Source: an uncultured Candidatus Berkelbacteria bacterium
GTDB lineage: Bacteria > Patescibacteriota > UBA1384 > XYA2-FULL-43-10 > CAINNR01
Length of the DNA: 44,677 nucleotides
Assembly (NCBI GenBank): GCA_903851235.1
Contig: CAINNR010000019.1
Location: 1-44,677, forward strand
Reading direction: 5' to 3'
The notes below the pieces were generated by a model that did no database searches, had not been told where the DNA came from, and saw only the letters and a list, made by a program, of their open reading frames with translations. How positions within the stretch are numbered: the stretch's first letter is position 1; each line of letters opens with the position of its first letter. Shown piece after piece: positions 1-44,677 of the stretch. A program made the position numbers and the translations under genes.

Positions 1-341
1 TTATATTGGTAATCAACTCGACCTAGGAGGTTTAGGGGATGAGCTTCTTAAATAGACTGCTCCTACGATTTAGGTGTAATTTTCGAGAGAAAAAAAGGCT
101 AGTCCTGGGTTTGTCGAAACATTTTACACTTTTCGGAACTTTTCTGGGCGCTTTTTTGCGTCGTGTTTTTTCTCTTGTCACAACATTCACAGCAAGAAGC
201 TGTTTCGATCATAATTGGAACCATAAAAAAGAAACAAGGTTATCGCTGTCAAAACCCATAGAAACATTCAAAGTTCGAATGTTTTTGTTTGGATTTTTTG
301 TAAATTGTAAATGTCAATTAAGTTTAATTTGATTAATAACA
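1..341 (+). other. Leader region with a doubtful 97-codon frame
   Basis: This stretch precedes the giant surface protein gene. It holds one open frame at 39-332 whose ATG follows an AGGAGG by eight bases, which is a good ribosome-binding site. The predicted product is basic, rich in Phe, Leu and Arg, and matches nothing I recognise. No clear promoter, riboswitch or terminator was found. The frame could be a real short gene, the end product of an upstream operon, or chance. I see no further structure that I trust. Confidence 0.2.
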
Positions 342-3300
342 ATGCAAAAATATATAAGAAATAAAAAGGCTCAGATCTCCTTACTTGTATTATGTGTTTT
401 TATACTGGCTTTTTTTGCCCCCTTTCTGTTTACAAAAAAGGCTCATGCAGCGGCAACTTACTATGCCATTGCCAGCGGTAACTGGAATGTAAATACTACC
501 TGGTCACTTACATCTGGGGGAGGGGCGGTTGGAGTAGGTGTATGGCCTGTTGCCGGTGACACGGTGAGCATCGGTGAGGCGGGAGTTGCCCGTGCCGTAA
601 CCATTCCGAGCGGCTATAGTGCGGTATGCGCTTCTATCGCAATAGGTAATAGTAGCCAAAATCAAGCCAAAAGTTTAACTCTTGCCGACGGTACCGCCTC
701 ACTTACAGTCAGCGGAAATATTGATATCAACAGACCCGGCGGTAGCAATACGACGGCGCTTAACGTCAATGCCGGTAGAGTTTCGGTTGGAGGCAATGCT
801 ACATTGGCGGGAACAAATACCGCTACCAATAGAATCGCTAAGATCGCCATCACTACCGGAACTATGAGTGTTTCGGGAGATCTGGTTTTTATTACAGGCA
901 GTTCAGCTAGCAATTTGCTGACTATGAGCGGAGGTGCCGGAAGGTTTAATCTTGCCGGCGCTTTTACTGTAACGGATGGCACTCTGGCGGCCGGAGCCAG
1001 CAGCACCTTTAATTTTAACGGCACTGCCGCCCAAACAATACCGATTGGCGTTAGCAATATTGTTTATTATAACCTATTTATCAATAATACCAACGTCAGC
1101 GGCGCAACCTTAAGCGCTGCTGTTACCTCAGCTCTTGTTACGGGTAGTATTAGAGTGCAAACAGGTGTGTTTAATAATGGTGGTTTTGCCATCGGTATGG
1201 CAACATCCAAAACCTTTGAAGTAGCTCATGATACCACTTTCAACATGACGGGTACAACCGGCATGGTCACCGGCACTACCATCACCAAGACTTTCGGATC
1301 AACAAGCACAACAAACTACGCCGGTACGGCGCAAACCGTGAGTCAAGAAACCTACGGCAATCTGACTTTTAGCGGCAGTGGCAACAAAACAACTGCCGCC
1401 CTGACAACCACTGTTTCTGGAAATTGGGATGTCACCGGCGCTACGGCTCTCCTTAGCACAAACAACTCCAGTGTCACGGTTAAAGGTAATATTATCGGCA
1501 ACGGCGCCATTACTTCAGGTTCTGGCACAATTTCCCTGCAGGGTAAGTGGACTAATACCGGAACATTTACAGCCGGTTTGGGCACGGTCAATTACAGTAA
1601 GACTACCGGCGGCCAAACTGTCGGGGGGCTTGCATATAATAATTTAACAGTTAACAACAATAGCGGCACCGATACTGCCGGTGGTACTATCTCAGTTGGT
1701 AACGCCCTAACCACGATTGCCGGCGGCACCTTGAAAATGACCGCCGCCTACACTCTTGGCGGAACCTTAACTACCATTACCAATGGCGGTACAATAAGCA
1801 CTGCTGTACCGACATCGCTTAGCGCCACCCCGATTGCAACAGGTAAAACTTGGGGTGGAACAATAGTATATGCCGCCACCACCGGACTACAGACTGTCGT
1901 TGCCGGTATTTACAACAATTTAACTTTGAGCAACACTAAGGCTATTGATTCCGCCGACGGGAATTTGACTGTTAACGGTGCTCTGGCTACAACTGCCGGT
2001 GGTACGCTGGATATGACGGCGGCTTATACTCTTGACGGCACTTTATCGACTATCACCAATGCAGGCACGATTAATACTTCAGTTCCAACTTCAATAAGCT
2101 TGACTCCGATTCCGTCGGGTAAAACTTGGGGTGGAACAGTCAAATACGCGGGTGCTACCGCTCAAACGGTCCCTATCGGCACATATAACAATCTCACCTT
2201 TTCCGCAGCCGGTGCTAAAACTACAATGGTGGGAACGGTGACCGTCGGTGGTAACTGGAATACTAGTGGTGGTATAGCAACATTAAATACTAACAATACA
2301 AATGTAACCGTAGCAGGAAATATTTCCGGTGCCGGTGCCGTTACTTCCGGATCGGGCACAATCACTATCGCTGGCAACTGGACAAACGGTGGCACCTTTA
2401 CTTCCGGAATGGGAACTGTAAACTTTAGCGGTGGCGGTACACAAACTATTCCGGCGCGAAAATATTATAATTTAACCAGCAGTAGCACCGGCGCTAGAAC
2501 TTTGGCCTCATCTGGCACTATTGGTATTGCCGGAGCATTTACCCCTAACTCAAATTCTTACACCATCACCGGTAGTACAGTTGAGTTCAATGGCTTGTCT
2601 GCTCAAATAACAGGTGGGACAGCCTTCACAACATTCAATAACCTAAGAATTAATAATTCTGCTGGCGTATCATTAGCTCAATCGCAGGCTGTAAATGGTG
2701 CACTGACTCTGGTATCCGGTAACCTAGTGGTTGGAGCTCATACTTTAACTATCGCCGGAAATTCGCTGACGAGAACAGCCGGTAGTATTAATGCCAGCAA
2801 TACTTCCGCGACTCTTGCTTTTACCAATTCAAGTGCGATAACTCTCCCTACTTCCACATTCTCGGCGGCAGTAAATAATTTGACAATCAATGGAGCTGGA
2901 GGTGTGAAGGCAAGCAGCGATTTTACCATTAACGGTGTTCTGAATCTCCAAAGTGCAAACCCGTCATCATCAAAGGGTAGTCTTGATATGGGAACACACA
3001 CTCTAACCATGGGGGCTAGTGCCACAACCATCGGAACATGGGATGTAACCGGTATTGTTAAGCGCACAGCACTGGTTGCCGGTACCACATATACCTTTGG
3101 CAACCAGTACACAACAATTAACTTCCTTAATACTGGCACGTTGCCGACGAATATCAGTATAAAGATCACCCTTGGCGCGGCACCATCATGGAAAACGGCG
3201 GCAATTCAGAGAACTTACGAGATCGTTCGCGCTGGAGGCGTTAATAGTTTCGCAACCCTAAACTTGCACTATCTTGATACCGAGCTCAATGGCAATACGA

Positions 3301-5222
3301 AAAACACCTTGGTCAAATGGGCAGATAATGCACCATTTATGCCTGGAACGGCGGTAGAATACGGCAGATCAAATTATGATACAACCAACAACTGGGTTGG
3401 AATAGCAGGTTATGATGTGTCACTCTTTCCCACAAGCTTTAACCAAAGAATCGCAACACTGGCTAATTCTGCACTGTCTAGTACTACATGGAATGGCTCG
3501 GTCAGCATAGTTTGGACAAATCCTAATAACTGGACTCCAAACGGTATTCCATCAGATTTGGCTGATGCCGTAATCCCCAATGCTTCAACAACCGCATTCG
3601 ACCCAACATTGCCGATGCCAACAAGTGCTCTAGACAGATTGACAATCCAGAGCGGTGGAATTTTGAACGGGCCGATATCTACAGGCACACTTACTCTTTC
3701 CGGTGGTAGTGGTGCATGGAGCAACAACGGTGGTACATTTAACCCTGGCACATTTAGCACGGTGATTTTCACAAACACTAACGCCACAATCTCTGGCATA
3801 ACCGACTTCTATAATATGTCGGTTAACTCCGGCGCGGGATTGCAAATGTCTAGCGGCAGCACAATGCGCATTGCCGGAACAATGACCAATAGCGGAACAT
3901 GGTTGGCGGCTCAATTAACTGGTAACACTGTTGAGTACAATGGTGCGAATCAAACCGTTTTAAATCCAAACGGATCGACTCCTGGTTACGATAACTTAAT
4001 CCTCTCCGGCAACGGAACCAAGACCATGCCATCCTCAGCCTTGAGCATAGGAGGGAATTTCTCCATTTCCGGGAGCGCCTCTGCCACCGCGGCGTCAGCG
4101 CTTACAATTGGTGGAACTGTTATCCTCGGATCAGGTACCACCTTGATTGCTGGTCCCTTTACTCACAATGTAGCTGGCGGCTGGACCAATAATGACAGCA
4201 CTTTTACCAATATTGGCAGTACGATAAATTTTAATGGCACTTCCTCACAGGTCATTGGCGGATCATCTGCTACAGCATTTAATAATTTAACTGTTAATAA
4301 CTCTGCCGGAGTTACTCTAAACAGCGTTAATCCTGCAGTTGGCGGCGTATTAAATTTGATCTCTGGCAACATTACCACCGGTGCTAACAATATTTACATT
4401 AATTCCACCGGCAGTGTTTCACGCACAAGCGGACATATTGTTGGTAACTTGAGAAAATACATGGCAACCGGTGCCACTGGTAAAACTTTTGAAATTGGCG
4501 ATGCCTCAAATTACGCTCCAGCCATTATCTCCTTCGGTAATATCACAGTTGCCGGCGATTTAATGATGTCCACGATTCCGGGTGACCATCCGAATATTGG
4601 TTCTTCCACTATAGATGAACTTAAAACTGCTAACCGCTATTGGACGACTACTAATTTAGGTATCTCCTTTGATAACTATAGTGCTGTTTTTAACTTTATC
4701 AACCCCGGTGATTTAGACGGTGGAGCCACCCCTGCTAATTTTATTGTTGGTAAGTGGTCTGGCAGTTCTTGGTTGTACCCTACAGTTGGGACAAAAACAT
4801 CCGCTAGCACTCAAACAACCGGATTAACATCTTTTGGTGATTTTCAATTAGGTGAAACTGGTGTAGCAGCAAATGCTCCGGCTTCCAGTCCTGTTTCGAC
4901 TTCCACTAACGGTGTTGCCGGCATTGCGGTATCACCTGTTACAACTGGTGGGAGTGCCACGACGACTCCTTCCCCAACCTCAACAGAAAAATCTCCTCTT
5001 TTTGACGTCGCTTCGGAACCGGTTCAACCAGCAAAACAAAATATTATTCTTCTAGTTGTTCTTTCCGCTCTCGCCAGCGTCTTATTGACACTGCTAGCCA
5101 TTTTTACCGCTCGGAAGATCAGAACGCGCAGAATTGCAAGGAAAATGAAGGGAGATATTAAGTTCGTCTCAAATGAAAAAGTTGAAAGAAATCCGGGAAG
5201 AATCAATAGTAAAGAGAATTAA
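342..5222 (+). CDS. Giant repeat-built surface protein with C-terminal membrane anchor
   Basis: A 1626-residue exported protein. Residues 1-38 form a signal peptide with a basic start, a hydrophobic core and an AHA-type cleavage site. The body is almost entirely Gly/Thr/Ser/Asn-rich short strands with recurring motifs such as GNWTN-GTFT, GTVNF, YNNLT and INNSAGVT, as expected of a right-handed beta-solenoid or autotransporter-like adhesin. Two blocks of about 90 residues (roughly 430-522 and 523-611) are clear tandem duplicates. A Ser/Thr/Pro-rich linker near 1510-1560 leads to a single membrane helix (about 1566-1590) and a basic cytoplasmic tail, so the protein is probably tethered in the membrane and faces outward. 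The start has no obvious Shine-Dalgarno. Exact ligand or role is unknown; adhesion to a host cell or surface is an inference from architecture. Confidence 0.8.
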   Translation: MQKYIRNKKAQISLLVLCVFILAFFAPFLFTKKAHAAATYYAIASGNWNVNTTWSLTSGGGAVGVGVWPVAGDTVSIGEAGVARAVTIPSGYSAVCASIAIGNSSQNQAKSLTLADGTASLTVSGNIDINRPGGSNTTALNVNAGRVSVGGNATLAGTNTATNRIAKIAITTGTMSVSGDLVFITGSSASNLLTMSGGAGRFNLAGAFTVTDGTLAAGASSTFNFNGTAAQTIPIGVSNIVYYNLFINNTNVSGATLSAAVTSALVTGSIRVQTGVFNNGGFAIGMATSKTFEVAHDTTFNMTGTTGMVTGTTITKTFGSTSTTNYAGTAQTVSQETYGNLTFSGSGNKTTAALTTTVSGNWDVTGATALLSTNNSSVTVKGNIIGNGAITSGSGTISLQGKWTNTGTFTAGLGTVNYSKTTGGQTVGGLAYNNLTVNNNSGTDTAGGTISVGNALTTIAGGTLKMTAAYTLGGTLTTITNGGTISTAVPTSLSATPIATGKTWGGTIVYAATTGLQTVVAGIYNNLTLSNTKAIDSADGNLTVNGALATTAGGTLDMTAAYTLDGTLSTITNAGTINTSVPTSISLTPIPSGKTWGGTVKYAGATAQTVPIGTYNNLTFSAAGAKTTMVGTVTVGGNWNTSGGIATLNTNNTNVTVAGNISGAGAVTSGSGTITIAGNWTNGGTFTSGMGTVNFSGGGTQTIPARKYYNLTSSSTGARTLASSGTIGIAGAFTPNSNSYTITGSTVEFNGLSAQITGGTAFTTFNNLRINNSAGVSLAQSQAVNGALTLVSGNLVVGAHTLTIAGNSLTRTAGSINASNTSATLAFTNSSAITLPTSTFSAAVNNLTINGAGGVKASSDFTINGVLNLQSANPSSSKGSLDMGTHTLTMGASATTIGTWDVTGIVKRTALVAGTTYTFGNQYTTINFLNTGTLPTNISIKITLGAAPSWKTAAIQRTYEIVRAGGVNSFATLNLHYLDTELNGNTKNTLVKWADNAPFMPGTAVEYGRSNYDTTNNWVGIAGYDVSLFPTSFNQRIATLANSALSSTTWNGSVSIVWTNPNNWTPNGIPSDLADAVIPNASTTAFDPTLPMPTSALDRLTIQSGGILNGPISTGTLTLSGGSGAWSNNGGTFNPGTFSTVIFTNTNATISGITDFYNMSVNSGAGLQMSSGSTMRIAGTMTNSGTWLAAQLTGNTVEYNGANQTVLNPNGSTPGYDNLILSGNGTKTMPSSALSIGGNFSISGSASATAASALTIGGTVILGSGTTLIAGPFTHNVAGGWTNNDSTFTNIGSTINFNGTSSQVIGGSSATAFNNLTVNNSAGVTLNSVNPAVGGVLNLISGNITTGANNIYINSTGSVSRTSGHIVGNLRKYMATGATGKTFEIGDASNYAPAIISFGNITVAGDLMMSTIPGDHPNIGSSTIDELKTANRYWTTTNLGISFDNYSAVFNFINPGDLDGGATPANFIVGKWSGSSWLYPTVGTKTSASTQTTGLTSFGDFQLGETGVAANAPASSPVSTSTNGVAGIAVSPVTTGGSATTTPSPTSTEKSPLFDVASEPVQPAKQNIILLVVLSALASVLLTLLAIFTARKIRTRRIARKMKGDIKFVSNEKVERNPGRINSKEN
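1636..2170 (+). repeat. Tandem duplicated block in the giant surface gene
   Basis: Two adjacent blocks of about 270 bases (roughly 1636-1900 and 1901-2170) encode aligned segments sharing AYTLxGTLxTITNxGTI and GKTWGGT-YA. A second pair of related blocks lies at about 1420-1590 and 2250-2430. The DNA copies have diverged, so the duplication is old. Confidence 0.7.
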
Positions 5223-5283
5223 TTCTTCTGTTGTGCCTTGAATTCTAGATTCATTGTATCCAATAATAAAAAAGGTAGTCAGC

Positions 5284-6063
5284 ATGAAATCATTAAATAA
5301 CATTGTATTAGCCGGTTTGTTTATTGTGATCTTGGGATTGGTCTGCATTTTGTCTTTTTCCTTCGCCCAAGCGGCCACAAATTCCACCGGCAAAGTGGCA
5401 CCCGGAGAGTTTTTACCCGTTTCAGTTAAATTATCAAACTTTGGCGGTGGTAAGAGAGTGGATGTTCTGGTTAAATACTCAATTCTTGCCAGCGCGGGAA
5501 ATGAAATATATTCAACCAGCGAAACTGTGGCCGTGGAAACAACGGCAAGTTTTGTTAAATCAATACAAGTTCCTTTTGGCACGGCGCCGGGAATCTATAC
5601 GGCCAAGACCACCGTTACCTATCCGGGCCAAGTGGCTCCCGTCACCACGCAATTCCTTTTTACAGTAGAGCGAAAGATTCTTGGGATTTTTCAAAGCGAT
5701 TTTCTTCTCTATGGAGGCATTTCTGTTATCGGAAGTATTCTTATGGTATTATTAGGTTACACCTTGATCAAACGTCGCCGCGGGACAAGGTTTGCTCCGT
5801 TTGATTATTCCAATATTTCTCATGATGAGCGCACCTTTTATGAAATCTTGAGCGACACTATTATGCAAATGCGCGGACGCGTCGGCGATGATGCGCTTCT
5901 TATCGCTTCAAATATTAACGGACTCAAGATCAATAAAGAAACCGGTCGAGTGCTTACTTTGACCGAGTCTCCGGCTAAAGTTATTGCTACTCTTGTATCC
6001 CAATATGAGAAAACACTCGGGCAAAAAGTCAGCTTTTCTCTTCGAAGAGAAAAAACAAAGTAA
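5284..6063 (+). CDS. Membrane-anchored surface protein with Ig-like outer domain
   Basis: A 259-residue protein. The ATG at 5284 gives a good signal peptide (residues 1-30, ending AQA), so I prefer it to the upstream in-frame ATG at 5254. Residues about 35-130 are beta-rich with an APG-FLPVSVKLSNFGG start, resembling an Ig-like or CARDB-type fold. One transmembrane helix (about 141-163) is followed by an RRRG stop-transfer sequence and a 90-residue cytoplasmic domain of unknown family. It lies 61 bases after the giant surface protein and 25 bases before a receiver gene, so it may share the operon and could link the envelope to the sensory genes downstream. The family was not recognised. Confidence 0.7.
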   Translation: MKSLNNIVLAGLFIVILGLVCILSFSFAQAATNSTGKVAPGEFLPVSVKLSNFGGGKRVDVLVKYSILASAGNEIYSTSETVAVETTASFVKSIQVPFGTAPGIYTAKTTVTYPGQVAPVTTQFLFTVERKILGIFQSDFLLYGGISVIGSILMVLLGYTLIKRRRGTRFAPFDYSNISHDERTFYEILSDTIMQMRGRVGDDALLIASNINGLKINKETGRVLTLTESPAKVIATLVSQYEKTLGQKVSFSLRREKTK

Positions 6064-6088
6064 TAGATTTATTAAATAAAGGAGATCT

Positions 6089-6472
6089 GTGAAAACACAA
6101 AAAACAATACTTGTAGTGGAAGATGAGATAAGTCTCCGTGAAGCGATTGCAGATGTCCTTCATCGAAATAATTTCCTGTTTCTGGAGGCAAAAAACGGTG
6201 AAGAAGGTGTAGAGATAGCTCTGACAAAACACCCAGATTTAATTCTCTTGGACCTCCTTATGCCGGTGATGGATGGTATGACAGCCCTCAAAAAGATTCG
6301 CGCAGACGTCTGGGGGAAAAAAGTCCCCGTTATTGTTCTGACGAATTTAAGCCCAAATAAAGAACAGATAGTGGAAGATGTGGTGACTCATAAACCAATG
6401 GAATATTTAGTCAAATCAGACTGGAAACTTCATGATGTTGTTGATAAGATAAAAGAGATATTGAAAGTATAA
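6089..6472 (+). CDS. Single-domain response regulator (CheY-like receiver)
   Basis: A 127-residue stand-alone receiver domain that should accept phosphate from a histidine kinase. Visible residues are the acidic pair E11-D12 near the N terminus, the phospho-acceptor Asp55 in LLDLLMPVMDG, Thr85 in IVLTN and Lys109 in YLVKS. There is no output domain, so it acts either through protein contacts or as a phosphotransfer intermediate. The start is GTG with AAGGAGA seven bases upstream. It is followed by a PAS protein and a membrane kinase, probably its partner. A decayed relative of the same fold sits just after the kinase at 9551-9628. Confidence 0.9.
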   Translation: MKTQKTILVVEDEISLREAIADVLHRNNFLFLEAKNGEEGVEIALTKHPDLILLDLLMPVMDGMTALKKIRADVWGKKVPVIVLTNLSPNKEQIVEDVVTHKPMEYLVKSDWKLHDVVDKIKEILKV

Positions 6473-6528
6473 AATAAAGATACCGCATGTAAGGTCGTTA
6501 TAAATGATTAAGGAGGAGGTGAAAAAAA

Positions 6529-7104
6529 ATGGAAAATAAACAAATTAAAAATGATTTCAAAGAATCTCAAAGGATTGCTCTACATTACTTTAAAACACTG
6601 GTAGAAGTATCTAGAGAATCTTTCTTAATTCTCGATCCCGATCTTCGGGTGATTTCGGCCAATCCGACATTTTACCAAAATTTTCAGGTAACGCAGAAGC
6701 AAACGGAGGGGAATCTTCTTTACGATCTTGGAAATGGTCAATGGGATATTCCTGAACTGAAAAAATTACTGGAAGAAATGTTGCCCTATGAAAAATTTGT
6801 GAAAAATTTTGAGGTTAATCATAGGTTTGAAACAATTGGGCAAAAAACAATATTGCTTAATGCCAGATTGATCGATTCATCCCAATTGATAATTCTGGCG
6901 ATGGAAGATATTTCGGACAGGAAAATCTTGGAGGAAAAATTGGCTGAGCATTCCAAGTACCTCTCGGCCAAAGTTGAAGAGCAGACAAAAAGTCTTACCA
7001 TTCGAATCAATGAATTGGAATTGCTCAATAAAAGCATGGTTGGCCGAGAATTGAAAATGGTGGAACTGAAAAAAGAAATTGAGGAATTGAAAAAGAAAAA
7101 ATAA
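6529..7104 (+). CDS. PAS-domain protein with C-terminal coiled coil
   Basis: A 191-residue soluble protein. Residues about 22-128 form a PAS domain (SFLILDPDLRVISANPTFY at its start, ILAMEDISDRK at its end), the kind that senses small ligands, redox state or light in signalling proteins. Residues about 130-190 are a long charged coiled coil ending in a Lys/Glu-rich tail. No kinase or output domain follows. AAGGAGGAGG lies upstream of the ATG. The stop is four bases before the GTG of the membrane kinase, so the two are translated together; it could be a sensing partner or connector for that kinase. The ligand cannot be read from the sequence. Confidence 0.8.
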   Translation: MENKQIKNDFKESQRIALHYFKTLVEVSRESFLILDPDLRVISANPTFYQNFQVTQKQTEGNLLYDLGNGQWDIPELKKLLEEMLPYEKFVKNFEVNHRFETIGQKTILLNARLIDSSQLIILAMEDISDRKILEEKLAEHSKYLSAKVEEQTKSLTIRINELELLNKSMVGRELKMVELKKEIEELKKKK

Positions 7105-7108
7105 GCTT

Positions 7109-9502
7109 GTGAGCAAAAAAAATATCATCCTCGTAAAATTTAAGAGTCACTTTATTGCCTACCCACTTGCGCTGATTATGGTTGGCGTGGGATTTTTTAT
7201 GCGTGTAGTAATCGTTCACTTCATCGGGCCAGGTTTGTCGGCCTATATCACTTTCTATCCCTTCGTAATATTAGCGGCCATATTTGGAGGATTGTGGCCA
7301 GGTTTGTTGGTGACTGTGTCATCTGCGCTGATTGTTGACTATTGGTTTTTGTCGCCACAAAGGACATTCCAATTGCATAATCTCGCCGATATTGTTGGCA
7401 TGCTGTTATTCATTTTTATGGGTATATTGATAAGCGTAGTGGTTGAGTTTTACCATCGAAATATTAAGAAAGAGGTGAAAGAACTCTCTGCCGCCGAAGC
7501 TTATAATCGCTCCTTACTTGAGGCCTCACTTGATCCGCTGGTAACTATTAATCGTGAAGGTAACATTACCGATGCCAACGAAGCCGCCGCAAAAATCAGA
7601 GGTATGTCTAAAGAAAAACTTATCGGCACCGACTTTTCAAATTATTTTACAGAACCGGAAAAAGCCCGGGCAGGATATCAGCAGGTCTTTGACAAAGGAT
7701 TCGTCTCGGATTATCCTTTAACTATTCGTCGAAACGACGGAAAATTGACAGACGTTCTTTATAATGCTTCGGTCTATAGAGATAGTAAGGGAAATGTCCT
7801 TGGCATCTTTGCTGCGGCAAGAGATATTACCAATCTGAATAATGCAGAGCAAAAATTGAAGGAATCTTATGATGAGTTGGAGGAAAAAGTGCGAGTTCGG
7901 ACACAGGACCTGAAAAATGCCGGTATTGCGGCCGGAAATGTTCTCGAGGATTTGAGTGATGAAAAATCAAGATTGGAAAGGTCCCAAGCAAAACAAGGGG
8001 CGATATTATCATCTATCGGCGACGGACTTTTGGTCACTGATGAAAAGGGAAGAGTTACATTCATAAATAAAGTCGCTGAAGGATTATTTGGCAGAAAGAG
8101 TGAAGAAATTATCGGAAAAACTTTTTCTGGGATATATTCTGTTGAGAACGAAAAAGGAGAATCCATTCCGTTTCAAAAACGTCCCATTTGCATGGCTCTG
8201 GCACATAGTATAACCAAAACTACTACCATTGGCGATACCTATTACTATGTGCTAAAAGATAAAACAAAATTTCCTGTGGCAATTACGGTAACCCCAATTA
8301 TGCTTGGTGAAAAAGTCATCGGAGCGATTGAAATAATCCGCGATATTACTGAAGAAAAAAGGATTGAAAGAGCCACTCAGGAAGCTCGTGTCAAAGATGA
8401 GGCGATTCTTTCAAGTATCGGTGACGGGATAATTGCCACCGACCCGAATAGAAAAATAATTATTATGAATAAAGAAGCAGAGAGATTACTCGGTTGGAAA
8501 ATTAATGAAGCGATTGGGAGAAAATATGACGAAGTTGTTCTATTGGAAGATGAAAATGGAAGCTTTATCCCACCCGAGAAGAAGCCGCTACACCGAGCTT
8601 TTGACAGCCGCGTTACTACTAGTGCTACTACTGCTGCTACTATTGGTGGATTATATCTTTTTAGTAAAAATAAAATTAAATTCCCCGTTTCTATAATCGT
8701 GTCACCGGTTATTCTTAACAGTAAAATAATCGGTGCGGTAGAAGTTTTTCGCGACATTACGAAAGAAAAACAAATTGATACAGCCAAAACGGAATTTGTG
8801 TCGCTTGCTTCTCACCAACTTCGAACGCCCTTAACGGCCATCAGCTGGTACTCTGAAATGATTTTACATGGTGATGTTGGCAAGGTTACCCCCAGCCAAA
8901 AAAAATATCTCGAGGAAATTTATAAGGGCAATCAACGAATGATCGGGCTGGTCAATACTCTTTTGGATGTTTCCCGCATCGAAGTTGGGACATTTAAAAT
9001 TGAACCAGAGCCAACTAATATACTTGCACTGGCGCAGAATGTGATTGATGAGCAAAAACCGGACATTATTAAGAAAAGATTGACAATTATTAAGAAATTT
9101 AGTAAGGATGTTCCAACACTCTCGACCGATCCAAAGCTTTTGCGCATAGTTTTTCAAAATCTCCTGTCTAATTCTGTGGACTATACGCCGGAAAAAGGGC
9201 GGATCGAGTTTTCGATTTCTCTTGATAATAAAAAGAATATACTAATAAAAGTTTCTGATACCGGTTATGGCATACCCAAGGATCAACAAGCTCAAATATT
9301 CACCAAGCTTTTCCGAGCCGATAATGTCCGAGATAAAGATACCACTGGGACAGGCCTCGGTCTTTATATTGTAAAATCAATCATTGAAAATGCCGGCGGA
9401 AAAATCTGGTTTGAATCGGTTGAAAATAAAGGAACTCAGTTCTTTGTCACCATGCCGCTCTCGGGAATGAAAAAGAAGGAGGGGACAAAAGGATTGGAAT
9501 GA
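7109..9502 (+). CDS. Membrane sensor histidine kinase, DUF4118-like and three PAS domains
   Basis: A 797-residue hybrid sensor. Residues about 15-117 hold four transmembrane helices resembling the KdpD-type DUF4118 module. PAS domain 1 spans about 133-240, a coiled coil about 240-295, and PAS 2 (about 297-415) and PAS 3 (about 430-555) are clearly duplicates of each other, both starting ILSSIGDG. The kinase core has the phospho-acceptor His569 in SHQLRTPL, then an ATPase domain with N box (LLSNSVDYTP), G1 (DTGYGIP) and G2 (TGTGLGLYIVK). It should autophosphorylate and pass phosphate to the receiver at 6089-6472. Start is GTG, chosen for the adjacent upstream stop. A triplet repeat at 8613-8646 lengthens a loop in PAS 3. 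Confidence 0.92.
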   Translation: MSKKNIILVKFKSHFIAYPLALIMVGVGFFMRVVIVHFIGPGLSAYITFYPFVILAAIFGGLWPGLLVTVSSALIVDYWFLSPQRTFQLHNLADIVGMLLFIFMGILISVVVEFYHRNIKKEVKELSAAEAYNRSLLEASLDPLVTINREGNITDANEAAAKIRGMSKEKLIGTDFSNYFTEPEKARAGYQQVFDKGFVSDYPLTIRRNDGKLTDVLYNASVYRDSKGNVLGIFAAARDITNLNNAEQKLKESYDELEEKVRVRTQDLKNAGIAAGNVLEDLSDEKSRLERSQAKQGAILSSIGDGLLVTDEKGRVTFINKVAEGLFGRKSEEIIGKTFSGIYSVENEKGESIPFQKRPICMALAHSITKTTTIGDTYYYVLKDKTKFPVAITVTPIMLGEKVIGAIEIIRDITEEKRIERATQEARVKDEAILSSIGDGIIATDPNRKIIIMNKEAERLLGWKINEAIGRKYDEVVLLEDENGSFIPPEKKPLHRAFDSRVTTSATTAATIGGLYLFSKNKIKFPVSIIVSPVILNSKIIGAVEVFRDITKEKQIDTAKTEFVSLASHQLRTPLTAISWYSEMILHGDVGKVTPSQKKYLEEIYKGNQRMIGLVNTLLDVSRIEVGTFKIEPEPTNILALAQNVIDEQKPDIIKKRLTIIKKFSKDVPTLSTDPKLLRIVFQNLLSNSVDYTPEKGRIEFSISLDNKKNILIKVSDTGYGIPKDQQAQIFTKLFRADNVRDKDTTGTGLGLYIVKSIIENAGGKIWFESVENKGTQFFVTMPLSGMKKKEGTKGLE

Positions 9503-9550
9503 TCGATTGATCAGGAGAAAATTTTAGAAAAGTAGACGGAATAAAAAAAT

Positions 9551-9628
9551 TTACGCGAGGCTCTGGTTGTTAAATTTAAAGAGGAAGAATTTAAGGTTTT
9601 AGAAGCGGCAAACGGTGGAGAGGGGTTG
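9551..9628 (+). pseudogene. Remnant of a response-regulator receiver gene
   Basis: This frame encodes LREALVVKFKEEEFKVLEAA followed by NGGEGL, which aligns with residues 16-41 of the receiver at 6089 (LREAIADVLHRNNFLFLEAKN then GEEGV). There is a stop codon directly upstream in frame and no start, and homology ends at about 9628, before the phospho-acceptor Asp would appear. It lies just after the kinase stop, the usual position for a cognate regulator, so it is most likely a second regulator lost by deletion. Confidence 0.65.
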
Positions 9629-9692
9629 ATGTCGTCGATTGAACTAGCGATACTGGGTTGGTATCATCAGGAATATTGTCTTTCCCAGCCAT
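9591..9692 (-). pseudogene. 5' remnant of a paralogue of the gene at 9797-10456
   Basis: Reading the minus strand from the ATG at 9692 gives MAGKDNIPDDTNPVSLVQST then TSTP, which aligns with the start of the intact gene at 10456 (MAGEDNASDNQNPVAPVQPT then ISSP). The upstream sequence is also shared, including 19 identical bases spanning the ribosome-binding site (9688-9706 and 10452-10470) and a further 11-base match. After about 24 codons the similarity stops at 9621 and the frame runs into the antisense of the receiver remnant, ending at a stop at 9591. It is therefore a truncated duplicate. Confidence 0.7.
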
Positions 9693-9796
9693 TTTTCCTC
9701 CTATCCACTAGTGGCGAATGATTACCACACCTATTTACTTTTCATTTTAAAGCTTAATTGCAAATTGAATTTTTTTTCAGCTTTATTCATTTCCGC

Positions 9797-10456
9797 TTAG
9801 AAGGTGGGCAATGATTGTACATTGATTTGCAGACCGCTTGAGTCAGAACTCCGGGATATAGTTATGCTGTAATCACTGGTCTTGAATTCATAGGTATTGG
9901 GTACATCTGGTGTAAAATTCTCCAGTCCGGCCGTTTTAAATTTTTCCAAATATGCGGTGAAATCGTTGGCATTTGTTTCGCTGATTACAACCATCCAATC
10001 ATTTTTGGTGTCATTGACAGCGGCAATTTTCCCTCCGGAGTACTGTGGAACTATAGTCGGCATATCCGTCGGCCAACTGTAATTGTTAGTTACACGAGCA
10101 GTGGTCGCGGACATTTTATCGTTATTATTGACGATATAACGATAAATAAAGAATCCTCCGGTTGCCAAAACAATCAAGCCAATGACGATGACCAAAATAA
10201 TAATTGTTGCAATATTTTTTTTCTTTAAATTCAGTGTCGGAACTGGTTGCGATGCTGGTGGCAAATCTTCAGCCGGAAATGACTCTGTTGGTTTTGGTTC
10301 TGGCGAAGGCACTGATTGCGAAACAGGTTGTTGTTCCGGAGTCATTATCGAGTTTCCAACTTCTGGCATTTCTTCCACTGATGATGGCGATGATATTGTC
10401 GGCTGAACCGGTGCCACTGGATTTTGATTATCCGAAGCGTTATCTTCCCCTGCCAT
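9797..10456 (-). CDS. Single-pass membrane protein with Pro-rich N-terminal tail
   Basis: A 219-residue protein. Residues 1-78 are a disordered tail rich in Pro, Ser, Glu and Gln. KKK precedes one membrane helix (about 82-107), and the remaining 110 residues form a small, probably extracytoplasmic alpha/beta domain (residues about 120-219) with no motif I recognise. The start is supported by GGAGGAAAA directly upstream of the ATG. It is transcribed against its neighbours and divergently from the surface protein at 10602. A truncated copy of its first 24 codons lies 100 bases downstream (9591-9692), so the gene was once duplicated. Function unknown. Confidence 0.65.
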   Translation of the reverse strand: MAGEDNASDNQNPVAPVQPTISSPSSVEEMPEVGNSIMTPEQQPVSQSVPSPEPKPTESFPAEDLPPASQPVPTLNLKKKNIATIIILVIVIGLIVLATGGFFIYRYIVNNNDKMSATTARVTNNYSWPTDMPTIVPQYSGGKIAAVNDTKNDWMVVISETNANDFTAYLEKFKTAGLENFTPDVPNTYEFKTSDYSITISRSSDSSGLQINVQSLPTF

Positions 10457-10541
10457 TTTTCCTCCTATCCGCCATTGCGAATGATTATTACCATCAATTT
10501 TATTCTATTTTATCAATAAAGGTTGATGAATGTCCAACTAG

Positions 10542-10571
10542 TTGATTGTCAAAACAATTCTCTGTTATAAT
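10542..10571 (+). promoter_or_regulatory. Predicted promoter of the 10602 surface protein
   Basis: TTGATT at 10542-10547, an 18-base spacer and a perfect TATAAT at 10566-10571. The ATG lies 30 bases downstream of the -10 with GAGGGGA in between. Confidence 0.6.
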
Positions 10572-10601
10572 AGAAACAGTTAGTTTTTAACGCGAGGGGA
10601 C

Positions 10602-13046
10602 ATGAAACCTATTGGAATTTTTGAAATACTGGCTCGTCGTCGGCTGATGTTTTTCGGTTTAATCGGAGTTTTAATTATCGCCGCCGGTGTTGGTTTGGGA
10701 ATAAACCTTTTTCGTGGCGCAAAAAAGACTCAGGCGGCAACGTTAGCCGACAAACAAATTATCAGCCAGACCGATACTTCATATGACGGTAAAGATTTAA
10801 TAATCCCAGCTGGTAAGACTGCTTATATAGATGGAAATCACACTTTTGGCGATCTGACGGTTAATGGAACACTAACTTCGACCGACTACAATCTTTATGG
10901 TGTGGTTAATCCAATCTCGCCGGTGACCGATCCTACTGCTGACTCATTATTCAAAAGCGGTAATGATGAATATGTTTTCATAGTTCGTGGCGTAATTAAT
11001 GTTGGAACAAATGTTTCCGCTCTGACTTTTGCGCCGGCAAACGGAACACCGAGAAATTACACTACAAATAAAGATTGGCCTATCAATATGAAAGTTGATG
11101 ATGGCGCAAGCGTCACCTTTTATCCGGCGATCTCAGCAATTGGTAATATTTATGACTCAAGTTACTGGGGCGGATCTATTACTGGGTATTCATACGGAGA
11201 TAATTCAACCAATCAAAATGTTTTTGTCGATTCGTCAACAACTTCGAGTAATAAATTAATTCCTTTTGAACTTCGTTTTATAAATGCAACTGGCGTTTCA
11301 AGCTTTTCAGTCGCTTACTGTTCTGGTAGTTGTGTTAATGGTTTTAATAAAGCACCCAATTCAGATAATTATCGCCAGGTAAATCTACTTGATTCTACCA
11401 GTAATTTCAATTTGACTTCAGCAACACCGGAAGCAAAAACATTCGCTGCTTGGCAGGGCGTTCCAACAGCGACTGATTTTGATCAATATCATATTTCTAC
11501 TACTTTGTATGACTACACACATTTTTCATCTGCTTTTGCTTCGGTGGTGAGTGGAAACGGTTATGATCTTAGCCAATTTTACTTTACTGGCGCTTACGAT
11601 TTCGCCAACGACCAAAAGATTGCCCTTAAATCCGACGACAAAATTCTCACCAGTCCAACGGTTGTGCCGCTGTATAATTTAAACAAAGACGAAGCTTACC
11701 GCAATAGCGTCGGATTAACTAGCCGGAGAACTTATCTCGGCTTTGCCACTCTCAACGATTACACCTCGCCGTTGGCGTCGCGTTCGTCCGGTAATGGCAG
11801 TAGTTGGAGTGGCTTTCCATCGTTATCTCAAGCATTGTACTCATCAATGACGAAAAAAATTCCGACGGAAATTACTTTAACTGGAACCTTAACTGTTAAT
11901 TCCGGCGGAAAAATCAACGAAAACGGCAGAGGTTTTGCGCCATCGATCGCTTACAATGGTGGCGGACCTGGTGGTAGTCCGAGCTTCGGTACTCCACTGA
12001 TACCCCATTATAATCCGCCCGGAGCAAGTCACTCCGGTGTTGGTGGCACGGGAGTAACAACCGGTAACACTACAAATCCAGCCGCCCCTTATGACACAAG
12101 TTTGGCGAAACAACCACTTCTGCCCGGCTCCGGTGCTTTTGCTTACTATTATTCTCCCAATGCCGGTCCAGGCTGGGCTTGGACTGATTTTGCCAATTTT
12201 TATGGTTATGGTGGCGGTTACATTAATATCTCAGCAAAAACAATACATTTGGCACTAGGGTCAATGACGATGGCTGATGGAGTTGGTGGCAATCTTGGTC
12301 ATCCAATGCCCGGCGCCTCTGGAGGCTCAATTATTTTGCAGGATTCTGACGCAAATTCATTTTATCAAGGTATTATCGCAGTTTTTGGTGGTTCTTGTCG
12401 TGAATCTGGCGGTGGTGGTGGCGGTGGGCATTGCATATCCGGTGGCGGTGGTGGTGGCTATATATATATTGCGACCGCTTCGAGTCAAGCGGCTTTGACC
12501 TCTAATATTGATTCAGTTCATTATATGCCGGCCGATGCGGATTCAGATGGCAAGTGGCAGGATCCGGTGGACGAATTTTCTCCATCTATATCTGATCTTT
12601 GGCGTAAGAGTCTTAGTTCGACGTTATTTCTCTCTGCCATGGGTGGTGCTAACGAAAATCCAAGTTCAAATAAAATTGGTTGGGGTGCTCCGGGAATTAT
12701 TAACATTGTTTCGTCATCGCCGACTTTGGTTTCAATCCATAAATCGGTTGATAAAATTGCCTTGGCCGATGGGTCCACTCCGCCAGCCAGCTCTTCACCT
12801 TACTCGCTTCAGTCCGGTGAAAAAATTCTGGTTACGCTGGATGTGACCAATCTAACCGTCGGACAACCGATTACGATTAAAGATGAATTTTTCAACAATG
12901 GCACCATCAGCTACTTCTTACCGGTTAAAAACTCTTGGACAGTTCTTGCCGGTGTCGCGCCGACAGTAACAACAACCGATATTTCTTGGGAATTTACTCC
13001 AACCGCAAGTACGCAGAAGTTGCAATATCAGTTAACCGCGAATTAA
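10602..13046 (+). CDS. Large exported beta-rich, Gly-rich surface protein
   Basis: An 814-residue protein. Residues 15-35 are a membrane helix after an ARRR motif, acting as signal anchor or uncleaved signal. The exported part is rich in Gly, Ser, Asn and Thr. It includes DLTVNGTL-type strands like those in beta-solenoids, and near residues 600-627 two runs of consecutive glycines flanking HCIS. The last 110 residues (VSIHKSVDK..., VTLDVTNLTVGQPITIKDEF) resemble a DUF11 or Ig-like repeat of surface proteins. It has its own promoter and a GAGGGGA ribosome-binding site. The next exported protein starts two bases after its stop, which implies one operon. It probably forms part of the cell surface or a pilus-linked adhesin; this is inferred only from composition and position. 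Confidence 0.75.
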   Translation: MKPIGIFEILARRRLMFFGLIGVLIIAAGVGLGINLFRGAKKTQAATLADKQIISQTDTSYDGKDLIIPAGKTAYIDGNHTFGDLTVNGTLTSTDYNLYGVVNPISPVTDPTADSLFKSGNDEYVFIVRGVINVGTNVSALTFAPANGTPRNYTTNKDWPINMKVDDGASVTFYPAISAIGNIYDSSYWGGSITGYSYGDNSTNQNVFVDSSTTSSNKLIPFELRFINATGVSSFSVAYCSGSCVNGFNKAPNSDNYRQVNLLDSTSNFNLTSATPEAKTFAAWQGVPTATDFDQYHISTTLYDYTHFSSAFASVVSGNGYDLSQFYFTGAYDFANDQKIALKSDDKILTSPTVVPLYNLNKDEAYRNSVGLTSRRTYLGFATLNDYTSPLASRSSGNGSSWSGFPSLSQALYSSMTKKIPTEITLTGTLTVNSGGKINENGRGFAPSIAYNGGGPGGSPSFGTPLIPHYNPPGASHSGVGGTGVTTGNTTNPAAPYDTSLAKQPLLPGSGAFAYYYSPNAGPGWAWTDFANFYGYGGGYINISAKTIHLALGSMTMADGVGGNLGHPMPGASGGSIILQDSDANSFYQGIIAVFGGSCRESGGGGGGGHCISGGGGGGYIYIATASSQAALTSNIDSVHYMPADADSDGKWQDPVDEFSPSISDLWRKSLSSTLFLSAMGGANENPSSNKIGWGAPGIINIVSSSPTLVSIHKSVDKIALADGSTPPASSSPYSLQSGEKILVTLDVTNLTVGQPITIKDEFFNNGTISYFLPVKNSWTVLAGVAPTVTTTDISWEFTPTASTQKLQYQLTAN

Positions 13047-13048
13047 TT

Positions 13049-14170
13049 ATGCTGAAAATAAAATATTTATTAAATCTGACTGTTTTGATATTGGTCGTCG
13101 TTTTTGTTTTCTCGGTAAAAGCAAAAGCTCTTGATCCGAATGATGAGATGCCAACTCTTTATTGGGGTAGCCCTTCCGCATCTTGGACTGATAACACCAA
13201 ACAAACCAATACCACCTACTTCCAGGGTGTGTCGAACAAACCGGCGCAAATATCTGAAGTTGTTAGAAATGTCGCGCCGGCAACCTTGCCTAATCTGATT
13301 TTCAACAAAGATTGTTTAATGAACAATACTGCTAGCGACATTGTCGGCAATTGCGTAAACTTTAACGACGCAACATCGATGAAACTTTTAAACAGCCGAT
13401 CCTATGTTAACGGTTATTTGAAAGCGGCGACGGTGGTTTTTGAATATCCGCAAATTAACGTTATCGGCGATTCGTACAACGCCAGTGGCAATTTTGCTTA
13501 TTGGGGGCGGCATTTGCGGCAAACAACGGATTCTTCGGGCTCGAACGCTATTTGGCAACAACAGAATTATATTTTTAACCCTCAAGCGCAAGCATATTGG
13601 AATACTGGAAATAATCCAACGATGCTTTCAACTGTTGCCAGATTATTACAAAATTCGAAAATCTTGTCGACAACCAGTCTCAATCTTTTTGGTCAATTTG
13701 ATGGGGTTTGTGGCCAAGCTCTCGATTGTGGCGAGAAAAACCAGTATTCTGATGGTCGGGTTTGGTTGATTTTGCCGTCAATGTCGATTGGCGCCTCATC
13801 GTTTCCGCAACTGAATTATACAAAAAAATCTACTATAATAGTGGGCGACGGCAATAATCAAAGTAATTTAACTATCGACGCTTCAATATTATCGAGCGAA
13901 ACGGATGCCAGTATCGGTTTTATTATTAGAAAAGGTAATGTGACAATAACAAATTCCAATGCCAAAATAAAAACAATCAACGCTTCGATATTCGCGCCGA
14001 ACGGAACGATCAGCGTTTCCGGCAGTAATATCAACCTGACCGGTTCATTTGTTGCCAATGATTTTAAAGCCAGCGGTTCGAATATCAAATTTACCTTTGA
14101 TTCGCGCGGTGAGTCAGATTGGCCCCCGGGTTTTCGAGATTTACTGCCATTATCAAGCCAAAGCAGGTGA
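13049..14170 (+). CDS. Exported protein of unknown function, upstream of the pilus genes
   Basis: A 373-residue protein starting at the ATG two bases after the previous stop; this start gives a clean signal peptide (residues 1-26, MLKIKYLL to KAKA), whereas the longer open frame begins inside the preceding gene. The middle has about seven cysteines, possibly forming disulfides. The C-terminal 120 residues (IKTINASIFAPNGTISVSGS) are a regular short-strand repeat similar in style to the DUF7305-type beta domains found in PilX-related proteins. Tight coupling to the 10602 gene and closeness to pilN-like genes suggest an envelope or pilus-associated role. Not assigned to a family with certainty. 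Confidence 0.65.
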   Translation: MLKIKYLLNLTVLILVVVFVFSVKAKALDPNDEMPTLYWGSPSASWTDNTKQTNTTYFQGVSNKPAQISEVVRNVAPATLPNLIFNKDCLMNNTASDIVGNCVNFNDATSMKLLNSRSYVNGYLKAATVVFEYPQINVIGDSYNASGNFAYWGRHLRQTTDSSGSNAIWQQQNYIFNPQAQAYWNTGNNPTMLSTVARLLQNSKILSTTSLNLFGQFDGVCGQALDCGEKNQYSDGRVWLILPSMSIGASSFPQLNYTKKSTIIVGDGNNQSNLTIDASILSSETDASIGFIIRKGNVTITNSNAKIKTINASIFAPNGTISVSGSNINLTGSFVANDFKASGSNIKFTFDSRGESDWPPGFRDLLPLSSQSR

Positions 14171-14228
14171 GTCGAAAAGTCTTTTTCGTAGCGGAAAATT
14201 CCACTTTTTAAAACTTGGGGCAAAATTG

Positions 14229-14258
14229 TTGCATAACGAAAAACAATTGTAGTATAAT
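14229..14258 (+). promoter_or_regulatory. Predicted promoter of the pilN-O-P-like genes
   Basis: TTGCAT at 14229-14234, 18-base spacer, perfect TATAAT at 14253-14258. The expected transcript has a leader of about 95 bases that contains a 12-base direct repeat (TTTAGAAATTTA at 14309-14320 and 14323-14334) shortly before the start codon. Confidence 0.6.
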
Positions 14259-14308
14259 AGTAGAAGAAAATCCGAATGAAGAATAAAGAAAAAACAAGAT
14301 AATCTGAA

Positions 14309-14334
14309 TTTAGAAATTTAAGTTTAGAAATTTA
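14309..14334 (+). repeat. 12-base direct repeat in the pilN leader
   Basis: TTTAGAAATTTA occurs twice, separated by AG, in the untranslated leader. Each copy is itself nearly palindromic. It may be a slippage product or a protein-binding site; nothing else supports a function. Confidence 0.4.
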
Positions 14335-14359
14335 CGCTTTAGCGGGTTGTGGAGGGTTT

Positions 14360-14983
14360 ATGCCTGATGAGATTGAGCATAGCGCTCAACCGGACGAACC
14401 GTTTTTAGAGATTAATACTGATAACGAAGAGGGTGGAGGGAAACCGACTCTGATTTTCGTAATCACGATTGTTTTAATTATTTTACTATGTGGTTTTTTT
14501 GTCTTTTATAAATATCGAACCGATGCTCAGGTCACCGATAAGCAGCAATCACTAAACAATGTTTTGGATCAACTCCACAGTTCCGATAATAAATCGATAG
14601 AAACTAAAGCTGATAATGTCAATTCGGTAATTAAAATAATAACTAGCGCGTCTAAATCTAAATACTCTTTCAACGGTTTCATTACCGAGCTTAGCAAAAA
14701 AATTACCAATGATACGAAATTAAACAGCCTGTCAATTTCCGATATCGGTCTTGTTTCCATGGATGGTTCCAGTTCTAGTTATCGCTCGGTTGCCGACTTA
14801 GCTGTTGCCCTCGGCTCATCAACAAAATTAGAAAACGTTCAAATTACCAGTCTAACTCGCGGATCGACTCCCGGTAATAATCAAGTCAATTTTTCGATGA
14901 CGGCACAAATTAAAGATTGGAAATCAACGTCTTCGTCAGGCAACTCCTCAGATCTAACGCCAAGCGTCGGAGGTTCACTATGA
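14360..14983 (+). CDS. PilN-like type IV pilus alignment protein
   Basis: A 207-residue bitopic membrane protein: a 28-residue acidic cytoplasmic tail, one membrane helix (about 30-50), a coiled-coil stretch (about 58-100) and a small alpha/beta domain. This is the layout of PilN, which with PilO links the outer assembly to the inner-membrane motor. Sequence identity to known PilN is too weak to see; the call rests on topology and on its place directly before a PilO-like gene, with which it overlaps by four bases (ATGA). The tail is longer than in proteobacterial PilN and might contact a PilM, which is not encoded here. GTGGAGGG precedes the ATG. Confidence 0.65.
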   Translation: MPDEIEHSAQPDEPFLEINTDNEEGGGKPTLIFVITIVLIILLCGFFVFYKYRTDAQVTDKQQSLNNVLDQLHSSDNKSIETKADNVNSVIKIITSASKSKYSFNGFITELSKKITNDTKLNSLSISDIGLVSMDGSSSSYRSVADLAVALGSSTKLENVQITSLTRGSTPGNNQVNFSMTAQIKDWKSTSSSGNSSDLTPSVGGSL

Positions 14984-15543
14984 ACAGGCGAGATTTGAAT
15001 TTGCTTTTGCCAATTGTGACGATCGTTCTGGCTATCGCCGGTTACTTAGTTTTCAGCAATTTATTGATGCCGAGTATCGGGGAAAATTTGGCCAAAATCG
15101 ATGCTGCCAATCAGGACATCGCTTCTGCCAATGCGAAACTCGACTCGCTTTCAACTGCCAGCCAATCTATGACCGAATTTTCCGATTTGGTCAACAATCT
15201 TTTCATCGCAATTCCGGAAAATGTCAATTCACCGGATTTAATTACCGAAATTGAAACGATTGCCAACCAAAATCAAGTTGCTTTGCCAAGTTTATCGCCA
15301 CCAATCGGAATCAGCGCGTCATCAGTCAGCGGTTCGGCCACAACCGGGCTTTCCACTAACTTAACGGTTGTTGGCTCATTCCAAAACATTAACAATTTTA
15401 TCAATTCACTTGAAACCTCAATTCGTTTTTCCAAGATCAATAATCTGACTATCTCGTCGAGTGATTCCGGTTTGACGGCAGCCATAAATTTCAATGTTTA
15501 TAGTCGGCCGATAACTTCTATCTCATCGGGGGTAACCAAATGA
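14980..15543 (+). CDS. PilO-like type IV pilus alignment protein
   Basis: A 187-residue bitopic protein: short basic cytoplasmic start (MNRRDLN), membrane helix about 8-29, a coiled coil (about 35-75) with alternating Ala/Leu/Asp, then a ferredoxin-like domain with strands such as TNLTVVGSFQNINNFINSLE, which is the typical PilO signature (a residue-rich GSFQ/Y..I..F...L). The start at 14980 was chosen because it overlaps the previous stop as ATGA and gives the correct topology. PilO pairs with PilN in the inner-membrane complex of the pilus. The next gene overlaps it by four bases in the same way. Confidence 0.75.
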   Translation: MNRRDLNLLLPIVTIVLAIAGYLVFSNLLMPSIGENLAKIDAANQDIASANAKLDSLSTASQSMTEFSDLVNNLFIAIPENVNSPDLITEIETIANQNQVALPSLSPPIGISASSVSGSATTGLSTNLTVVGSFQNINNFINSLETSIRFSKINNLTISSSDSGLTAAINFNVYSRPITSISSGVTK

Positions 15544-15812
15544 AACAAAATACCTTCTCTCAAAAGGCAATGTTAATTTTCAGCGTTGGGCTTTTGGTTA
15601 TTATTATCGCTGTCTTCGCATGGACTTGGTTTGGTTCAGTTCATCCCTCAGCCGATACTTACAAAACCAGTGAAAATTTAACGCCGGTTAGCCTCTCAGG
15701 TTTGGAAACTAACGCCAAAACTTTGCTTGATGGATTAAAGAACAACTCCGGAATTCCGATTCCCGAGCCGACCAGTAAAGAGGGCAGGGCTGATCCATTT
15801 GCCAGCCTGTAA
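15540..15812 (+). CDS. Small PilP-like membrane protein
   Basis: A 90-residue protein with one N-terminal membrane helix (about 9-30) and a short outer part ending in GRADPFASL. A terminal (R)DPF motif is the hallmark of PilP-type partners of PilN/PilO, although the C-terminal beta domain of PilP is missing here. It overlaps pilO by ATGA and is followed by 141 non-coding bases before pilB. It probably replaces PilP in a monoderm-type or reduced pilus; the assignment depends mainly on context and the terminal motif. Confidence 0.5.
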   Translation: MKQNTFSQKAMLIFSVGLLVIIIAVFAWTWFGSVHPSADTYKTSENLTPVSLSGLETNAKTLLDGLKNNSGIPIPEPTSKEGRADPFASL

Positions 15813-15953
15813 GAAATATAAATCTGAACATCAAAATCCAAATTTCAAATATATTTTCAATGTTTTTGGCTTAAATTTACCACCTCAACTTGCCGATAAT
15901 GAGGTTGACAGGCTCCGTCTGACTTTTGGGCATTTGTTTTAATTGTTGTCTAT

Positions 15954-18431
15954 ATGGATAGTCAAAAAAAAAATTTTCCAGTCACAACTTCGCAATTCAG
16001 CGGGATTTATCAGTCGCTCTCATCACAGTCCATAGTTGATGTTTTTGTTGTCCAAGGGTTAATTCTTCCAGCTGACGGGGAAAAAATCAAAGCAAAATAT
16101 CGAAACAATTTAGCGATTGAGCGTTTTTTGTTGTCCAATAAACTTATTTCTCACGAGGCAATCAATAAAGCCTACAGTATTATCTTGAAATTGCCATTTA
16201 TCTCATTAAATAATGTTGCAATTCCCGAAGAAGCAGAGAGGATCATTCCTGAGAGAATCGCCAGAAAGTTTCAAGTTGTTGCTTTCGCTAAAAAAAATCA
16301 AATAGTGAATCTGGCAATAGCGAATCCGGGCGAGATTTTTTTGCCACAAAATAATACACTAGAAAGTTTATTCACGAACAAAAATTTGACTTTGGAACTT
16401 TTTGTTACCACACCGGATGATATTGCGCAAGTTCTAAATCGCGGTAAAGACAAAAGCGACGCAGTAAGATTAGAAAAGGGGAATCTACCGGTAATTTTTT
16501 TGCGTAACAGAAACATTGACCAGAAAATATTCAAACTGTTGCCGCTCGAATTTATTCTCAAGAACCGTCTAGCAATATTTGAACAAATCGGTCCGAAAAC
16601 TTTTCGAATCGCCGAGGAGGATCCGTACAACACAAGAACCAAAAAGATTATCGAGTATTTAAAGAACAATAACAATCTTGACTTGGAGGAGTTTTCTACC
16701 TCAAAAGACGATATCGACTACCTGATTTCACTGTATCAAAGTTCAAGTGGTCAAACTGACGGAGTCGCTAGTCAACCATCATCCGACAAAGATGATGCCG
16801 GTGGAGCTTTCAGTAATCTGTTCGGCTCGTTAATTTCTGAAAATCAGCCGGGTATTGACAGCGAGGAAACCATAAAGCAAGGAAAATCGAAATCAAGTAG
16901 CGATAATCCGTCGGCAGAGATAGATTCGAAAGAAGTCAATCGACAAAAAACTTCAACATATCAGGAAGAAATCAGATCGGAAATTGAGGATACGCGAAGA
17001 CTTGAAGACGAAGACAAAGATATCGGCAAACTTTTGGGCAAGGAGATTAAGTCGGTTGAGGAGCTAAAAGAGATTTCCGAGGATAACTCAATTCCGAAAC
17101 TTGTAGCGGCGATTGTCAGCTACGCATTATCAATCGGTTCCTCTGACATTCATATTGAGCCGGAATCCAAAAGGTTACGAATCAGATTTCGAATAGACGG
17201 AGTTTTGAAAGATATCTTTCAGCTTCCAACCGAATTCCAACCGCAAATTGTCAGCCGAATAAAAATTTTAGGGACAATGAAGTTGGATGAAACCAGAACT
17301 CCTCAAGATGGTCGTTTTTCGGTTAACTTCTTGGATCGCGAAGTCGATGTTCGAGTTTCAATACTTCCGACCGTTTACGGTGAAAAAATTGTTATGAGAA
17401 TTTTGGATAAAACTCAGGGAATTCGATCTCTGGAAGATTTGGGCTTTGTCGGTTCGGCGTTCAAAATTGTGATGGATGAAATCAAAGAACCGTATGGAGT
17501 AATTATGGCAACCGGTCCGACCGGTTCGGGAAAATCGACTACATTATATGCAATATTGAATCGCTTGAATCAGCCGGGTGTAAATGTTGTCACTTTGGAG
17601 GATCCAGTTGAATACGAAGTTGCCGGAGTTAATCAGTGCCAAATTCGACCGAAAATTGGTTTTACCTTTGCTGAAGGACTTCGAAGTATTTTGCGCCAAG
17701 ATCCGAATATTATTATGGTTGGCGAAATTCGTGATGCTGACACAGCCTCTATGGCAACCCACGCCGCGTTGACCGGTCACTTGGTTTTAACCACACTTCA
17801 CACCAATGATGCCGCGTCGGCACTACCGAGATTAATCAACATGGGTGTTGAGCCATTTTTGATCACCTCCAGTATCAACTTAATCATCGCTCAAAGATTA
17901 CTCAGGCGAGTGTGTCCGAAGTGTCGGGAGAAAGTTGATGTTCCTGATGTGCTGAAAAAAGCCTTGCAAAAAGAATTAGACAGCATTCCAAAAAACAATC
18001 ATGAGGACCTGGCTCGAATAAAAGAGTTACAGTTTTACAAAGGGCGTGGTTGCACGGAGTGTACCGAAGGCTATAAAGGCCGTATCGGCGTTTATGAACT
18101 TTTGGTTATGAACGAAAAAATTGAAAATTTGGCTGTTTCCAGGCGACCGGCGTCGGAAATCAAGCAGTCTGCAATTTCCGCCGGTATGCTGACGATGAAA
18201 CAGGATGCAATACTAAAGGCGATTGATGGACTAACAACAATCGATGAGGTATTTTTGGCAACTGGAGGGATTGGAATCGGCGAGGCTATGGTTTTGGGCA
18301 AGGCCAGTTTGGATTCTATCCCAAGCGAACCGGAAACTTCCACTGCTAAGCCATCCCAATCGGAATCTCCCGAATTAAAAGAGGAAGACCCCGCTTTCAA
18401 AAACAAAGATGATCATTCACCATCAGTCTGA
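15954..18431 (+). CDS. pilB: PilB/GspE-type pilus extension ATPase
   Basis: An 825-residue hexameric ATPase that powers pilus assembly at the inner membrane. The N-terminal half has an MshEN/GspE_N-like domain (about 20-160) followed by a second degenerate copy and a long Ser/Asp/Glu-rich linker (about 265-350). The motor has a Walker A GPTGSGKST (521-529, Lys527), an Asp box (VVTLEDPVE), a Walker B region (LRQDPNIIMVGEIRD), a His box (TGHLVLTTLHTN) and a four-cysteine zinc motif (CPKC then CTEC). A disordered acidic tail follows the C-terminal domain. It is longer than the usual 560-residue family member because of the linker and tail. No Shine-Dalgarno is visible before the ATG. Stop is TGA. 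Confidence 0.95.
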   Translation: MDSQKKNFPVTTSQFSGIYQSLSSQSIVDVFVVQGLILPADGEKIKAKYRNNLAIERFLLSNKLISHEAINKAYSIILKLPFISLNNVAIPEEAERIIPERIARKFQVVAFAKKNQIVNLAIANPGEIFLPQNNTLESLFTNKNLTLELFVTTPDDIAQVLNRGKDKSDAVRLEKGNLPVIFLRNRNIDQKIFKLLPLEFILKNRLAIFEQIGPKTFRIAEEDPYNTRTKKIIEYLKNNNNLDLEEFSTSKDDIDYLISLYQSSSGQTDGVASQPSSDKDDAGGAFSNLFGSLISENQPGIDSEETIKQGKSKSSSDNPSAEIDSKEVNRQKTSTYQEEIRSEIEDTRRLEDEDKDIGKLLGKEIKSVEELKEISEDNSIPKLVAAIVSYALSIGSSDIHIEPESKRLRIRFRIDGVLKDIFQLPTEFQPQIVSRIKILGTMKLDETRTPQDGRFSVNFLDREVDVRVSILPTVYGEKIVMRILDKTQGIRSLEDLGFVGSAFKIVMDEIKEPYGVIMATGPTGSGKSTTLYAILNRLNQPGVNVVTLEDPVEYEVAGVNQCQIRPKIGFTFAEGLRSILRQDPNIIMVGEIRDADTASMATHAALTGHLVLTTLHTNDAASALPRLINMGVEPFLITSSINLIIAQRLLRRVCPKCREKVDVPDVLKKALQKELDSIPKNNHEDLARIKELQFYKGRGCTECTEGYKGRIGVYELLVMNEKIENLAVSRRPASEIKQSAISAGMLTMKQDAILKAIDGLTTIDEVFLATGGIGIGEAMVLGKASLDSIPSEPETSTAKPSQSESPELKEEDPAFKNKDDHSPSV

Positions 18432-18448
18432 CAAAAAAAAATTGTCGT

Positions 18449-18478
18449 TTGACTCTGACGGAAGTTGTTTGGTATTAT
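18449..18478 (+). promoter_or_regulatory. Predicted promoter of pilT
   Basis: TTGACT at 18449-18454, 18-base spacer, TATTAT at 18473-18478. A GGAGGGG ribosome-binding site sits six bases before the pilT ATG. This gives the retraction motor its own transcription start separate from pilB. Confidence 0.55.
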
Positions 18479-18508
18479 ATAATCAGATAATAATATTTTG
18501 GAGGGGAT

Positions 18509-19591
18509 ATGGACGAGACAAAACAAGATTCCGTAAAATTACCGGAGTTTTCGCGCTTGCTTGATTTGGCAATTGCAAAAGGCGCATCGGATATTCATAT
18601 CGTCGTCGGATCTCATCCGCTTTTGCGGATTGATGGACGACTGTTACCGGTTACTTCCGAACCGCCGTTAACGCTGGGAAAGGTCAATAAATTATTGTCG
18701 GAGATCGCTAAACCTGAAGCCTTGGAGAAATTAAAAAATAAGTCTGAGGTTGATTTCTCCTTTGAGTTTTCTGGCTCTCGTTTTCGCACCAATCTTTATC
18801 TACAAAAGGATTTGCCGGCGGCATCGCTCCGTTTGATTCTCAACAACATCAAATCATTTTCTGAGCTTGGACTACCACCGGTTGTCGAATATTTTACGTC
18901 TCAATCCCAGGGGCTAGTGATCATCTCCGGTCCAACCGGTCATGGAAAGTCAACAACTTTGGCATCAATGGTTCAAAAAATCAATCTTGACCGTCGCGAG
19001 CACATTATCACCATTGAAGATCCAATTGAGTATCTTTTCAAAAGTGAGAAAAGTCTAATTTCACAACGTGAAATTGGTAACGATACTGAAAATTTCCCTG
19101 CGGCTCTTCGAAGCGCTTTGCGCCAGGACCCGAATGTCATTTTGATCGGAGAAATGCGAGATTTGGAAACGATCCAAGCAGCGTTAACCATCGCTGAAAC
19201 TGGCCATCTAGTTCTAACCACGCTTCATACCAACTCCGCAGCGCAAACCATCGACCGAATCGTCGGTGTTTTCCCCGCATATCAGCAGCAGCAGGTTCGA
19301 AGTCAACTAGCCTCGGTTATGCTTGGGGTGATGTCGCAAAGGTTGATTCCAAAAATTTCCGGCGGTCGAGTGGTCGCTGCCGAGGTGATGATTAATAACT
19401 CGGCGATCAGAATGCTAATTCGCGATGATAAAATTTATCAAATTCCAAATGTGATTCAGACATCAGCGTCTGAAGGCATGATTTTGCTGGATAAAGTTTT
19501 GGCCGAATTGATTTCCAGGGGCGATGTTTCACTCGAAGATGCGTTGACTTGGTCAATTTCACCGAAATCACTGAAAATGATGGTGTATTAA
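18509..19591 (+). CDS. pilT: PilT-type pilus retraction ATPase
   Basis: A 360-residue motor of the PilT family, close to the usual length. Visible motifs are the N-terminal PAS-like domain with ASDIHIVVGSHPLLRIDG, Walker A GPTGHGKST (141-149, Lys147), Asp box (IITIEDPIEYL), Walker B region (LRQDPNVILIGEMRD), His box (TGHLVLTTLHTN) and AIR motif region (NNSAIRMLIRDDK). Unlike PilB it lacks the zinc cysteines. It drives pilus retraction and, in many bacteria, twitching and DNA uptake. It is flanked by pilB and pilC and has a strong ribosome-binding site. Confidence 0.95.
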   Translation: MDETKQDSVKLPEFSRLLDLAIAKGASDIHIVVGSHPLLRIDGRLLPVTSEPPLTLGKVNKLLSEIAKPEALEKLKNKSEVDFSFEFSGSRFRTNLYLQKDLPAASLRLILNNIKSFSELGLPPVVEYFTSQSQGLVIISGPTGHGKSTTLASMVQKINLDRREHIITIEDPIEYLFKSEKSLISQREIGNDTENFPAALRSALRQDPNVILIGEMRDLETIQAALTIAETGHLVLTTLHTNSAAQTIDRIVGVFPAYQQQQVRSQLASVMLGVMSQRLIPKISGGRVVAAEVMINNSAIRMLIRDDKIYQIPNVIQTSASEGMILLDKVLAELISRGDVSLEDALTWSISPKSLKMMVY

Positions 19592-19687
19592 AAACAATTT
19601 TGAATTCTAAAACAAATCAGAATCTCAAAACGTTTAAAGCATTTAAAATTATTTATTATTTGAGTTTTAAAATTCGACTTAGATATC

Positions 19688-20890
19688 ATGATGCGATTTA
19701 AATACAGAGCGAGAAACGATCGAGGCGACACCGTTGGTGGCGTTGTTCGGGCCGATAATATTTTGGCGGCGGAAAAAATTTTACGCGCCAACAGTTTGGT
19801 TACTGTTGATATTTTTCCGGAAACCAATGAGGTTTTTTCCTTTTTAGGTATTCGTCGCCGGATTTCCTTGCGTGACAAGGCGGTTTTTTCCAATCAGCTT
19901 TCAACCATGATTTCCGCCGGTTTGTCTCTGCCGAAAGCAGTCAACATTATTGCCGCTCAAACCAGCAACCAATATCTGAAAAGTATATTCTATAATATCA
20001 ATCGCGATCTTGAGGAGGGATTGAATTTTTCGTCGTCATTGGCGAAGTATCCGGATGTTTTTGATCAGCTCTATGTTAACATTGTCCGTTCCGGCGAATC
20101 AACCGGCAATTTAGAGATGGTACTTGCCAGAATTTCCGATAAAATGGACAGTGACCAGAGTCTATCGTCAAAATTGATGTCATCGTTGGCCTATCCAATT
20201 TTTATCATCATTGCCTTAATCGGCGTCGGTTGGTTGCTTTTAGTAAAAATCGTGCCACAAATCGAATCGATTTTCAAAGATGCAAACGTCCAATTGCCCT
20301 GGGCAACCGCACTTTTGATTTCAATTTCACACTTTCTTGGTAGTTATTGGTGGCTAGTAATTGTTGTCATTCTACTGTTAGTTCTTTTTGGCCGCTACTA
20401 CTTTGCGACAAAACCCGGTCAGGAAGTTTATGCCAAAATTCAACTTAGCATTCCCGGTTTTAAAAAAGTAACATCTGATGTTTATATGGCTCGTTTTTGC
20501 CGAACAATCGAAATGCTTTTTGAGTCAGGGGTACCACTGCTGGAAGCGATCAACACTACAGCAAATGTCATGGTAAACGGTTTTTACAAAAGTTCATTAC
20601 AGAGGATTTCCAAAGAGGTGCAAAAAGGTGTATCATTTAGTGTAGAATTGTCGAAAGATCCTTTGTTCCCACCGCTTGTCAGCCAAATGTTGGCGGTCGG
20701 CGAGCAAACCGGAAAATCGGCCGAGGTAATGGACAAATTGGCAAAATTTTATGAAGAGGAAGCGGAAAATGCAATCAAAGGTGTTTACTCTTTGGTTGAG
20801 CCTTTGGCGATAGTATTGGTTGGTATCGGTGTAGGAATCCTGGTTTTTGCGATTTTGGTTCCGATTTATCAAATTGCGCTTATTCAATAA
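19688..20890 (+). CDS. pilC: PilC/GspF-type inner-membrane platform protein
   Basis: A 400-residue polytopic protein with two tandem GspF domains (about 65-190 and 265-390) and three to four membrane helices (about 167-190, 215-237, 370-395). The conserved starts of each repeat are seen as FSNQLSTMISAGLSLPKAV and FCRTIEMLFESGVPLLEAI. It is the platform to which PilB and PilT dock. The ATGATG start has no Shine-Dalgarno; 96 AT-rich bases separate it from pilT. Length and domain order are normal for the family. Confidence 0.94.
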   Translation: MMRFKYRARNDRGDTVGGVVRADNILAAEKILRANSLVTVDIFPETNEVFSFLGIRRRISLRDKAVFSNQLSTMISAGLSLPKAVNIIAAQTSNQYLKSIFYNINRDLEEGLNFSSSLAKYPDVFDQLYVNIVRSGESTGNLEMVLARISDKMDSDQSLSSKLMSSLAYPIFIIIALIGVGWLLLVKIVPQIESIFKDANVQLPWATALLISISHFLGSYWWLVIVVILLLVLFGRYYFATKPGQEVYAKIQLSIPGFKKVTSDVYMARFCRTIEMLFESGVPLLEAINTTANVMVNGFYKSSLQRISKEVQKGVSFSVELSKDPLFPPLVSQMLAVGEQTGKSAEVMDKLAKFYEEEAENAIKGVYSLVEPLAIVLVGIGVGILVFAILVPIYQIALIQ

Positions 20891-20928
20891 AAAAGTTAAT
20901 TTAAGTATTTATTTGGGAGGAAAAAAAG

Positions 20929-21393
20929 ATGAAAAGCAAAAAAGCTTTTACATTAATCGAGCTTCTGATCGTAATTGCGATCATTGGGATTCTAGCAGCG
21001 ATGATTTTTCTTAGTTTAAATGCCGCCAGAAAGAAAGCCCAAGACGCACAGGTTAAAAGTGATATGACAACTTTGTCTCAAGCTTTGGAAATCGTGAAAA
21101 TTGATCGAAATCTGACTGATGTCCCTTGGACGGTTTTGACCGACAATACCACAACCAACGACTCAAATATTACTCGCTGGACTGATAGCGGCGATCCGAC
21201 AACCGGTAATCGTTTGGCCGGAAAACTTCCGGTTAATCCGATTGGAGGATCTTACTATATCAAAATTGTTTCTAGCGATTATGCAATGCTGTCAAGACTC
21301 AATGCTACTAACAGTTATGATTGTATAAAAAATGGCACGTCTTCAATTGTCACCTCCTCATCAACAAACGCCGCACTTTCTGCCTGCTTCTAA
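20929..21393 (+). CDS. pilA: Type IV pilin (probable major subunit)
   Basis: A 154-residue prepilin. The class III leader is six residues (MKSKKA) followed by FTLIELLIVIAIIGILAAM, with Glu at position +5. Cleavage would fall after Ala rather than the usual Gly. The globular part carries two cysteines (in YDCIKN and the C-terminal ACF) that could form the D-region disulfide. The strongest ribosome-binding site of the locus (GGGAGGA) and a following terminator suggest high, separate expression, as expected of the major subunit. PilD, 71 bases downstream, should process it. Confidence 0.9.
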   Translation: MKSKKAFTLIELLIVIAIIGILAAMIFLSLNAARKKAQDAQVKSDMTTLSQALEIVKIDRNLTDVPWTVLTDNTTTNDSNITRWTDSGDPTTGNRLAGKLPVNPIGGSYYIKIVSSDYAMLSRLNATNSYDCIKNGTSSIVTSSSTNAALSACF

Positions 21394-21410
21394 TCAATTC
21401 GAGTTTAATG

Positions 21411-21448
21411 AAGCTTGCTCTGACGAATATGTTGGAGCAAGCTTTTTT
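21411..21448 (+). terminator. Terminator after the pilin gene
   Basis: A perfect 10-base stem (AAGCTTGCTC at 21411-21420 with its complement at 21435-21444) is followed by a run of six T that begins inside the stem. It separates the highly expressed pilin from pilD. Confidence 0.85.
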
Positions 21449-21449
21449 C

Positions 21450-21458
21450 TGTTAAAAT
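21450..21458 (+). promoter_or_regulatory. Extended -10 promoter of pilD, leaderless
   Basis: TG at 21450-21451, one base, then TAAAAT at 21453-21458. Only six bases separate the -10 from the pilD ATG, so transcription should start at or next to the start codon. There is no Shine-Dalgarno. Confidence 0.5.
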
Positions 21459-21464
21459 AAAATA

Positions 21465-22220
21465 ATGGCAACGGATATTATTTTTTTATTATTCGGTTTG
21501 TTTTTTGGCAGTTTTTTAAATGTTCTAATTTTTCGTTTTCCGGAAATGAAAGGTGTAGTATCTGGTCGGTCATATTGTCCAAAGTGCAAAAAACCGATTG
21601 CCGCACGTGATTTAATTCCAATAATCAGCTATATTATTCTTTGGGGCCGCTGCAGAAATTGCCAAAAAAGAATCTCACCGCAATATCCGTTAGTTGAGCT
21701 CGCGACCGGAATCGTATTTTTTCTTTTCACCAAATACATCGGGTTTAATTATCAGTTGATTCCATACTTAATAATTGCGTCAATCTCAATTTTGATTTTT
21801 GTTTACGACAGCAAATATCTTGAAATTCCGGAGGTCTTCTCTTGGTTGCTATTGATTTTCGTCATTATCGCGGCAGCGATGGCGCCAAGTTTTAGTATTA
21901 GCAATTTTCTACTCGGTGGACTGATCGGCGGCGGAATACTCGGAATCATCGTTGGTATTTCCGATGAACGGATGATGGGCTCCGGCGATATTAAAATCGG
22001 TTTGGCTTTCGGATTTTTGCTTGGGCCGGAGCGATCAATCCTATTTTTATTTCTCTCATTTATCATCGGAGCGATTATCGGATTAATATTAATGATTGTC
22101 AAAAGAAAAGAAATCAAATCAGAGATCGCTTTTGCGCCATTTCTAATTTTGGCGGCGACAATTTGCAGCCTTTGGGGTCAATCGATAGTTAATTTTTATC
22201 TAAAATTTGCTATGATATAG
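21465..22220 (+). CDS. pilD: Prepilin peptidase / N-methyltransferase
   Basis: A 251-residue integral membrane aspartyl protease (A24 family) that removes prepilin leaders and methylates the new N terminus. The cytoplasmic loop has the zinc pairs CPKC and CRNC. The two catalytic aspartates are in DSKYLEIP and GSGDIKIG. About seven membrane helices are present, and the N-terminal helix ends in FGSFLNVLIFR as in the family. It serves the pilin at 20929 and the three minor prepilins that follow it. It sits behind a terminator and seems to be read from its own promoter. Confidence 0.94.
   Translation: MATDIIFLLFGLFFGSFLNVLIFRFPEMKGVVSGRSYCPKCKKPIAARDLIPIISYIILWGRCRNCQKRISPQYPLVELATGIVFFLFTKYIGFNYQLIPYLIIASISILIFVYDSKYLEIPEVFSWLLLIFVIIAAAMAPSFSISNFLLGGLIGGGILGIIVGISDERMMGSGDIKIGLAFGFLLGPERSILFLFLSFIIGAIIGLILMIVKRKEIKSEIAFAPFLILAATICSLWGQSIVNFYLKFAMI
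22208..22216 (+). promoter_or_regulatory. Extended -10 promoter of the minor prepilin genes
   Basis: TG at 22208-22209, C, then TATGAT at 22211-22216, lying in the last codons of pilD. The next ATG is eight bases downstream, so the message would have almost no leader. Confidence 0.45.
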
Positions 22221-22224
22221 ACAT

Positions 22225-22788
22225 ATGGAAGCACGACCTGCTAATTTTTATGGATCAGTCGAACGAAGTGGCCGAAGTGGAATGACACTGATTGAGCTGT
22301 TAGTCTCTTTGGCGATTATCGTTTTAATGGTTGGGATTACCTTCCCGATTTTTTCTTATTACCAAAAAAGGAGCACTGTCGAGAGTGACATTAACAACTT
22401 CGTTTCGCTTTTTAACTATGCTAGAGCGCTGCAGAATAACCCTGACAGTTTTTCTCGTTCAAGTTCGGATAATTACAGCTTTATTATTAAATTAACCAAT
22501 AATTCCAGCACTCATCGAGCAGAGCTTTTCTCCTCTGCCGATCCGACTACAGTTATCGATACGGCTAATTTTTCTGAAAATATCGCTGTTAACACTGACA
22601 CCAATAAAAGTGACGGATTAACTCTGAGTTTCAGCGGAAAATCGCCTAATGAGATCATTAGCTGTTCAATAGATTGTAGCTCAAAAATATTATTCGGGTT
22701 TTCAACCACTGGCAGTGGCTCGTTTACTAGAACTGCGACAATCCTAAATTCAACATCAACCCAGCTTTTATCAATTAATATAAAATAA
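22225..22788 (+). CDS. Minor prepilin, GspH/FimT-like
   Basis: A 187-residue prepilin with an unusually long leader of 19 residues ending RSG, then MTLIELLVSLAIIVLMVGITF with Glu at +5. Here the residue before the cleavage site is Gly, unlike the other three prepilins in the locus. The globular part is Ser/Asn/Thr-rich with one Cys pair (SCSIDCS). It starts four bases after pilD and runs into two more minor prepilin genes. Minor pilins of this type prime fibre assembly and may sit at the tip. Confidence 0.8.
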   Translation: MEARPANFYGSVERSGRSGMTLIELLVSLAIIVLMVGITFPIFSYYQKRSTVESDINNFVSLFNYARALQNNPDSFSRSSSDNYSFIIKLTNNSSTHRAELFSSADPTTVIDTANFSENIAVNTDTNKSDGLTLSFSGKSPNEIISCSIDCSSKILFGFSTTGSGSFTRTATILNSTSTQLLSINIK

Positions 22789-22793
22789 TTTTG

Positions 22794-23384
22794 ATGCCAA
22801 TTCTTCGCCAAAATAAACGCGCTTTCGGATTAATAGAGACACTAATCGCTTGTGCGATTTTAATGATTATTTGCGGTGCGCTTTTGACGATTAATGTCAT
22901 CATAACTCGCGATATCGCTTTCGCCAAAGATCGTGCAGTTGCTTATAACTTGGCGCAAGAAGCGATCGAGTCCGGTCGGCAGATTCGCGACAGCAACTTG
23001 GTTGATGGTTTGTCGCTGACAAATTGGAACACTTTTGTTTGTAATCCGCTCTCGGCACCTGCACTCTCAAGCCCAAGTGTCTCCACCAGCGGTTATTACA
23101 TTATCACCTCAGGTAAATTTTCAAGTTGTTATGGAAATTCGCCGAGAATAGCTTTAACGCAGGATATCAAATTATCCGGCGAAAATATTCAAATTGGAGG
23201 TGTCACTTACAATCGAAAAATCCACTTTTTAACCTCTGGCATTGATCCCATAGTAGATAATTCGGCTCAAATTACCAATGACAATGCAATTCGAATGGTT
23301 GTCGATATCAATTGGATCGATCACGGAAGCTCTAGAACCGCCAGCGTGACCGAGCTTTTAACCAACTGGAAGAGGGGATTGTAA
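22794..23384 (+). CDS. Minor prepilin, PilV-like
   Basis: A 196-residue prepilin. The leader MPILRQNKRA precedes FGLIETLIACAILMIICGALLT, with Glu at +5 and Ala at -1. The segment DRAVAYNLAQEAIESGRQIRDSN is the conserved helix of PilV/type II secretion I-like subunits. I use the ATG at 22794 rather than the TTG three bases earlier. Its stop codon overlaps the next start by one base (TAATG), so the two are translationally coupled. Confidence 0.8.
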   Translation: MPILRQNKRAFGLIETLIACAILMIICGALLTINVIITRDIAFAKDRAVAYNLAQEAIESGRQIRDSNLVDGLSLTNWNTFVCNPLSAPALSSPSVSTSGYYIITSGKFSSCYGNSPRIALTQDIKLSGENIQIGGVTYNRKIHFLTSGIDPIVDNSAQITNDNAIRMVVDINWIDHGSSRTASVTELLTNWKRGL

Positions 23385-24058
23385 TGCGAAAAAGAGCTTT
23401 TACTTTAATTGAAATTTTAGTTGCGGTGGCGATTTTTTCCATTGCGATGATAATCTCTGCCGGTATTTTTTCCAATATTATCGGCAACCAAAGCTTCGTG
23501 TCCGTTAGTTCCAACGCCAATCGTGAGGGTCAGAGGATTTTGCGACAGATTTCCGATGACACTGTCAACGCGACCGGCACCGGTGGTGTTAGCTTCGATC
23601 CATCAATCCAAGCCAAAGGTATTTTATTTTTGGATAGCAACAACGCGGTTGTAACACCGCCGGCTGATTGTTTAAGCGCAATGGCGTCAAACTGTTACTT
23701 TCCCGGAATTGTTTTGTTTTCTCCAAGAGGGATAAAAATTTATCGCTTTAATGCCAAAAACAAAACGCTTGAATATGGCGTTAATGTTGGCGAAACCAAT
23801 CATAATTTATTGTTAATGAACCCACTGACAGTGCCAAATCAGATTTCATCAGTATATACTTTTTCCAAATTGAACAGCGACAACACTGAAATTATTTCAA
23901 ATGGTTTTTCTGGGATTTCCTGCTATAATTCAAGTTGTTCACAACAACCGTTTATTAAAATTGACATGACGACCGAAACTTTCGATTATGCCAACAAAGC
24001 GGCGCGACACCGAGCAAAAATTGAACTTAGGACAATGATAACTGGTCGGAGTTATTAG
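23384..24058 (+). CDS. Minor prepilin, PilW/GspJ-like
   Basis: A 224-residue prepilin with leader MRKRA followed by FTLIEILVAVAIFSIAMIISAGIF, Glu at +5 and Ala at -1. The following helix (NREGQRILRQISDDTVNATG) is typical of PilW/GspJ subunits. Four cysteines lie in the C-terminal half (DCLSAMASNC and SCYNSSC). It is the last gene of the pilus locus and is followed by the trpS promoter. It overlaps the preceding prepilin gene by one base. Confidence 0.8.
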   Translation: MRKRAFTLIEILVAVAIFSIAMIISAGIFSNIIGNQSFVSVSSNANREGQRILRQISDDTVNATGTGGVSFDPSIQAKGILFLDSNNAVVTPPADCLSAMASNCYFPGIVLFSPRGIKIYRFNAKNKTLEYGVNVGETNHNLLLMNPLTVPNQISSVYTFSKLNSDNTEIISNGFSGISCYNSSCSQQPFIKIDMTTETFDYANKAARHRAKIELRTMITGRSY

Positions 24059-24068
24059 TTACTTTATT

Positions 24069-24117
24069 TATAATTTCGTGTTTTATCTGCCCGTAGGGTC
24101 ACCTATCGGAAGATAAA
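24069..24117 (+). promoter_or_regulatory. trpS promoter -10 and 5'-terminal RNA hairpin
   Basis: A perfect TATAAT lies at 24069-24074; its -35 is weak. The predicted first base (about 24081) is followed at once by a hairpin: a perfect 7-base outer stem (TTTATCT 24082-24088 with 24111-24117) and an inner CCGTAGG/CCTATCGG stem with one bulge and a GTCA loop. AAGGAG follows six bases later. The hairpin may protect the 5' end or control translation. Confidence 0.5.
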
Positions 24118-24136
24118 TTAGTAAGGAGCTTCAGTT

Positions 24137-25120
24137 ATGAAACGAGTTTTTTCCGGCATTCAGCCGACCGGCACACTTCATTTGGGAAATTATTTAGGCG
24201 CAATCAAACAGTGGGTTGAATTGCAAAATAAAGTCGATGAGTCAATTTTTTGCATTGTTGATCTGCACGCAATTACCGTATCGCGCGATCCGAAACTTTC
24301 CGATCAGATTTTAAATGTCGCCGCTTGGTATTTGGCTTGCGGAGTTGATCTATCAAAATCAAAAATTTTTGTTCAATCAATGCGGCCGGAACACACCGAA
24401 CTAGCCTGGATCTTGAATTGTTTTTCAACAATGGGTGAACTTGGCCGAATGACTCAATATAAAGAAAAATCCGAGGGCAAACGCGATGCGGTTTCGGTTG
24501 GACTTTTCGATTACCCGATTCTGATGGCGGCCGATATTTTGCTTTATCAAGCGACTGATGTACCGGTTGGTGATGATCAAAAACAGCATGTTGAATTGGC
24601 GCGCGATTTGGCTATCCGTCTCAATAATAAATACCAGGGCGTTTTTACTGTCCCAGAGCCGATAATTAGAGACGATGTTCAGCGAATAAAAGGTTTGGAT
24701 GACCCGGAAAAGAAAATGGCGAAATCGGCGAGCTCGGAATACAATTACATTGCTTTTAGCGATTCTGCGGAAATCATTCGAAAAAAAATTTCCCGAGCGG
24801 TTACCGATTCTGGTAGCGAAATTGTTGTCCGCGATGATAAGCCGGCAATGACAAACTTGCTTAATATCTTCTCCGGAATTTCCGGTCGCAATATCAAAAG
24901 TTTGGAAACTGATTTTAGAGGTGTCGGTTATGGCGATTTCAAAAAGGCTTTAGCCGAAGAAATTATACTGTTCTTGGAGCCGAAACAATCTCGTTTTAAA
25001 GAAATCATCGCTGACAAAGACAAATTGCGTAAAATTCTTATCAATGGTGCAGAATCAGTTGAACCCATTGCACAGAAAACTTTAGCGAAGGTGAAGTCAA
25101 AAATCGGTCTCGGTATCTGA
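24137..25120 (+). CDS. trpS: Tryptophanyl-tRNA synthetase
   Basis: A 327-residue class I synthetase that charges tRNA-Trp. The start MKRVFSGIQPTG and the HIGH-type motif HLGN (15-18) are typical. The KMSKS loop is KMAKS (193-197). The segment DYPILMAADILLY is the conserved substrate pocket of bacterial TrpRS. AAGGAG precedes the ATG. The stop codon shares its last A with the ATG of rnhA. Length is normal for the family. Confidence 0.96.
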   Translation: MKRVFSGIQPTGTLHLGNYLGAIKQWVELQNKVDESIFCIVDLHAITVSRDPKLSDQILNVAAWYLACGVDLSKSKIFVQSMRPEHTELAWILNCFSTMGELGRMTQYKEKSEGKRDAVSVGLFDYPILMAADILLYQATDVPVGDDQKQHVELARDLAIRLNNKYQGVFTVPEPIIRDDVQRIKGLDDPEKKMAKSASSEYNYIAFSDSAEIIRKKISRAVTDSGSEIVVRDDKPAMTNLLNIFSGISGRNIKSLETDFRGVGYGDFKKALAEEIILFLEPKQSRFKEIIADKDKLRKILINGAESVEPIAQKTLAKVKSKIGLGI

Positions 25121-25551
25121 TGAATACAATTTATATCAATACAGACGGTGGCTCTAGAGGCAATCCCGGTCCAGCGGCGATTGGTGTGGTTTTTTCTGAC
25201 GCCGATGGAATAATTATCCACAATCATAAATCTTGTATCGGTCGGGCGACGAACAATGAGGCTGAATACAAAGCAATTATCAAAGCGCTTGAAATTTTGT
25301 TGCAATCAAAATGGTTCGCGGAAAATAATATTGCTGAGAAAGAGGTGATTTGTCGCTTGGACTCTCAACTGGTTGTCGAACAGATTAACGGTAATTACAA
25401 AATAAAACAGGATCATATTAAACTTTTTATCGCTCAAATTCGACAGATGATTTCCCAGGTGCATCTGAATATCTCATTTGTTCACGTTCCGCGCGAGGAA
25501 AATAAATTGGCCGATAAATTGGTCAATCAGGCATTGGATCAAGAAAAATGA
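25120..25551 (+). CDS. rnhA: Ribonuclease HI family protein
   Basis: A 143-residue RNase H fold that cuts RNA in RNA-DNA hybrids such as primers and R-loops. The four carboxylates are visible: Asp9 in YINTDGGSRGNPGP, Glu47 in TNNEAEYKA, Asp81 in CRLDSQLVV, and the last Asp in PREENKLADKLVNQA. It has the compact form without the basic handle of E. coli RNase HI, as in many Gram-positive and archaeal RNase HI-like proteins. It overlaps trpS by one base and the next gene by four. Confidence 0.9.
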   Translation: MNTIYINTDGGSRGNPGPAAIGVVFSDADGIIIHNHKSCIGRATNNEAEYKAIIKALEILLQSKWFAENNIAEKEVICRLDSQLVVEQINGNYKIKQDHIKLFIAQIRQMISQVHLNISFVHVPREENKLADKLVNQALDQEK

Positions 25552-25766
25552 AAATTACTATCAAAGTTATTCCATCTGCCAAAGTTGAACAAATTCAGCC
25601 GGCGCTCGATGGTTCACTCAAAGTTTGGTTGCGGGCGAGACCGAAAGAGGGTGAAGCAAATCGGGCGCTGATAAAATTATTGGCAAAACATTTTGATGTT
25701 GCAAAATCTCAAATTGACATCGTTTCCGGTTTGACCTCAAGAAACAAAATCGTTGAAATTTCTTAG
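25548..25766 (+). CDS. DUF167 (YggU-type) small protein
   Basis: A 72-residue protein matching the DUF167 family over its full length: VIPSAKVEQI at the start, LKVWLRARPKEGEANRALIKLLAKHF in the middle and VSGLTSRNKIVEI at the end. The family is widespread and of unknown biochemical function. It overlaps rnhA by ATGA and closes this operon. Confidence 0.88.
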   Translation: MKITIKVIPSAKVEQIQPALDGSLKVWLRARPKEGEANRALIKLLAKHFDVAKSQIDIVSGLTSRNKIVEIS

Positions 25767-25851
25767 AACTGATATTCATTATCATTTTTTTATGTCCTCA
25801 AATGTTAATTGGCAACAGATTTGAAAAGTGAACAAAGAAAATCACAGAAAG

Positions 25852-25875
25852 AAAAAAGGTCGCGCATTGCGCGAC
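25852..25875 (-). terminator. Terminator of the 25893-26306 orphan gene
   Basis: On the minus strand a perfect 7-base GC-rich stem (GTCGCGC at 25859-25865 with 25869-25875, loop of three) is followed by T6 (A-run at 25852-25857). Confidence 0.8.
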
Positions 25876-25892
25876 TGGGGGCAGTTTGTTAT

Positions 25893-26306
25893 TCAGTTTT
25901 GGTCTTTCTTTATACTGGCTGTAACTGTTACAACAACCTCGGCTGATTCTCCTGGCTGAAGTCCGGCACGGATTGTCGAAATTGCAGAAGAGAACCAATC
26001 ACCTTTGAAAGCCGTTACAACCTGCTTAGGCTTTGTTTGCCGATGTTTGCGCCCATCAGGAATTCCTGACTCTCTCTTTTGTCGAAGCTGATGCTGAAAT
26101 AAGCAGCTATAGGTCATTTTACCGCCAGAGGCTCCCGCGATCAGTGTACAGAAGCCTGAAGTTTTTTCAGTGGATCTTACTGTATTGTCAAACCAATCTT
26201 CAAATGTTTGGCCGGATGTTGGGCGAATGATTGTCTCGTCGAGATTGTTAAAGTTGACGACCTCAACAGCAAGTTTACTCCAGTGCGGGTTTTTCGGCAA
26301 CGGCAT
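25893..26306 (-). CDS. Orphan hypothetical protein
   Basis: A 137-residue protein that I do not recognise. It has no signal peptide or membrane helix. The middle is basic (QLRQKRESGIPDGRKHRQTKPK), and the last 35 residues look beta-rich (GESAEVVVTVTASI). AGGGGG lies eight bases before the ATG. It is a stand-alone unit on the strand opposite to all its neighbours, with a consensus-like promoter 45 bases upstream and a hairpin terminator just after the stop. GC content is higher than in the flanking operons. Confidence 0.6.
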   Translation of the reverse strand: MPLPKNPHWSKLAVEVVNFNNLDETIIRPTSGQTFEDWFDNTVRSTEKTSGFCTLIAGASGGKMTYSCLFQHQLRQKRESGIPDGRKHRQTKPKQVVTAFKGDWFSSAISTIRAGLQPGESAEVVVTVTASIKKDQN

Positions 26307-26342
26307 CTTTACTACCCCCTTAGTCGTAACGTCGATCTGAGT

Positions 26343-26380
26343 ACTGTCCTGACAGTAGCAGAATGTTTTCCTGTTGTCAA
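26343..26380 (-). promoter_or_regulatory. Promoter and palindromic operator of the 25893-26306 gene
   Basis: On the minus strand TTGACA (26375-26380), a 17-base spacer and TACTGT (26352-26357). A palindrome with 6-base arms and a 2-base centre (26343-26356, ACTGTC-CT-GACAGT) overlaps the -10 and the expected start site, a classic place for a repressor. Confidence 0.6.
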
Positions 26381-26477
26381 GGTTGAAAAGTGAGCATAAA
26401 AACTGTAAACTGGAATCAGTGGATTATGAATCGGGAATTATGAATTAGGGAGAGATTCCGAAATGAATTTTTGCTGA

Positions 26478-26486
26478 TGATATACT
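26478..26486 (+). promoter_or_regulatory. Extended -10 promoter of ileS
   Basis: TG (26478-26479), A, TATACT (26481-26486), with no good -35. The leader is about 20 bases and has no Shine-Dalgarno. It contains an ATGATG that opens an 11-codon frame overlapping the ileS start. Confidence 0.45.
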
Positions 26487-26510
26487 AAGCCATGATGATA
26501 ACAGAAAACC

Positions 26511-29417
26511 ATGTTCAAAAAAGTTGACTCACAATTAAATCTACCGAAATTAGAGGAAGGAATCCTCAATTTTTGGGACCAAGATAAAACATTTGAAAAA
26601 TCGTTGGTGCTTCGCAAACATGCTCCGCGCTACACTTTTTATGATGGCCCGCCATTTGCCACAGGGATGCCCCATTACGGGCATATTTTGACCGGTTTGA
26701 TGAAAGATGTCATTCCGCGCTATTGGACAATGAAGGGCAAATTGGTAGAACGCAGATGGGGTTGGGACTGTCACGGCTTGCCGATTGAGAATATCGCCGA
26801 AAAAGAGCTTGGCATCAAATCAAAAAAACAAATCGAGGAAATGGGTGTTGACAAATTTAACGAATTTTGTCGATCAAAAATTCTCAGTTACGTTCCTGAG
26901 TGGAAAAAAATCATTCGCCGGATGGGTCGCTGGGTTGATATGGAAAATCCTTATATGACAATGGATCTATCTTACATGGAGTCGGTTTGGTGGGTTTTCA
27001 AACAGCTTTACGACAAGGGTTTGGTTTACGAAGGTTACCGCTCAATGCATATCTGTCCGCGTTGCGAAACAACACTGTCGCAATCAGAAGTTGCAGAAGG
27101 ATACAAAGATATTAAAGATTTGTCATTAATTGCCAAGTTTGAATTGGTAGACGAGCCGGGAACATATCTTTTGGCTTGGACGACAACACCTTGGACTCTG
27201 TTGGGAAATGTGGCGTTGGCAATAAATGAAAAGGTCATTTATTGCAAAGTCAAAAGTGATGGGGCCAAAGACTCTTATATTTTGGCCAAAGATCGATTAA
27301 AGGATGTTTTTAAAGATAACAAATATACTATTGTAGATGAAATTTCCGGTAAGGACTTGGTTGGGAAAAAATATGTTCCGTTATTTGATTATCATCAAAA
27401 CCAAAATATTGAGAATCAAAAAAACGGTTGGCAAGTCATTACGGCGGGTTTTGTCACCACCAATGAAGGCACCGGTATTGTTCACATTGCACCGGCGTTT
27501 GGTGAAGATGATTTGATTTTTGGCAAAAAATTGAATTTGCCGTTTATCCAACATGTTGGGATGGATGGAATTATCAAGTCTGGCTATGGAGAATTTTCCG
27601 GTCTGTCAGTAAAACCGGCCAATGATGTTCAGTCAACCGATGTTGCTATTATCAAACATCTTGCAAACAATAATTTGCTTTTCGACAAAGCGCAATATGA
27701 ACACAGTTATCCGCATTGCTGGCGTTGCGAAACTCCGCTGATCAATTACGCGACTTCTTCTTGGTTTGTCGCAGTCGAAAAAGAGAAAACCGAAGCGATA
27801 AATTTGGCCAAAGAGATAAATTGGTCGCCGAAACATATCAAATCCGGGCGCTTTGGTATGTGGCTTGCCGGCGCACGCGATTGGTCAGTTTCCCGTCAGC
27901 GATATTGGGCGAGCGTAATTCCAATTTGGCGTTGCGGAAAATGCAACCAAATTAAAGTTGTCGGATCGGTTTCCGAACTTGAGGAGTTATCCGGCGAAAA
28001 AGTAACAGATTTGCACAAACACATTGTTGATAAATTAACTTTCAAATGCGAAAAATGTGGCGGCGTAATGAAACGAATTCCAGATGTACTAGATACCTGG
28101 TTCGACTCCGGATCAATGCCGTACGCTCAAATTCATTATCCATTTGAAAATAAAACCAAATTTGAAGAAAATTTTCCGGCTGATTTTATCGCCGAAGGCG
28201 TTGATCAAACACGTGCATGGTTTTATTATCTTCACATTATTTCAACTGCAATATCTCAAAAACCGGCGTTCAAGAATGTCATTGTCAACGGCATTGTTTT
28301 GGCTGAAGATGGTAAAAAAATGTCAAAACACTTGAAGAATTATCCGGATCCGTCACAAGTTTTTGAAAAATACGGCGCCGATGTGCTTAGAATGTATCTT
28401 TTGTCATCACCGGTGATGGCGGCAGAAAACCTAAGTCTAAAGGAATCCGAACTTCAGGAGTTGCAACGCGGATTTTTCCGCATGCTTTGGAACTGTTATT
28501 CGTTTTTCGCCCTATATGCCTCAATTGAAAATTGGCAGGCGAAAAAGGATTTTGTGCCATCGGCAAATTTACTTGATGTCTGGATAGTTTCCAAAATTGA
28601 GGAATTGAATACGACAGTTGAAGAAAATTTGCAAGCTTATAATTTGCCGGCAGCAACCAGATCATTCTCTGCTTTCGTTGACGATTTATCAAATTGGTAC
28701 ATTCGACGAAGTCGAAAGAGATTTTGGAAATCCGAAAGCGACGATGACAAAAGCAATGCTTTTGGCAGCCTACATTATGTTTTGGTTAAACTGGCGAAAC
28801 TTTTGGCGCCGTTTGCACCATTTGTGGCCGAAGAAATTTTCAAAAATTTAACCGCTGAAGAGTCGGTTCATTTAGTGGATTTTCCCGCTTCCAATACACC
28901 GGCTATCAACAAAGAAATCGATGAACAAATGGACCGGGTTCGAAAAATTGTTGAAATCGGCTTATCTCATCGAGCGGAAGCGGGGATTAAAGTCCGTCAG
29001 CCATTATTGTCGCTAAAGTATAAATCAAAACAGCTATCAACAGAACTAGAATCAATTGTTGCTGACGAAGTCAATGTTCGAAGTATTTGGCATGATGACA
29101 AGATCTCCGGCGATGTTGAACTTGATACTGAAATGTCCGAGGAATTGTTAGCCGAGGGTACTGCTCGCGAATTTATCCGCGTTGTCCAATCACTTAGAAA
29201 AAAAGCCGGTTTTAACATTTCCGACAAAATCGATATTTTCTACCTTGCGTCCGATGCTAAATTTCTTTCGGCAATCAATAAGAATTCCCAGTACATTCTG
29301 AAAGAAACATTGGCCCAGTCATTGAACAACGAAGAAAACCAAGCGCTGGAAATTTCCGAAGAATCAAAAATTGATAACCAAAATATTCAAATCGGGGTGA
29401 GAAAGATCGGTGGATAA
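26511..29417 (+). CDS. ileS: Isoleucyl-tRNA synthetase
   Basis: A 968-residue class I synthetase that charges tRNA-Ile. The HIGH motif is HYGH (55-58) in PPFATGMPHYGHILTG, the eukaryote/archaeal-like form of IleRS. The editing domain includes WTTTPWTLLGN and GTGIVHIAPAFGEDD. Zinc-type pairs CGKC and CEKC flank the second half. The KMSKS loop reads KMSKH (603-607), where the related enzymes usually have Arg. The anticodon-binding and C-terminal domains follow. Its stop overlaps the rodA start by one base. Confidence 0.96.
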   Translation: MFKKVDSQLNLPKLEEGILNFWDQDKTFEKSLVLRKHAPRYTFYDGPPFATGMPHYGHILTGLMKDVIPRYWTMKGKLVERRWGWDCHGLPIENIAEKELGIKSKKQIEEMGVDKFNEFCRSKILSYVPEWKKIIRRMGRWVDMENPYMTMDLSYMESVWWVFKQLYDKGLVYEGYRSMHICPRCETTLSQSEVAEGYKDIKDLSLIAKFELVDEPGTYLLAWTTTPWTLLGNVALAINEKVIYCKVKSDGAKDSYILAKDRLKDVFKDNKYTIVDEISGKDLVGKKYVPLFDYHQNQNIENQKNGWQVITAGFVTTNEGTGIVHIAPAFGEDDLIFGKKLNLPFIQHVGMDGIIKSGYGEFSGLSVKPANDVQSTDVAIIKHLANNNLLFDKAQYEHSYPHCWRCETPLINYATSSWFVAVEKEKTEAINLAKEINWSPKHIKSGRFGMWLAGARDWSVSRQRYWASVIPIWRCGKCNQIKVVGSVSELEELSGEKVTDLHKHIVDKLTFKCEKCGGVMKRIPDVLDTWFDSGSMPYAQIHYPFENKTKFEENFPADFIAEGVDQTRAWFYYLHIISTAISQKPAFKNVIVNGIVLAEDGKKMSKHLKNYPDPSQVFEKYGADVLRMYLLSSPVMAAENLSLKESELQELQRGFFRMLWNCYSFFALYASIENWQAKKDFVPSANLLDVWIVSKIEELNTTVEENLQAYNLPAATRSFSAFVDDLSNWYIRRSRKRFWKSESDDDKSNAFGSLHYVLVKLAKLLAPFAPFVAEEIFKNLTAEESVHLVDFPASNTPAINKEIDEQMDRVRKIVEIGLSHRAEAGIKVRQPLLSLKYKSKQLSTELESIVADEVNVRSIWHDDKISGDVELDTEMSEELLAEGTAREFIRVVQSLRKKAGFNISDKIDIFYLASDAKFLSAINKNSQYILKETLAQSLNNEENQALEISEESKIDNQNIQIGVRKIGG

Positions 29418-30541
29418 TGCTCACCAAGTTACGTAGTTTTGATTTTGGACTGCTAATTACTTCGGCACTTCTAACTTTTAGTGGAATCGCCGTAATTTAT
29501 AGTTTGGTTTTTGCCGAAGTTGTAAGCAATTTGGCACTAAAACAGTTAATATTTTTTCTTGTTGCGCTTCTGATTATGTTTTTGCTGGCAACTTTTGACT
29601 ATCGGATTTTTTCTGGTGCCAGTTGGTATTTGTACCTCGGCGTCATTATTCTTTTGGTTTTGGTTGATCTCTTCGGTAAAACCACCGGTGGTGCGACACG
29701 TTGGATCGATTTGAAAATCTTTCAATTACAACCTTCAGAATTTTATAAATTTGTCTCGATAATATTTATGTCGGCATTTTTATCGCGGCGGATCGGTCGG
29801 GTGAGAATTGTTGATCTTTTGTACATGTTTTTAATGCTTCTGCCGCCATTATTCTTGATTCTAGTTGAGCCGGACTTGGGCACTGCGCTGGTTATTATTT
29901 TTACTTGGTTTGTTCTAATTATCTTTTCTCGACTTTCAGCCAAGCAATATTTATTCATTTTCGGTTCACTGGCAATAATTATAACGATATTTTTTCTCTC
30001 GGTTTACAAAATTAAGCCGTTCACACCGCTGTTGAAAGATTATCAACGGACCAGAGTTGAAACTTTGATTCATCCCTCGAAAGATAAAACTTACGCATAC
30101 AAACAGGGCTACAATGTCGCCCAAGCGCAAATTGCTATCGGTTCGGGCGGAATTTTTGGTCAAGGGTTAAGCCATGGTTCGCAATCGCAACTTCAATTTT
30201 TACCGAAACCGGAAACCGATTTTATTTTCTCCAGTTTCTCCGAAGCTTTCGGTTTAATCGGCGATTTAATTTTGTTTGCGGCTTACATTTTTCTTTTATT
30301 TCGCACCGTCGACATTGCCAAAGTCGCCAAAGACAATTTCGGTTATCTTTTAGCCGTTGGAGTTGGCGCGACGCTGACTTTTCAAATTATTATTAATGTT
30401 GCAATGAATATCGGTCTGGCGCCGGTAACCGGAATTCCGCTACCGTTTATCTCCGCCGGCGGATCCTCACTGATTACATCATTCGTTCTAATTGGTATTC
30501 TCCAGAGTATTTACATCCATCGGAAAAAAATAAGTTTCTAA
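29417..30541 (+). CDS. rodA: RodA/FtsW-family SEDS peptidoglycan polymerase
   Basis: A 374-residue protein with about ten membrane helices. Family motifs visible are TGGATRWIDL, QPSEFYKF, EPDLGTALVI, the loop with YQRTRVETLIHPSKDKTYAYKQGYNVAQAQIAIGSGG, FLPKPETDFIFSSFSEAFG and the C-terminal PVTGIPLPFISAGGSSL. SEDS proteins polymerise lipid II glycan strands. The choice of RodA over FtsW is a judgement from length and the start; no penicillin-binding protein or division gene lies nearby. It is translationally coupled to ileS, an unusual pairing. Confidence 0.88.
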   Translation: MLTKLRSFDFGLLITSALLTFSGIAVIYSLVFAEVVSNLALKQLIFFLVALLIMFLLATFDYRIFSGASWYLYLGVIILLVLVDLFGKTTGGATRWIDLKIFQLQPSEFYKFVSIIFMSAFLSRRIGRVRIVDLLYMFLMLLPPLFLILVEPDLGTALVIIFTWFVLIIFSRLSAKQYLFIFGSLAIIITIFFLSVYKIKPFTPLLKDYQRTRVETLIHPSKDKTYAYKQGYNVAQAQIAIGSGGIFGQGLSHGSQSQLQFLPKPETDFIFSSFSEAFGLIGDLILFAAYIFLLFRTVDIAKVAKDNFGYLLAVGVGATLTFQIIINVAMNIGLAPVTGIPLPFISAGGSSLITSFVLIGILQSIYIHRKKISF

Positions 30542-30564
30542 AAAACCACCCGAATTTGGGTGGT
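30541..30564 (-). terminator. Terminator of the 30583 orphan gene
   Basis: On the minus strand a 7-base stem (30558-30564 with 30545-30551) is followed by T5-6. It starts right at the rodA stop codon, so both genes end on the same hairpin. Confidence 0.8.
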
Positions 30565-30582
30565 GATGGTTTCGCCGAACAA

Positions 30583-30852
30583 CTACTCTGGTAATTCGTC
30601 AGAATCGATAATGCCAAGAGCTGAGTAAATTGAGTTGGAAGCGCCCGCGATTATTTTAGCTCCCCACAATGCCAGTAATGACGGGATTAATAAATAGAAC
30701 ACAGATGAGTGAAAATAGATAACATGGCATAAACACCATCCGCCAAAGGCAGATCCAGAAGCCAATAGTATTGCCCCAAAAAACAATCTCATGCCGAGAC
30801 GCGCAGTAATGAATTGCCACAATTCTCCTTTGGTAAAACCGCCATTATGCAT
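30583..30852 (-). CDS. Orphan two-helix membrane protein
   Basis: An 89-residue protein from the ATG at 30852, which lies nine bases after GGAG; an in-frame ATG at 30861 would add three residues but has no spacing from that GGAG. Two membrane helices are likely (about 20-42 and 47-70), separated by a His/Cys-containing loop (WCLCHVIYFHSS), and the C terminus is acidic (DSDELPE). No family recognised. It has its own promoter and terminator and is divergent from the orphan gene at 31041. Confidence 0.6.
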   Translation of the reverse strand: MHNGGFTKGELWQFITARLGMRLFFGAILLASGSAFGGWCLCHVIYFHSSVFYLLIPSLLALWGAKIIAGASNSIYSALGIIDSDELPE

Positions 30853-30892
30853 CGAATTCATCTCCGTTCATCGGGGTTTTTGCAACAATTAA

Positions 30893-30920
30893 ACTGTATC
30901 AAAATGTCTGACTTTGTCAA
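30893..30920 (-). promoter_or_regulatory. Promoter of the 30583 orphan gene
   Basis: Minus-strand TTGACA (30915-30920), 16-base spacer, TACAGT (30893-30898). The leader is about 35 bases. Confidence 0.55.
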
Positions 30921-30973
30921 TGTTCAAATATTTTATTAATCCATTTCCTTGTCAACAGAGGTGCTGAAAACTC

Positions 30974-31002
30974 TTGTCTCGAAAATACAATAGTGTTATG
31001 TT
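30974..31002 (+). promoter_or_regulatory. Promoter of the 31041 orphan gene
   Basis: TTGTCT (30974-30979), 17-base spacer, TATGTT (30997-31002). It is back to back with the minus-strand promoter at 30893-30920. Confidence 0.5.
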
Positions 31003-31040
31003 ATACCAAGGTCACAAATACTAGAGCGAGGTGATGGAAA

Positions 31041-31388
31041 GTGGCTGACCGCAGTTTTGTCTCACAGATTCGTGATGCAAGTAGAGCACAAAGGGATTTG
31101 GTGGGAGTTGCATACCTTGTCCACATTTTGGGTGTTCCATTTCCATGCGCTATGTATATCGCTCCAACCGAGAATAACATATCATGGCAAGTAGTCGAGT
31201 TTATTCTTCACACCCAAGGACGTTTGAATAATGTTAAAGCATTTCGTTGTGCCGTCATATCGATTCTTGAATGCGAAAGTTTGCCAGACCTTGATCCGTT
31301 CGATATCCTTTGCCGAATTTGCCCCGTTGGCGAAAACACCTCGTCGGTTATCAAACAGTTTTATACTTTGGCCCATCGTTGTAAATAA
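31041..31388 (+). CDS. Orphan hypothetical protein
   Basis: A 115-residue protein starting at GTG with GAGGTGA six bases upstream. It is predicted mostly helical, has six cysteines (including CAVISILEC, CRICP and the terminal HRCK) and no membrane helix or signal peptide. I cannot place it in a family. It is a one-gene unit with its own promoter and a strong hairpin terminator, directly before the insertion sequence. Confidence 0.55.
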   Translation: MADRSFVSQIRDASRAQRDLVGVAYLVHILGVPFPCAMYIAPTENNISWQVVEFILHTQGRLNNVKAFRCAVISILECESLPDLDPFDILCRICPVGENTSSVIKQFYTLAHRCK

Positions 31389-31396
31389 GATCTCCA

Positions 31397-31420
31397 AACC
31401 CGCAATCGCGGGTTTTATTT
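31397..31420 (+). terminator. Terminator of the 31041 orphan gene
   Basis: A perfect 7-base stem (AACCCGC 31397-31403 with 31408-31414) and an AATC loop followed by a T-rich tail. Confidence 0.85.
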
Positions 31421-31432
31421 TATCTCTGCGGA

Positions 31433-32584
31433 GGCTGAGATACATCGGTAACAAATCTGGTATGATCGAGAGTTCAAATCAGATTAATGAAAATGAGGTT
31501 ACCGATGAAAGTATTTAGTATCTCTCCACCCAATGTTATCCAACCGATTGTTTTAAACTTGCCAACATTCAAAAGAAAACCGATCGTTTTGGATGACAAA
31601 ATTAGTAGATGGCGCGGAATTGCCGACCTAATTAATTTATCTATGAGTGGTCGTCTTCGGTTGGAGTGGATGATATTCTTTGAGACAGCCGGAAATCATA
31701 ACGCATATAATACTTCCAAACATTTTAGTATCGCCCCAAAGACTTTTTACAAATGGCACAAAAGGTTCAACAACGGTTTAGTTAAAAAACTTGAAGATGA
31801 AACTACAAGACCAAAAAACACAAGAAAATGGCAGGTTACTGCCATAGAAGAATGTCGAATTATGAAACTTCGAAAGGCTAAAATCCACTATGGGAAACAA
31901 AAGATTAAAAAGCTCTACAAAACAGAATACAGTGAAGTAATATCAACTTGGAAAATCGAAAGAGTGATTCAAAAACATGATCTCTATCCTGATCCAATCA
32001 AAGCTGAAAAAACCCGATCTAAGCTCAAAAATGCCTCTAAAAAGAATAGAATCCAGAAGTTGGATATTTTAGAGGAGCATTGGTTCTTGCTTCATCTTGA
32101 TACGATTGTGATCTATTGGGGCAGTGTTAAAAGATACATCCTAACCGCCATCGATCATCATGGAAAGATCGCTTATGCCAGAATGTATACAACCAAATCA
32201 TCAAGGTCGGCAAAAGACTTTCTTTACCGGCTTCACTACTTGATTGATGCTGATATTTTAAATGTTCAAACAGACAACGGATCAGAGTTTTTTGCTGAAT
32301 TTGAAAAAGCACTAGCCGAACTTTCAATTCTTCATTGGTTCTCACGTCCAAGAACACCAGAGGACAACTCAGTGGTTGAAAAGTTCAATCAAACATTACA
32401 AGACGAATGGCTGAATGACGGCAACTTTACACCGGTCATTAATGACTTCAATAGAGAGCTAACTGATTGGTTAGAGGAATACAATTTTTACAGGCCACAC
32501 CAGACACTTGACTATCTTACACCGATTGAGTACCTTGAGGATACATTAAGAAAACAACAAAAGTTGTTACCTATGTACTCTGCC
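31433..32584 (+). mobile_element. IS481-like insertion sequence
   Basis: A roughly 1.15-kb element bounded by imperfect inverted repeats. TACATCGGTAACAA at 31441-31454 matches the reverse complement of 32564-32577 at 13 of 14 bases, and the match extends outward as GGCTGAG(A)/GGCAGAG to about 31433 and 32584. It carries one intact DDE transposase gene. I could not identify a target-site duplication, so the exact ends are uncertain by a few bases. The rplU promoter starts only 12 bases beyond the right end. Confidence 0.8.
31443..31507 (+). promoter_or_regulatory. Start-codon-sequestering hairpin in the transposase leader
   Basis: A perfect 10-base inverted repeat, CATCGGTAAC (31443-31452) with GTTACCGATG (31498-31507). 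The second arm includes the transposase ATG (31505-31507), and an inner AATCTG/CAGATT stem (31454-31459 with 31480-31485) strengthens the fold. RNA entering from upstream would hide the start codon, while a transcript starting inside the element would lack the first arm. Confidence 0.6.
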
Positions 32585-32599
32585 AGTGCAATCTCTTGA
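31505..32599 (+). CDS. IS481-like DDE transposase
   Basis: A 364-residue integrase-core transposase. The N-terminal 110 residues contain helix-turn-helix motifs (ISRWRGIADLINLSMSG; SIAPKTFYKWHKRF). The catalytic triad is Asp199 (HLDTIVIYWG), Asp257 (QTDNGSEF) and Glu292 (DNSVVEKFNQ), with 34 residues between the last two. YRPHQTLDYLTPIEYL near the C terminus is the usual ending of the family. The frame is intact, so the element may be active. I place the start at 31505 rather than 31487 because it sits inside the regulatory inverted repeat and fits the family start better; this is not certain. Confidence 0.88.
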   Translation: MKVFSISPPNVIQPIVLNLPTFKRKPIVLDDKISRWRGIADLINLSMSGRLRLEWMIFFETAGNHNAYNTSKHFSIAPKTFYKWHKRFNNGLVKKLEDETTRPKNTRKWQVTAIEECRIMKLRKAKIHYGKQKIKKLYKTEYSEVISTWKIERVIQKHDLYPDPIKAEKTRSKLKNASKKNRIQKLDILEEHWFLLHLDTIVIYWGSVKRYILTAIDHHGKIAYARMYTTKSSRSAKDFLYRLHYLIDADILNVQTDNGSEFFAEFEKALAELSILHWFSRPRTPEDNSVVEKFNQTLQDEWLNDGNFTPVINDFNRELTDWLEEYNFYRPHQTLDYLTPIEYLEDTLRKQQKLLPMYSASAIS

Positions 32600-32624
32600 C
32601 TATTTTTTTCTATTTTGCTACTAT
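32596..32624 (+). promoter_or_regulatory. Promoter of the rplU-secE-nusG-rplK operon
   Basis: TTGACT (32596-32601), 17-base spacer, TACTAT (32619-32624), with an extended TG at 32616-32617. The -35 overlaps the transposase stop codon, just outside the right inverted repeat of the insertion sequence. Confidence 0.6.
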
Positions 32625-32669
32625 TAATTTGTATTCCGTCGGGGATTTTTTAAATTAGGAGAGTGAATA

Positions 32670-32984
32670 ATGTTTGCAGTCGTCAGCGTTGCTGGCAAGC
32701 AGTTTATTGTCGAGGCCGGCAAGAAAATCAAAATCGATTCCAAAATGGAATCAAAAGATAAGAAATTAAAACTTTCTGATATTTTGTTGGTCGCCGACGA
32801 AAAAAAACTCACTCTTGGAACTCCGTTAATCACCGGCGCTTCAGTCGATGCTGAAATTATCGAAGAGAAGAAAGCAAAAAAAATCTTGGTAGTTAAACAT
32901 CATCCAAAAAAAAGATATCGTCGAACATTAGGGCATCGTCAAGACCAAACAACGCTCCAAATTTTGAAAATCAATCAAAAATAA
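32670..32984 (+). CDS. rplU: 50S ribosomal protein L21
   Basis: A 104-residue protein with the L21 pattern: FAVVSVAGKQFIVEAGKKI at the start, a central LGTPLITGASVDAEI, and the RNA-binding end KHHPKKRYRRTLGHRQDQTTLQI. GGAGAG lies before the ATG. In most bacteria L21 is followed by L27; here it is followed at ten bases by secE. It heads an operon for ribosome and transcription functions. Confidence 0.95.
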   Translation: MFAVVSVAGKQFIVEAGKKIKIDSKMESKDKKLKLSDILLVADEKKLTLGTPLITGASVDAEIIEEKKAKKILVVKHHPKKRYRRTLGHRQDQTTLQILKINQK

Positions 32985-32993
32985 TTCTCAACA

Positions 32994-33191
32994 ATGAAAA
33001 ACAATAAGTTGGTAAAGTATGTTATTGACTCGTACCAGGAACTGAAAAAAGTCACCTGGCCGACGAGAAAACAACTGATTCGTGACACGACGATTGTTGT
33101 TGTTTCTTCCGCTGTTGCGACAGCAATTTTGGCCCTGATAGATTTAGGTCTGACAAACGCTTTGCAATATTTTGTCTCACTGAAAGGATAA
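32994..33191 (+). CDS. secE: Preprotein translocase subunit SecE
   Basis: A 65-residue single-helix SecE. The conserved cytoplasmic amphipathic segment YQELKKVTWPTRKQL is followed by one membrane helix (about 33-57). It stabilises SecY in the protein export channel. It directly precedes nusG with one base between, the usual bacterial pairing. Confidence 0.95.
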   Translation: MKNNKLVKYVIDSYQELKKVTWPTRKQLIRDTTIVVVSSAVATAILALIDLGLTNALQYFVSLKG

Positions 33192-33192
33192 A

Positions 33193-33882
33193 ATGGAAAA
33201 GTCAAAAGTCAAAAGTCAAAAGTTGAAAGTTGAAAAATCGGAAATAAAACCCGATGAACTTGTTGATGAGAAAACTAAGGCTGATCTATCAGTGGATATT
33301 GAAGATACCGCACCTGAGGTGGAAAAACCAACAATCTTGAAAACAAATCGTCAGTCCGGAGAACGCAACTGGTATGTAATCCATACATACTCTGGCTATG
33401 AAGAGCAGGTTTTCGATAATCTAAAACAACGAATCGAATCATTTGGTATGGAAGACAAGATTTTTGATGTTATTGTTCCTAAAGAAAAACAAATTGAAAT
33501 CCGGAATGGCAAGCGAAAAACCGTCGAAAAAAGAATTTTTCCCGGTTATGTTCTTGTCGACATGATTGTTGATGATGACTCTTGGTATGTTGTTCGAAAT
33601 ACTCCGAATGTCACCGGTTTTATCGGTTTTGGTGTCAGACCGACCCCGATGTCAATTGAGGAAATTGAGCGAATCAAAAAACGTATGGGCGTTGAGGAAC
33701 CGAAATACAAAATTGAATTTGCAATCAATGATCTCGTTCGAATTACCGATGGTGCACTCAAAGGATTTGAAGCCAAGGTCGAAGATATCGATCACGATAA
33801 GGGCAAGATCAAAGTATTGGTAAATATGTTTGGCCGAGAAACTCCGGTAAATCTGGATTTCTTGCAGGTAAAGAAAGTATAA
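33193..33882 (+). CDS. nusG: Transcription factor NusG
   Basis: A 229-residue NusG. The NGN domain spans about 55-165 ([45 protein letters not shown]) and the KOW domain about 175-229 ([19 protein letters not shown]). It couples RNA polymerase to ribosomes or Rho. An extra Lys-rich head of about 50 residues is encoded partly by five tandem 7-base repeats (33201-33235). secE and rplK flank it as in most bacteria. Confidence 0.96.
33201..33235 (+). repeat. Heptamer tandem repeat inside nusG
   Basis: GTCAAAA three times followed by GTTGAAA twice. Because the unit is 7 bases, gain or loss of one copy would shift the nusG frame near the start codon. Confidence 0.85.
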
Positions 33883-33892
33883 GGATAAAACA

Positions 33893-34318
33893 ATGGCAAA
33901 AGAAATAAAAGCGATAATTAAATTACAGTGTTCGGCTGGCAAAGCTAACCCTGCACCCCCGGTTGGACCGGCGCTCGGTCAACATGGTGTCAACATCATG
34001 GAATTTTGCAATTCGTTCAATGAGAAAACCAGAGAACTTGGTGATACAATAATTCCGGTCGAAATTACGATATTTGAAGACCGAAGTTTTACATTCATTT
34101 TAAAAAATCCGCCGGCGGCAATTCTTTTGAAAAAAGCAATAAATGTTGAAAAGGGCTCTGGCAGTGCAAAAAAAGAAAAAGTCGGAAAAATTTCCCAAGC
34201 AAAACTTCGAGAAATTGCTGAGGTTAAATTACCAGATTTAAATGCTAAAACTGTCGAGGCGGCAATGAACACTTTGGCCGGTACGGCAAAAAATATGGGC
34301 ATTGAAGTTGAAAAATGA
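33893..34318 (+). CDS. rplK: 50S ribosomal protein L11
   Basis: A 141-residue L11 with the N-terminal [32 protein letters not shown] signature and C-terminal rRNA-binding domain ([21 protein letters not shown]). It forms the GTPase-associated centre with 23S rRNA. Here it ends the operon: rplA, which normally follows at once, is not present and a terminator comes next. Confidence 0.96.
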
Positions 34319-34326
34319 CATGGAGT

Positions 34327-34358
34327 GTTAATCTGAGCGAAGCCTAAGGATCCAGACG
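34327..34358 (+). repeat. Degenerate palindromic repeat fragment after rplK
   Basis: The segment with CTGAGCGAAGCCTAAGGATC resembles the family of dispersed elements built around CTGAGCGAAGC-GAAGGATC, seen between genes in many environmental genomes; a related copy lies inside cysS at 42612-42666. The resemblance is from memory of the motif. Confidence 0.35.
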
Positions 34359-34375
34359 GATTTATATTATAGAAC

Positions 34376-34407
34376 AAAAATCTTCCTAGGAAATTAGGGA
34401 GATTTTT
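34376..34407 (+). terminator. Terminator of the rplU-rplK operon
   Basis: A 13-base stem (34376-34388 with 34395-34407) with one G-T wobble and a 6-base loop, ending in five T. Confidence 0.8.
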
Positions 34408-34415
34408 GCTATAAT
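34407..34415 (+). promoter_or_regulatory. Extended -10 promoter of the mfd-like gene
   Basis: TG (34407-34408), C, perfect TATAAT (34410-34415), overlapping the end of the preceding terminator. The -35 is poor. Confidence 0.55.
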
Positions 34416-34445
34416 ATGGTGTCGAATAAAATAATAATTGCGTCC

Positions 34446-34514
34446 AATTTGCTATCCACGACCCGAGAAGCCAAAGGAGGGGCAAAGGCTTTCTAGATAC
34501 GCAGATAGCAAATT
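34446..34514 (+). ncRNA. Structured leader RNA before the mfd-like gene
   Basis: A perfect 11-base stem (AATTTGCTATC 34446-34456 with 34504-34514) encloses an inner AGAAGCC/GGCTTTCT stem (34466-34472 with 34487-34494, one bulge) whose loop contains AAAGGAGGGG. Flanking TGCGT and AACGCA can extend the outer helix. It does not match a riboswitch class I know. It could be a cis-regulatory leader or a small RNA of its own. Confidence 0.45.
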
Positions 34515-34550
34515 AAACGCACTAATTGAATAGTAGCAAAATTAAAGATA

Positions 34551-36395
34551 ATGTCAACAAAGAAACTTGTATTTACTAAAACTAAAAGTATGACGATTGA
34601 TGATGTTATCACACATCTTCATACTTTTGGATATGAGCGAGTTCAAAATTTGATCAATTTTGGCCAGTTTTCTGTTTCCGGCGGTTTGGTGAAAATATAT
34701 TCAGCAGCAAATTTTTACCCTGTAACAATTGATTTTTTTTCCGACGAAATAGATAGAATATATTCTTTTGATATTATACCAAATAAGAAAATTGAGGATT
34801 TTGATTCAATAGAAATTCCGGAAAATAAAATTCGTCTAGATGAGAATGAAGTTCAACCAGGAGATTTAGTCGTACACATTGATCACGGAATTGGAATTTA
34901 TCGCGGTCGAATTTTGAAAAAATATGGATCAGGGAATAAAGAATTCTTTGCTATTGAATATGCAAATGGTGATTTTCTGTATCTGCCGGAAAAAGTGATT
35001 TCCAAATTGACTAAATACATGGGGGTTAGTAGACGAACGCCGAGACTTTCTAGGCTTGGCTCAGTAGTTTGGGAAAAAACACGGAAAAAAATTGAGCAAA
35101 GTATACTAGAGCTGGCTAAAGAATTACTATTAGTATATGCCAAAAGAGAATTAATCGTTCGCCCAAAATATCTGATAGATCACGCTTGGGACGAAAAACT
35201 TAAAAATACCTTTAAACATACGGAAACTCCTGATCAGGAGAAAGCGATTGCGGAAATTTATAGTGACTTGGAACTTGGGCGACCAATGGATCGCTTGCTA
35301 ATTGGCGATGTTGGCTTTGGAAAAACCGAAGTTGCTGTTAGGGCGGCGGCTCAAGTCATAGAGAATGGTGGTCAAGTCGCGATTCTGGCTCCGACAACAA
35401 TTCTTTCTCGACAGCATTTTGTTACCATTAGTGACCGTTTGAAGGAATTGCCGATTGAAGTCGCTGAACTTTCGAGATTTGTCAGAACATTCGATCAGGA
35501 AAAAATTGTTGCCGGCTTAAAATCGGGAAAAATTGATTTGGTAATTGGTACTCACAGACTGATAAAATCTGACATTGCCTTCAAAAATCTTGGGCTTTTA
35601 ATTATCGATGAAGAGCAACGTTTCGGTGTTAAAGATAAAGAAAAACTTAAAGGCCTTAAGCATGATGTTGACATTTTGTCGCTATCAGCAACACCAATTC
35701 CGCGAACATTATTTATTTCACTTTCCGGAATCAGACAATTATCGGTAATAAAAACTCCACCGGTTGGACGACGATCAATTGAAACAAAAATTGAAAAATA
35801 TGATCTGGAAAAAATAAAGGAATATATATCAAAAGAGATTAATCGTGGCGGTCAGGTGTATTTTCTCCATAACGATGTCAAAACGATTGAAGCCAGAGCA
35901 GCGGAATTTCGACGAATATTTCCGAAATCAAAAATATCCGTTGGTCACGGGCAACTCTCTGAGGAAAATTTAGCTCAAGTCATGGCCGACTTCGCGTCGA
36001 AGAAAATTGATATATTATTTTGCTCGACTATTATAGAAAATGGTCTTGACATTCCGACAGCAAATACTTTAATAGTTGAAGATGCTGATAATTTCGGTTT
36101 GTCTCAACTTTATCAAATTCGCGGACGAATCGGTCGCGGTGCCGACCAAGCATTTTCCTATTTTACCTACAAAAAAAATCTGGTCGGTAACGCCTACAAA
36201 CGTTTGCAAGCGTTGGCGGAAAAAACCGATTTAGGTAGTGGCTTTGATATCGCTTATTCGGATTTGGAAATTCGCGGTGGAGGAAATATTCTCGGTCGCA
36301 AACAACATGGAAATATGGAGGAGTTGGGATTGATTCTCTACACGAAACTTTTGAACCAAACAGTCAAAAAATTAAAACAACAGAACACCGGTTAA
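34551..36395 (+). CDS. mfd: Shortened Mfd-like transcription-repair coupling translocase
   Basis: A 614-residue protein, about half the usual Mfd. It begins within the end of the UvrB-homology module (FGYERVQNLINFGQFSVSGG, then DFFSDEIDRIYSFD), then has the RNA-polymerase-interacting CarD-like domain (about 100-165; PGDLVVHIDHGIGIYRGR) and the two RecA-like motor domains with Walker A-type GDVGFGKTEV, DEEQ box (IIDEEQRFGV), SATPIPRTL and the QIRGRIGR motif VI. The C-terminal TRCF domain that masks UvrA binding is absent, as is most of the UvrB-like part that recruits UvrA. It may displace stalled polymerase without normal repair coupling. The start at 34551 has no Shine-Dalgarno. Confidence 0.85.
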   Translation: MSTKKLVFTKTKSMTIDDVITHLHTFGYERVQNLINFGQFSVSGGLVKIYSAANFYPVTIDFFSDEIDRIYSFDIIPNKKIEDFDSIEIPENKIRLDENEVQPGDLVVHIDHGIGIYRGRILKKYGSGNKEFFAIEYANGDFLYLPEKVISKLTKYMGVSRRTPRLSRLGSVVWEKTRKKIEQSILELAKELLLVYAKRELIVRPKYLIDHAWDEKLKNTFKHTETPDQEKAIAEIYSDLELGRPMDRLLIGDVGFGKTEVAVRAAAQVIENGGQVAILAPTTILSRQHFVTISDRLKELPIEVAELSRFVRTFDQEKIVAGLKSGKIDLVIGTHRLIKSDIAFKNLGLLIIDEEQRFGVKDKEKLKGLKHDVDILSLSATPIPRTLFISLSGIRQLSVIKTPPVGRRSIETKIEKYDLEKIKEYISKEINRGGQVYFLHNDVKTIEARAAEFRRIFPKSKISVGHGQLSEENLAQVMADFASKKIDILFCSTIIENGLDIPTANTLIVEDADNFGLSQLYQIRGRIGRGADQAFSYFTYKKNLVGNAYKRLQALAEKTDLGSGFDIAYSDLEIRGGGNILGRKQHGNMEELGLILYTKLLNQTVKKLKQQNTG

Positions 36396-36405
36396 TTTCT
36401 GAATT

Positions 36406-36433
36406 AAAAAACCACCGCCCTAAAAGGCGGTGG
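36406..36433 (-). terminator. Terminator of the 36456 orphan gene
   Basis: Minus strand: perfect 8-base stem (36426-36433 with 36412-36419) followed by T6. Confidence 0.85.
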
Positions 36434-36455
36434 AACAATTTGGTGTTTGGTGACG

Positions 36456-36851
36456 TCAGTTGTTGCTGTCGGGGCGACCGACCTCAATGACACGGAACTC
36501 GATGCCGGCACGTCGCAACTTACAGGCCGGGCAATCGCAGTCGTCCTTGTCACGAGTCCAAACCTTCCAGCCCTCGGCAATTCCAACAGCGTAGACATCT
36601 TGTAGCCCCATGACTTCGCGCAGTTGCCACCAGAAGCAGCGTCGCACGATTTCTTCTAGTCCCAATTCGCGCAGATCTGGCTTGTCGGCCTCAGAGATCT
36701 TTGCGGATAGGGCGGTTCTGTAGTTCTCGAGCTGACGTAGCTCATCGGGCACTTCGCCGACAATGCGGGCGAAGTCGGGCATCGGGCAGTCTATCTGTGC
36801 TTCTCCAGGCTGACCCAACTGAAACAACGTATCGAGAAGGGTTTGGAACAT
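36456..36851 (-). CDS. Orphan GC-rich protein with a Cys cluster
   Basis: A 131-residue soluble protein, mostly helical and acidic in the first 85 residues. A CxCPxC cluster (DCDCPACKLRRAG, about 105-115) could bind a metal, and GLQDVYAVGIAEGWKVWTRD precedes it. I do not recognise a family. GAGGTGAGAG lies before the ATG. Its GC content is clearly above that of mfd, topA and the other backbone genes, which suggests foreign origin or different codon pressure. It has a TTGACA promoter, a long hairpin in its leader and its own terminator. Confidence 0.6.
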   Translation of the reverse strand: MFQTLLDTLFQLGQPGEAQIDCPMPDFARIVGEVPDELRQLENYRTALSAKISEADKPDLRELGLEEIVRRCFWWQLREVMGLQDVYAVGIAEGWKVWTRDKDDCDCPACKLRRAGIEFRVIEVGRPDSNN

Positions 36852-36904
36852 CTCTCACCTCGCGGTTTTCATCGCCGTTTTTTAAACCAGTCGATGCTCC
36901 CAAA

Positions 36905-36941
36905 GGAGAGAATATTTACTTCTTTAATAAACATTCTCTCC
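36905..36941 (-). promoter_or_regulatory. Long hairpin in the leader of the 36456 gene
   Basis: A perfect 9-base stem (GGAGAGAAT 36905-36913 with 36933-36941) continues inward as TTTA/TAAA after one mismatch, and outward CCC/GGG can pair across a small internal loop. On the minus strand it lies about 50 bases before the start codon. It has no T-run, so it is not a simple terminator. Confidence 0.6.
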
Positions 36942-36960
36942 TCAGGGATCTTACTTTAGC

Positions 36961-36989
36961 ATGCTATCACAAAGTTTTTATTTTGTCAA
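36961..36989 (-). promoter_or_regulatory. Promoter of the 36456 orphan gene
   Basis: Minus strand TTGACA (36984-36989), 17-base spacer, TAGCAT (36961-36966). The -35 directly abuts the T-run of the terminator of the next unit upstream. Confidence 0.6.
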
Positions 36990-37016
36990 GAAAAAAAACA
37001 CCGCCCAAATGGGCGG
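36990..37016 (-). terminator. Terminator of the 37028 orphan gene
   Basis: Minus strand: CCGCCC/GGGCGG stem (37011-37016 with 37001-37006) followed after two bases by T8. Confidence 0.8.
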
Positions 37017-37027
37017 CGGCGGTAATA

Positions 37028-37417
37028 TTAAGACGGAGCGTATTCGATGTCATAACCATGACCATGTCTTTCAACCTCGACAAAACTTTCGCCGTTCCAA
37101 TGGTACTCAATCCAGCGGAGTAGTTGGTCGGACGTAGGGCTGAAAGGCGCACTATCAGTGACGCGAATTCGGCCATCTTCCGGTAAACCAGTCAGTTTAT
37201 TCCACAAATCTGCGATGGCATTTTTGGTTTCGGTCCCCGAGCCGGAGACTATCGATAATGTCGAATCTGATCCTGAGTTACGGGTTTCGACTGTCAAAAT
37301 CCAGTTCATGCACTCGGCTATCCAAAGTTCCAATTTTCTGTCCCACCGGATGTGGAGGTCAAATATTCCACTAATCAATTCGGCACGAGTCTTCATTTCG
37401 GCGTTGGCTTGCGACAT
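37028..37417 (-). CDS. Orphan hypothetical protein
   Basis: A 129-residue soluble protein starting at the ATG at 37417, which has GGAGG nine bases upstream; a longer in-frame start at 37468 would lie upstream of the predicted transcription start and is rejected. It is rich in Trp (six in all, e.g. HIRWDRKLELWIAECMNW, WIEYHWNGESF) and ends in a short acidic tail. No family recognised. It is the upstream member of two tandem one-gene units and is GC-richer than its neighbours. Confidence 0.6.
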   Translation of the reverse strand: MSQANAEMKTRAELISGIFDLHIRWDRKLELWIAECMNWILTVETRNSGSDSTLSIVSGSGTETKNAIADLWNKLTGLPEDGRIRVTDSAPFSPTSDQLLRWIEYHWNGESFVEVERHGHGYDIEYAPS

Positions 37418-37458
37418 AGTGGCCAACCTCCATGTACAAGGATTCGTGTTCGAGGAGT

Positions 37459-37487
37459 AGAATACCATCGGTCGATTTTTTTGTCAA
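37459..37487 (-). promoter_or_regulatory. Promoter of the 37028 orphan gene
   Basis: Minus strand TTGACA (37482-37487), 17-base spacer, TATTCT (37459-37464). It lies inside the dprA remnant. Confidence 0.65.
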
Positions 37488-37722
37488 ACAAAGAAATGTC
37501 GTCGAGGAAAAAATTTTCAAAGCGATCGAATTGGAATCGTTAACAGTTGACAAAATCGTTAAATTAACTAAGCTTGATATTGTGATGGAAAATTTGATGA
37601 TGTCGTTTTTCGAAATTTCTGGTAGAGTGGAAAAAGCTAGGGGTTGGATTTCGGCTAAGGTGAAGTTGGAGAAAATGTCAGATAAATTTTATAACTCAAT
37701 TTTTAAAATAATTTATAATTAG
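37471..37722 (+). pseudogene. dprA: C-terminal remnant of dprA
   Basis: The frame encodes about 83 residues that read as the winged-helix end of DprA: EEKIFKAIELESLTVDKIVKLTKLD then FFEISGRVEKARG. The Rossmann domain that binds single-stranded DNA and delivers it to RecA is entirely missing. The nearest ATG upstream (37432) lies in sequence belonging to the opposite-strand unit. dprA next to topA is a common bacterial order, which supports the identity. The front of the gene has been replaced by the orphan units at 36406-37487. Confidence 0.65.
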
Positions 37723-37757
37723 AAAAATAAATATTAAATAGTAGAGGGATTAAAATT

Positions 37758-39980
37758 ATGAACCTAGTAATTGTTGAATCACCGGCTAAGGCAAAAACGA
37801 TCGAGAAATTTTTAGGCAAGGATTTCAAGGTCTTGGCTTCGTACGGTCATGTTCGTGATTTGCCGAAAAAGGAACTCGGCGTTGACGTTGCAAATAATTA
37901 TCAGCCCATCTATGAAATTCCGGCCGATTCCAAAAAGACAATTCGTGCGCTGAAAAATGAACAAGAGAAAGCTAAAATAATTTATCTGGCGACTGACTTG
38001 GATCGCGAAGGAGAAGCAATTTCTTGGCATGTCCTAAAAGCATTAAAATTGAAAGATGATGATAAAAATGTTAAACGAATTACATTTAACGAAATAACAA
38101 AAACGGCGTTGCAAAAAGCAGTCGCGAATCCGCGAGAAATTGATATGAATTTGGTTGACGCTCAACAAGCGCGAAGAGTTTTGGACAGACTGGTCGGCTA
38201 TAAATTGTCGCCGCTATTATGGAAAAAGGTTAAGTCAGGTCTTTCTGCCGGTCGAGTTCAATCGGTTGCCGTTCGCTTGGTTGTTGAACGTGAACGGGAA
38301 ATTAAGGGTTTCAAACCAGAGGAGTTTTGGATTTTGGCGGTGGTATTATCGAAAAAGAATGACGAATTAAAATTCAAAGCTTTCTTGATCGAAGAGAATG
38401 GCAAACCAATCAAAAAGCTTGATATCAAAAACGAAAAAGACGCCAAGCGACTGGAAAAAACATTAGCCGGCGCCAAATATAAAGTTTTGTCGCTCGACAA
38501 AAACGATTCAGTTAGAAGTCCGTCGGCGCCTTTTACGACTTCAACTCTGCAGATGGAATCATCGCGAAAACTCGGAGTTTCAGTAAAGCAAACGATGATG
38601 TTGGCGCAAAGATTGTACGAAGCGGGCAAAATCACTTATATGCGAACCGATTCGACCAATTTATCATCCGCGGCGGTAGCGGAAATTCGCAAGACAATCG
38701 AAAAAGAATATGGTAAGAAGTATTTACCACAAGCCGAGCAAAAATATACGACAAAGACCAAACATGCACAAGAGGCTCACGAAGCGATCCGGCCAACACA
38801 TTTTTCCGAGAGATCGGCATCCGACGATCCGCGCGAACAGCGACTTTATGAGTTGATTTGGAAACGGACGATGGCGTCGCAAATGTCCTCAGCGATTTTT
38901 CAAATTACCGAAGCTCGGGTTTTGGCTGATGTCAAAGAGAAACTGGTTTTCTTGGCCCGCGGTGAAAGCATTAAATTTGACGGCTTTATAAAGGTATATA
39001 CTGAAGGCAAAGATGACGAAGTTGAAGAGGAGAAAATAACCATTCCGGAGTTGGTTAAAGATGAAGTTTTAGATTTTCATCAATTTGAAAAAACGCAAAA
39101 ATTTACCGAACCGCCGAAACGCTATACCGAAGCGACGCTGGTTAAAAAATTGGAGGGCTTGGGAATCGGTCGGCCATCAACTTACGCACCGACGATGTCT
39201 ACAATTCAAGACCGTGGCTACGTTCGTTTGGAGGAAAAGCGATTTTTTCCCGAGGAGATTGCCGAAATTGTCAATGATCTTTTAGTTGAGCACTTTCCGA
39301 AAGTCGTTGATTTTCAATTCACGGCCAAAATGGAGGATGAATTTGATGACATTGCCGAGGGAAAAATGAAGTGGCAAGCGGTAATTGATGAATTTTATCT
39401 TCCGTTTGCAGCAACATTAAAAGAGAAAAACAAGGAATTGGACAAAAAAGATATTGTGCCGGTGAAAGAGATCGGCGAAAAATGTCCGGAGTGCAAGAAA
39501 CCATTGGTTGAACGTTTCGGCCGCTTTGGCAAATTTATTGCTTGCTCCGATTATCCGAATTGCAAATATTCTCGGCCACTGGAAAGTAAGAAAGAGATGA
39601 AAAACGCCGTTGTTGCCGATGATGACGGTGGAACGACAAAAGTCGCCGACGCCGAAGGCGAGAAATGCGAAAAATGTGGTGGTAAAATGGTTTTAAAAGA
39701 GGGGAGATTTGGCAAATTTCTGGCTTGTGAAAATTATCCGAAATGCAAAAATACCAGAACGATTATTACCGATACCAAAGTCAAGTGTCCAGAGTGTAAA
39801 AATGGTACGCTGGTTGAGCGTCGAACAAAACATGGCCGAACATTTTGGGGTTGCTCGACTTATCCCAAGTGCAAATATGCTAGTTGGGAAGACCCAAAGG
39901 CAGAGAAGAAAGAGGTGGAGAATATGGAACAAGCAGGAATTCAAGAGAGTTCAGAAATCGAGGGGAAAGGAGTTGAATAA
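37758..39980 (+). CDS. topA: DNA topoisomerase I
   Basis: A 740-residue type IA topoisomerase that relaxes negative supercoils. The Toprim domain has VESPAKAKTIEKFLG and the acidic triad region ATDLDREGEAI. The active-site tyrosine is Tyr294 in ITYMRTDSTNLS. Three C-terminal four-cysteine zinc ribbons are visible (CPECKKP...CSDYPNC, CEKCGGK...CENYPKC, CPECKNG...CSTYPKC). A short acidic tail follows. AGAGGG precedes the ATG. Full length for the family. Confidence 0.97.
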   Translation: MNLVIVESPAKAKTIEKFLGKDFKVLASYGHVRDLPKKELGVDVANNYQPIYEIPADSKKTIRALKNEQEKAKIIYLATDLDREGEAISWHVLKALKLKDDDKNVKRITFNEITKTALQKAVANPREIDMNLVDAQQARRVLDRLVGYKLSPLLWKKVKSGLSAGRVQSVAVRLVVEREREIKGFKPEEFWILAVVLSKKNDELKFKAFLIEENGKPIKKLDIKNEKDAKRLEKTLAGAKYKVLSLDKNDSVRSPSAPFTTSTLQMESSRKLGVSVKQTMMLAQRLYEAGKITYMRTDSTNLSSAAVAEIRKTIEKEYGKKYLPQAEQKYTTKTKHAQEAHEAIRPTHFSERSASDDPREQRLYELIWKRTMASQMSSAIFQITEARVLADVKEKLVFLARGESIKFDGFIKVYTEGKDDEVEEEKITIPELVKDEVLDFHQFEKTQKFTEPPKRYTEATLVKKLEGLGIGRPSTYAPTMSTIQDRGYVRLEEKRFFPEEIAEIVNDLLVEHFPKVVDFQFTAKMEDEFDDIAEGKMKWQAVIDEFYLPFAATLKEKNKELDKKDIVPVKEIGEKCPECKKPLVERFGRFGKFIACSDYPNCKYSRPLESKKEMKNAVVADDDGGTTKVADAEGEKCEKCGGKMVLKEGRFGKFLACENYPKCKNTRTIITDTKVKCPECKNGTLVERRTKHGRTFWGCSTYPKCKYASWEDPKAEKKEVENMEQAGIQESSEIEGKGVE

Positions 39981-39981
39981 T

Positions 39982-40011
39982 AAAAAAGCCGCAAAAAAGT
40001 AATCTGCGGCT
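39982..40011 (-). terminator. Terminator of the 40019 orphan gene
   Basis: Minus strand: AGCCGCA/TGCGGCT stem (40005-40011 with 39987-39993) followed by T6. It sits two bases after the topA stop. Confidence 0.8.
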
Positions 40012-40018
40012 GGAGTAT

Positions 40019-40210
40019 TCAATCTTCTGATTGGTTTGCTGAAAATACGATTAGTAAGAAACCGATACCCATGATTACCAATCCTGCAACCCCCAGAACA
40101 AGGCGCAGGTGCTTAGTTTCCTCGTACAGCTCGAAACTCATTGGAGGGTTGAAATCATCACAATTCATTAGCATGCCAGCGGCTACTAATATGAACCCAA
40201 TTCTGGTCAT
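40019..40210 (-). CDS. Orphan two-helix membrane microprotein
   Basis: A 63-residue protein with two membrane helices (about 3-15, short, and 37-57) around a charged loop (NPPMSFELYEETKHLR). GGGAGG lies seven bases before the ATG, and part of it can pair in a small CGCC/GGCG hairpin. No family recognised. It is a one-gene unit in tandem with the unit at 40343-40582, with which it shares 15 identical promoter bases. Confidence 0.55.
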   Translation of the reverse strand: MTRIGFILVAAGMLMNCDDFNPPMSFELYEETKHLRLVLGVAGLVIMGIGFLLIVFSANQSED

Positions 40211-40253
40211 CTAGACGCCTCCCGTGGCGAGTCGATTGTTCGATATCCAAAAT

Positions 40254-40282
40254 AACATATCATCATTGCTTTAATTTGTCAA
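40254..40282 (-). promoter_or_regulatory. Promoter of the 40019 orphan gene
   Basis: Minus strand TTGACA (40277-40282), 17-base spacer, TATGTT (40254-40259). The sequence CATTGACAAATTAAA is identical in the promoter at 40627-40655. Confidence 0.6.
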
Positions 40283-40308
40283 TGATTTATGCCAAAAAAT
40301 TGAGTATT

Positions 40309-40335
40309 AAAAAACCCGCGCCGGACGGGCGCGGG
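40309..40335 (-). terminator. Terminator of the 40343 orphan gene
   Basis: Minus strand: perfect 8-base GC stem (40328-40335 with 40315-40322) followed by T6. Confidence 0.88.
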
Positions 40336-40342
40336 GGTGGGT

Positions 40343-40582
40343 TCAATCAGAGATGTCATCTATCACCTCTTGAAACTTGTCAAGAAAGATATCCACTTCT
40401 GCTTCTATCCCTGATCGATTGATGATAACCAAAAACACGAGAGACAGAGCTCCTAAACCATAAGTGAAGTAGTATCCAAAGCCTGGTATCAAACGATCGC
40501 AAAGTAGCAAACAAATGGTGATGACAATCATGGCATACTGACAACATGGCGCTAGTTGCAAGTTAATTGCCGGTTTGCCCAT
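40343..40582 (-). CDS. Orphan two-helix membrane protein
   Basis: A 79-residue protein with two membrane helices (about 15-30 and 36-56) and an amphipathic acidic C-terminal segment (IEAEVDIFLDKFQEVIDDISD). CC and C residues lie near the first helix. No family recognised. GGGAG lies 11 bases before the ATG and AAGG directly before it. It is the upstream member of a tandem pair on the minus strand between topA and recR. Confidence 0.55.
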   Translation of the reverse strand: MGKPAINLQLAPCCQYAMIVITICLLLCDRLIPGFGYYFTYGLGALSLVFLVIINRSGIEAEVDIFLDKFQEVIDDISD

Positions 40583-40626
40583 CCTTCGTCCATCTCCCTT
40601 CGGCTATTCGCGACGATCTTGTCACG

Positions 40627-40655
40627 ATCATAATATAAATAATTTAATTTGTCAA
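40627..40655 (-). promoter_or_regulatory. Promoter of the 40343 orphan gene, overlapping the recR start
   Basis: Minus strand TTGACA (40650-40655), 17-base spacer, TATGAT (40627-40632). The -35 shares a base with the recR ATG (40655), so the two genes face away from interlocking promoters. For recR itself TTGTCA (40619-40624), 18 bases and TTTAAT (40643-40648) would put the transcript start at the ATG. Confidence 0.55.
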
Positions 40656-41260
40656 TGCTTCCAAAACCGGTCCAGAATTTAATAGACGAATTTTCCAGAC
40701 TGCCGGGTATTGGACCGAAGACCGCGGCTCGGCTGGTTTTTTATTTACTCAAAAAACCAAAAACCGATGTTATGGCTTTTGGCGGCGCAGTTACCGAGCT
40801 GATGGAGAACATAAAATATTGTAGCAACTGTTTTTCCATTACAGATGCGGATATTTGCGAAATTTGTTCCAATGATCGACGAAATGAAGAAATTTTAGCT
40901 GTTGTTGAGGAACCACTAGATATTGTGGCATTAGAAAAAACTGGAGCGCTGAACGGTCTATATCATGTACTTGGTGGCGCAATTTCTCCGATTGATGGAA
41001 TCGGTCCAGAAAATTTAAGAATCGCCGAGCTACTTGACAAGGTGGCGAATAATCCTAGAATAAAAGAAGTAATTCTAGCAACCAATCCTTCACTTGAGGG
41101 CGAAGCGACGGCGACCTATATTAAGACCCAAATTGAAAAAAACGGCTCTAAAATTGAAATTACCAGAATTGCTCGCGGTTTGCCGGTTGGTGGCGACCTT
41201 GAATATGCCGATGAGGTGACATTATCAAGATCACTTGAAGGCAGAAAGAAATATAAGTGA
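40655..41260 (+). CDS. recR: Recombination mediator RecR
   Basis: A 201-residue RecR. Residues 1-50 include the helix-hairpin-helix (FSRLPGIGPKTAARLVFYLL), a four-cysteine zinc motif CSNC...CEIC (about 55-70), and a Toprim domain (ILAVVEEPLDIVALEKTG, TNPSLEGEATATYI). It loads RecA at gaps with RecO or RecF. The ATG at 40655 gives MLPKPVQNLIDEF, the normal start. There is no Shine-Dalgarno. Confidence 0.94.
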   Translation: MLPKPVQNLIDEFSRLPGIGPKTAARLVFYLLKKPKTDVMAFGGAVTELMENIKYCSNCFSITDADICEICSNDRRNEEILAVVEEPLDIVALEKTGALNGLYHVLGGAISPIDGIGPENLRIAELLDKVANNPRIKEVILATNPSLEGEATATYIKTQIEKNGSKIEITRIARGLPVGGDLEYADEVTLSRSLEGRKKYK

Positions 41261-41352
41261 TCAAATATCCATTTGCCAAAATCAAAAGTTTTACAACAAA
41301 TAAATATAAATAGCCCCAGAAGTCAAAGCTTCCTGGAGCAAGGAGGAGGAGA

Positions 41353-41553
41353 ATGCCCGATAAGTATATTTGCGATTGCGGTTACAGCAGTGAATCGTAC
41401 GCAGAGAGTTGCCCGATGTGTGGAGCGATGATGATGACAATCGATAGCGACGATGATCTTGAAGCCGGTCCAAGTGTAGCTGAAAAATACGATGATGATG
41501 AAGAGGAAGCCGATTCGGAAATGCCATCGGCACCACAACGCAAAGCCGCCTAA
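41353..41553 (+). CDS. Small zinc-ribbon protein with acidic tail
   Basis: A 66-residue protein. The first 26 residues form a rubredoxin-like or zinc-ribbon motif (YICDCGYSSESYAESCPMCGAMM), with cysteines 7, 9, 20 and 23. The rest is a very acidic stretch (DSDDD, YDDDEEE) with a basic end. GGAGGAGGAG before the ATG is one of the strongest ribosome-binding sites here, so expression is probably high. A hairpin lies in its leader (CCCAGAAG with CTTCCTGG) and a terminator follows. It may be a metal-binding or nucleic-acid-associated protein; function unknown. Confidence 0.65.
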   Translation: MPDKYICDCGYSSESYAESCPMCGAMMMTIDSDDDLEAGPSVAEKYDDDEEEADSEMPSAPQRKAA

Positions 41554-41566
41554 ATTAAAAAACTAA

Positions 41567-41596
41567 AAAAAGCCGTCTGGAAACAGGGGGCTTTTT
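41567..41596 (+). terminator. Terminator of the zinc-ribbon gene
   Basis: AAAAAGCC (41567-41574) pairs with GGCTTTTT (41589-41596), ending in five T. Confidence 0.75.
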
Positions 41597-41611
41597 AAAT
41601 CCGAATTGATC

Positions 41612-41620
41612 TGATATTAT
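41612..41620 (+). promoter_or_regulatory. Extended -10 promoter of cysS, leaderless
   Basis: TG (41612-41613), A, TATTAT (41615-41620), followed after six bases by the cysS ATG. No Shine-Dalgarno. The spacing is identical to that at pilD. Confidence 0.5.
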
Positions 41621-41626
41621 TTAGCT

Positions 41627-42994
41627 ATGAAATTCTACAACACATTATCAAAATCTCTCGAGGAATTTAAACCGATCGAAACCGGCAAGGTTAAACTTTA
41701 TACTTGTGGTCCGACGGTTTACAATTTTGCTCACATCGGCAATTTGCGAACCTATATTTTTGAGGATTTGCTTCGCCGATTGCTGGAATTTTCCGGCTAC
41801 AACGTCGTGCAGGTTATGAATATGACTGATGTTGATGACAAAACCATTAAAGCCGCCGGCGGTAATCGAGATGAATTTTCTACTTTGACAAAAAAATATG
41901 AAAAAGCATTTTTATCCGACTTGGAAGAATTAAATATCTTGCGTCCGACGGAAATTACCCGAGCGACGGAATACATCGATCAAATTGTTGAATTTGTTTC
42001 CGAACTTTTGGATAAAGGTTTTGCTTACAAAGGTCAGGATGGTTCGATTTATTTTTCAATCGATAAATTTGCCGATTACGGAAAATTGTCCGGTTTGGAT
42101 AAAAATGGCATTAAATCTGGCGCTCGCGTCTCACAAGACGAATATACCAAAGAAAATCCGGCGGATTTTGCCCTCTGGAAAGCTTGGGATGAATCCGATG
42201 GTGATATATTCTGGGATACCAGTTTGGGCAGGGGTCGGCCCGGCTGGCATATTGAGTGTTCAACAATGAGCCAGGACAAGTTGGGCGAAACGATCGATAT
42301 CCACACCGGCGGAGTTGATTTGGTTTTTCCACATCACGAAAATGAAATTGCCCAGTCCGAAGCGCGAACGGGCAAGAGGTTTGTAAATTTTTGGCTTCAC
42401 GCCGAGCATCTTTTGGTTGATGGCAAAAAAATGTCCAAGAGTTTGGGTAATGTTTATGTTCTCGCCGATATTGAAAAAAAGGGCTTTTCGCCGCTTGATT
42501 TTCGCTATTTGTGCCTGTCGGCCAATTATCGCGACAAATTAAATTTTACTTGGCAATCACTTCTAGCGGCAAAAAATGCTTTAACGAGAGCGAGAAAGAT
42601 CATCCATAATTCTGTCACCCTGAGTGAAACGAAAAATTCGGATTCTTCGGCGAAGCTCCAGAATGGCTATTTGGAAAAATTCAAGCAGGTGCTCGAGGAC
42701 GATTTAAATATGCCTGGAGCTTTAGCAGTTTTCTGGAATTTATTGCGTGATGAAAAATTATCAGCCAGCGAAAAAAAAGCTACGGCTCTGGAAATGGACA
42801 AGGTTTTCGGGCTTGATTTGGATCAAGTGTCACACGAAAAAATTCCGGACAATGTGCGAAAGTTGGTTAGCGATCGAACAAAAGCTCGCAATGAGAAAAA
42901 TTTTGAACTCTCAGATAAATTGCGTCATCAAATTGAGGATCTTGGATATTTAATCGAGGACACCGAATCCGGAGCTAAAGTTTTTGAGAGATAA
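41627..42994 (+). CDS. cysS: Cysteinyl-tRNA synthetase
   Basis: A 455-residue class I synthetase that charges tRNA-Cys. Visible motifs are the zinc cysteine in YTCGPTVYN, the HIGH box HIGN (36-39), the GRPGWHIECS zinc segment, the HHENEIAQSEA helix and KMSKS (268-272). A dispersed palindromic repeat is inserted in frame at 42612-42666, in the linker before the C-terminal DALR-type helical domain. Length is normal for the family. Confidence 0.96.
   Translation: MKFYNTLSKSLEEFKPIETGKVKLYTCGPTVYNFAHIGNLRTYIFEDLLRRLLEFSGYNVVQVMNMTDVDDKTIKAAGGNRDEFSTLTKKYEKAFLSDLEELNILRPTEITRATEYIDQIVEFVSELLDKGFAYKGQDGSIYFSIDKFADYGKLSGLDKNGIKSGARVSQDEYTKENPADFALWKAWDESDGDIFWDTSLGRGRPGWHIECSTMSQDKLGETIDIHTGGVDLVFPHHENEIAQSEARTGKRFVNFWLHAEHLLVDGKKMSKSLGNVYVLADIEKKGFSPLDFRYLCLSANYRDKLNFTWQSLLAAKNALTRARKIIHNSVTLSETKNSDSSAKLQNGYLEKFKQVLEDDLNMPGALAVFWNLLRDEKLSASEKKATALEMDKVFGLDLDQVSHEKIPDNVRKLVSDRTKARNEKNFELSDKLRHQIEDLGYLIEDTESGAKVFER
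42612..42666 (+). repeat. Dispersed palindromic repeat inserted in cysS
   Basis: The segment starting CTGTCACCCTGAGTGAAAC and ending GGCGAAGCTCCAGAATGG has the form of the imperfect palindromic elements (TCAxxCTGAGxGAAxCGAA ... TTCGxxxxxGCTCxAGAATG) common in intergenic DNA of environmental bacteria. Here it is translated in frame as about 18 Ser/Asn/Lys-rich residues (SVTLSETKNSDSSAKLQN). Confidence 0.55.
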
Positions 42995-43033
42995 AAAAAA
43001 AGCCACCGCTCCCCGCAATGCGGGGACGGTGGC
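42993..43033 (-). terminator. Terminator of the structured RNA
   Basis: Minus strand: GCCACCG stem (43027-43033 with 43002-43008) topped by a CCCCGC/GCGGGG stem (43011-43016 with 43020-43025), followed by T9. The strongest terminator in the window. Confidence 0.92.
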
Positions 43034-43448
43034 GTGTACTCTTCCAACTAACTGCACGTGCGCCCGATCAGATTAGGGAGCCAGGTGGACTCCCTCCCTC
43101 CGGTTCGACGTTCGCAGGGCAAAGATTTAACGGCAACCCCAACTTGAAATCAGTATCTGGTTTCAAGTGGTCTGGCGGAGCTTCCTTTGCTCCCCCTACC
43201 AGCCTTTGTCACGCCAGACAGGACCCATAGCCCTGCGGTGCAACAACCACTGCTTCGACCTCGGTCTCCCGGATGGGATCCGAGTTTGCTGCGAGAGGTA
43301 CTCTGCCGGTGACACTGATGTCGACGGCAGTGACGACTCTCTGCGGACGAAACAGCTGCACTTGCTCACCTCCCTATATGGTGAGTGGGCGGCGAAGCTC
43401 GCGGGGCCAGATTACTTCCTGGCCAACAACTTGCTTCGCCAAATCACT
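42993..43448 (-). ncRNA. GC-rich structured RNA of unknown family
   Basis: About 450 bases on the minus strand without a minus-strand reading frame over 60 codons, much richer in GC than the flanks. Perfect stems (plus coordinates) include 43391-43398 with 43433-43440 enclosing 43405-43410 with 43419-43424; 43365-43370 with 43380-43385; 43260-43264 with 43280-43284; 43114-43120 with 43230-43236, which encloses 43170-43176 with 43213-43219 (itself holding 43177-43181 with 43189-43193) and 43142-43149 with 43161-43168; and 43076-43080 with 43090-43094. A promoter and a strong terminator bound it. I looked for RNase P (GAGGAAAGUC, ACAGAA), tmRNA, SRP and rRNA signatures and did not find them; a highly diverged RNase P RNA is not excluded. 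Confidence 0.7.
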
Positions 43449-43454
43449 AAAATC

Positions 43455-43482
43455 ATTTTAGCATATATCAGAAAAAAGTCAA
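43455..43482 (-). promoter_or_regulatory. Promoter of the structured RNA
   Basis: Minus strand TTGACT (43477-43482), 16-base spacer, TAAAAT (43455-43460) with extended TG at 43462-43463. The transcript should begin near 43448, a few bases before the first stem. Confidence 0.6.
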
Positions 43483-43569
43483 TACTTTCTGCAAAAAGGT
43501 AGAAAAATCGAAGCTAAATATCAATATTTTGTCATTTGAAATTTGCTTGCATGCCGGTTAGTCGGGATT

Positions 43570-43598
43570 TTGACATATGGATTTATCTAATATATGCT
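43570..43598 (+). promoter_or_regulatory. Promoter of dus, nearly leaderless
   Basis: TTGACA (43570-43575), 17-base spacer, TATGCT (43593-43598). The ATG is at 43609, so the leader would be about four bases. Confidence 0.6.
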
Positions 43599-43608
43599 AG
43601 TCTGGTAA

Positions 43609-44601
43609 ATGAAAAATTGCTGGCAAACAATCAAAAAACCGATTTTATTACTTGCGCCAATGGCCGGCTACACCGACTCAGCTTTTAGAATTGTTTGCAA
43701 AAATCAGGGTGCAAATTTACTGATGACGGAATTGATTAGCGCGGATGCAATAGCCCACTTTGTGGGTAAGAAACAAGTAACAAGTAACAAGATACAAACA
43801 AATCCGACATATAAGTTGATGGAATTTCAAAAAGAGGAGATGCCGATTATTGTCCAGCTTTTTGGCAAGCACCCGGAGAAATTTGCCATAGCCGCTAAGT
43901 GGATTGAGGAGAATTTGTCGCCGGCAGGCATTGATATCAACATGGGCTGTCCGGCTAAAAAGGTCATCGCGTCCAATCACGGCGCGACCCTTCTGCGCGA
44001 TCAAGCCAGGGGAGTTGAAGTGGTAAAAGCGGTTCGGGTGGCGACAAAATTGCCACTGTCGGTGAAAACTCGGCTTGGCTGGGAGCGAGATGATGAGATT
44101 TTGGAATTCGGGCCAAAACTGATTGATGCCGGTGTCGATGCCTTAATTATCCACGGCAGGACTTACAAAGATGGATTTGCTAATGTTTCCCGTTGGGAGA
44201 ACATTTACGCGCTGAAATCTAAAATCCAAAATTTAAATGTCAAAATTATCGGTAATGGTGACATTAAAAATCAAACAGATATAATGGAAAGAATCGGCAA
44301 TTTGGATGGAGTCGCGATAGGTCGCGCTACGGTTGGAAATCCATTTATTTTCAATCCCGATTTTTTATCATTACCGGAAAAAGAAAAAATGGAAATTATC
44401 AAAAAGACTATTATAGAACATGCGAAACTGGCATTTGAAATAAAAGGTGAAAAGGGAATTATCGAACTGCGAAAACATTTGCTGGCATATTTTAAAGGTC
44501 ACCCGCGGGCGAAAAATTTGCGCAAGAGTTTTGTGACGGTAAAAAGCTTGTCAGACATCAGAAAAGCACTCATTGCTATGTATGCTATTGACATTCTATA
44601 A
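43609..44601 (+). CDS. dus: tRNA-dihydrouridine synthase
   Basis: A 330-residue FMN enzyme that reduces uridines in the tRNA D-loop. The TIM barrel has LAPMAGYTDSAFR at its start, IVQLFGKHPEKF, the catalytic Cys114 in INMGCPAKK, TRLGW, LIIHGRT and the FMN-phosphate site (IIGNGDI, GVAIGRATVGNPFIF). The C-terminal helical domain (ELRKHLLAYFKGHPRAKNLR) is of the DusB kind. A heptamer repeat (43772-43799) lengthens the loop around residues 55-65. Confidence 0.94.
   Translation: MKNCWQTIKKPILLLAPMAGYTDSAFRIVCKNQGANLLMTELISADAIAHFVGKKQVTSNKIQTNPTYKLMEFQKEEMPIIVQLFGKHPEKFAIAAKWIEENLSPAGIDINMGCPAKKVIASNHGATLLRDQARGVEVVKAVRVATKLPLSVKTRLGWERDDEILEFGPKLIDAGVDALIIHGRTYKDGFANVSRWENIYALKSKIQNLNVKIIGNGDIKNQTDIMERIGNLDGVAIGRATVGNPFIFNPDFLSLPEKEKMEIIKKTIIEHAKLAFEIKGEKGIIELRKHLLAYFKGHPRAKNLRKSFVTVKSLSDIRKALIAMYAIDIL
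43772..43799 (+). repeat. Heptamer repeat inside dus
   Basis: Four 7-base units, AACAAGT twice, then AACAAGA and TACAAAC, encode a Lys/Gln/Thr/Asn-rich loop between two conserved parts of the barrel. Confidence 0.7.
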
Positions 44602-44616
44602 AAAATGTGCTAAACT
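44588..44616 (+). promoter_or_regulatory. Promoter at the end of dus
   Basis: TTGACA (44588-44593), 17-base spacer, TAAACT (44611-44616) with extended TG at 44608-44609. It would start a transcript at about 44623. Confidence 0.55.
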
Positions 44617-44644
44617 CTTATTAATCAAGAAAAGGGGAAAAAGG

Positions 44645-44670
44645 AAAAGGAGTGGGAAACCTCCTTTTTT
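44645..44670 (+). terminator. Terminator or attenuator at the window end
   Basis: AAAAGGAG (44645-44652) pairs with CTCCTTTT (44661-44668), followed by further T. It lies under 50 bases after the predicted start of the preceding promoter and just before the window edge. Confidence 0.7.
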
Positions 44671-44677
44671 GTATGAA

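Follow-up and report, generated by a model that had tools for sequence, protein, structure and literature searches.

A GC-rich, structured transcription unit between cysS and dusB of a Berkelbacteria genome: a candidate orphan RNA gene

Among the large structured non-coding RNAs of unknown role, OLE, ROOL and GOLLD are conserved in sequence and structure across many species. Orphan small RNA (sRNA) genes of bacteria are stand-alone intergenic units with their own sigma-70 promoter and terminator, their products form hairpins, they encode no clear protein, and their distribution is narrow. The unit that we describe here came from the window (the whole 44,677-nt stretch of DNA that was analyzed), which is contig C19 of a draft genome (G000) of 1.04 Mb, 98% complete and in 39 contigs. 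A preliminary description had proposed that its product was either a new large RNA or a very diverged housekeeping RNA. Like OLE, ROOL and GOLLD, the unit would produce a large structured RNA of unknown role, but it matched neither these nor the other large RNAs of Rfam, and it does not share their conservation. The reading that we favor, with middling confidence, is an independent, lineage-restricted orphan RNA gene, most likely non-coding, with a fast-evolving body.

A transcription unit between cysS and dusB

The minus strand of the slot between cysS and dusB holds a complete transcription unit (Table 1). Both of the signals reported in the preliminary description, an extended -10 promoter and a terminator, were confirmed, and TG does precede the -10 element of the promoter (43482..43455). 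A genome-wide search with the pattern TTGAC-N11-TATATGCTAAWATG, allowing up to three mismatches, produced 19 matches in G000 versus a single match for the reversed control, with a similar excess over the control in three family members; the spacer in the window is one base shorter than that of the search pattern. This extended -10 promoter type is genuine and is used genome-wide in the lineage. The terminator hairpin is highly stable (-29.2 kcal/mol, z -6.6) and shares two bases with cysS, the final two of its stop codon, and on the 3' side of cysS no terminator with a T run was seen on the plus strand. The body of the unit has a GC content of 57%, versus 41% for the window.

Table 1. Features of the unit and its neighbors in the window
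Feature	Position	Strand	Basis or remark
cysS (cysteinyl-tRNA synthetase), convergent neighbor	41627..42994	+	ORF list; 77% identical in G001
Intrinsic terminator, 14-bp GC-rich hairpin (43033..43002) with one bulge, then nine T	42993..43033	-	Sequence and folding
Predicted transcript, ~456 nt	42993..43448	-	Promoter and terminator positions
Two further 8-bp stems, GTCTGGCG/CGCCAGAC (43219-43170) and ACTTGAAA/TTTCAAGT (43168-43142)	43142..43219	-	Stem list
Possible 50-codon ORF, GTG start behind GGAGGTGAGCAA	43209..43361, including stop	-	Shine-Dalgarno-led
5' hairpin, 8-bp stem GGCGAAGC/GCTTCGCC, inner stem GGCCAG/CTGGCC	43391..43440	-	z -4.2
Sigma-70 promoter, extended -10: TTGACT-N16-TAAAAT, TATGC ahead of -10	43455..43482	-	10 of 12 consensus matches
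dusB-like tRNA-dihydrouridine synthase gene, divergent neighbor	43609..44601	+	ORF list; 78% identical in G001

Based on these signals, sigma-70 polymerase would initiate at about 43448 (the start is predicted, placed ~7 nt downstream of the -10), and the product would be a GC-rich RNA folded as a chain of hairpins, its transcription ending where the 3' end of the convergent cysS meets the intrinsic terminator. No family scored above the cut-off for the plus-strand ORFs of 62, 70 and 111 codons, and a DusB query against genome contigs returned distant DusB relatives only.

Known RNA families and folding

Rfam 15 was silent on the unit at the gathering score, and at E<=10 there were only chance matches to snoRNA and pseudoknot models, none of them relevant, which upheld the earlier view that no recognized family is represented. 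RNase P RNA and tmRNA are of similar size, and it could be asked whether the unit is a highly diverged copy of a housekeeping RNA, be it RNase P RNA, tmRNA, SRP RNA or 6S RNA, an idea given some weight by the failure to find two such RNAs in G000: despite the 98% completeness of the genome, the small SRP RNA model (RF00169) was unmatched in a search that succeeded in 13 of 14 control genomes, and 6S RNA (RF00013) was found neither in G000 nor in four family members. However, the models for these two RNAs had no match in the unit at E<=10, nor did the class A RNase P model (RF00010) at either the gathering score or E<=10, and the tmRNA model (RF00023) did not match it. In addition, a check of the rest of the genome located both RNase P RNA (G000:C36:1452-1813, 158 bits) and tmRNA (G000:C23:10100-10482, 134 bits, with a predicted tag peptide), and the unit is therefore excluded as either of them. 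Conservation within the genus would be expected of a housekeeping RNA, and RNase P RNA retains 90% identity between G000 and G001, a genome of the same genus, in which the body of the unit is unconserved; the body thus evolves too fast for such a role. The proposal of a diverged housekeeping RNA was abandoned on these grounds, and we consider it extremely improbable.

The RNase P RNA matches had a peculiarity of their own, being 484 nt long in G001 (L200, G001:C28:6244-6727) and 491 nt in G003 (L199, G003:C15:18302-18792) versus 362 nt in G000. The part that aligns with the G000 RNA is 84% identical in G003, against the 90% of G001, and each of the two longer RNAs seems to contain an insertion of ~120 nt. 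In G003, a minus-strand stretch (L026:2217-3019) matched positions 406 to 1533 of the 16S rRNA model, at a score of just 31.9 bits across its 803 bases, and was overlapped by a weak group II intron match, and this 16S gene is possibly interrupted or fragmentary.

The unit as a whole folds more stably than its shuffled versions (z = -6.05, matched by 0 of 100), and its 416-nt body without the terminator had a z of -3.9 against dinucleotide shuffles. For comparison, the tmRNA and RNase P RNA of G000 had values of -4.6 and -4.9, respectively, and ten other short GC-rich units of G000 and G001 ranged from -2.8 to +1.2. The plus strand of the body folds as well as the minus strand (z -5.0), so the folding energy has no say on the strand, which is set by the promoter and terminator. 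The preliminary description had drawn attention to at least eight perfect stems of 5-8 bases, and stems are indeed plentiful, with 21 of at least 5 bp, but this number is not unusual, since the shuffles had 17.9 and 26 of 100 reached 21. It is only the three 8-bp stems, equaled in 1 of 100 shuffles, and the global folding energy that rise above chance, not the count of short stems. The local fold of one of these three, ACTTGAAA/TTTCAAGT, had a z of -2.7.

Coding potential and other short units

It had been stated that the minus strand contained no reading frame, and this needs some correction, as the unit has a 50-codon ORF led by a Shine-Dalgarno (SD) sequence, though one that is unconserved and of a kind (SD-led, at least 50 codons) present in 6.6% of dinucleotide shuffles. 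The unit might then be the mRNA for an orphan 50-residue protein, initiated at the GTG behind GGAGG, with the 5' hairpin and the hairpin at the start codon as leader structure. The ORF has a residue composition ~2 sd above that of shuffles and outscores the other five frames, but narrowly, as a reverse frame comes nearly as high. There was no match to the ORF in Pfam, and a search for its relatives in 60 genomes found none beyond a single match in G046, which was antisense to a long ORF and was judged to be due to chance. The ORF spans only about one third of the transcript, both its SD and its GUG start lie within the pairs of a hairpin in the predicted minimum free energy (MFE) fold, and the unit that occupies this slot in G001 has no SD-led ORF above 8 codons. 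What makes a small-protein mRNA a serious rival is that G000 has many short GC-rich units of like style, i.e., promoter, SD, ORF and terminator, the majority of which would encode small orphan proteins; on balance we regard it as possible but doubtful.

These short units of G000, surveyed in a partial census of ~370 kb of genome stretches, are monocistronic and intergenic, and consist of a sigma-70 promoter, an SD sequence, a small ORF of 30-120 codons and an intrinsic terminator; several are rich in GC, their GC3 reaching 0.8. Examples in the window, all on the minus strand, are 30546-30929, 39988-40253 and 40315-40626, and the small ORFs of such units tested in the window had no Pfam match; further examples in G000 include L147:18480-18842, L148:7659-8000, L145:8725-8958 and L155:17549-17733, among others. 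Some slots differ between G000 and G001 (e.g., 39913-40635 and 30541-32595 of the window versus 13106-13552 and 4360-4424 of G001:C8, L162), the conserved genes there being separated by other small minus-strand ORFs or by no such ORF at all, and small genes thus seem to turn over quickly between genomes of the same genus. In the slot at 36377-37494, a related small ORF has been kept in both. One minus-strand unit, L159:15180-15350 on G000:C36, has a promoter, ~110 nt of GC-rich hairpins and a terminator, with no SD-led ORF and no Rfam match, making it a candidate for a second, shorter orphan RNA. Short, GC-rich intergenic units with strong promoters and terminators are a wider feature of G000, and some of them are not the same in its sister species.

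Counterparts in related genomes and the nature of the unit

The gene order around the slot is kept in G001, whose flanking genes are 74-76% identical in DNA, and the same slot and strand contain a GC-rich unit of ~430 nt that has a promoter of this type, a terminator of its own and a folding z of -2.7. The bodies of the two units have no sequence similarity beyond chance, and the alignable part is limited to the promoter and some 30 bases at the start of the transcript (gap-free, ~69% identity over 45 positions). Within this part, all 7 pairs of the 5' hairpin are kept even though both partners have changed in two of them, one pair going from G-C to A-U and the other from A-U to G-C. The test for covariation among homologs thus provided one 7-bp helix in its favor, read from a sequence-only alignment, but comparable helix covariation arose somewhere in the alignment in 12 of 200 shuffles, and it is suggestive and no more. 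The whole fold did not exceed its controls: the fold-and-align score of the two bodies was 114.5, versus 102-128 for mirror and reverse-complement controls, with a home-made aligner that had no positive control. The proposal of a new large RNA therefore survives weakly, as a lineage-restricted orphan RNA with a hint of covariation in one helix, and is weakened by a body that is not conserved in G001. That the unit represents a hitherto undescribed class of large structured RNAs, in which the 5' hairpin and general architecture were kept while the sequence was wholly replaced within the genus, strikes us as quite improbable.

The slot of G002, a genome of another genus, holds the 3' end of a comparable unit, with a GC-rich minus-strand terminator; the unit there is cut by the contig end, and its remainder was looked for and not found. 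The slots of G007 and G005 have short terminator-bearing units of ~150 and ~90 nt, respectively; no such minus-strand unit was seen straight after cysS in G004, G006, G008, G009 or G010, G003 had no cysS match, and most relatives at the order level lack the unit. In G010, the plus strand behind cysS (L052:3280-3500) has a promoter-like sequence and then ~200 nt whose ends (AAGAGC...GCTCTT) are complementary and rod-like; there was no Rfam match. A DNA search of 146 related genomes recovered the unit and otherwise just matches of 17-41 nt, and the five that were viewed in context were seemingly due to chance, being inside genes or a promoter-like word. Searches of phage, plasmid and IMG/VR sequences found nothing.

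A promoter and terminator that persist around a body unrecognizable between sister species could also mean a transcript with no function, the signals serving to oppose read-through from cysS, or the slot being one of transient short units, with the body as filler. The lack of a plus-strand T-run terminator behind cysS would fit this explanation, as would the other slots of the window that differ between sister species and the mere ~90- and 150-nt units in G005 and G007. However, folding above shuffles in both species and a GC content far above background would not be expected of filler, and the 5' hairpin seems to have been kept. We hold a functionless transcript to be unlikely.

To return to the orphan RNA gene, the unit has a promoter, a terminator, above-chance folding and a same-slot counterpart in a sister species, and belongs to no known family. 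To that extent the earlier claim that the unit produces an RNA of no known family is supported, tempered by the chance that the short ORF is coding. We infer that the RNA is transcribed, that it is not translated and that it has a function of some kind. It would act as a non-coding RNA, e.g., as an orphan sRNA of the genus with a regulatory or protein-binding role, for which the promoter, the 5' hairpin and the terminator would be retained as the body changes fast. With a body so poorly conserved, it has the look of a young transcript specific to the lineage, not of a hidden essential RNA. If it is transcribed and functional, it is an RNA gene of intermediate size that was missed by the family libraries because its body is unrecognizable between species of one genus.

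Set beside known systems, the unit resembles RNase P RNA and tmRNA in length and in its folding z, although it differs from both in fitting neither model and in having their true copies elsewhere in the genome. It shares its promoter type, monocistronic form, GC richness, own terminator and intergenic slot with the small-protein units of G000, but in those an SD-led ORF mostly fills the unit, whereas here the best ORF is unsupported and fills far less, and the folding is stronger. It is also like the orphan sRNA genes of bacteria, all of whose features listed at the outset it has: it is intergenic with its own promoter and intrinsic terminator, and has a stable structure beyond its composition, on energies that do not distinguish the strands. 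It differs from them in being longer, at ~456 nt, and far GC-richer than its genome.
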